NCBI GenBank assembly: GCA_035629175.1
Contig: DASPIL010000100.1
Location: 1-36,820, forward strand
Origin: Verrucomicrobiia bacterium
GTDB taxonomy: Bacteria; Verrucomicrobiota; Verrucomicrobiia; Limisphaerales; DASXHY01
Reading direction: 5' to 3'
DNA length: 36,820 nt
The position numbers were made by a program, and so were the translations under genes. Below, piece by piece: positions 1 to 36,820 of the stretch. Below the pieces are notes generated by a model. That model was not told the DNA's origin and did no database searches. It was given only the letters and a program-made list of their open reading frames with translations. Within the stretch, counting starts at the first letter, position 1. Every line of letters starts with the position of its first letter.

Positions 1-60
1 AGCTTCCACGGCCATTTCAATCTCACGCAGCGACCGCGGTGGCTGATGCTCAGAGTTCAT
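1..60 (-). CDS. N-terminal fragment of an unrecognised protein (runs off left edge)
   Basis: Read on the minus strand, an ATG at 60 opens a frame that stays open to the window edge and gives 20 residues beginning MNSEHQPPRSLREIE. An AAAGGAA Shine-Dalgarno-like stretch lies about 5 bases upstream, which is what makes the start believable. The fragment is hydrophilic with no signal peptide. It is divergent from the sugar operon that follows, so bases 61-233 probably hold promoters for both directions, though I see no clear consensus boxes there. I do not recognise the family from so few residues. Confidence 0.4.
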   Translation of the reverse strand, partial: MNSEHQPPRSLREIEMAVEA

Positions 61-233
61 CCGGTTCCTTTGGTTGGTGGGTTTACGTCGATTGAGGAAC
101 CGTTCACGCACTCATTGTGGGGGCAGTGTCAAGATGCACCCCATTCGGGGCCGACAGGTGGTTGCTGTTTGACATCGCACTCCAAATCCTGCACGAAACC
201 AACACGCATTCGTTGTGTCCGATGGATCGTATC

Positions 234-1067
234 ATGACTTCTTCGCCATCCGAGCGTGTCGCGGTTTGCAGTTGGTCGCTGCAACCGGCCGATGTCTTCG
301 ATCTCCTGCAAAAACTTGAACAGGCAGGGATCTCCCGCGTGCAGCTCGCGCTTGATCCGCTGTGGAAAAACACGCCGCAGTGGAATCATGCGGCGGCGGA
401 ATTGAAGCAGGCGGGCATCAGCGTTATCTCGGGCATGTTTGGTTGTGCGGGTGAGGATTACTCCAGCCTGGAAAGCATCCGCCGCACGGGCGGCATCGCC
501 CCTGACGAGACCTGGGATGAGAATCAGAAACGCATCGACGTAGTCGCTGAAATCGCCGCCGCAATGTTGCTCCCGCTTGTCACCTTTCACGCGGGATTTC
601 TTCCGCATCAAACCACCGACCCGAATTTCAGTGTGCTGTTGTATCGCGTCAGGCATGTGGCCGACGTGTTTGCAAAATTGAATATCAACGTCGCGTTTGA
701 AACGGGACAGGAGACAGCGCCTGACCTGGCGCAGTTCCTGGAATCCCTGGATGCTCCGAATGCTGGCGTTAATTTTGATCCCGCGAACATGCTTCTGTAT
801 GACAAGGGCGACCCGATCGCGGCGGTTCGCACGCTGGCTCCGTGGATTCGGCAGGTGCACATCAAGGATGCGCAGCGGACGCAGGTGCCGGGGACGTGGG
901 GCAGGGAGGTGCCTGTCGGATCGGGCGAAGTGAACTGGGCCGCGTTCTTCGGTGAACTCAAGGCGATTGGGTATGCTGGAGATTTTGTGATTGAACGCGA
1001 GGCGGCGTCGCAACGCGTTGCGGATGTAAGGCTCGCACGGGAACTTATTGAAAGGTTCGCCGCGTGA
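234..1067 (+). CDS. Sugar phosphate isomerase/epimerase, xylose-isomerase-like TIM barrel
   Basis: This is a 277-residue cytoplasmic TIM-barrel protein of the AP endonuclease 2 / xylose isomerase-like superfamily. Members isomerise or epimerise keto sugars using a divalent metal. The expected metal-site strands are visible in order: VAFETGQE (Glu), NFDPANML (Asp), QVHIKDA (His and Asp) and FVIERE (Glu). An in-frame ATG at 222 gives four more residues and is equally possible. I prefer 234 because a GGA lies at a usable distance and the residues ahead of it are not family-like. The stop overlaps the GTG start of the next gene (GTGA), indicating translational coupling. As first gene of the keto-sugar operon it may act on the sugar released or oxidised by the neighbours; the exact substrate cannot be read from sequence. 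Confidence 0.85.
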   Translation: MTSSPSERVAVCSWSLQPADVFDLLQKLEQAGISRVQLALDPLWKNTPQWNHAAAELKQAGISVISGMFGCAGEDYSSLESIRRTGGIAPDETWDENQKRIDVVAEIAAAMLLPLVTFHAGFLPHQTTDPNFSVLLYRVRHVADVFAKLNINVAFETGQETAPDLAQFLESLDAPNAGVNFDPANMLLYDKGDPIAAVRTLAPWIRQVHIKDAQRTQVPGTWGREVPVGSGEVNWAAFFGELKAIGYAGDFVIEREAASQRVADVRLARELIERFAA

Positions 1068-2107
1068 GCCAGCCCGCTGCAACGCAGAAGCTGGTGAACG
1101 TGGCGGTGGTTGGTCTTGGGTTCATGGGCATGACGCACCTCCGCGCCTATCTGAAGAATCCGCTCGCGCGCGTTCGAGCGGTTTGTGATCCGTCGCGGGC
1201 GCCAGTGAACGGCATTCTTCCGGCGGTGGGCGGGAACATTGGAGCGCCGGAAGATGTTCGTCTGGGCCCAGACGTGAAAGTTTTCCGGAAGCTCGAGGAT
1301 CTGCTGGCGGATCCTGCGATTCATTTGGTGGACATTTGCACGCCGACACCACTGCATCCTGCCCAGGCGATTGCCGCGTTGCGCGCGGGCAAGCATGTGA
1401 TGTGCGAGAAACCGCTGGCGCGCACCTCGGCAGAGGCGCGGGAAATCCAGGACGTGGCTCGCAGTGCGCCGGGCGTTTTGATGCCGGCCATGTGCATGCG
1501 CTTCTGGAGCGGCTGGGGATTTTTGAGGGAGATGGTCCGCGAAGAGCGTTTTGGAAAAACCCTTTCAGCACATTTTTTCAGGGGCTCCGAAAAGCCGGCG
1601 TGGGGCAAATCCTGGACGGCTCAAGGAGGCGGCGACCTGGGCGGCGCGTTGTTCGATCTCCACATCCACGACACCGACTTCGTTTACTTCCTGTTCGGAC
1701 GGCCTGACGCTGTTTTCGCCACGGGGCGTGTCACGGCGGACGGCATGGTGGAGCACGTCGTCACCCAATACCAATATCCGCGCGGACCCGTGGTGTCGGC
1801 CGAGGGAAGCTGGCTGCGGGCGCAGGGATTCAACATGGGCTATCAGGTGCAATGCGAGCGTGCGACGATTGAATTCGACCTGGCGCGCGGCACGGAAGCC
1901 TTGCGCATCATCGAGCCGGGAAAGCCCGTTGCGGTTGTTCCGTGCGGTGCTCCTGACGGTTACGCCGCCGAGATCGATTACCTGTTGAACTGCCTTGTGA
2001 ACGGCGAAACGACCGAAAAGGTGACGCCGGCTGATGCGGTCGCCGGGCTTGAAATTTGCGAAGCGGAGGAGAAGTCAATTCGCACTCAGACGATTGTGCC
2101 GCTTTGA
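1064..2107 (+). CDS. Gfo/Idh/MocA family NAD(P)-dependent oxidoreductase
   Basis: A 347-residue soluble dehydrogenase. The N-terminal Rossmann fold shows GLGFMG at residues 17-22 and the family EKP motif with Glu115 and Lys116, the lysine being the usual catalytic residue. The C-terminal alpha/beta domain carries the GGALFDLHIHDTDF segment, which places the active-site histidine and aspartate. The family oxidises or reduces sugar and inositol hydroxyls with NAD(P). The start is GTG, sharing bases with the previous stop (GTGA), so it is coupled to the isomerase. In this operon it probably makes or reduces a 3-keto sugar. It has no signal peptide, unlike the second Gfo/Idh protein at 4796, so the two likely work in different compartments. 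The precise substrate is unknown. Confidence 0.88.
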   Translation: MSQPAATQKLVNVAVVGLGFMGMTHLRAYLKNPLARVRAVCDPSRAPVNGILPAVGGNIGAPEDVRLGPDVKVFRKLEDLLADPAIHLVDICTPTPLHPAQAIAALRAGKHVMCEKPLARTSAEAREIQDVARSAPGVLMPAMCMRFWSGWGFLREMVREERFGKTLSAHFFRGSEKPAWGKSWTAQGGGDLGGALFDLHIHDTDFVYFLFGRPDAVFATGRVTADGMVEHVVTQYQYPRGPVVSAEGSWLRAQGFNMGYQVQCERATIEFDLARGTEALRIIEPGKPVAVVPCGAPDGYAAEIDYLLNCLVNGETTEKVTPADAVAGLEICEAEEKSIRTQTIVPL

Positions 2108-2131
2108 ACACGCGTCGCGTTAATCAATCAA

Positions 2132-3448
2132 ATGAAACATTCGCCCCGCCTGAAACTGTTTGTGATGATGGTCCTGGAGTTCTTCATCTGGGGCGCGTGG
2201 CTCCCGCTGATCTTCAGTTACCTTCCAAGCCTGGGATTCACGTTTGCGCAGCAGGCCTGGATCCTGAATGCATTTCCGATCGCCGCGATCGTCGGCCTGT
2301 TTTTCAGCAACCAGTTCGCGGATCGCAATTTCTCGGCCGAGCGATTCCTTGGTTTCAGTCATCTGGTCGGCGGCCTTGCGATGCTCGGGCTCGCGTTCAC
2401 CCAGAGTTTTTGGATGTTCTTCACGTTGATGATGATCCATTGCCTGCTGTACGTGCCGACGATCTCGATCGTAAATTCCATCGCGTTCGCAAACATGCAG
2501 GATTCCAAGAAGGAATTCGGGTTGGTGAGAATGGGTGGGACGATCGGTTGGATCCTCGCGGCGTGGCCGTTCACGTTCATCCTGGTGGACTGGGAAGCAG
2601 TGCGCGCGGCCAATCCGCAGGGCTTCACGGACTGGATCGCGACCGCTTTGAAATCCGGGCTCACAGGCGCAGCGCTGCAATCGGCAACGAAATGGACTTA
2701 CATCGTGGCGGGCGTTGCATCCCTGATGCTTGCAGCCTTCAGCCTTGTTCTGCCACACACGCCGCCCCGGAAAGCGGCCGCGGGATCCAGCGAAAAGCTT
2801 GCGTGGCTGGAGGCGATGAAACTGTTGAAGCATCCCTTCGTGCTCGTGCTGTGGCTCGTGACCCTGGTGGATTCATTCGTGCACAATGCCTACTTCAACT
2901 GGACGGGAACCTTCCTTGGCGCGGCGCGAACGGCGGGCGGCGTTGGAATGGCGGGGAACTGGATCATGCCCGTGATGAGCGTTGGACAGGTGGCCGAGAT
3001 CCTGACGATGTTCATTCTCGGAGCGACGCTGAAACGCCTGGGGTGGCGGATCACGATGATCGCCGGGATTCTTGGCCATGCCGCGCGGTTCGGAGTTTAT
3101 GCGTATTTGCCCCAGCACCAGGAACTGATCGTCCTCGTGCAGATCCTGCACGGCGTCTGTTACGCATTCTTCTTCGCCACGGTTTATATCTTCGTGGACG
3201 CGTATTTTCCAAAGGATGCGCGGTCCAGTGCGCAGGGATTGTTCAATGTGATGATCCTTGGCATTGGCTGCCTGCTGGCGAATTCCATCTGCCCGTATCT
3301 GATGCAATCAGTGTTCACCAAAAATGGCGTGACGGATTTTCGCGCGCTGTTCCATGTGCCGATGATTTCATCGATTGTTGCGGCAATCGCCATGGCATTG
3401 TTCTTTCATCCGCCGAAAAGCGAGAAGGTGCCGGAAACCATTCACTGA
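2132..3448 (+). CDS. MFS permease, NupG/XapB nucleoside:H+ symporter-like
   Basis: A 438-residue integral membrane protein with about twelve hydrophobic helices and a short cytoplasmic N-terminus. The opening LEFFIWGAWLPLIFSYL resembles the first helix of NupG/XapB nucleoside:proton symporters, and the overall length fits that family. A short charged loop after helix 2 (FADRNFSAERF) matches the usual MFS position. It starts 24 bases after the Gfo/Idh stop with only a weak ribosome site. In verrucomicrobial and planctomycetal genomes NupG-like permeases often sit in sugar clusters next to Gfo/Idh and DUF1080 genes, so the cargo here is more likely a sugar or glycoside than a nucleoside. That is an inference from context. 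Confidence 0.85.
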   Translation: MKHSPRLKLFVMMVLEFFIWGAWLPLIFSYLPSLGFTFAQQAWILNAFPIAAIVGLFFSNQFADRNFSAERFLGFSHLVGGLAMLGLAFTQSFWMFFTLMMIHCLLYVPTISIVNSIAFANMQDSKKEFGLVRMGGTIGWILAAWPFTFILVDWEAVRAANPQGFTDWIATALKSGLTGAALQSATKWTYIVAGVASLMLAAFSLVLPHTPPRKAAAGSSEKLAWLEAMKLLKHPFVLVLWLVTLVDSFVHNAYFNWTGTFLGAARTAGGVGMAGNWIMPVMSVGQVAEILTMFILGATLKRLGWRITMIAGILGHAARFGVYAYLPQHQELIVLVQILHGVCYAFFFATVYIFVDAYFPKDARSSAQGLFNVMILGIGCLLANSICPYLMQSVFTKNGVTDFRALFHVPMISSIVAAIAMALFFHPPKSEKVPETIH

Positions 3449-3461
3449 GTCATATTCGTTC

Positions 3462-4793
3462 ATGCATATGCGTTCATGTTGTTGGCTGTTCCTGTTGATC
3501 GGAGCCATCTGCCGGATGCCTGCGGCGGACGAGCCGCGGACGGGGGGCGGGAGTCCGCCGCCGGGATTTAAAGAACTGTTCAACGGCCGTGACCTGAGCG
3601 GCTGGTGGGGAGCTGAAACGGAAGACCCGCGCAAGTACATGGACCTTCCCGCAGCCGGCCTTCAGCGGAAGAAGGTGGCGAGCCTTGCCGACATTCGGCG
3701 TCACTGGTCGGTCGAGGGTGACGAATTGGTGAACGACGGTGGCGGTCTTTATCTCACGACGGATGAGTTCTTTGGCAACTTTGAGCTGAGGCTCGAATAC
3801 AAAACAGTTTCGGGGGCGGACAGCGGGATCTATTTGCGGGGTTGTCCGCAAGTGCAGATCTGGGATTCAACCGATGCCAGCAAGTTTGCGATCGGGGCTG
3901 ACAAGGGATCGGGCGGCTTGTGGAACAACCCAGCCGGCGCGGCAGGCAAGGATCCATTGGCAAAGGCTGACCGTCCGTTCGGGGAGTGGAATCAATTCCG
4001 AATCGTGATGATCGGCGCGCGTGTCTGGGTCTGGCTGAACGGCGTTCAAACTGTAAATGGCGCCACGATGCATCATTACTTCTCACGAGAAGTCCCGATT
4101 CCGGCGCTGGGTCCCATTCAACTGCAGACCCATGGCGGTGAAATCCGGTGGCGGAATATTTTCTTGCGGCCTGTGGACAATGGCGAGGCGGTGGATTGGT
4201 TGCGGCGGGCGGAATTGGCGGGTTTGGATCCGTTGTTCAATGGGCGCGATTTTTCCGGGTGGCTCGGGGCGACGAACTCGTTTGAGATTGCTGAAGGAGT
4301 CATCGCGTGTCGAAAAGGGCAGTCAGGAACGCTGTACTCAGCGCGGCAGTTTACGAACTTCACCGTTCGCGTGGAGTTCAATCTTCCACCCGGCGGGAAC
4401 AACGGGCTCGCGTTGCGATACCCAGGTCAGGGTGATCCGGCCTATTCAGGAATGTGCGAGCTCCAGGTGCTCGATGAACGATATGAAGCGGTGACGGGCC
4501 GCAAGATCGATCCGCGCCAGGCACATGGGTCGGCTTACGGAATGGTCGCTGCAGTTCGCGGCTATCAGTTTCCCGCTGGCGAATGGAATTTCCAGGAGAT
4601 CACTGTGCGCGGTTCCCGGATCACGGCTGAACTCAACGGAACTCCGATCCTTGACGCCGATCTCAGCAAGGTTCGAGAGTTCATGGGAAACAATGCCCAT
4701 CCGGGCAAGGACCGCGCGTTTGGTCATTTTGGTTTTGCGGGGCATAACGACGCGGTGAAGTTTCGCAACATTTTCATCCAACACATTCCGTGA
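3462..4793 (+). CDS. Secreted tandem DUF1080 (3-keto-disaccharide hydrolase) protein
   Basis: About 443 residues. The start is ATG 3462, or 3468 two codons later; both leave a signal peptide (WLFLLIGAIC core, cleavage near PAA). Two copies of the DUF1080 concanavalin-like fold follow. The first begins at residue 36 (FKELFNGRDLSGWWG) and the second at residue 255 (LDPLFNGRDFSGWLG), each about 190 residues long. Characterised DUF1080 proteins cleave glycosidic bonds of sugars already oxidised at C3, by elimination and hydration, so the natural partners are the Gfo/Idh oxidoreductases on either side. The upstream gap is 13 bases. The stop overlaps or abuts the next start. Many family members have one domain; here the two copies have diverged and one may only bind. 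Catalytic activity is inferred from family membership. Confidence 0.87.
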   Translation: MHMRSCCWLFLLIGAICRMPAADEPRTGGGSPPPGFKELFNGRDLSGWWGAETEDPRKYMDLPAAGLQRKKVASLADIRRHWSVEGDELVNDGGGLYLTTDEFFGNFELRLEYKTVSGADSGIYLRGCPQVQIWDSTDASKFAIGADKGSGGLWNNPAGAAGKDPLAKADRPFGEWNQFRIVMIGARVWVWLNGVQTVNGATMHHYFSREVPIPALGPIQLQTHGGEIRWRNIFLRPVDNGEAVDWLRRAELAGLDPLFNGRDFSGWLGATNSFEIAEGVIACRKGQSGTLYSARQFTNFTVRVEFNLPPGGNNGLALRYPGQGDPAYSGMCELQVLDERYEAVTGRKIDPRQAHGSAYGMVAAVRGYQFPAGEWNFQEITVRGSRITAELNGTPILDADLSKVREFMGNNAHPGKDRAFGHFGFAGHNDAVKFRNIFIQHIP

Positions 4794-4795
4794 TC

Positions 4796-6130
4796 ATGAA
4801 TCCAATCCAGCCCGCATCGCGCCGTACTTTTCTCAAAACTGTTGGAACCGCTCTGTGCGCCGCGCCGTTTGTCACGTCGGGACTGCTGGCACGCTCGCCC
4901 AACAGCGTCCTGCGGCACGCGAGTTTTGGCGGCGGCGGCATGGCGTTCGGCGATCTCACTGTGATCGGCAACTGGAAGGGCGTTGAACTGGCGGCCATCT
5001 GTGATGTGGATTCGCATCGCGCCGCGGAAGCCCGCGAGCGTTTCCCGAATGCCAGGTTCTATCGCGACTGGCGTGAGTTGCTGGAGAAGGAGGGCGGCCA
5101 GCTCGACTCGGTGAACGTTTCGACACCCGACCACATGCATGCGGCCATTGCGGTGACTGCGATGCGCATGGGGAAACATGTTTACTGTCAAAAGCCGCTG
5201 GCGCACGACCTGTATGAAGTGCGGCGGATGACTGAGATTGCGGCGGAGCAGAAGGTGGTGACGCAGATGGGAATTCAGATTCATTCGGCCGCGCCGTACC
5301 GCACGGGGGTTCGGATCCTGCGCGATCGTGTGATTGGGAAGGTGCGCGAGATTCATTCGTGGTGCCCGAAATCGTGGGGCGACACCGCGCCGCTGCCCAG
5401 GCGTTCGGATCCCATTCCGCCTGGGCTGGATTGGGACCTTTGGCTCGGCGTCTGTCACCATCGGCCTTACATTGGAAGCGAATATTATCATCCGTTCAAC
5501 TGGCGCAAGCGGCTCGATTTCGGGACAGGCACGCTGGGTGACATGGGGTGTCATCTGTTTGATCCGCTGTTTACCGCGCTGGAATTGAAGGCGCCCATTG
5601 CGATCCGATCGGAAGGGGCGGGGCCGAACAAATGGAACTGGCCGTTGAACGGCAAAGTGATCTTTCAATTCGACGGCACGTCTTACACGGCTGCGGATGT
5701 ATTGCCGGTCACGTGGTATGACGGCGAAGCGAAGCTGCCTGCGGGAGTCGTGGCTTTGTTGGAAGGCCACGAAGTTCCAGAGACAGGTTCGGTCATCATT
5801 GGAACGGAAGGGGTTTTGCTGCTGCCCCATTTTAGCCGCCCTTCATTGTTCCCGCAGGCGCGATTCAAGGAGTACGAATTGCCCGAGTTGGGCGACCTGA
5901 ATCATTGGGGCGAATTTGTGAAGGCGTGCATGGGCGAGGGGAAGACATCAACCGACTTTTCGTATTCTGGTCCGCTCACGGAAACAATCCTGGCTGGCTG
6001 CGTGGCGTCGCGTTTTCCGCAAACGGATCTGAAATGGAATTCCGAAAAACTGCGATTCAACCTGCGCGACGCCAACAAGCTGGTTCGGCGCCGCTATCGC
6101 CGGGGGTGGCGGGTGGAAGGTTTGTCCTGA
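4796..6130 (+). CDS. Tat-exported Gfo/Idh/MocA family oxidoreductase
   Basis: A 444-residue protein whose N-terminus has a twin-arginine motif (SRRTFLK, residues 8-14) before a hydrophobic stretch ending in LLA, so it should be exported folded with its nucleotide cofactor. The Rossmann region has a glycine-rich GGGGMAFGDL and a QKPLA motif where the family usually has EKP. The downstream region has the GDMGCHLFDPLF block of the C-terminal domain. Family members of this type often keep tightly bound NAD and perform oxidation-elimination chemistry on glycosides. A GTG at 4790 overlapping the upstream TGA would add two residues and is also credible. As last gene of the operon it ends 12 bases from a convergent gene. 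Substrate unknown. Confidence 0.87.
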   Translation: MNPIQPASRRTFLKTVGTALCAAPFVTSGLLARSPNSVLRHASFGGGGMAFGDLTVIGNWKGVELAAICDVDSHRAAEARERFPNARFYRDWRELLEKEGGQLDSVNVSTPDHMHAAIAVTAMRMGKHVYCQKPLAHDLYEVRRMTEIAAEQKVVTQMGIQIHSAAPYRTGVRILRDRVIGKVREIHSWCPKSWGDTAPLPRRSDPIPPGLDWDLWLGVCHHRPYIGSEYYHPFNWRKRLDFGTGTLGDMGCHLFDPLFTALELKAPIAIRSEGAGPNKWNWPLNGKVIFQFDGTSYTAADVLPVTWYDGEAKLPAGVVALLEGHEVPETGSVIIGTEGVLLLPHFSRPSLFPQARFKEYELPELGDLNHWGEFVKACMGEGKTSTDFSYSGPLTETILAGCVASRFPQTDLKWNSEKLRFNLRDANKLVRRRYRRGWRVEGLS

Positions 6131-6142
6131 CCAGGCAGCTGC

Positions 6143-7051
6143 CTACACGAGATAACGCCTGATGCCTTCCGCGAAGGGTGGAAATTCGAGTCCGAATTGA
6201 TCCATGGCAGGTTGCGCATTCCCGACATTGTCTTCCTGCAGCATCAGCAACTGATCGCGATTCAGCGGTGGAGCTTTGCCAAGCAGGTTGAACAGGATTT
6301 CCAGCAGACGCGCCTGCATTCGCATGAGGCTGAGTGGCATTCCAATCTTCAATCGTCTGCGGCGTGTCACCTGAAGAATGCAGTCGATGACTTCTTCGAG
6401 CGTCAGGATTTCCTGCGCGCAGAGATCGAACGTTTGTCCGACGCATGACAGGTTGGCAGGCGCCGAAGCGAATGCAGCCGCCACTGCCTCGACGGGAATG
6501 GGAGCGAATCGCATCTCGCCGTTGCCGATGAGCGGCACGACTGGCGAGAACCTGCTGATGCGGGCGAACAGATTAACGAAACCGTCGTCCCGGCCGTAGA
6601 TGATCGAGGGGCGAAAGATCGTCCAGTCCAGTTTGCTCGCCCGCACCAGTTCCTCGGCGGCCCACTTGGATTTGTGATAGCGCGCGACTGCGTTGGGGCG
6701 CGTGCCGAGTGCGCTCATGTGAATGAAACGCCGAACTCCGGCGCCCGCCGCCGCTGTGAGGATGTTTCGGGTTCCTTCGGTATGCACGGATTCAAACGTC
6801 TGCCTGCCGGCTTCGCTGATGATCCCGACCAGGTGGACGATGCAGTCGACCTTCTTGCAAGCGTCTTTCAGTGAACTGGGATCGGCGACGTTGCCCTCGC
6901 GCAGTTCCGCTGTGTTTGCCGCGGCGAAATCGATCACACGTCGGGATCGAACGTCGCGCGCGAGCAGCCGGACCTGATGCCCGCGCGCGCGCAATTCACG
7001 GACAATGGAACGCCCGACAAATCCTGTTCCGCCTGTGACGAGCGTCACCAT
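6143..7051 (-). CDS. NAD(P)-binding SDR protein, complex I NDUFA9-like
   Basis: A 302-residue atypical short-chain dehydrogenase. The N-terminus carries TGGTGFVGRSIVREL, the dinucleotide-binding loop, then RLLARD after strand 2. The YHKSK motif supplies the Tyr-x3-Lys pair, followed by the strand FRPSIIYG. Relatives include the NDUFA9 subunit of complex I and bacterial epimerase-like proteins whose substrates are mostly unknown. The start is ATG at 7051. It is 23 bases downstream of the M3 peptidase on the same strand, so the two are probably co-transcribed, and its stop faces the Tat oxidoreductase convergently. I would not assign a complex I role, since no nuo genes are in view. Confidence 0.82.
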   Translation of the reverse strand: MVTLVTGGTGFVGRSIVRELRARGHQVRLLARDVRSRRVIDFAAANTAELREGNVADPSSLKDACKKVDCIVHLVGIISEAGRQTFESVHTEGTRNILTAAAGAGVRRFIHMSALGTRPNAVARYHKSKWAAEELVRASKLDWTIFRPSIIYGRDDGFVNLFARISRFSPVVPLIGNGEMRFAPIPVEAVAAAFASAPANLSCVGQTFDLCAQEILTLEEVIDCILQVTRRRRLKIGMPLSLMRMQARLLEILFNLLGKAPPLNRDQLLMLQEDNVGNAQPAMDQFGLEFPPFAEGIRRYLV

Positions 7052-7074
7052 GGCTGGGCGTAATGCAAACGACG

Positions 7075-8811
7075 TTACACCGCGTCGAGTTTCGCCAGTT
7101 CCTCGCGTGTCAGCCCGATGAGCGGCTCCATGGTCGCTGCATCGAATTGAAGCTTTGCGCCAGCGGCCGAGAAGAGCTCAGGTAGCGGGCGGGATCCGCC
7201 CAGTTCCAACGCCTTCTTATAGGCGTTCAAAGCGCCTGCCTTGTCCTTCCTGGAATTCGCCCAAACCTGCAGCGCGCCCAGCTGTGCGATGCCGTACTCA
7301 ATGTAATAGAAAGGATGTATGAAGATATGGAGCTGTCGATGCCACAGGTACGCGCGGCTTTTATCGTAGCCATGCCAGTCGACATCCCCGCCAAACCTGT
7401 CCATGAGATCCAGCCATGCCAGCGACCGTTCCGCCCGTGTGTGGCCGGGATGGGTGTAGATCCAATGCTGGAATGCGTCCACCGTGGCGATCCACGGAAA
7501 CACGCCGATGACGCCTTCGAGGTGGGTCTTGCGTGCACGGTTGCCATCGGCCGGGGAATAAAATTCCTCGATGAATTCGTTGCCAAGGAGTTCCATGCTC
7601 ATGGACGCCACCTCACAGAACTCGATGGGAGCGTTGCGATAGGAATAAATATCCTCGTCGCGGGCTGCGAGCGCATGAAACGCGTGTCCCGCTTCGTGAA
7701 GGATCGTTTCGACGTCCCGCTGCAATCCCACCGCATTCATGAAAATGAACGGCAACCGCGATTCCGCCAGCGTTGATTGGTATCCGCCAGGCGCCTTGCC
7801 CTTGCGATTGGCGAGATCCAGCAGACGCAAGTCCTGCATTTGCTGAAAACCGCGCGCGAGTTCGGAGTCGAGTCGATCGAAGACGCGCTGCGTCCTGGAA
7901 ACCATGTGTTCGACTTGCTCGAACGGTTTCAAAGGCGGGCGATTCATGGGATCGACGGAAAGATCCCATGGCTGCAGTGCGTCGACTTTCAGCATCTGGC
8001 GCCGCCGATCCTGAAGTTCCTTCATGAGGGGCATGACGACAGTCTGCACGGCGTGATGAAATTTTTCACAGTCGGCCGGCGTGTAGTCAAAGCGGCCGAG
8101 GCGGCGAAAGGCATAATCCCGGTAATTGTCGAATCCGGCATTTTTTGCGATCTGCTGGCGCAGTTTCACCAGGCGGTCGAAGATCTCCTCGAACGTGTCT
8201 GACTCCTGGAGTCTGCGATTTGCGACCAGCTCCCAAGCTTCACGCCGCAGGTTGCGGTCGGGCTCTTCCAGGTAGCGTCCCATTTGCACAAGCGTGCGTT
8301 CCTCGCCCCGGAACATCACTGTGAGGGAACCGAACAGTTTTTGATACTGCTGGCTCAACCGCGCCTCCTCCGTTTCAAGCGGAACATTTTCCGGGCGGAA
8401 GAGTTCAACCTGATTCTGCAGGTCTCGATCGAGCACAGCGAAGCGCGACCTGTCGAGGCGGGGCCGTTGCGGATGCGCGAGAAAGAGCTTGGCCAGCGCA
8501 AACTGGCGGGGCTTCAGCTCGGGATCAACCTTCTCGACGAAATGAAGGTATGCCTTCTCCGCCTGTGTGTTGTCCGTGTGACATGTCATGGCGATGTAAC
8601 GTTTCGACGCTTCCTCGTCCAGCGCGGCGCTCAGTTCGCTCCAGTCGATCAGCCATTGTTCCAGATCTGAAGCCGACGCGGACTGCGCGGCCCGGGTCTC
8701 CAGGAGCTCGAAAAGCGGTTGAATCTGGCTCCAGTCCCCAAGGTCAATATCCGAGGGCACAAAGCGCCGCGGCTTGTGGGCGGGCAGATTCTCAAAGGGC
8801 AATAGACTCAT
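7075..8811 (-). CDS. M3 family oligoendopeptidase (PepF-like)
   Basis: A 578-residue cytoplasmic zinc metallopeptidase of family M3. The HExxH motif is at residues 372-376 (HEAGH, two zinc ligands plus catalytic Glu373), followed about 25 residues later by FCEVASMSMELL, which carries the third ligand glutamate. The long helical N-terminal half and total length match oligoendopeptidase F, which degrades short peptides and signal-peptide remnants. There is no signal peptide. The start is the ATG at 8811. It leads a two-gene minus-strand unit with the SDR protein, and its upstream side holds the structured leader region of the divergent polysaccharide genes, so 8812-8880 should contain its promoter. 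Confidence 0.92.
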   Translation of the reverse strand: MSLLPFENLPAHKPRRFVPSDIDLGDWSQIQPLFELLETRAAQSASASDLEQWLIDWSELSAALDEEASKRYIAMTCHTDNTQAEKAYLHFVEKVDPELKPRQFALAKLFLAHPQRPRLDRSRFAVLDRDLQNQVELFRPENVPLETEEARLSQQYQKLFGSLTVMFRGEERTLVQMGRYLEEPDRNLRREAWELVANRRLQESDTFEEIFDRLVKLRQQIAKNAGFDNYRDYAFRRLGRFDYTPADCEKFHHAVQTVVMPLMKELQDRRRQMLKVDALQPWDLSVDPMNRPPLKPFEQVEHMVSRTQRVFDRLDSELARGFQQMQDLRLLDLANRKGKAPGGYQSTLAESRLPFIFMNAVGLQRDVETILHEAGHAFHALAARDEDIYSYRNAPIEFCEVASMSMELLGNEFIEEFYSPADGNRARKTHLEGVIGVFPWIATVDAFQHWIYTHPGHTRAERSLAWLDLMDRFGGDVDWHGYDKSRAYLWHRQLHIFIHPFYYIEYGIAQLGALQVWANSRKDKAGALNAYKKALELGGSRPLPELFSAAGAKLQFDAATMEPLIGLTREELAKLDAV

Positions 8812-8879
8812 GCGCGGGAAGATAGCGCTGATCGCCCTGAAAGTTCAAAGTTCAAAGTCTTCAATCAAGGATTCTCCAT

Positions 8880-9190
8880 CCCAAATCGGGCTGTAGTGGG
8901 TTCCGCTACAAAGCTGTGGTGAAAGTCCGGACAGATAAATCAGCAAAGTCCACGACAGACACGGAAGGCGTGGGTGCTGTAGAACTTTACCCCGTGAAAC
9001 CCACCGAGCGTACCTCCAGCCGAAAGGTTATTCCTTTTCGCCGGGCGGCCGTTGGTAACGGTGCGGCGGCACTGATGCTTTTTATCAGCGCACGCCGGGA
9101 AATCTCAGAAGCAGTCAGGAAGAGCAGTGGTGCCGGGGAGCGACGTTTGGGTCGCAAGGGCTTTGGCGCCGGCAAATGACGGTAACGCGA
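8880..9190 (+). ncRNA. Putative structured leader RNA of unknown class
   Basis: Bases 8812-9192 carry no convincing protein but many helices that could form in a plus-strand transcript. Hairpins: 8892-8910 (8 pairs, 3-base loop); 9021-9040; 9049-9061; 9072-9088, set between GTGCG 9061-9065 and CGCAC 9089-9093; and 9140-9155, closed by GGTGCC 9129-9134 with GGCGCC 9165-9170. CACGG 8960-8964 with CCGTG 8992-8996 and GTGGGT 8970-8975 with ACCCAC 8999-9004 interlock as a pseudoknot or a switch pair. The segment ends against the ATG of the sugar transferase, so a cis-regulatory 5' leader is the simplest reading. It does not match the riboswitch consensuses I know. Helices were paired by eye; no energy or covariation was computed. 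Confidence 0.4.
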
Positions 9191-9192
9191 GT

Positions 9193-9912
9193 ATGAATAC
9201 AACTTTGACGCAGCCGGCCGCACAGGGCCGTTTGATTGAAACGGGAATTCCAATTTGGAAACGGATTCTGGACATTGCACTGATTGTCGGCACCGCTCCG
9301 GTCTGGCTTCCGATCATGCTCCTTGTCGGGCTGCTGATCAAAACTGTCTCGCCGGGTCCCGCGCTTTTCCGGCAGGAACGGGTTGGTTACCTTGGCCGCC
9401 GGTTCACCTGCTTCAAGTTCCGCACGATGGTGGTCAATGCCGACGTCAATATTCACAAGGGTCACCTCGCATATCTCATGGGCTCGAATGCCCCGATGAC
9501 GAAACTGGATTCCGCCCGCGATCCCCGCCTGATTCCTTGCGGCCTGCTGCTGCGCTCGCTCGGTATCGATGAACTTCCGCAGTTGTTTAATGTCCTGCGC
9601 GGCGACATGAGCCTGGTCGGTCCGCGCCCCTGTGTTCCCTACGAATATGAAGGTTACGCGGCGCATCATCGCCAGCGTTTTGAAGCGGCGCCTGGTTTGA
9701 CGGGCCTGTGGCAGGTGAGCGGAAAGAATCGCACCACGTTTGAGCAGATGATCCAGTTGGACATCCATTACGCTCGCAACCTTTCGTTCGTCACCGATCT
9801 CAAGATCATGTTCAAGACCGTCCCTGCCATTCTATCGCAGACAAAGGATCTCGGTGGAGAACAGAAGCCAGTCGCAAAGGCAATTCCCCAGACGACGGTA
9901 ATGCAGAATTGA
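9193..9912 (+). CDS. Polyprenyl-phosphate sugar-1-phosphate transferase (bacterial sugar transferase family)
   Basis: A 239-residue membrane-associated enzyme that moves a sugar-1-phosphate from a UDP-sugar to undecaprenyl phosphate, the first step of many capsule, exopolysaccharide and O-antigen repeat units. One N-terminal hydrophobic hairpin (residues about 24-48) is followed by the family blocks SPGPALFRQERVG, FKFRTM, LRSLGIDELPQLFNVLRGDM, SLVGPRP and PGLTGLWQVSG. It is the short form without the WcaJ-type N-terminal membrane and nucleotide-binding region. The ATG at 9193 is preferred over an in-frame start at 9127, because the upstream codons fall inside the hairpin-rich leader and are not family-like. 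It heads a three-gene polysaccharide unit. Confidence 0.9.
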   Translation: MNTTLTQPAAQGRLIETGIPIWKRILDIALIVGTAPVWLPIMLLVGLLIKTVSPGPALFRQERVGYLGRRFTCFKFRTMVVNADVNIHKGHLAYLMGSNAPMTKLDSARDPRLIPCGLLLRSLGIDELPQLFNVLRGDMSLVGPRPCVPYEYEGYAAHHRQRFEAAPGLTGLWQVSGKNRTTFEQMIQLDIHYARNLSFVTDLKIMFKTVPAILSQTKDLGGEQKPVAKAIPQTTVMQN

Positions 9913-9934
9913 CGGCGGCCGTCTGCGTTTGCCT

Positions 9935-11059
9935 ATGACGACGCAGCTCAAACTTGGCGTGGTGGGCTGCGGTTACTGGGGGCCGAATCTGATCCGCAAT
10001 TTTCGCGCGCTACAGCAATGCTCCCTCACAAGCATGTGCGACATCAACCGCGAGCGGTTGGAACATCTCACGACGCTGTACCCCGACGTATTTCCGGAAA
10101 CTGACTTCGAGCGAATGGTGTCCGATCCAGCGTTGGACGCATTGGTGATTGCCACCGGGCTCCGACAGCATTTTCCCATGGCGCGCGCCAGCTTGCTCGC
10201 GGGCAAGCATACGTTCATCGAAAAGCCCATGGCTTCATCGGTGGCGGAATGCGAGGAGTTGATTGCGATAGCGGAACGCAGCGGGCTCGTGCTGATGATT
10301 GGACACACCTACCTGTACTCACCCGCGGTTCGCAAAATGCGTGACATCGTGGAGTGGGGGGACATTGGAGAGATACGCTACATCTCCGCGCGCCGGCTCA
10401 ATCTCGGAATTCGCCAGCACGACATCAATGTTGCCTGGGACCTGGCGCCGCATGATCTCTCGATCATTCTGCATATCATGGAAGGATCTCCAATCAGCGT
10501 GAATTGCCACGGAGCAGCGCATGTTACTCCAGGCGTCGCTGACGTCACAACGATGTGTCTCAACTTCCCCGGAAATAGCTCAGCGATCATTCAAAGCAGC
10601 TGGCTCGATCCGCGGAAAACCCGTGAGATGACGATCGTAGGCAGCAAGCGGATGATTGTTTACGACGATGTCGCGCCCATCGAGAAGCTCAAAGTCTATG
10701 ACGGGCGTGTGCAATGTCCGCCGCATTACGACACATTCGGCGACTTTCATTATTCCTATCACTACGGCGACATGTATATCCCCTACATCAGGCAGGAGGA
10801 ACCCTTGCGATCGGAGTGCCAGCATTTCCTCGACTGCATCAGGGAAGGTATCAGCCCGCTGACGGATGGACGCCAGGGCCTTGAGATGGTTCGCATCCTG
10901 GAAGCGTCGTCGGAATCGCTCCGTCGTGGCGGCCAATCGGTTGATCTTCCGCCTGCCGCCATTGCCCGCGCCAACACCTTCGCAGCGTCGGGCGTCGGAG
11001 GATTCTGCCCGCCGAATTCTCTGGACCGCGACAGTTCCGAGCGTGTATTGCGGGCCTGA
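9935..11059 (+). CDS. Gfo/Idh/MocA dehydrogenase, WbpB/WlbA-like nucleotide-sugar type
   Basis: A 374-residue soluble dehydrogenase with GCGYWGPNLIRN as the dinucleotide loop, IEKPMA as the EKP motif and WDLAPHDLSIILH as the C-terminal active-site block. The GYWGPN form of the loop is typical of members that oxidise UDP-N-acetylglucosaminuronate at C3 (WbpB/WlbA), giving the keto sugar needed for 2,3-diamino sugars. The ATG at 9935 is chosen; a TTG two codons upstream is possible. It lies 22 bases after the sugar transferase and 7 bases before the acyltransferase. The aminotransferase that would complete a WbpB-WbpE-WbpD route is not in this window, so the substrate assignment is provisional. 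Confidence 0.87.
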   Translation: MTTQLKLGVVGCGYWGPNLIRNFRALQQCSLTSMCDINRERLEHLTTLYPDVFPETDFERMVSDPALDALVIATGLRQHFPMARASLLAGKHTFIEKPMASSVAECEELIAIAERSGLVLMIGHTYLYSPAVRKMRDIVEWGDIGEIRYISARRLNLGIRQHDINVAWDLAPHDLSIILHIMEGSPISVNCHGAAHVTPGVADVTTMCLNFPGNSSAIIQSSWLDPRKTREMTIVGSKRMIVYDDVAPIEKLKVYDGRVQCPPHYDTFGDFHYSYHYGDMYIPYIRQEEPLRSECQHFLDCIREGISPLTDGRQGLEMVRILEASSESLRRGGQSVDLPPAAIARANTFAASGVGGFCPPNSLDRDSSERVLRA

Positions 11060-11066
11060 ATTTCAC

Positions 11067-11579
11067 GTGAATAACACAGTTCAAGCACACCAACTCATCG
11101 CGCCGGACGTCAAGCTGGGCAAAGGCGCCCGGATCTTCGGCTTCGTCAATCTCTACGGTTGTGAAATCGGAGAGGACTCAAAAATAGGAACCTTCGTTGA
11201 AGTGCAGAAAGGCGCCAGGATCGGCGCCCGATGCAAGGTGTCCAGCCACACGTTCATTTGCGAAGGGGTGATCATCGAAGACGAGGTGTTCATCGGCCAC
11301 GGGGTCATGTTCACTAACGACCTTTATCCCCGCGCAACAACAGACTCAGGGCAGCTCCAGACGGACAGCGACTGGAAGTGTGTGGAGACAATCGTGCGCC
11401 GCGGAGCGTCGATCGGTTCAAATGCCACCCTGCTGTGCGGCATCACCATTGGCGAGCGGGCCATTGTTGGCGCCGGCAGTGTGGTGACGCGCGATGTCCC
11501 CGCGGGAGCGGTGGTCGCCGGGAATCCCGCGGGCATTAAGAAATGGCTGCCCGGCTTTGAGCCACAATCCGCCCCCTGA
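11067..11579 (+). CDS. Left-handed beta-helix N-acyltransferase, WbpD/WlbB-like
   Basis: About 170 residues starting at a GTG seven bases after the preceding stop. The protein is a run of hexapeptide repeats (for example IAPDVKLGKGARIFGF, IGEDSKIGTFVEVQKG, IGARCKVSSHTFICEG). It then has the block IGHGVMFTNDLYPRA, very characteristic of WbpD/WlbB/FdtC-type acetyltransferases of amino sugar nucleotides. It ends with the usual TRDVPAGAVVAGNPAGI turn. Such enzymes work as trimers and acetylate the amine made by the partner aminotransferase, using acetyl-CoA. With the dehydrogenase just upstream it suggests a diacetamido or acylamino sugar in a surface glycan. Its stop is one base from the stop of the convergent broken gene. 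Confidence 0.9.
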   Translation: MNNTVQAHQLIAPDVKLGKGARIFGFVNLYGCEIGEDSKIGTFVEVQKGARIGARCKVSSHTFICEGVIIEDEVFIGHGVMFTNDLYPRATTDSGQLQTDSDWKCVETIVRRGASIGSNATLLCGITIGERAIVGAGSVVTRDVPAGAVVAGNPAGIKKWLPGFEPQSAP

Positions 11580-11580
11580 C

Positions 11581-12037
11581 TTATTCTTCCGCCATCCGGT
11601 CGGGTTCCGGCGCGAATTCGATGTATTCGACTTCCCCGTCGTCTGTCGGCGGTTCTGGATCCACAGGAACGTTCGGATCCACGGGCGGCTCCGGATCTTC
11701 GGGGAAAATCGGGTGGAGGCTCCGGCTCAAACGAACTCTCCAGGCCGGTAATGATGTTTGAGGCTGACACGAAAAAAAACGCCACGTCATTCGTCATCGG
11801 AACCGAACAACTGCGTTCGACTACATTGGTCGCCAACGGCCATTCCCGTACTGGCAGCGTCAGGTCGGATGTTTGATAAACATTGAAGACGATGGTGTCC
11901 GGCTCAACTTCAGGATAGTCCCAGGAAAGCGTTACGGTCTTAATCGAAGGCGGCGGCAGAATCACGGCATGGCTGGATCGCCAGGACAAGACCATTGCTG
12001 CGACAACGATCGAAATATTCCCAAATCTTTTCTGCAT
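11581..12037 (-). pseudogene. Frameshifted secreted protein with fibronectin-III-like domain
   Basis: Read leftward from ATG 12037, the first part gives a signal peptide (ISIVVAAMVLSWRSSHA) and an Ig/fibronectin-like segment (VTLSWDYPEVEPDTIVFNVY, later AFFFVSASN), then the proline-rich EPEPPP. In that frame the sequence then degenerates into an Arg/Ser-rich tail running on under the next gene. Shifting one base near 11710 recovers a sensible acidic proline-rich tail (FPEDPEPPVDPNVPVDPE) that ends at a stop at 11581. The intact protein would be roughly 150 residues. Either the gene is broken or there is a sequencing error; the good codon content on both sides favours a recent event or an error. 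Function unknown. Confidence 0.6.
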
Positions 12038-12254
12038 GGTGCGCAAATGTTGCACCAGCAAAAATCTGAATCAGTCGGCGAAACGGCATTTGTTGTGTAG
12101 GAAAAACTCTGACAATCGCGTGAGAATTTCCCGGGGGTCAAAAATCCGTACAGCTGCCACTTGCGCGCTCGATGCGGCGCGGATTGAAGCCGATCCTTGT
12201 CGATGAACGCCTGCTGCCACGGGGCGAACTGCGTGTAAGGCAGGAAGGTCCGGC

Positions 12255-12626
12255 TCAGGAAAAAGCGGGAGTGACTTCCACCTTCTGTCCAGCGGCGGCG
12301 ACCACGTCTTCACCCTGCGCCCACACACAGTCATTGAGCAGCAGCTTGAATTTCACGCGGTCCTTGATTTCGCCGGACCATTTCCATGTCGTTCCGTCAA
12401 CGCACGTGAGCGGCACGCCCTGATTCCAGCTGAGTCCATCGCCCTCGCCGCGCAGATACAGCGCGTTCCCGAAGCCAACGTCGGCCTTCGCCAGAACCGT
12501 CACAGGTTTCTTCGTCGCTGGAGCACTGCTGTTCATGCATGGGGTTTTGAGCATGGAAGGCTTGGGAGTGACCACGACCGGATCCTTCTTGCGGGACGCC
12601 GCCTTCGCCACTTTTGCAGGTTTCAT
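12255..12626 (-). CDS. Small protein with glycogen-binding (E-set/CBM48-like) fold
   Basis: A 123-residue cytoplasmic protein. Residues 1-45 are rich in Lys, Ala, Pro and Thr (MKPAKVAKAASRKKDP) and probably disordered. Residues 46-122 form an all-beta domain with the pattern ALYLRGEGDGLSWNQG, a WKWSG turn, VKFKLLLND and a final VEVTPAF strand. This resembles the carbohydrate-recognition domains attached to starch and glycogen enzymes, including the Trp pair and the aromatic near the LND loop. It stands alone with no enzyme domain. The start is ATG 12626. Bases 12062-12254 downstream and 12627-12795 upstream show no gene. Glycogen or oligosaccharide sensing is a guess from fold only. Confidence 0.7.
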   Translation of the reverse strand: MKPAKVAKAASRKKDPVVVTPKPSMLKTPCMNSSAPATKKPVTVLAKADVGFGNALYLRGEGDGLSWNQGVPLTCVDGTTWKWSGEIKDRVKFKLLLNDCVWAQGEDVVAAAGQKVEVTPAFS

Positions 12627-12795
12627 AAATTCAAACTCGATATTATTTGTTCACAGTGCGCATTTCCGAACAAACGATCCGCTCGCGCCCAGCGTGAGCG
12701 TTTCGCTGGCAGGGTTCCAAGCAGAAGGTGTTCCCGGTGCATTTGCCCCGCCTTCCTCTCGCATCTCCAATGACAATTCTCCGCCCCTTCGTTCG

Positions 12796-13512
12796 CTAGA
12801 ATTTACAATTCCAGTCCGGCCTGGCGTATTTTTCCCGGGCCAGTTGCTTCATCAATGCATGAGGGAAATCACGCGCCGAATCCCGAGCCCCCCAATGCGA
12901 GCGAATTGCGGCTTTTACCGCCTCGGCGGGAATGTTGAGGTTGCGAAGAAACTCGGCATGCGAACGCCCTTCGCGGTAGTCAGGCTGGCGCGAAGGCATC
13001 GGCAGGAACTCGGTTATCAACGAGAGATCAAAATCCAGGAGGAACGCGCCGTGAAAGAGGATCGAGCTGCGCTGCCGCCGTTGCGCATTGCCGGAAAACT
13101 TCACGCCGCCAATCGCAAGGTCCGTGTGGCCAAGCACTTCAACCTGGCCCGCCCCCGCTGCAGCAAGGGCGTCGCGGATTCGATCCATGATGTGGCGATT
13201 GGTCGACGTGATGTTTCGCAGCGGGCCCTCGTCCGGTGCCCGGAAAATCAGTGAATAGTTGAGACATCCCGGGCCCTGCACCACAGTCCCCCCGCCGGTG
13301 CACCGCCTGAGGATCGGAATCCCTCGCGATCGGCACGCCTCCACATTGACCTCGGCCGAAACTGCGTTTCCATATCCGACAACCACAAAGACGTGTTCGG
13401 ATTCCCAGAAGCGCAGCACATCTTCGGCGCCGTTTTCCGACGCGTGCAGCAGCGCGTCATCGGCGGCAAGATTATCCTCCGGACAAGCAAAACTAAGATC
13501 GAGATATTTCAT
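12796..13512 (-). CDS. Lipoate-protein ligase family protein (LplA-type catalytic domain)
   Basis: A 238-residue enzyme of the biotin/lipoate ligase fold. Diagnostic parts are VGYGNAVSAEVN, the RRCTGGGTVVQGPG loop (residues 69-82) that binds the lipoyl or octanoyl adenylate, NYSLIF, and DLAIGGVKFSGNAQRR with the conserved lysine at 138. It would attach lipoate or octanoate to lysines of lipoyl domains. It is shorter than E. coli LplA and lacks most of the C-terminal accessory domain, so it could instead be an octanoyltransferase of the LipM/LipL kind. The neighbour across the divergent promoter is the complete pyruvate dehydrogenase operon, whose E2 carries one lipoyl domain; that makes E2 the obvious target. 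Confidence 0.87.
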   Translation of the reverse strand: MKYLDLSFACPEDNLAADDALLHASENGAEDVLRFWESEHVFVVVGYGNAVSAEVNVEACRSRGIPILRRCTGGGTVVQGPGCLNYSLIFRAPDEGPLRNITSTNRHIMDRIRDALAAAGAGQVEVLGHTDLAIGGVKFSGNAQRRQRSSILFHGAFLLDFDLSLITEFLPMPSRQPDYREGRSHAEFLRNLNIPAEAVKAAIRSHWGARDSARDFPHALMKQLAREKYARPDWNCKF

Positions 13513-13594
13513 CTGGCGCTTGCGCCGGATTGTTGGATATTGACTGAGCCCAGCCCGATATGCAGCGCGTCATCGACGTGCGAGGTGTGACATT

Positions 13595-13625
13595 TTGACT
13601 GGCCTTTTGGCGGGCATGCTATCTA
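13595..13625 (+). promoter_or_regulatory. Probable sigma-70 promoter of aceE, extended -10
   Basis: TTGACT at 13595-13600 is a near-consensus -35 box. TATCTA at 13620-13625, preceded by TG one base upstream (13617-13618), forms an extended -10. The 19-base spacer is long, which the extended -10 could offset. It lies 60 bases before the aceE start in the gap divergent from the lipoate ligase. Predicted by eye only. Confidence 0.5.
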
Positions 13626-13626
13626 A

Positions 13627-13643
13627 TTCCGCGCTTCGCGGAA
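13627..13643 (+). repeat. Perfect inverted repeat at predicted aceE transcription start
   Basis: TTCCGCG and CGCGGAA flank a CTT loop, a 7-base perfect palindrome beginning two bases after the -10 box. It could be an operator for a dimeric repressor sensing pyruvate-pathway status, or a 5' stabilising hairpin on the aceE mRNA. The sequence alone cannot decide. Confidence 0.45.
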
Positions 13644-13684
13644 CGGAACCCGGGGTTTTGAACGTCGTCATTTGAATTTGGAAT

Positions 13685-16402
13685 GTGAGTAACAAAGTGA
13701 AAGCAGAGAAAAAAGAAAAGAATCAGGCGCGGTCGCGGTCAGCCAGCCGCAACGGAAACGACGGTGATCGCGTGTTGGAATCCCTGGAAGCATTGCTCGA
13801 GGTGGCGTTGACCCAGCAGGGGACTGAGCGCACGAAGGAGTTTCTTTCAAATATCACTGACAAGCTCCGAGCCGCAGGCGTCGAAGCGCCCCACACCGTC
13901 AGCACCGCGTACATCAACACGATTTCTCCCGAGGATCAGGCGGAGTTCCCTGGCGATCGCGACATGGAGGTGCGCATCAAGAGCCACATTCGCTGGAATG
14001 CCATGGCGATGGTGGTGAACGCCAACCGAAAGCACAACGGCCTGGGTGGCCACATCTCCACATACGCTTCGGCAGCAACCCTTTACGAAGTCGGCTTCAA
14101 TCATTTTTTCAGGGGGCGAACGAAGGAATTTCCCGGGGACCTCATTTATTTTCAGGGGCACGCCACGCCAGGCGTTTACGCACGAGCCTATCTTGAACGG
14201 CGTCTTGACGACCATCATCTGCAGCATTTCCGCCAGGAATTGGCTGAAGGCGGCGGACTGTCGTCGTATCCGCACCCGTATCTGATGCCGAACTTCTGGC
14301 AGTTCCCGACCGTTTCCATGGGATTGGGGCCGATCATGTCGATCTACCAGGCGCGATTCAACCGCTACCTGCGGGCGCGCGGGATCATCAGCGGACAGGA
14401 GCCAAAGGTCTGGGCATTCCTGGGCGATGGCGAATGCGATGAACCCGAAACCCTGGGCTCAATCACTCTTGGAGCGCGCGAGACGCTCGACAACCTCATC
14501 TGGGTCATCAACTGCAACCTCCAGCGCCTCGATGGACCCGTTCGCGGAAACGGCAAGATCATCCAGGAACTTGAAGCACTCTTCCGCGGCGCGGGCTGGA
14601 ATGTCATTAAGGTAATCTGGGGCTCGGACTGGGATGATCTCCTTGCCCGCGATTCCAGCGGACTGCTCCTCAAGCGCATGCAGGAGGCTTTGGATGGCGA
14701 TTACCAGAAGTATTCCGTCGAACCTGGCAGCTACACGCGCAAACATTTTTTCGGGAAATATCCCGAATTGCTGCAGCTGGTGAATCATTTGAGCGACGAC
14801 CAGATTCGGAAGCTGCTGCGTGGCGGGCACGACACTCGCAAGGTTTACGCTGCCTACAAGGCGGCTTACGAACACAAGGGGCAACCTACGGTCATTCTGG
14901 CAAAGACGATCAAGGGTTACGGTTTGGGCGAAGCAGGCGAAGGCCGCAACATCTCGCATCAGCAGAAGAAGATGAACGAGAAGGAGCTGCGCGAGTTCCG
15001 CGAGCGCTTCAACGTTCCGATCAGCGACGACGTCATCGCCGAAGCTCCGTTTTATCGGCCGCCTGAAGACAGCGAGGAAACGAAGTATCTGCTCGGCCGG
15101 CGCAAAGTCCTGGGCGGTTTTCTCCCGCAACGCAACGCCGCGGCCGATGTCCTTGAAATTCCGAAGGTCGAAACCTTCAGCGAATTCTTCAAGGGATCGG
15201 GGTTGATGGAGGTGTCGACCACGATGGCATTTGTGCGGTTGCTCAGCATGCTATTGCGCAACAAGGCGATTGGGCGGCGCATCGTGCCCATCATTCCCGA
15301 TGAGGCGCGCACCTTTGGCCTGGATGCATTGTTTCGGGAGATTGGAATTTATTCATCCAAGGGCCAGTTGTACGAGCCCGTCGACATCAAGTCGCTTCTG
15401 TATTATCACGAAGCGAAGGATGGGCAGATTCTTGAAGAGGGAATCACCGAAGCGGGCTCCATGTCTTCATTCATTGCCGCGGGCACAAGCTACGCCTCGC
15501 ACGGCAAGCACATGATCCCGTTCTACATCTATTATTCGATGTTCGGTCCGCAACGGATCGGGGATCTGGTCTGGCTCGCGGGTGACATCAAGGCGAAGGG
15601 TTTTCTGCTGGGCGCGACATCCGGGAGAACGACCCTGAACGGCGAAGGGTTGCAACATCAGGACGGACACAGCCTTTTGCTGGCAAGCACGGTGCCTACG
15701 CTCATGACCTATGATCCTGCGTTTGGATACGAACTCGCCGTGATCGTGGCGGATGGGATGCGCCGGATGTACGTCAATAACGAGGACATCTTCTATTACC
15801 TCACGTTGTATAATGAAAATTATCCGATGGCCGCAATGCCGCAGGGCGTTGAAGAGGGAATCCTGAAGGGATTGTATCGGTTCAAGAAGGGTGCTGAAGG
15901 CAAGCAGGCGAAGGCTCACATCTTTGCCAGCGGACCGATCATCAATCAGGCATTGAAGGCGCAGCAGATCCTGGCGGAGCGTTACGACGTTTCCGCGGAT
16001 GTGTGGAGCGCGACCAATTACAAGCAGCTCCGGAGCGAAGCCGTGCAATGCCGTCGCTGGAACATGCTGCATCCGACAGCGAAGCCGAAGAAGTCCTACA
16101 TCGAGACGCTGCTCGCCAAAGAGAAGGGCGCTTTCGTTGCGGTTTCTGACAATGTGCGCCTCGTGCCCGAGCAAATTCTGCCCTGGGTTCCAGGTGGCAT
16201 GTTCACGCTCGGTACCGACGGTTTCGGCCGCAGCGAGACGCGCGCGAACTTGCGGCGTTTCTTTGAGATCGACGCGGAGTGCACCGTTATCGGGACGCTG
16301 TTCGCGCTTGCTGAAAAGGGCATGATCGAACGCTCTGTCGTGGAGAAGGCGATCAAGGATCTCGGTGTGAACCCGGAGAAGTTGTTTCCCGAACTGGTGT
16401 AA
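13685..16402 (+). CDS. aceE: Pyruvate dehydrogenase E1 component, homodimeric type
   Basis: A 905-residue enzyme that decarboxylates pyruvate with thiamine diphosphate and reductively acetylates the E2 lipoyl group. It is the single-chain AceE form, close to the 887 residues of E. coli AceE, with a Lys/Arg-rich N-terminal tail (residues 1-25) that may contact E2. The thiamine-diphosphate/Mg motif runs from GDGECDE (247-253) to NCN (276-278). Other family blocks are GHISTYASAATLYEVGFNHF, ETLGSITLGARE, TIKGYGLGEAGEG and GRTTLNGEGLQHQDGHS. The start is GTG 13685; the ATG two bases earlier in another frame stops at once. It is first gene of aceE-aceF-lpdA, divergent from the lipoate ligase. Confidence 0.96.
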   Translation: MSNKVKAEKKEKNQARSRSASRNGNDGDRVLESLEALLEVALTQQGTERTKEFLSNITDKLRAAGVEAPHTVSTAYINTISPEDQAEFPGDRDMEVRIKSHIRWNAMAMVVNANRKHNGLGGHISTYASAATLYEVGFNHFFRGRTKEFPGDLIYFQGHATPGVYARAYLERRLDDHHLQHFRQELAEGGGLSSYPHPYLMPNFWQFPTVSMGLGPIMSIYQARFNRYLRARGIISGQEPKVWAFLGDGECDEPETLGSITLGARETLDNLIWVINCNLQRLDGPVRGNGKIIQELEALFRGAGWNVIKVIWGSDWDDLLARDSSGLLLKRMQEALDGDYQKYSVEPGSYTRKHFFGKYPELLQLVNHLSDDQIRKLLRGGHDTRKVYAAYKAAYEHKGQPTVILAKTIKGYGLGEAGEGRNISHQQKKMNEKELREFRERFNVPISDDVIAEAPFYRPPEDSEETKYLLGRRKVLGGFLPQRNAAADVLEIPKVETFSEFFKGSGLMEVSTTMAFVRLLSMLLRNKAIGRRIVPIIPDEARTFGLDALFREIGIYSSKGQLYEPVDIKSLLYYHEAKDGQILEEGITEAGSMSSFIAAGTSYASHGKHMIPFYIYYSMFGPQRIGDLVWLAGDIKAKGFLLGATSGRTTLNGEGLQHQDGHSLLLASTVPTLMTYDPAFGYELAVIVADGMRRMYVNNEDIFYYLTLYNENYPMAAMPQGVEEGILKGLYRFKKGAEGKQAKAHIFASGPIINQALKAQQILAERYDVSADVWSATNYKQLRSEAVQCRRWNMLHPTAKPKKSYIETLLAKEKGAFVAVSDNVRLVPEQILPWVPGGMFTLGTDGFGRSETRANLRRFFEIDAECTVIGTLFALAEKGMIERSVVEKAIKDLGVNPEKLFPELV

Positions 16403-16494
16403 CGCAAGTAGCGCACGTTTCCAAACCTCCTGTATCGCTGGCTTCCAAGCCGACAGGGCGTGACAGCGCCGGGCAGGCAAGGAAACCTGTCCAC

Positions 16495-16518
16495 CCTCCG
16501 CAGTGGCTGCTACGGAGG
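16495..16518 (+). repeat. Intergenic hairpin upstream of aceF
   Basis: CCTCCG (16495-16500) and CGGAGG (16513-16518) pair over a 12-base loop. The hairpin lies in the 216-base aceE-aceF gap (16403-16618), which holds no gene. The local sequence has the look of dispersed intergenic repeats, but only one copy was noticed in this window, so repeat status is unproven. Confidence 0.4.
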
Positions 16519-16530
16519 ACGGGCGATCCA

Positions 16531-16571
16531 GCAGACTCGGAGGTCTGCGTTGCGGGTTGCGCAGAGTTTTT
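16531..16571 (+). terminator. Attenuator-like overlapping hairpins before aceF
   Basis: Two perfect 6-pair hairpins share bases. GCAGAC 16531-16536 pairs with GTCTGC 16543-16548. Alternatively TCTGCG 16544-16549 pairs with CGCAGA 16560-16565, and that second stem is followed after one G by five Ts (16567-16571), the form of an intrinsic terminator. Because both use 16544-16548 they exclude each other, the classic layout of antiterminator and terminator. It sits between aceE and aceF, so it could set how much E2 and E3 message is made from aceE transcription. No ligand-binding fold or leader peptide was recognised, and the U run is short. Confidence 0.45.
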
Positions 16572-16618
16572 CCTAGAAACGCATTTGCCTATAACGCACA
16601 TTACTGCGCTTTAAATTT

Positions 16619-17908
16619 ATGGACGTAAAACTGCCGCCGTTGGGAGAGGGTGCCGATTCGGGCACAGTGGTGAATCTATTCGTGAAGGAAGGCGACCAAG
16701 TCGCGAAGGATCAGCCCATTCTCGAACTCGAGAACGAAAAAGCCGTTGCCACGATTCCTTCCACGGGTGCCGGCGTCGTTACAAAGGTGCACGTCAAGAG
16801 CGGCGATAAAATCAGCGTCGGCACGCGCCTGGTGTCGCTTGCCGAATCAGGCCAGCCCGCGGAATCGCGTGCAGCCGCCCCGAAAGCGGCCGCGCCGAAG
16901 GCGGCCAAGGCTGCTCCGAAAGTTGTTGAGCCCGAACCGGAAGACGAAGGAGCCGAAAGCGAGGAGGCAGATTTTGACGATGAGGTGAACGCCACGATTG
17001 CCGCCGCGCCAACGGTCCGCAAGGTCGCCCGGGATCTCGGCATCGATCTCCGGAAGGTGCGCGGTTCCGCCCGAGGCGGCAGAATCACGATGGAAGACGT
17101 CAAGGCATACATCCAGCGCCTGCAACGTCTCGCATCGCAGCCAAAGGCACAGCCCGGCGCGGCGCCCGCAAAGCCCCAGGCCGAGCAGATTGATTTTTCA
17201 AAGTGGGGCAAGGTGACGACAAAACCTTTGTCTCCGCTGCGGCAAGTCATTGCCCGGCGCATGTTGGAGAATTGGAATGCGGTTCCGCACGTCACACAGT
17301 TTGACGCCGCGGACATCACGGGCCTGCTCGCCCTGCGCAAAAAGTTTGCCGGCGATTACGAGAAGAAGGGCGCGCGCCTGACGGTCACGTCTTTTGTGCT
17401 CAAGGCGGTTGTCGAAGCGCTGAAGAAGCACCCCATCTTCAATTCGAGCCTGGATGAAGTCGCGAATGAAATCGTGCTCAAGGAGTACTATCACATTGGA
17501 ATCGCAGTTGATACCGAGGCTGGCCTGATCGTGCCTGTTATCCGCGATGTGGATAAAAAGGATCTTGCGCAGGTTTCAAAGGACTTGGAGGAGGCCGCAG
17601 CCAAGGCTCGCGATCGGAAGGTGAGCGGAGAAGACCTGAAGGGGGGAACGTTTACGATTTCCAATCAAGGCGCCATCGGCGGGGCGCACTTCACCCCGAT
17701 CGTGAACAAGCCCGAAGTGGCCATCCTGGGCCTGGGCAAGGCTGCACCACAAGCCGTTGTTCGCGATGGCAAGGTGGAAGTCCGCACGCTGATGCCGATC
17801 GGCCTGTCCTACGATCATCGTGTGATTGATGGCGGCATCGCGGCGCGGTTCACGGTCGACCTCGTCAAGGCGATTGAAAGTTTCGATGAAGCAGCCGTGA
17901 AGATTTGA
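16619..17908 (+). CDS. aceF: Pyruvate dehydrogenase E2, dihydrolipoamide acetyltransferase
   Basis: A 429-residue core subunit that carries the acetyl group from E1 to CoA. Residues 1-76 form one lipoyl domain with Lys41 in ELENEKAVATIPS as the lipoylation site (EKA in place of the usual DKA). An Ala/Pro/Lys/Glu-rich hinge (about 80-120) is followed by the peripheral-subunit-binding domain (about 125-166, with VRKVARDLGIDLRKVRGS) and a second hinge. The catalytic domain starts near LSPLRQVIARRM and ends with DHRVIDGG, giving His400 and Asp404. It has a single lipoyl domain, against three in E. coli AceF. The ATG at 16619 follows the attenuator-like gap; lpdA begins 28 bases after the stop. 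Confidence 0.95.
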   Translation: MDVKLPPLGEGADSGTVVNLFVKEGDQVAKDQPILELENEKAVATIPSTGAGVVTKVHVKSGDKISVGTRLVSLAESGQPAESRAAAPKAAAPKAAKAAPKVVEPEPEDEGAESEEADFDDEVNATIAAAPTVRKVARDLGIDLRKVRGSARGGRITMEDVKAYIQRLQRLASQPKAQPGAAPAKPQAEQIDFSKWGKVTTKPLSPLRQVIARRMLENWNAVPHVTQFDAADITGLLALRKKFAGDYEKKGARLTVTSFVLKAVVEALKKHPIFNSSLDEVANEIVLKEYYHIGIAVDTEAGLIVPVIRDVDKKDLAQVSKDLEEAAAKARDRKVSGEDLKGGTFTISNQGAIGGAHFTPIVNKPEVAILGLGKAAPQAVVRDGKVEVRTLMPIGLSYDHRVIDGGIAARFTVDLVKAIESFDEAAVKI

Positions 17909-17936
17909 TTTAGGGCACGAACTCAACCTGGAATTT

Positions 17937-19376
17937 ATGGATCCCATTAAAACGGAAATCGTAGTGATTGGCGGCGGCCCTGGCGGGTATGCCGCGGCTT
18001 TTTACGCAGCTGATCTCGGCAAGAAGGTGATCCTGGTGGAACAGGACAAAAACCTCGGCGGTGTCTGCCTTAACCGCGGGTGCATCCCTTCCAAGGCGTT
18101 GCTGCATGCCACGCATGCCCTTTCGCTCGCGAAGGAATCCGAACATCGTGGCATCACATTCGGCCAGCCCGCAGTGGATCTCGACAAGCTGCGCGTCTGG
18201 AAAAATTCCATCCTCACCAAGCTGACGGGGGGCGTGTCGCAGCTCGCCAAAATGCGCGGCGTTGAAGTCTGGCATGGGCGTGGTTACTTCGAAAGTTCGA
18301 CAAGCCTGCGCGTCGAAACGAACGAGGGACAGAAGTTCATTACGTACGACCAGGCCATCCTTGCAGTGGGCTCCAAGTCCGCGATGCCAAAGGCGTTTGA
18401 TCTCGGAAATCCCCGCGTGATGACCTCTCGCGAAGCCCTGGAAGTGCCTGACATTCCCGAGAACATGCTTGTGGTTGGCGGCGGCTATATCGGGATGGAA
18501 TTGGGCACGGTTTACGCCAGCCTTGGCAGCAAGGTGGTGCTGGTTGAAGCGCTCGACGGTATCTTGCTCGGCGCCGATCCCGACCTGGCCCGCCCGGTCG
18601 TTGCTTACGCCAACAAGAATTTCAAGGAAGTCCGCCTGAAGACCAAGGTCGGAAAAATGTCCACGGTCGGAAAGCAGATCAAAGTGGAGATGGAAATGGA
18701 AGGCAAGAAGCTTGAGGAGCTGTTTGATCGCGTGCTTGTCGCGGTGGGCCGCACGCCGAATTGCCAGGACCTCGGCCTCGAAAACACCAAGGTGCAGCGC
18801 GATGACAAGGGGTTCGTCAAGGTGAACTCGAAACAGCAGACCGACGACCCCGCGATCTACGCCATCGGCGACGTCGCGGGCGGTGTGCTTCTCGCCCACA
18901 AGGCGTCTCGGGAAGGTCGCGTGGCCGTTGAAGTCATCATGGGCGAGGACACCGTGTTTGGAGATGTCGTAATTCCCGCCGTGGTGTTCACGGATCCGGA
19001 AATTGCCTGGTGCGGGTTAACGGAAATGGATGCGAAACAAAAGGGCATCAACGTGGCAGTGGCCAAATTCCCATGGGCCGCATCAGGGCGCGCACTATCG
19101 TTCGACCGTACCGATGGACTGACCAAGCTCGTCATCGATCCTGAGAGCGAACGCATTCTGGGCGTTGGGATTGTGGGCGCGGGTGCGGGCGAATTGATCG
19201 CGGAAGGCGTCCTTGCCGTGGAAATGGGCGCGACGGCCAAGGATCTGGCCTTGTCGGTGCATCCGCATCCCACGCTTTCCGAGACGCTTATGGAAGCAGC
19301 GGAAGTGTTTTACGGACATGCGACGCACACGTTTGCGCGCAAGAAGCCGCAAGCCGCCCCGCCGGCGCAGGCTTAA
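17937..19376 (+). CDS. lpdA: Dihydrolipoyl dehydrogenase (E3)
   Basis: A 479-residue FAD flavoenzyme that reoxidises the dihydrolipoyl group of E2 and passes electrons to NAD. The FAD loop is VVIGGGPGGYAAAFYAADLG (residues 9-28). The redox disulfide is Cys44 and Cys49 in GGVCLNRGCIPSKALL. The NAD loop is VVGGGYIGMELGTVYASLGS. The dimer domain ends with HPHPTLSETLMEAAE, where the second His-Glu pair acts as the base; most relatives read HAHPTLSE. A short Ala/Pro-rich tail follows. It closes the operon and is followed by a strong hairpin at 19393. The enzyme may also serve other lipoyl complexes if no second copy exists elsewhere. Confidence 0.96.
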   Translation: MDPIKTEIVVIGGGPGGYAAAFYAADLGKKVILVEQDKNLGGVCLNRGCIPSKALLHATHALSLAKESEHRGITFGQPAVDLDKLRVWKNSILTKLTGGVSQLAKMRGVEVWHGRGYFESSTSLRVETNEGQKFITYDQAILAVGSKSAMPKAFDLGNPRVMTSREALEVPDIPENMLVVGGGYIGMELGTVYASLGSKVVLVEALDGILLGADPDLARPVVAYANKNFKEVRLKTKVGKMSTVGKQIKVEMEMEGKKLEELFDRVLVAVGRTPNCQDLGLENTKVQRDDKGFVKVNSKQQTDDPAIYAIGDVAGGVLLAHKASREGRVAVEVIMGEDTVFGDVVIPAVVFTDPEIAWCGLTEMDAKQKGINVAVAKFPWAASGRALSFDRTDGLTKLVIDPESERILGVGIVGAGAGELIAEGVLAVEMGATAKDLALSVHPHPTLSETLMEAAEVFYGHATHTFARKKPQAAPPAQA

Positions 19377-19392
19377 GGAAAGAAGAATTCAA

Positions 19393-19417
19393 TCGGGCGG
19401 CAGGCAATGCCGCCCGA
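19393..19417 (+). terminator. Strong hairpin between convergent genes (probable bidirectional terminator)
   Basis: TCGGGCGGCA (19393-19402) and its exact complement TGCCGCCCGA (19408-19417) form a 10-pair GC-rich stem over a 5-base loop. It is placed 16 bases after the lpdA stop and just before the stop of the minus-strand gene at 19421. Flanks are A/T-leaning on both sides but without a long U run, so factor-independent termination is likely but not certain. Confidence 0.65.
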
Positions 19418-19420
19418 ATT

Positions 19421-20119
19421 TCAGAGGCTGGTTCCGCAGAACTCGTTCATGCTGACGAACAGGTCGCGGCGCGGAGAGCTCTCCCCAAAACGTCCCAGGA
19501 ACACGCTGCGTTGCGCGGAGTCTTTCCAGGTCAATTGCAGCAGGGGTTCGGAAACATTTGACGCCCGATTCACCGCGACTGTGAACACATCGGTCTGCGT
19601 GCGAGGTTCATACCAGAGTTCTTCGCCACATGAGCGCGCGTCACACGCTTCCAGCGGCTTGGTCTGCAAGGCGACGCGTTTTCCGACCACCAACCGATAC
19701 CCGGTACCATCGCGATCAAAGCTCAACGGTTCCGTGCGGGTCGAAACGCTCTCTGGTTTGAAGTCGGGGCGGGCCTGCACCCACGCGAGCAGTGCTTTTC
19801 GCTGCTTGGCACTCGCGGACTTCGGCAGGTAAACGACGGCTTTACCCGTGCGCGCACCCGCTGCCGCCTGGTTTTCAGTCGACGATTGCAGCACCGCGAC
19901 TTTCAAACCTTTCAACGCAACACCCTCGCTCTTGCCTGAAGTGAAATCCCAGGCGCGCAGAAGGTAGCGGCCAGCCTGGGTGGCTTCGGCCGATACCGTG
20001 CAGCCGCCGGCGTAAAGCTCGCACGAATGCAGTTCAAGGACAGTGCCTCGCGGCGCGTCCGTGGCATGCAGCGAAACAAGGCCAAGGCAAAGGATGACGG
20101 GAATTAGAAAAGATTTCAT
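19421..20119 (-). CDS. Secreted protein with DUF1326-like domain
   Basis: A 232-residue protein with a clear signal peptide (MKSFLIPVILCLGLVSLHA). The mature part begins with a beta-rich segment holding two cysteines in ELHSCELYAGGCTVSAEATQ, then WDFTSGKSEGVALKGLKVAVL, and KAVVYLPKSASAKQRKALL, the arrangement I associate with DUF1326. The middle block with its lysine-rich QRKALLAWV helix fits that family. A second half contains two more cysteines (EACDARSCGEELW) and FTVAVNRASNV. DUF1326 has no settled function. The start is ATG 20119, divergent from the cysteine-cluster gene. Its stop lies just beyond the shared terminator with lpdA. The family call is from memory and moderate. Confidence 0.65.
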   Translation of the reverse strand: MKSFLIPVILCLGLVSLHATDAPRGTVLELHSCELYAGGCTVSAEATQAGRYLLRAWDFTSGKSEGVALKGLKVAVLQSSTENQAAAGARTGKAVVYLPKSASAKQRKALLAWVQARPDFKPESVSTRTEPLSFDRDGTGYRLVVGKRVALQTKPLEACDARSCGEELWYEPRTQTDVFTVAVNRASNVSEPLLQLTWKDSAQRSVFLGRFGESSPRRDLFVSMNEFCGTSL

Positions 20120-20300
20120 AGCTGCTGTGAAGTTGGATCAGGCAGGTAGATACATCAGATCAGGCAAAATTGCCAGCAGGAATCGAGCGTTCCGCAGACA
20201 GCGCGCTTTCCGTGTTCTGCAGCATCGGAGCTCCGACTTGCAGGCCGGCTTGGACGACCCGCTTTGCGATTCGGCTGCGATCCCGTATCTTGGCCGCTCG

Positions 20301-20834
20301 ATGCCCTGTAATGAAGCTTCAGGCTTGAATGCACTCTGCCTTGAATGTGGCCTCTGCTGCAATGGAGTCATCTTTGCAAATGGCGAGCTCCGTTCTCAGG
20401 CTGAAGCCGGCCGCGCACAGGCACTCGGCCTGGCATTGGTGCGCCGCAAGAATGGCTCTGACGGGCCGATCCGCTTTCGCCAACCCTGCGCGGCGCTGAA
20501 TGGCTGCGCTTGCACGGTTTACCCCGGCCGTCCGAAATACTGCCGCGAATTCCAATGCCTGCTGTTCCAGAAGACTGCCCGCGGTGACGTCACGTTGGAT
20601 AAAGCGATGGCCCTCACCCAGTCGGCTCGAAAACGCGTGGCGCGCATCACCCGGCTGCTGGCATTGCTGGGCGATACCCGTCCGGATCTTCCCCTGATGG
20701 CGAGATTCCGGCGGGTGCAGAACAGCGCCGAGCGCAGCCCAATGCAGCGAGAAGCGGCTGTCCAATTTTCCGAACTCAGCCTCGAAATGCACCAGCTGAA
20801 TCTCCTGCTGGGCCGCGAGTTCTATCCCGGCTGA
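20301..20834 (+). CDS. YkgJ-like cysteine-cluster protein
   Basis: About 177 residues. The N-terminal half holds the hallmark CLECGLCCNGVIF (Cys13, 16, 19 and 20) and then CAALNGCACTVYPGRPKYCREFQC, a cysteine pattern of the YkgJ/UPF0153 family thought to bind zinc or an iron-sulfur cluster. The C-terminal half is helical with no motif I know. ATG 20301 is chosen because it lies just ahead of the conserved cluster. The frame is open upstream into the divergent gene, so a slightly earlier start is possible. No operon partner is evident; 20835-21084 downstream shows no gene. Biochemical role unknown. Confidence 0.75.
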   Translation: MPCNEASGLNALCLECGLCCNGVIFANGELRSQAEAGRAQALGLALVRRKNGSDGPIRFRQPCAALNGCACTVYPGRPKYCREFQCLLFQKTARGDVTLDKAMALTQSARKRVARITRLLALLGDTRPDLPLMARFRRVQNSAERSPMQREAAVQFSELSLEMHQLNLLLGREFYPG

Positions 20835-21084
20835 TCTTCCACGCGTTTTTCGACGCGCGTTGCTGTCCACTTTGCGGCCAGCCTTGTCCTTCTGTTGAAC
20901 AGCAACTCCTCCGTCGAAAGAGGCGGTGCGCATTAATTTCCCCGTGCTGCAAATTCGGCTTCCGACGTGCTTATGGGTCGCCATGACGATTGACGAAAGC
21001 AATTGGCGGCTCGGCGATGCTGATTCTTTCGGTGTTTGCAACCGACCGGCGCCGAATTCCCGCATACCGGGCGGGGCAGTTCCT

Positions 21085-21528
21085 ATGATGAAGAAGCTAG
21101 TCCTGTTGTTCTCCTGTTTAACCCTCCTGTTGACGGGCTGCGCCACCACGCAGGTCGCCAGCGAAGAACCCACGTTTCGCGAAGGCCGCCAGGCCGATGT
21201 GATATTGCGGTTCTCAAGCTGGGAATATACGTTCATGACCAAGCCGTTCTACGCTGAGGACGGCTTCATGCAGCAAGTGAAACCCGCGAGCCTGAAACAG
21301 GTTCTCAACAGGTTTGATATCGATCGCGACATGGCTGTAGTCGTGGTTGGAGTTCAATACAACGGCGCTGATCTCGATAACATCGTCGCCGAATGGAAGA
21401 AGGTTTTGGGCGAGAGCTGCGGTTTTGAGCGCGTTGTGGTTTTGCGCGCCAGCAGAAACAGCGAATTGAACGGATCTATCATTGTCGCCGACACCCGGTT
21501 CCCCATCACGACCGCGCAGGCCGAATAA
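21085..21528 (+). CDS. Small lipoprotein of unknown function
   Basis: A protein of 147 residues with a lipoprotein signal peptide: MMKKLVLLFSCLTLLLTGC, lipobox LLTG-Cys19. The next residues (ATTQ) do not begin with Asp, so outer-membrane sorting would be expected if Lol rules apply. The mature domain of about 125 residues mixes alpha and beta (ADVILRFSSWEYTF, MAVVVVGVQYNG, GFERVVVLRAS) and matches no family I recognise. The start is ATG 21085 or 21088; a GGGCGGGG stretch lies just upstream. Its end overlaps the possible TTG start of the WYL regulator, so the two may be coupled. Confidence 0.72.
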   Translation: MMKKLVLLFSCLTLLLTGCATTQVASEEPTFREGRQADVILRFSSWEYTFMTKPFYAEDGFMQQVKPASLKQVLNRFDIDRDMAVVVVGVQYNGADLDNIVAEWKKVLGESCGFERVVVLRASRNSELNGSIIVADTRFPITTAQAE

Positions 21529-22528
21529 GCTGAGCTCTCAAGGTTCCGAGGCGCCCGCGCGATTCTCGCGGGCGCCCCTGGAACGAATGGTCCGGATCCA
21601 CCAGGCGATCCAATCAGGGAAATTCCCGAACGCCTCCCGCCTCGCCGCCGACCTTGAAGTCAGCACGAAATCGATTCATCGCGACATCGAATTCATGCGC
21701 GACCGGCTTCAACTCCCGATCGAGTATGACGCCACGCGTTTCGGATATCATTACACCGAGGAGGTAAACAGTTTCCCCACGCTGCAAATTACCGAGGGGG
21801 AACTGTTCGCGCTCGTGCTTGCGGAAAAGGCATTGCAGCAATATCGGGGAACCAACTTCGAGAAGCCTCTGCTGAGCGCGATTCGCAAGATGGAGCAATC
21901 GCTGCCCGACACGATCTCGTTGAACCTTGCCGACCTTGAGCAGACGATTTCCTTCCGCACGCGCGCGGAACAAATCCTGGACTTGAATGTCTTCGACGCC
22001 CTCGCAAAGGCCACGGCCCGCCGCCAGCAGATTCGCGTGCGGTATCGAAAGCCTGGGCGGCGCGATGTCGAGGAGCGGTTGCTGGACCCCTATCATCTGG
22101 CGAACATCAATGGCGAATGGTACCTGTTCGCCTACGATCATTTGCGGAATGACCTCCGCACCTTTGCTCCTTCACGGATTCTCGGTGTCGAGATGACAGG
22201 AAAGGTTTTCCAGCGGGTGCAGAAGTTCTCCCTCGAGAAGCGATTGCGCGACAGCTTTGGCGTTCATTCGGGTGAGGGACGATTTCAGGTGGTGATTCGG
22301 TTCAACGAGCGTGTGGCGGATTACGTGCGGGAAAAGAAGTGGCACGACTCGCAACAGCTTTCGGAAATCCAGGGCGGAGGCGTTGAATTGCGACTGACCT
22401 TGTCAGGCCTCTCCGAAGTTCAACGCTGGGTGCTGAGCTGGGGCGGCGACGCGATCGTTCTTGAACCGCCGGAACTCGTGAACGCCATTCGCGACGCAGC
22501 TGAAAAGATCCTGCAGGGCCGCGGCTGA
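21482..22528 (+). CDS. WYL-domain transcriptional regulator with DeoR-type HTH
   Basis: Up to 348 residues. The winged helix-turn-helix shows as FPNASRLAADLEVSTKSIHRDIEFMRDRL. The WYL domain follows (RRQQIRVRYRKPGR, then DPYHLANINGEWYLFAYD with the Trp-Tyr-Leu triad). A C-terminal WCX-like extension ends in a Trp-rich VQRWVLSWGGDA. WYL regulators sense ligands, often nucleic-acid-like or nucleotides, and control DNA repair, defence or metabolism. The first ATG in frame is at 21587, but the residues before it (APLERMVRIHQAI) are family-like, so a non-ATG start such as TTG 21482 is likely; that start overlaps the lipoprotein gene by 47 bases. Target genes are unknown. It ends two bases from the convergent biosynthetic operon. 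Confidence 0.88.
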   Translation: MSPTPGSPSRPRRPNKLSSQGSEAPARFSRAPLERMVRIHQAIQSGKFPNASRLAADLEVSTKSIHRDIEFMRDRLQLPIEYDATRFGYHYTEEVNSFPTLQITEGELFALVLAEKALQQYRGTNFEKPLLSAIRKMEQSLPDTISLNLADLEQTISFRTRAEQILDLNVFDALAKATARRQQIRVRYRKPGRRDVEERLLDPYHLANINGEWYLFAYDHLRNDLRTFAPSRILGVEMTGKVFQRVQKFSLEKRLRDSFGVHSGEGRFQVVIRFNERVADYVREKKWHDSQQLSEIQGGGVELRLTLSGLSEVQRWVLSWGGDAIVLEPPELVNAIRDAAEKILQGRG

Positions 22529-22530
22529 CG

Positions 22531-23328
22531 TTAAGTTCCCCGCGAGGCGGGATTTTCGACCGATCTCTCCACTTGCATCCAGCGGAGTATCTGTTCCGTG
22601 GAAGGCCTTGGCGCTGTGCTGAGAACATTATGATCGGCACCGCGCACAACCCGGTATTCCTTGAAGGCGGGGCAATTCCTGCGAAGCCATCGCCGCACGA
22701 AGAACCAGGGAACCACCGGATCCATGAAGCCGCTGATCGCGTAGACTGGGATCTGCGTTTTGGATGCAACGGCGCAGGGGTTGTTCGCGGCAATGAGCCG
22801 CAGCCGATGCATCGCAGCCTGGCGGTCGAGTTCAGTGCGGCGATCGATAAACTCCTGGATGCTGGCGGCCGTGGCGGGTGAATTGCGAAACCGCCAGCGC
22901 GCGATTTTGGAATAGCCGAAAAGGACGGCGACGATCAACCGCAGCGAAATGCGCCCCCCGATCCATTCAACCAGCTGCACGCCCGCGCGAATGGGATAAC
23001 GGACAAATCCGCCCGCCAGGACGATGCCTTCGATGTTGAAACGTTTCCGGGCGGCGAGAGCCCACACCACCTGCGAGGCGAACGATTCGCCGAGCAGCCA
23101 TCCGCTTGTTATTCCCGCTGATTCAAGTCCGGCTTCAATCCCCGCCGCGTAATCATCCAGCGACCACGCAAGCGTCCGCGGATAAGTCGTTTCAACAAAG
23201 CGGACGCGATTCCGCAGTGCGTTGCGAAATCCGCCGATAAGGGTCCAATCCCCGTGGAGCCCCGGAAGATAAATCAGGGTCTTCGCGGCGGCGGGACCAT
23301 GAATGCGGATTTGGAGTTTCTCGGTCAA
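22531..23328 (-). CDS. Alpha/beta hydrolase
   Basis: A 265-residue alpha/beta-hydrolase-fold enzyme. The oxyanion region is LIYLPGLHGDW, the nucleophile elbow is LLGESFAS with Ser82, and the probable acid and base are Asp203 (SGFMDPVVPW) and His233 (GADHNVLS), giving a complete triad. There is no signal peptide. The start is TTG 23328, six bases after the DUF2071 gene; no in-frame ATG is suitably placed. As last visible gene of the NRPS operon it could release, trim or edit the peptide product, in the manner of a stand-alone type II thioesterase. The fold is equally consistent with an unrelated esterase. Confidence 0.82.
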   Translation of the reverse strand: MTEKLQIRIHGPAAAKTLIYLPGLHGDWTLIGGFRNALRNRVRFVETTYPRTLAWSLDDYAAGIEAGLESAGITSGWLLGESFASQVVWALAARKRFNIEGIVLAGGFVRYPIRAGVQLVEWIGGRISLRLIVAVLFGYSKIARWRFRNSPATAASIQEFIDRRTELDRQAAMHRLRLIAANNPCAVASKTQIPVYAISGFMDPVVPWFFVRRWLRRNCPAFKEYRVVRGADHNVLSTAPRPSTEQILRWMQVERSVENPASRGT

Positions 23329-23334
23329 CGCGCG

Positions 23335-24072
23335 TCAAGCAAGCGACAGCGGCTCCCAGATATCAACACTTAACGATCGGGAGAAGTGAGCCAGGGGCGC
23401 GTCGGAAGGCTCGGGAAGGTCGAGCGCCGCAATCATCGTCGACTGCTGTTCCAACCCCAAAACCTCGTCAAGAATCCATGGATGATGATAGATGCGCGTG
23501 ATCGCAAGGCTCTCATCGCTGCCCGCAAAGAGGCAGTAGCGTTCCACAAGGAAGAACGCGAGCGAGTCGATGTCAGGATCCCGCAGCTGGATTCCCGTGC
23601 GCCAGCGCGCATCGAATCGCGCCTCGCGCCCAATGACGCGGCGTGAGGAGAAATGCATCTCGGATTCCTGCTGCGTGAACTGCATGTCAGCCTTGTAGTA
23701 CGGAAGCATGAAAAGGATGCGCGCCGCCATCGCAGGAATCAGCTTCGAAGCGTCGAGCGAGAAAAACCAGACGCCGGGCTTTCCGTCGTGATGCACGTAG
23801 GTGCGCACATTTAGTTCGAGCAGCGAATCCAATCCCGGAATCGGCGGCAGGCTGGTGAGGTGAACATCCGTCATGGCAAACGGGGTCACCCCGATCCATG
23901 CCTTGCCGTCATACGTATCGATCTCGAGCCGCTCGGGAATGAGCGGCCGCAATAATGCCGGATCGATTGGCCAGTGCAGAAACAGCAGGTTCTGCCAGGT
24001 TTGGTGCATTATGGGCGAGCCCTCCGGTCTCGTGCGCATAGCCAACCGATCCAAATCTGTTTGCGTCTTCAT
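23335..24072 (-). CDS. DUF2071 (YqjF-like) protein
   Basis: A 245-residue cytoplasmic protein of the DUF2071/YqjF family, which adopts an acetoacetate-decarboxylase-like fold. Typical blocks are QTWQNLLFLHWPIDPALLRP, PERLEIDTYDGKAWIGVTPF, LNVRTYVHHDGKPGVWFFSL and LPYYKADM. The family has no settled biochemical function, although homologues can sit in biosynthetic clusters. The ATG at 24072 is 3 bases after the exporter stop and the TTG hydrolase start is 6 bases downstream, so it is co-transcribed with the NRPS. The acetoacetate-decarboxylase lysine cannot be placed with confidence by eye. Tailoring of the peptide or self-protection are both possible; neither is shown. Confidence 0.85.
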   Translation of the reverse strand: MKTQTDLDRLAMRTRPEGSPIMHQTWQNLLFLHWPIDPALLRPLIPERLEIDTYDGKAWIGVTPFAMTDVHLTSLPPIPGLDSLLELNVRTYVHHDGKPGVWFFSLDASKLIPAMAARILFMLPYYKADMQFTQQESEMHFSSRRVIGREARFDARWRTGIQLRDPDIDSLAFFLVERYCLFAGSDESLAITRIYHHPWILDEVLGLEQQSTMIAALDLPEPSDAPLAHFSRSLSVDIWEPLSLA

Positions 24073-24075
24073 GTG

Positions 24076-25749
24076 TTAACCTTTGAGTTCAGCCGCCTGG
24101 AGCAGATTCTCCAGCCGCGTCTCGGGGAGCTGCGGTTGAACGTCCAGTTTGCCGTAGTCGAGTTTGATGACCCGGTCCGCAACGTGGAAATATTTGTCAT
24201 CGTGGGAAATCACGAGGACGGTTTTCCCGCGCGCCTTTAACTCAGGCAGCAGTTGTGTGTAAAAAACGTTCTTGAAATGGGGATCCTGGTCGGCCGCCCA
24301 TTCGTCAAACAGATAGAAGGGGCGGTCCTCAAGATAGGCCGTCATCAGAGCCAGCCGCTTGCGCTGTCCCTGTGACAGCGACGTGGTGGAGAGGGTGCCA
24401 TTGGTTACCTTGACCTTGTGGCTGAGGTGCAGTTGCTCCAGGTATTCGGCGGCGCGATTGTCGCGCTCATCAGAACCGATCCCAATCAGCTTGTCGAACA
24501 GGTAGAAGTCAGAAAAAATCGCGGAGAACACCTGGCGGTAATCGTCGCGGTTTTGATCCGTGACGGGAATTCCATCCAGCCTGATTTCACCTGCTTCCGG
24601 GATGTAGAGGCCCGTGATGATCTTGGCGAGCGTCGATTTCCCGCTGCCATTGCCGCCAACAAGGAAGACCAGTTCGCCTGGATGGAAGCGCACGTTGATG
24701 GGTCCAAGCGTGAACTGGCTGTCGTCCTTTTCGTGGCGATAGGTATGCACGATGTTGCACAGTTCCAGCTTCTTGAAATCGCGGGGCGGCGCTGATTTCT
24801 CAAGCGGGCAAACCTCGGTCGATTTCTCCGCGAGCGAAATCCCCACCGACTCGATCTTCTGCAATGCAACATTGGCACGCCCAAATAGCGATATGCTGCT
24901 GATCGCGCCCGACAACGGCCCCATGAGGTAGAGCGTCGTGACGACGTAACCCGTCAGGGTTTCCCGCGTCATGGGCACGAGGGTGGGCAGCAGGAAGAGG
25001 ATCAGGCCGATGAGCGCGAAGTAGAGCAGATGGGTCCAGTTCTGCGACACAATGAACCGCATCTCGGCGGCCACGGTATGGCGCTGGTAAGCCGCGGTGG
25101 TGTTTTGGACGTCATCCAGCAGGAACGCGTTGCGGCGGTTGCGATGCAGCTTCAACTCCTTGATGCCTTCGGTGAGCGCTCGGAAGTGACCATACAAGGT
25201 GTCCTCCTGTTCGCGCGCGAGGTGCAGGTGATGGAACGCGCTGGTCATGATCAGGCGGTAGCCAATTCCGCCCAGGACAATCATCACGCAGACACCCAGC
25301 AACACCTGCCATGAAAGCCAGCCGAGATACGCCGCACCGCCGAGCAGGATCGCGACGTTGACCGTGACGATGGGAACGGCGAGCAGCGCGTTCGTGATGC
25401 TGTTGACGTCGTCCGTGAGGGCAACGAGAACGCGCGGCGTGCCGACTTCCTCGAGCGCGCGGAGCGGCACAGTCAGGACCTTGCGCACAAGACTCCGCCG
25501 CAAATCGGCGACCACTCCCTGCGAATACCTGGCAAGCATCGCCTGCGCGTAAAAGTTGCTCGCCAGTTTCCCGACGCCGACGGCGATAAATGCGCCGACG
25601 ATGAACGTGGCCGCCCGGGCTGGCCCGGTCAGTGCGATGTTGACCAGGGCGATGAGCCCGGCATTACAGGCGCCGCTGACGGCAGCAGCGATGGTGGTAA
25701 GCACCATCATTCCGCGACAGTTAACCCAGATGAATCGGAGCAGTTTCAT
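24076..25749 (-). CDS. Cyclic-peptide-type ABC exporter (fused membrane and ATPase domains)
   Basis: A 557-residue half-transporter of the SyrD/PvdE-like cyclic peptide export family, which usually sits beside NRPS genes and moves the finished or precursor peptide across the inner membrane. Six membrane helices fill residues about 10-310. The ATPase domain has Walker A GGNGSGKST (365-373), the signature LSQGQRKRLAL, Walker B PFYLFDEWAADQD and the switch histidine in LVISHDDKYF. The start is ATG 25749, overlapping the NRPS stop by four bases (ATGA); a further in-frame start 36 bases upstream lies inside the NRPS and is less likely. The tight coupling supports a dedicated exporter for the NRPS product. 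Confidence 0.93.
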   Translation of the reverse strand: MKLLRFIWVNCRGMMVLTTIAAAVSGACNAGLIALVNIALTGPARAATFIVGAFIAVGVGKLASNFYAQAMLARYSQGVVADLRRSLVRKVLTVPLRALEEVGTPRVLVALTDDVNSITNALLAVPIVTVNVAILLGGAAYLGWLSWQVLLGVCVMIVLGGIGYRLIMTSAFHHLHLAREQEDTLYGHFRALTEGIKELKLHRNRRNAFLLDDVQNTTAAYQRHTVAAEMRFIVSQNWTHLLYFALIGLILFLLPTLVPMTRETLTGYVVTTLYLMGPLSGAISSISLFGRANVALQKIESVGISLAEKSTEVCPLEKSAPPRDFKKLELCNIVHTYRHEKDDSQFTLGPINVRFHPGELVFLVGGNGSGKSTLAKIITGLYIPEAGEIRLDGIPVTDQNRDDYRQVFSAIFSDFYLFDKLIGIGSDERDNRAAEYLEQLHLSHKVKVTNGTLSTTSLSQGQRKRLALMTAYLEDRPFYLFDEWAADQDPHFKNVFYTQLLPELKARGKTVLVISHDDKYFHVADRVIKLDYGKLDVQPQLPETRLENLLQAAELKG

Positions 25750-28700
25750 GAAACAACAGATTGAGCGATGGGTTGTGCAGCGCACGCAGCCGCTTGGGCG
25801 TTGTTGAGCGCGGCGTGCATCTCCCGCGCGAGATGCTGGACATTTGGGTCGATGAAAATGTTCTCATGCGATCCCGGGATTCGGCGGATTTCAGCGCCGT
25901 CGCTGGCGAGCCTTCCCCAGCAGAAGTCATCAGCAAACGAACAGAGGAACGGCTGGCCGCGCGTTCGAATGAGCGTCACCTTCCCGTCATAAGGTTTCTC
26001 GACATGATTCGTGAGCGCGCGCAGATGAATTTCCCAGAACTTCAATTCGTGTTCCGGGAAGTATGATGGATCGATGACTTCCTCGAGATCCACATCCTGG
26101 CTTGGATCCTTGCGCTCGCCGCGCAGATAGCTGAGAGCCTTGCGGCCGAGAATGCGCGCTTTGCGGACGATGAACCGCTGGCGTTCCTCGGCAGTCAGGC
26201 CCTCGAAATCCTGAAGCCAGTACCAAAGATTTCGCGCAAACCGGAAATAGAACGCGGGTTGCCACCACGTGATGCGCTCATAACCTGCATTCGAGGGGAA
26301 CGCATCGATGAGTGCCACGAGCGCCACCTCTTCGCCGGCATCGCGCAACTGCCGGGCCATCTCGTAGGCAACGTTGCCTCCGAGGCAATATCCACCGACG
26401 TAATAAGGCCCATGTGGCTGCACCTTCCGAACTTCCTCAACGTAATAACGCGCCATGGCTTCAATGCTGTCGTATTCATCGAGCCCGATCTGGCCGCGCG
26501 ACTTGATTCCATGGATCGGCTGGTCGGGCGGCAGATGCTGGGCGAGGTTGGCGTATCCCCAGAGCACGTCGCCGCCCGCGCCGTGCGCGAGGAACAGCGG
26601 CGGCCTGTCGCCGTTCGGTTGCACGGGAACGATGGGTGATTGCGACTGGCCCTGGCGGCTGTCGCTGAGCACCCGGGCCAGTTGTTCAACCGTGGGCGCC
26701 TGGAAGACCGTGACAAGCGGGAACTTGCGTCCCGTGATTTTTTCGAGTTCCGCAAACAACCTCACCGCGAGCAGCGAATGGCCGCCGAGTTCGAAGAAGT
26801 TGTCCCGCAACCCGACCTGTTCGACCCGCAGCAATTGCTGCCACAAGCCGCAGAGCTGCTTTTCCATTTCCGTTTCCGGGGGAACATAGTTGCTCTGCTC
26901 AACCGAGCGGCGCGCCGTCCGCGCCTCCATTGCTGCGTGGATGCTTTTCGCATCGGCTGTCTGCAACGCAAGCGCCCGGTATTTTCGAAAACGGTTTCCA
27001 GGAAGTTGCGCCGCCTGCGTGGCTGATGGACGGCGGGCGGGTTCGCCCGCAGGCGCTCCCGCCGGCCGCCGATCCTCGGCTTGTGCGGGATTAAATTTCA
27101 GGTTTGCCGCGGCTTCCGCAGGGAAGCGGTACACGTAGCCGCCATTCAACGCCTGGCGATAGCTGGACCCGATGCTCTCGAGAAAATCAAAAGCCGGCTT
27201 GTTCTTTTCCGAGCGGTGGAAGTGCACATCCACCCACGTGAGCTTTCGTTCCGCCGCAATTGTCCCGAGCCTTGAAATCATCGCGTGCTCCACGCCGCGG
27301 CCCAGCACACGGCAACTGAGCAGGAGGGTGTCGACATCGAGCCCGTCGCCCGCGGTGGAGCAAATCACCACGCCGACCAGGCCGTAGTCGCCGAAGCGAT
27401 CCTTCACCGTGACCGTCAGGATGTCTGAAGAGCCGGCGAGCTTTTGAAGGTCCATCTCCGAGCGGCGAATCGTCGTGCAGTTGAACTGGTTGGTGCGGTG
27501 GGTCAATTGCGAGACCCGCGCGAGTTCGGAGGACTCCATCGGCTGAATGACAATTTCAAGTTTCAGGCTGGCGACGAAGTCAGCGAGGCTCATCGCCTTG
27601 GAACGCAACTGTTCGCGTTGCTGGTTCTGGCGGTACATTTCGCTGCGTTTGCGGTCCTCCGCCGTCAGCTTCGCAGTGTCAAAGATCCAGGAATGCTGGA
27701 GGAACTCCGGGATTTTCTGCGGGTCCTCGGGCAGTTGCAGCGTAAGCACCTGGGGACAATTTGCTTCGACTTCCGCGCATTCCACAGGGTTGTCATCCAC
27801 GAACACGATGCTGTCGAGGCCGAGGTTCAACTCCTCGGCGAGCGATTTCAGGTTCTCGGACTTGGGCAGCCAGTTCGTCCGCCAGGCAGCGAAATTGTCA
27901 TGTCGCAAGGGCATGTCGAGGCGGCGGGCAAAGACTTCCCGCACGTCTTCTTCGTTGTTCTTGCTGCACACAGCCAGAAGCCTTCCGGCTTCCTGCTGCG
28001 CCCGCATGAATTCCTGAAGCGCCTTCCGCGGTGCATCGATGCATATGCCGTCCGCGCCATCTTCGCCGCAGACGCCCGACCACAGCGTGTTGTCGCAGTC
28101 GAGCACGATGACCTTGGGCTGGCTTCGCTGCAGCGCATGCAGCCGCCGGCAGATCATTGTGCCGAGCGCGGTGAAGAACACGGGCGTGTACGGCACGCGG
28201 CCCAGTTCGTCCCCGCTTGCGTCGTAATAGTCATCGACGGGATACATCCGGCGGAGGTCTTCGCCCGTGACCACGTGGATGCCGCTTCCGGCTTCCAGTT
28301 CTGACGCAATGAACTTTTCAACGCGCTCTATCATGCTGCGCAGCGCCGGGTCCGCAGCGATGCGCGTGGAGGGCGGGCAGAGCACCGCGAGGAACGGCAC
28401 CTGCGCGCGGCTCGCTGCAGAACGGACGGCATCGATGAATTCTCCTGCAACCCGTTGCAATGCTGCCGCGTCGTGCGAAGCCTCTTCCTGGATCCAGTCC
28501 TCCGATCGCAGCAGCAGGACGTTGAGTCCGCGGAGGTTGCCATTCAGGAGGCTCGCGGGGTCGAGCAGTTCCTGGAAAACCTGGTTGTAGGGCGCAAACG
28601 CGGCCCGCAGCGGAAGGTCGAGTTCCGTGGACCAATAGCGCAGCGACTCTTCGATGGGCTCGGCGGTAAATGTCGCGGCAATTGCAAGGGTCAATCCCTT

Positions 28701-31700
28701 CTCGCGGCTGCGCGCCTCCTTTGCCTGGGCTGTCAACGCCGCGGGGAGGGCAAGGTCCTCGAGCTTTGCCTGGGGCTTCTCGACCAGCGTTTCGAGCGTT
28801 TCACGGAACGCCTGCAGGACGAGTTCTACGGTTTGAGGCTTGAACAGGTCTTTCCGGAAATCGCACTTCACGGTCATTCCCTGTTCCGACTCTTCAGCCT
28901 CGAATTCCAGGTCAACTGGCGATGCTCCGGGTGCGAGGCGCTCGAATCGTGACTTGAGGCCGCGCGGATCAAACGTGATGCGCGCGAAGTTCTGCAGCAG
29001 CAGCGTGACGTTGTAGAGCGGATTCTGGAGTTGCTTCCGCTCGGGATTCATTGCTTCGACAATCTTCTCGAAGGGACAATCCTGATGTGACTGGGCTTCG
29101 AGAACCGCCGCTTTGACATGTTGCAACAGCTGCTTGCCGGAATTGTCCTCGCCGAAACGGATTCGCACAGGGAGGAAGTTGATGAAGCAGCCGATCACGT
29201 CCTCGATCTCGCGGCGATTCCGCCCGGCCGCCACCGCGCCGATGACGAGATCGTGCTGGCCCGTCCACTTGCGCATCACGAGTGACAAGGCTGTCATCAT
29301 CAGGATGTAAGGCGTGCAGCCGTCGCGCTGGGCTACTGTTGCCATGCGCTTGACGAGGTCCTGCGAGAGAGCCAGGAAACATGAACCGCAGGCCCTGCTC
29401 GGGAATTCCGATTCGGAATGGTCAGCCGGAAGATTGATCGAGGTGGGGGCTCCGGCCAGCCGCGATTTCCAGAATTCCAGTTCGTTTTCCAGCATCGGCC
29501 CGCTCATCCACGTGTTGTGCCAATGGGCGTAATCCGCGTATTGCACGGGGAGTTCAGGCAGAACTGCGTCATTGCCAGTCACCCCGGCGTTGTAAAGGGC
29601 CTCGAGTTCGGAGAAAAAGATCGCAACCGAGCAGCCGTCCGAGATCGCATGATGCATGACGACCACCAGAATATGGCTTTGCGGCGAAAGGCGAATCAAC
29701 CGGCAGCGGAGCAGCGGCCCTCGCGCCAGATCGAAGCACTCGTTTGCATCAGCTGTCGCGATCTCGCGGGCACGGGTCTCCGCATCGGCTTCCTGGGTCA
29801 CGTCGGTCACCGCCAGCGTGACAGGTGCGGGCGGCGCGATCTGTTGTGTAAGGCGGCCATCCACGAACTCCATCGTGGTTCGAAGTGCCTCGTGGCGCGA
29901 CGCGAGGTCCGTCAACGCGCGTCGCAGGCACTCGACGTCGAGATCGCCTTCCAGCCGGACGAGCGTCGGAACGTTGTAAGTGGCGTTCCCCGGCTCCAGT
30001 TGGTCGATGAACCAGAGGCCGGCCTGCATCGGCAGAACCGGCAGCGCGCTGTCGCGCGGAACGGGCTGCAACGGCAGAACGGGGAATTGGTTGCGAGTCC
30101 ATTGTCCGCACATCATTCCAAGTGCGAGACCTTCCACGGTGGGCGCCTCGAAGACGCTGAACAAAGGCAACTCCAACTTGAATGCTTCACGAGCGCGGGA
30201 AAGCATCTGCACGGCGAGCAGCGAGTCGCCGCCGAGCTCGAAGAAGTTATCGCGCAATCCAACGCGTTCCACCCTCAGGACTTCGCGCCAGATGCCAGCC
30301 AGTTGCTGCTCCATCGGCGTGCGCGGCTCCATGTGTGACGTGCGATGAGCGGCGTGGTGCCGTTCAGGTTCAAGCAACCTGTGGCCATCAATGCCGCCGC
30401 TCGAAGTGCGGGGCAGGGCGTCCATCACCACCAGGGCGGACGGAATCATGAACCCGGGCAATTTCTGTCGAGCAAGCCGTCGCAGTGCCTCGCCGGTTAA
30501 TGAGCCGCCGGACTTGGCGGTGGCGTATGCCATCAACCGCGCAATGCCGTGGGCGTCGTGATGCAGAATTACAACCGCCTCATTGCAGGCGGGATGTTGT
30601 CGCAGCACCGATTCAATCGATTCCAGATCAACCCTGCGGCCCTCGATGGTGACGCGGCGATCGCGCCGTCCTATCAATTCGAGCTGGCCGTCGCCCCGCC
30701 ATCGCGCGAAGTCGCCTGTGCGATACAGGCGCGCGCCTGGCTGGAACGGATTTTCAATGAAGCGCTCGGTGGTGAGTTCTGCGCGGTTGAGATAACCCCG
30801 GCCAACGCCATGGCCGCCGATACAGATTTCACCAGGAACGCCTGTCGGCACCGGCTGCAGGTGCGGGTCGAGCAGGTAAACTTCCGCGCCTGGGATAGGA
30901 CGGCCGATCGTGGCTGCCTCGTTTGTGTTTCGAAGCGCGGCGGCACAACACATCGTTGCTTCCGTGCAGCCGTAAAGGTCATACACCTTCTGCACCTGGG
31001 TTCTGCTCTTGACCGCGTTCACCAGGCTTTCAGGCAGCAGTTCGCCGGAAACTGTGACCACCCGCACCGTGGACGGAACTCCGTTCTCTTGAACGAGATC
31101 GCGCAAGGCCGGCGGTGTGGTGTGAATCAACGTCACCTCTGCGGCGGCAGGGAGCGTTCGTAACGCCTGCAGGTCCTCCGCGAGGATCACCTTTCCGCCA
31201 GTGCAAAGCGGCACCAGTAATTCAAACAAGGAATCGTTGCAGTCGAATGGACTTGCGGCGAACACGCCCGAAAGTTCCTCGGGCGGGAACGTGGCACGTG
31301 CCCAGTTCACCAGCATCGCCACATTGCGATGCTCAAGTGCGATGCCAACAGGTTCGCCATCGCGTCCTTGTGAGTAGAAAACATGGCTTGCATCACCAGC
31401 TGTGGCGGATGAGGCGGGATCGGACATATCTGCATTGCCGGGCTGCAGTGACGCGCAATCGACCACAGCGAGCTCTGGCTGGGCAATCGCCAGGGCGTCG
31501 CGGGTGGAACGCTCCGTGAGGACCACGCGCATCGCGGTGTCGCGCAGGATGAAAGCATGACGCTCGGCCGGCCAGGCAGGATCAAGGGGAACGCACGCCC
31601 CGCCCGCCTTGAGCACCCCAAGCATTGCGGCCAGCGATTCGATCGACCGATGCATGCAGATGCCGACGTGAACGCCAGGCGCCTCGTTGATGGTGCGAAG

Positions 31701-34700
31701 GTGGTGCGCAATGCGATTCGCCCGTGCGTTGAGCTCCGCATACGTGACGCGCTCTCCGCCTGCAATCACAGCGTCTGCGCTGGGATTCTTCCGCACCTGC
31801 TCCGCGAACAAATGTCCGACGGTGGTTGCATCGGCGGTTTGCGTCCGCGGATTCCATTCCGACAACAGCCGGCGCTGTTCTGCTTCCGACAGCAGGTTCA
31901 GCCGCGAAAGGCGCTGTTCCGGATTCGTTGCGATGGCGCGCAACAAATTCCCGAAATGCTCCGCCATCCGTGCGATACGATCCGCATCGAACAATGCCGT
32001 GCTGTATTCGAACGACGCCCTGAAGCCTTCGGCGTCAGGAGCCACATACAGCCACAGATCTAGTTTGCAGGTGTTGTTATGCGTGCGCGATGGCTCGAAC
32101 CGCAACCCGCCGCTCTGCGTTCCTGCGAGGGGAGCCGCGTCGTAGGTGAACATCACCTGAACGATCGGCATGTGTCGCGGATCGCGCGGCGGCTTCAGCT
32201 CGCGAACGAGCGTCTCGAACGGAACATCGCTGTGTGCAACCGCCGATTCATGCGCCTGCTTCACCCGGTTCAGTATTTCAGTGAAAGTCGGATCCCCGGC
32301 GAGGTCGCCGCGGACAGGCACGTTGTTGTTGAAGTTTGCGACCACGCCGCGCAGTTCGGGTGCGCGGCGCGATGTCTGGAATCCAACGACGACATCCGTG
32401 GCTCCCGTATAACGTGCGAGCAACGATTCAAACGCTGCGAGCAGAACCGTTGGCGGGGTGCATTGGAATCGCCGGGCGAGTGCGCTGATCTCCTGCGACA
32501 ATCGTGAATCGATCACGAACGGACAGAAGGCGCCTGCATCGCGCTGATGCCCCGGCCGGGCTCGATCAGCGGGAAGATCGATTCGCGCGGGTGCCCCGGC
32601 AAGTTGCTGCTTCCAGAATCCGATGCGCTCTGGAGCGGCCGCCCAGTTGCGGATCAATGCCGTCGTCAGGGCAGAGTAAGTGATGCCCGGCTGCGGCAAT
32701 GACGCTTCGGTCCCGCTTGAGAATGCCTCATACAGCGCAACCAGTTCGTCCAAGATCAACCGCACGGAATCGCCGTCGCAGGCGAGTTCATGCGTCATCA
32801 ACAGAAGCAGATGATCGTCCTCATCGAGCTGCCAAAGGAACGGGCGCAGCATTGGAGTTGCGAGGACGGAAGACTTCGATCCTTCCTCGATCGCCTGCGT
32901 CACGGCGCGCGACACGCGTTCTTCGGGCGCAAGCTGACGCAGGTCGGTAATCGGCACGAGGATCGGTTTCGGCTCACAAATGATCTGCACGGGCTGTCCA
33001 TTGTCTGTGCTGAATATCGTGCGCAGCGCCTCGTGGCGGCGGGAGATTTCCGTGAGGCTTTCTTCAAGTGCCGAAATGTTCAGAGGCCCTTTCAACCGAA
33101 TGCTCGTGGTGATGTTGTGTGACGTCTGTTCGGGTTCGAACAAGTCGAGGAACCACATCCTCAATTGCGCGGGCGTCAAAGGCAGCACCTTGCCGCGAGA
33201 CATCGCCGATGCTGGCAGGACGGGCTGGCTGGCGCTGCCGCTGCGGGTGAGATGCGCCGCAAGCGATGCCACTGTCGGCATGTCGAACAAATCCCCGAGA
33301 GGCACTTCCACCTGCAGCGTCTCGCGCATCCGGGAAATGACTTGCGTCGCGAGCAGTGAATGTCCGCCGAGATCGAAGAAGTTGTCTTCGATGCCGACGC
33401 GCTTCAACCGCAGGACCTCGGCCCAGATGCCCGCAAGGACTTCCTCGAGCGGCGTTCTGGGCGCAGCGTATTCGGAATCCAATTCAGGCCGGTCATCGCC
33501 AGGTGCGGGCAGTGCCTTGCGGTCCACCTTTCCGCCTGGGGTCATCGGCAACGCCTCGAGCGGCACGAAGGTCGCGGGCACCATGTACGACGGCAGCCTG
33601 TCCTTGAGGAAATGCCGCACGTCGTTCACGTGCAGCGATGCGCCTTCGCGCGGAATGTAATAGGCGACCAGTCTCTTCTTGCCGGGTGCGTCCTCGCGCG
33701 CCACGACGACGGCTTCCTTCAAACCGGGATGCGAGCGCAGCGCGGATTCGATTTCGCCCAGTTCAATCCGGTAGCCGCGGATTTTTACCTGCTCGTCCAC
33801 GCGCCCGACAAATTCCAGTTCGCCATCTTCGCGCATGCGAACGAGGTCGCCCGTGCGATACAGTTTTTCGGAGGGAACATCGGGAAACGGATTGGCGATG
33901 AACTTCTGTGCCGTTAGTTCAGGGCGATTGAGATAACCGCGCGCCACACCGGCGCCGCCGATGAAGAGCTCGCCCGTTTCACCTGCGGGAACGCGGTTGA
34001 GGCTGGCATTAAGAATGAGAGCGTAGACGTTCTCGAGCGGGCGGCCGATTGGCAGTGTGTCGTCGTTCGGCTGGCCAACATGGAGCGTCGCGCTGACGGT
34101 GGTTTCGGTCGGGCCATACGTGTTGATCAGCTTGACCCGATCTCCAGCGCGGGCTTTCCAGCGGCGCCAGGCTTCATCCGAAGCGCGTTCGCCGCCGATC
34201 ACCACCAGCCGCAGCGATGGCGGCAGCTCGGCGTTGCGCGTGTGCTCGACGAGTTCGTGCCAGTAGGCGGTGGGCAAATTGAGGACGGTGATATTCTCAT
34301 TCCGGACAAACTCGAAGAATCGTTCCGCGGACGAGAGAACATCGTCGGTGCGCAGCACCAGTGCCCCGCCGTTCAACCAGGTGGGGAAGATTTCCTCGAC
34401 CGAAATGTCGAAACTGTAGGGGCTGAACTGGACTACGCGATCCTGGGGCGTGAGGCCAAAGACGCGGCCCATTGCGAAGTTGTGGTTCAGCAGCGAACGA
34501 TGAGTGATCTGAACTCCCTTGGGCTTGCCAGTCGAGCCCGACGTGTAGATCACATACGCAAGGTTGTCCGCCGTTGCATTGGACACAGGATTTGCGGACG
34601 GCAACTGTTCCAACTGGCGCAGCTCATCGGGATCGTCGAGGCAGATCACGTTCAGGCCATCACTCGTGAGCCCGGGAACGGAACGGCGCTGGGTGAGCAG

Positions 34701-36820
34701 CACGCGCGCGCCGGAGTCCTGAAGCATGTAAGCCAGGCGTTCTGCCGGGTACGAGCGGTCGAGCGGCAGATACGCTGCGCCGGCTTTCAGGATTCCCAAC
34801 AAGGCGACGGGCAGGTCGAGAGAACGTTCAAGGCAGACGGCCACGAGCGTTTCAGTTCCGACACCCAGCAGGCGCAATCGATGGGCGAGTTGATTCGCCC
34901 GCGTGTTCAATTCCGCATAGGTGTATTCGCGGTCCTGGAACCGAATGGCGGGGGCAGCAGCATGACGCGCGGCCTGCTCCTCGAAATAGTGAGCGTAGGG
35001 CTGCACTTCGGCTGTCTTCGATTGGGACTCCGTTGTGGCGCTGCCATGGCTCGTTGAGCGGGCAGGCGCGGCTTTGAAAGCGTCGGCCAAAGCGGAAGTG
35101 AGCGAAGTGGCGAGCGTCCTGACGCAGGGTTCCTCCAGGATTTTTTCGTGCACTCCGGGAACAATGCTGATCTCGACTCCGCCGCGGGCGAGGTCACGCC
35201 AGCCGTAATCGCCATCGAAGGAACAAAGCCACGGATGGCCGGGGCTGCGGAACAGGTGAACCTTTCCCGAATATGGCTGGGGATGATAATTGACGAGCGC
35301 ATGGATGTGCCGCTCCCAGAGCTTGCGCTGCTCGTCGGAGAACGATGAAAGGTCGACCAGCTCGCCGGGGTCAATGGTGGCTTTGTTGCTCGATCCGCAG
35401 CCCAGGTACCGGTTCAGGCGGCGCTGGAACATCTCCTTCTTCCATCGCAGAAAATCACGCCGCTGCGCGGGCGACCACTGGGCGCAACAACGCATCCAGT
35501 AGAGGAGATTCACGCCGAAGCGGAAGAACCATCGCGGGGACCAGCTCACGTGCGAGTAACTGGAGTTCGCCGGCGCGCAGTTGAACACGGCCAGCGTGCG
35601 CACTTCTTCACCTGCGGCATGCAGCTGCCGCGCCATTTCGTAGGCAACGTTGCCGCCAAAGCAATAACCGCCAATGTGATAGGGGCCGTGCGGCTGCATG
35701 ACGCGCATGTCCGCAACGTATTGCCGGGCCATCTCTTCAATCGTCGCGAACTCCTCGCGGCCATCCAGCCCGCGTGAGCGCAGGCCGAACACCGGCTGGT
35801 CGTTGCCCAGGTACCGCGAAAGATTGACGTAACCCCAGAACATCCCGCCGCCCGCGCCGTGGACAAAGAAGAGCGGGGGCTTGGTGCCCTTGGGCTGGAT
35901 CTCCACGATCGACGTCCCCGAAATCGCGCTGTCTTCGTGGATTTCCTTGCGCAGAATTGCCGCGAGCTGCTCGATTGTCTGAGCCTGGAAAATGGTGGCG
36001 AGCTTCAGCTTGCGGCCAAACTGCTTCTCGATCTGAGCAATCACGCGAACGGCCAGCAGTGAATGCCCGCCGAGTTCGAAGAATTTGTCTTCGATGCCGA
36101 TGGGCGAAATTCCCAGCACGTGCTCCCAGATTTTCGTCAGCTCGACTTCCACGGCATCCTGCGGCGTCGCGTATCGCTTTTCCAGTTCGGGTCTCGCGCG
36201 ATCCGGTTCAGGAAGCGCGCGGCGATCCACCTTGCCATTTGCCGTGAGCGGCAAGGACTCGAGCCGCACGAACGCCGAAGGAACCATGTAGTCGGGCAGT
36301 TTCTGCTTGAGGAATTGCCGCAGCTCAGGGATGCCGGGCCCTCGGCGCCCGCTGGGCACAAAGTAAGCGGCCAGCTTTTTGTCGTCGTTTCGATTGCCGA
36401 ACACGGTCACCACGCATTCGCGAATCGAAGGATGCTGCGACAGCACGCTTTCAATTTCGCCGAGCTCCACCCGGAAGCCGCGCAGTTTGACCTGGTGGTC
36501 CGCCCGGCCAATGAATTCCAGCGTTCCGTCGGCCAGCCAGCGAACAATGTCCCCCGTGCGATACAGGCGGTCGCTTCCCGATTGGTTCGAGAAGGGATTG
36601 CGAACAAACTTTCGATCTGTCAGCTCCGGCTGTTTCCAGTATCCGCGCGCCAGGCCGTCCCCGCCGACGTACAGCTCGCCAGGAACGCCAGCCGGGACAG
36701 GATTCAGGTGCGCGTCGAGAACGTAGCACTGGCTGTTTGCCACCGGACGGCCGATCGGAATTGTGACGGCGTTTTCAGGCAGTTCTTGCACTTCGTGCCA
36801 GGTCGAGAAAGTGGTGTTCT
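25746..36820 (-). CDS. Giant NRPS with internal thioesterase and FkbH domain (5' end beyond window)
   Basis: Over 3,690 codons in one open frame with no start in the window: the frame is still open at the right edge inside an adenylation domain, and the GTG at 36791 is internal. Counting that GTG as residue 1: A1 C-terminal part 1-200; T1 206-284 (Ser244); TE1 305-568 (Cys377); A2 598-1100 (SGSTGKPKG at 751, Lys1088); T2 1108-1183 (Ser1145); C1 1200-1640 (HELACDG 1334-1340); A3 1652-2140, degenerate; T3 2153-2226 (Ser2190); C2 2236-2690 (HHAISDG 2380-2386); FkbH 2700-3235 (DCDNT 2898-2902); Pro/Ala linker; T4 3300-3375 (Ser3339); TE2 3396-3660 (Cys3469, Asp3496, His3642). It is translationally coupled to the exporter. 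A non-ribosomal peptide, possibly carrying a glyceryl or glycerate unit, is expected; its structure cannot be read. Confidence 0.95.
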   Translation of the reverse strand, partial: NTTFSTWHEVQELPENAVTIPIGRPVANSQCYVLDAHLNPVPAGVPGELYVGGDGLARGYWKQPELTDRKFVRNPFSNQSGSDRLYRTGDIVRWLADGTLEFIGRADHQVKLRGFRVELGEIESVLSQHPSIRECVVTVFGNRNDDKKLAAYFVPSGRRGPGIPELRQFLKQKLPDYMVPSAFVRLESLPLTANGKVDRRALPEPDRARPELEKRYATPQDAVEVELTKIWEHVLGISPIGIEDKFFELGGHSLLAVRVIAQIEKQFGRKLKLATIFQAQTIEQLAAILRKEIHEDSAISGTSIVEIQPKGTKPPLFFVHGAGGGMFWGYVNLSRYLGNDQPVFGLRSRGLDGREEFATIEEMARQYVADMRVMQPHGPYHIGGYCFGGNVAYEMARQLHAAGEEVRTLAVFNCAPANSSYSHVSWSPRWFFRFGVNLLYWMRCCAQWSPAQRRDFLRWKKEMFQRRLNRYLGCGSSNKATIDPGELVDLSSFSDEQRKLWERHIHALVNYHPQPYSGKVHLFRSPGHPWLCSFDGDYGWRDLARGGVEISIVPGVHEKILEEPCVRTLATSLTSALADAFKAAPARSTSHGSATTESQSKTAEVQPYAHYFEEQAARHAAAPAIRFQDREYTYAELNTRANQLAHRLRLLGVGTETLVAVCLERSLDLPVALLGILKAGAAYLPLDRSYPAERLAYMLQDSGARVLLTQRRSVPGLTSDGLNVICLDDPDELRQLEQLPSANPVSNATADNLAYVIYTSGSTGKPKGVQITHRSLLNHNFAMGRVFGLTPQDRVVQFSPYSFDISVEEIFPTWLNGGALVLRTDDVLSSAERFFEFVRNENITVLNLPTAYWHELVEHTRNAELPPSLRLVVIGGERASDEAWRRWKARAGDRVKLINTYGPTETTVSATLHVGQPNDDTLPIGRPLENVYALILNASLNRVPAGETGELFIGGAGVARGYLNRPELTAQKFIANPFPDVPSEKLYRTGDLVRMREDGELEFVGRVDEQVKIRGYRIELGEIESALRSHPGLKEAVVVAREDAPGKKRLVAYYIPREGASLHVNDVRHFLKDRLPSYMVPATFVPLEALPMTPGGKVDRKALPAPGDDRPELDSEYAAPRTPLEEVLAGIWAEVLRLKRVGIEDNFFDLGGHSLLATQVISRMRETLQVEVPLGDLFDMPTVASLAAHLTRSGSASQPVLPASAMSRGKVLPLTPAQLRMWFLDLFEPEQTSHNITTSIRLKGPLNISALEESLTEISRRHEALRTIFSTDNGQPVQIICEPKPILVPITDLRQLAPEERVSRAVTQAIEEGSKSSVLATPMLRPFLWQLDEDDHLLLLMTHELACDGDSVRLILDELVALYEAFSSGTEASLPQPGITYSALTTALIRNWAAAPERIGFWKQQLAGAPARIDLPADRARPGHQRDAGAFCPFVIDSRLSQEISALARRFQCTPPTVLLAAFESLLARYTGATDVVVGFQTSRRAPELRGVVANFNNNVPVRGDLAGDPTFTEILNRVKQAHESAVAHSDVPFETLVRELKPPRDPRHMPIVQVMFTYDAAPLAGTQSGGLRFEPSRTHNNTCKLDLWLYVAPDAEGFRASFEYSTALFDADRIARMAEHFGNLLRAIATNPEQRLSRLNLLSEAEQRRLLSEWNPRTQTADATTVGHLFAEQVRKNPSADAVIAGGERVTYAELNARANRIAHHLRTINEAPGVHVGICMHRSIESLAAMLGVLKAGGACVPLDPAWPAERHAFILRDTAMRVVLTERSTRDALAIAQPELAVVDCASLQPGNADMSDPASSATAGDASHVFYSQGRDGEPVGIALEHRNVAMLVNWARATFPPEELSGVFAASPFDCNDSLFELLVPLCTGGKVILAEDLQALRTLPAAAEVTLIHTTPPALRDLVQENGVPSTVRVVTVSGELLPESLVNAVKSRTQVQKVYDLYGCTEATMCCAAALRNTNEAATIGRPIPGAEVYLLDPHLQPVPTGVPGEICIGGHGVGRGYLNRAELTTERFIENPFQPGARLYRTGDFARWRGDGQLELIGRRDRRVTIEGRRVDLESIESVLRQHPACNEAVVILHHDAHGIARLMAYATAKSGGSLTGEALRRLARQKLPGFMIPSALVVMDALPRTSSGGIDGHRLLEPERHHAAHRTSHMEPRTPMEQQLAGIWREVLRVERVGLRDNFFELGGDSLLAVQMLSRAREAFKLELPLFSVFEAPTVEGLALGMMCGQWTRNQFPVLPLQPVPRDSALPVLPMQAGLWFIDQLEPGNATYNVPTLVRLEGDLDVECLRRALTDLASRHEALRTTMEFVDGRLTQQIAPPAPVTLAVTDVTQEADAETRAREIATADANECFDLARGPLLRCRLIRLSPQSHILVVVMHHAISDGCSVAIFFSELEALYNAGVTGNDAVLPELPVQYADYAHWHNTWMSGPMLENELEFWKSRLAGAPTSINLPADHSESEFPSRACGSCFLALSQDLVKRMATVAQRDGCTPYILMMTALSLVMRKWTGQHDLVIGAVAAGRNRREIEDVIGCFINFLPVRIRFGEDNSGKQLLQHVKAAVLEAQSHQDCPFEKIVEAMNPERKQLQNPLYNVTLLLQNFARITFDPRGLKSRFERLAPGASPVDLEFEAEESEQGMTVKCDFRKDLFKPQTVELVLQAFRETLETLVEKPQAKLEDLALPAALTAQAKEARSREKGLTLAIAATFTAEPIEESLRYWSTELDLPLRAAFAPYNQVFQELLDPASLLNGNLRGLNVLLLRSEDWIQEEASHDAAALQRVAGEFIDAVRSAASRAQVPFLAVLCPPSTRIAADPALRSMIERVEKFIASELEAGSGIHVVTGEDLRRMYPVDDYYDASGDELGRVPYTPVFFTALGTMICRRLHALQRSQPKVIVLDCDNTLWSGVCGEDGADGICIDAPRKALQEFMRAQQEAGRLLAVCSKNNEEDVREVFARRLDMPLRHDNFAAWRTNWLPKSENLKSLAEELNLGLDSIVFVDDNPVECAEVEANCPQVLTLQLPEDPQKIPEFLQHSWIFDTAKLTAEDRKRSEMYRQNQQREQLRSKAMSLADFVASLKLEIVIQPMESSELARVSQLTHRTNQFNCTTIRRSEMDLQKLAGSSDILTVTVKDRFGDYGLVGVVICSTAGDGLDVDTLLLSCRVLGRGVEHAMISRLGTIAAERKLTWVDVHFHRSEKNKPAFDFLESIGSSYRQALNGGYVYRFPAEAAANLKFNPAQAEDRRPAGAPAGEPARRPSATQAAQLPGNRFRKYRALALQTADAKSIHAAMEARTARRSVEQSNYVPPETEMEKQLCGLWQQLLRVEQVGLRDNFFELGGHSLLAVRLFAELEKITGRKFPLVTVFQAPTVEQLARVLSDSRQGQSQSPIVPVQPNGDRPPLFLAHGAGGDVLWGYANLAQHLPPDQPIHGIKSRGQIGLDEYDSIEAMARYYVEEVRKVQPHGPYYVGGYCLGGNVAYEMARQLRDAGEEVALVALIDAFPSNAGYERITWWQPAFYFRFARNLWYWLQDFEGLTAEERQRFIVRKARILGRKALSYLRGERKDPSQDVDLEEVIDPSYFPEHELKFWEIHLRALTNHVEKPYDGKVTLIRTRGQPFLCSFADDFCWGRLASDGAEIRRIPGSHENIFIDPNVQHLAREMHAALNNAQAAACAAQPIAQSVVS

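Follow-up and report, generated by a model that had tools for sequence, protein, structure and literature searches.

FkbH enzymes load a glyceryl unit from 1,3-bisphosphoglycerate onto a carrier, and the locus described here raises the question of what such a domain does when it stands within an NRPS, where an adenylation domain would be expected and just before the last carrier and thioesterase. The window, by which we mean the whole 36,820-nucleotide stretch of DNA that was analyzed, is the entire contig C100 of a Verrucomicrobiia genome (G000; 5.4 Mb in 108 contigs). The NRPS gene lies on the minus strand at 25746-36818 as a single open frame of 3690 residues, open at its 5′ end, where the contig stops. 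Profiles from Pfam and NCBIfam, together with home-built ones, give the order A1(partial)-T1-TE1-A2-T2-C1-A3-T3-C2-FkbH-T4-TE2 (Table 1). We favor, at a probability of roughly 65%, the reading that the last part of this protein is a terminal module incorporating glycerate, the product of the NRPS probably ending on a glycerate unit. FkbH would take a phosphoglyceryl unit from 1,3-bisphosphoglycerate, remove the phosphate and place the glyceryl group on T4; C2 would join the upstream acyl group, held on T3 or, if the C1-A3-T3 module is bypassed, on T2, to a hydroxyl of glyceryl-S-T4 to give an ester; TE2 would release the depsipeptide by hydrolysis or cyclization, and the adjacent ABC transporter would export it.

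Table 1. Domains of the NRPS and the neighboring transporter gene, with positions in the window
Feature	Position	Strand	Remarks
A1, C-terminal part only	36174..36818	-	front part probably on contig C77 of the same genome
T1 carrier	35931..36137	-	domain profiles
TE1, internal thioesterase	35064..35897	-	Cys386 (GYCFGG); Asn413 at the Asp position of TE2; His kept
A2 adenylation domain	33504..34997	-	core motifs intact; nine-letter code DIENVGTVS
T2 carrier	33234..33455	-	domain profiles
C1 condensation domain	31884..33197	-	active-site motif HE, not HH
A3 adenylation domain, apparently dead	30369..31817	-	motif losses
T3 carrier	30099..30317	-	Ser kept (GGDSL)
C2 condensation domain	28734..30056	-	HHAISDG; predicted to acylate glyceryl-T4
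FkbH domain	27084..28706	-	DCDNTLW, SKNN, VDDNP, SCR
T4 carrier, putative glyceryl carrier	26664..26876	-	domain profiles; Ser kept
TE2, terminal thioesterase	25794..26621	-	Cys3478, Asp3505, His kept
ABC transporter, TIGR01194 cyclic peptide exporter family	24076..25785	-	directly downstream of the NRPS

The front of the NRPS gene probably lies on contig C77 of the same genome, where positions 1-8641 cover the probable upstream part of the line. A C-A stretch there is 61% identical to that of the relative G043 and runs off the contig start. By alignment with G043, a gap of about 14 residues separates it from the first residue of the window, and we regard the joining of the two contigs as probable from this alignment. 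Before this stretch, the region holds a C-A-T gene and an A domain and its end with a T domain in two frames; by eye, this A domain contains a methyltransferase-like stretch, and its separation from the A end and T is perhaps a frameshift. A frameshift or chimera in the window gene itself was considered and thought unlikely, as the frame is open for 3690 residues and the same order is found in 8 other genomes; an assembly accident is likewise unlikely for the FkbH module, since C2-FkbH-T-TE recurs in one frame in these 8 further genomes. The transporter scores 503.9 bits against TIGR01194 (cut-off 286.2), and in 10 relatives the NRPS is likewise followed directly by a homologue. Membership of the window transporter in the cyclic peptide exporter family is compatible with a cyclized product and is no proof of cyclization.

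The FkbH domain is a member of NCBIfam TIGR01686 (317.1 bits, E 1.2e-94; cut-off 146.65) and the only match to this model in the genome, the same search returning none in 14 control genomes; no Pfam FkbH model is found among the Pfam matches to the window NRPS. Among solved chains, one matches the domain with E up to 0.001, 3slr (BF1531; 1.8e-30). A single-sequence structure prediction of FkbH alone gave a mean pLDDT of 39.6, and the model was set aside. The sequence-only reading had described a complete FkbH between a condensation domain with an intact HHAISDG and the last T-TE, and all of the motifs it quoted are found: HHAISDG at residues 2389-2395, FTAEPIEESLRYW at 2717-2729, YNQVFQELLDP at 2744-2754, DCDNTLW at 2907-2913 (window 28100-28080), VFVDDNP at 3005-3011 and RVLGRGVEHAMISRLG at 3170-3185 of the NRPS frame. 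Its nucleotide span of 27087-28694 corresponds to residues 2709-3244; the residue numbers given with it are 9 lower, as they would be if the count began at the GTG at residue 10. FkbH does take the place of an A domain, with its HAD motifs kept together with the Cys of the SCR motif, to which we presume a catalytic role, with the HHxxxDG of C2 intact and with the Ser of T4 in place. An extender-unit reading, in which FkbH would serve the synthesis of hydroxymalonyl or methoxymalonyl, was thought unlikely given that the domain is embedded before T-TE; no acyl-CoA/hydroxyacyl-CoA dehydrogenase or O-methyltransferase partner was seen beside FkbH among the translated ORFs of the window, inspected by eye. 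The other dehydrogenase-like genes noticed there look, also by eye, like parts of the pyruvate dehydrogenase complex and Gfo/Idh-type oxidoreductases.

A search with the FkbH domain against 320 genomes of the same order (E up to 1e-60) found matches in at least 42 of them, and in at least 12 of the 320 FkbH follows a C2-type condensation domain (G000, G043, G008, G264, G102, G072, G158, G157, G075, G019, G156 and G269). Gene surroundings were examined for part of the matches; the remainder lie in frames of at most 680 residues, too short for a one-frame C-FkbH-T-TE, a criterion that would overlook two-protein lines of the foxicin kind. The motifs DxDxTLW, SKN, DD[ND]P and SCR are present in all 12 members, so the loss of catalytic residues that a proper alignment might have revealed was looked for and their retention found instead. 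The C-FkbH-T-TE order, for which a genome search had been proposed, runs on in one frame in nine of the 12 (the window and 8 others), and the window FkbH is 56-67% identical to those of the other eight genomes. G157 has the TE in an overlapping next frame and the FkbH frame of G156 is cut short near a contig end, while in G269 (contig C170, 8357-18667) the same module is internal, in the order C-FkbH-T-C-A-T-TE. This internal C-FkbH-T supports glycerate as a chain unit and makes that the best reading. In G269, the last C domain clusters with those of the TE1 module.

Within the family two layouts recur. The window-like lines (G043, G008, G264) read C-A-T-TE1-A2-T-C1-A3-T-C2-FkbH-T-TE2, whereas in shorter lines (G102, G072, G158, G157) C1-A3-T3 is absent and C2 is directly preceded by an A domain. 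This A domain carries the code DVQ(F/Y)(I/V)A(H/Q)VV in the shorter lines, which we take to be proline; the code DLFNNALTY, presumably alanine, is found in A3 of G043, G008 and G264 and in the A domain before C2 in G075. From these codes the residue before glycerate in these relatives is probably Pro or Ala. G019 has a methyltransferase within the A domain before C2 (Pfam); a methyltransferase in the A domains of G269 was also considered and rejected, a Pfam scan of G269 and G019 showing one only in the latter. Second FkbH-T genes occur in G102 (contig C52, 10183-12708) and G157 (contig C50, 8272-10566), 52-54% identical to the window FkbH, neither of them sharing a frame with a C domain.

An even draw across the phylum gave FkbH matches in at least 23 of 387 genomes, the window's own included. 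C-FkbH-T-TE was found in none of the 7 other genomes of this draw with frames above 1300 residues: FkbH comes first in five (G559, G596, G562, G556, G637), lies within the line in G402, and precedes T-reductase in G638. Among 72,556 plasmid records, 460 match the C2-to-TE2 query at 1e-40, none of these covering 80% of the query in one place; FkbH itself matches in 78 plasmid records at 1e-40, and the gene surroundings of six were read. A scan of genome contigs added one distant FkbH match, in Anaerofilum. Endings of the form C-FkbH-T-reductase were found on a Niallia taxi plasmid (11685-18701), on a Rhodococcus sp. PD04 plasmid (6352-17114) and in G638, with C-FkbH-T last, as in the window, but a reductase instead of the TE. 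The Niallia and Rhodococcus proteins also contain KS domains, upstream of this module, and in Rhodococcus the T-reductase is on the next protein. These lines show FkbH endings to be a design that recurs. Two plasmid loci stand apart: plasmid pOJF2_1 of Aquisphaera giovannonii (11959-14970) encodes, amid glycosyltransferase and exosortase genes, an FkbH-T-TE protein that lacks a C domain and perhaps puts glycerate on a polysaccharide, and a plasmid of Streptomyces sp. NBC_00441 (7933-11031) has an FkbH-T gene adjoining a separate thioesterase gene among glycosyltransferases, for which a similar glycerylation of polysaccharide is perhaps the role. The Aquisphaera arrangement speaks against the glycerate-module reading, in that a glyceryl carrier may serve a TE in some other manner.

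HHxxxDG is kept by the condensation domain before FkbH in every one of the 12 family members. In the C-domain tree, from which 3 of the 49 C pieces were left out (at most 350 residues each, the split C2 of G264 among them), the family's 11 C2 domains form one clade (SH-aLRT 100), separate from C1 and from the C domains of other modules in this local set. In the G264 NRPS (contig C208), about 70 extra residues were noticed within C2, at residues 3371-3440. The C domains preceding FkbH in G402 and G638 are both long branches outside the C2 clade, so the C domains before FkbH (13 rows) are not one clade, which also weighs against the glycerate-module reading.

Several parts of this design are known from other assembly lines, among them vioprolide, for which Auerbach 2018 is reportedly the primary paper. 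In the vioprolide C-FkbH-T module the C domain esterifies FkbH-loaded glycerate with a fatty acid (PMC8949500), the FkbH being cited as activating 3-phosphoglycerate (PMC10099666), and a glycerate ester made by C-FkbH-T has been proposed likewise for corramycin (PMC10099666). FkbH replaces the A domain in VioA module 2 and ComK module 2 (FAAL-ACP-C-FkbH-T), as it does here, but both modules are near the start of the line, with a fatty acyl donor and further modules after them, whereas the module in the window is last and followed by a TE; the internal place in G269 resembles that of the vioprolide glycerate module. One classification places the ester-forming C domains of VioA and of BurF, from the malleicyprol line, among the ordinary LCL domains (PMC12304814). 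FkbH also loads glycerate in an NRPS in suomilide/varlaxin AerB (BslA), although at the starter position (PMC13122637, PMC10143770), and in a predicted Flavobacterium line the FkbH module is the fifth of seven (PMC11298585). In the foxicin line of Streptomyces, FoxBII-FoxBIII reads ...ACP-C-FkbH, PCP-TE, and loading of glyceryl on the last carrier with release by the TE was proposed (PMC5318452). Foxicin, like the window, closes with C-FkbH followed by a carrier and a TE, but its chain donor is a PKS and FkbH and PCP-TE are on two proteins, in contrast to the single NRPS frame here. The supposition that an NRPS ending on glycerate would be an undescribed module type is not supported, given this published ending; the many characterized lines of exactly this order that had been allowed for come down, in the accessible literature, to one precedent in a hybrid line. 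The parts are known, both the C-FkbH-T esters and the foxicin ending, and what looks new is an all-NRPS, single-protein, conserved C-FkbH-T-TE ending with a modified internal thioesterase upstream.

What reaches C2 in the window is a harder matter. In A3 the ATP-binding motif is lost, with YSQGRDGEPVG in place of YTSGSTGxPKG; the first residue of its code is aligned as N, not D, and its A10 motif, SSGGIDG, is without the Lys. Its identity to A3 of the three other lines is 45-49%, against 60-65% among those three, and the window A2 is 60-68% identical to the same lines, in agreement with the rest. The second His of the C1 motif is lost in three of the four lines in which it can be read (HE in the window and G008, HS in G043, HH in G264), G019 being excluded from this count as its C1 is cut before the motif; that C1 is dead family-wide was rejected, as G264 keeps HH. 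Judged by its motifs A3 is apparently dead in the window, and in this genome the C1-A3-T3 module upstream of C2 appears decayed. The motif losses and the divergence of A3 suggest that this module is probably bypassed here or loaded otherwise. The non-functional appearance of A3 and C1 speaks against the glycerate-module reading, and the decayed module counts against a simple reading of the window line. The idea that a peptidyl chain simply reaches C2 is too simple here, because C1 has lost its second His, A3 looks dead and TE1 interrupts the line.

TE1 may in fact be a more surprising part of this protein than the FkbH ending. It lies between T1 and A2, no C domain precedes A2, and its position is the one that a C domain serving A2 would have. 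Cys and His are kept and Asp is replaced by Asn in all nine TE1 domains (window, G043, G008, G264, G102, G072, G158, G157 and G075), against none of 11 terminal TE domains with Asn at this position. The only ungapped columns that split TE1 from terminal TE domains completely are this Asn/Asp and one Trp/Arg, and in an alignment with 4zxh, a Cys thioesterase, the Asn of TE1 falls on an Asp. The TE1 domains form one clade in the TE tree (97/93); the terminal group is unsupported as such (51/0). In nine of the 10 lines with the junction in view, one frame holds both TE1 and the A domain after it, the exception being G075, where they are in two overlapping frames with an unread base nearby. A WNxT-like stretch is found in starter modules such as GrsA. 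Among eight lines compared, WNxT is present in the TE1-A2 linker of four (G043, G264, G102, G158), looser in G072 and G157, and absent from the window and G008. Both a fusion of two lines and a substitution of a TE for a C domain fit this linker.

In the first of these, two lines have been fused: the first would end at TE1, which would hydrolyze off a short peptide, and the second, from A2-T2 onward, would give an aminoacyl- or dipeptidyl-glycerate released by TE2. We hold this possible though unlikely, for the position of TE1 before an A2 that lacks a C domain and the WNxT linker of four of the eight lines speak for it, whereas Asn for Asp in every TE1 and in no terminal TE would be odd for a simple hydrolase, and the shared TE1-A frame in nine of 10 lines suggests coupling. 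A tentative standing is also due to the view that TE1 is inactive or serves editing only, with C2 using whatever the neighboring intact A domain loads. The usual Asp is lost, and an editing role has been suggested for the internal TE of alpiniamide AlpA2 (PMC6113372); against this, Cys and His are kept in nine of nine, and among the four window-like lines TE1 is 56-68% identical, only slightly below the 62-75% of TE2.

The substitution of a TE for a C domain would make TE1 a transfer domain, its Cys taking the peptide of the first line and passing it to the amino group on T2, so that the line would be continuous and end on glycerate. In its favor, TE1-A2-T2 has the layout of a C-A-T module with the TE in place of the C domain, and the TE1 domains are a single clade with Cys and His kept and Asp changed to Asn in nine of nine. 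We nevertheless find this doubtful: the open-access literature gave no precedent for a TE acting in this way in a linear NRPS, and the missing second His of C1 in three of four readable lines would hinder passage from T2 to T3. The known internal TEs are those of alpiniamide AlpA2, of the Cys type and with editing suggested, and of burkholderic acid, for which the function is given as unknown (PMC6113372), so internal placement is itself not new. Like TE1, the AlpA2 domain has a Cys nucleophile and stands just before an NRPS module, but it keeps Cys/Asp/His and belongs to a PKS context, whereas TE1 has Asn for Asp. An account of the fixed Asn together with the TE1 layout was not found in the open-access literature on internal TEs. 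A speculative proposal, which we think improbable, is that a Cys-His-Asn TE1 replaces a C domain by passing the first-line peptide to the amino acid on T2, and that C2-FkbH-T4-TE2 goes on to cap this chain with a glycerate ester; the outcome would be a single depsipeptide with a glycerate end, exported and possibly cyclic.

Two further alternatives concern the ending itself. FkbH can lose catalytic parts in evolution: in BurF, where a C domain esterifies a carrier-bound hydroxy acid, only an FkbH-like N-terminal extension lies between C and T (PMC12304814), and release is reductive, in contrast to the full FkbH and the TE of the window. A window FkbH that no longer loads glycerate and acts as a structural piece or phosphatase is nonetheless very unlikely, with its motif residues kept in 12 of 12 members and its 56-67% identity to relatives. 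Least probable of all, TE2 might let a 2-O-acylated glyceryl cyclize through its free 3-hydroxyl and its carboxyl to give an acyloxy beta-lactone, in an oxygen analogue of obafluorin-type release, since the TE2 nucleophile is a Cys, as in ObiF and SulM, but the Asp that is moved in those two is at its usual position in TE2 and in all 11 terminal TE domains of the family, and Cys thioesterases are not confined to the family, G556 of the same phylum having one.

The preferred reading, a terminal module that would load, esterify and release glycerate, points to a conserved all-NRPS route to glycerate-ended products in one bacterial order, with several homologues in which its logic can be tested. 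The C2-FkbH-T4-TE2 block is compact and expressible, and could become a useful part for furnishing peptides with an ester and a terminal glycerate. TE1, which stands where a C domain would and has a single active-site change that is fixed, poses the question of whether a thioesterase can join chains within a linear assembly line.
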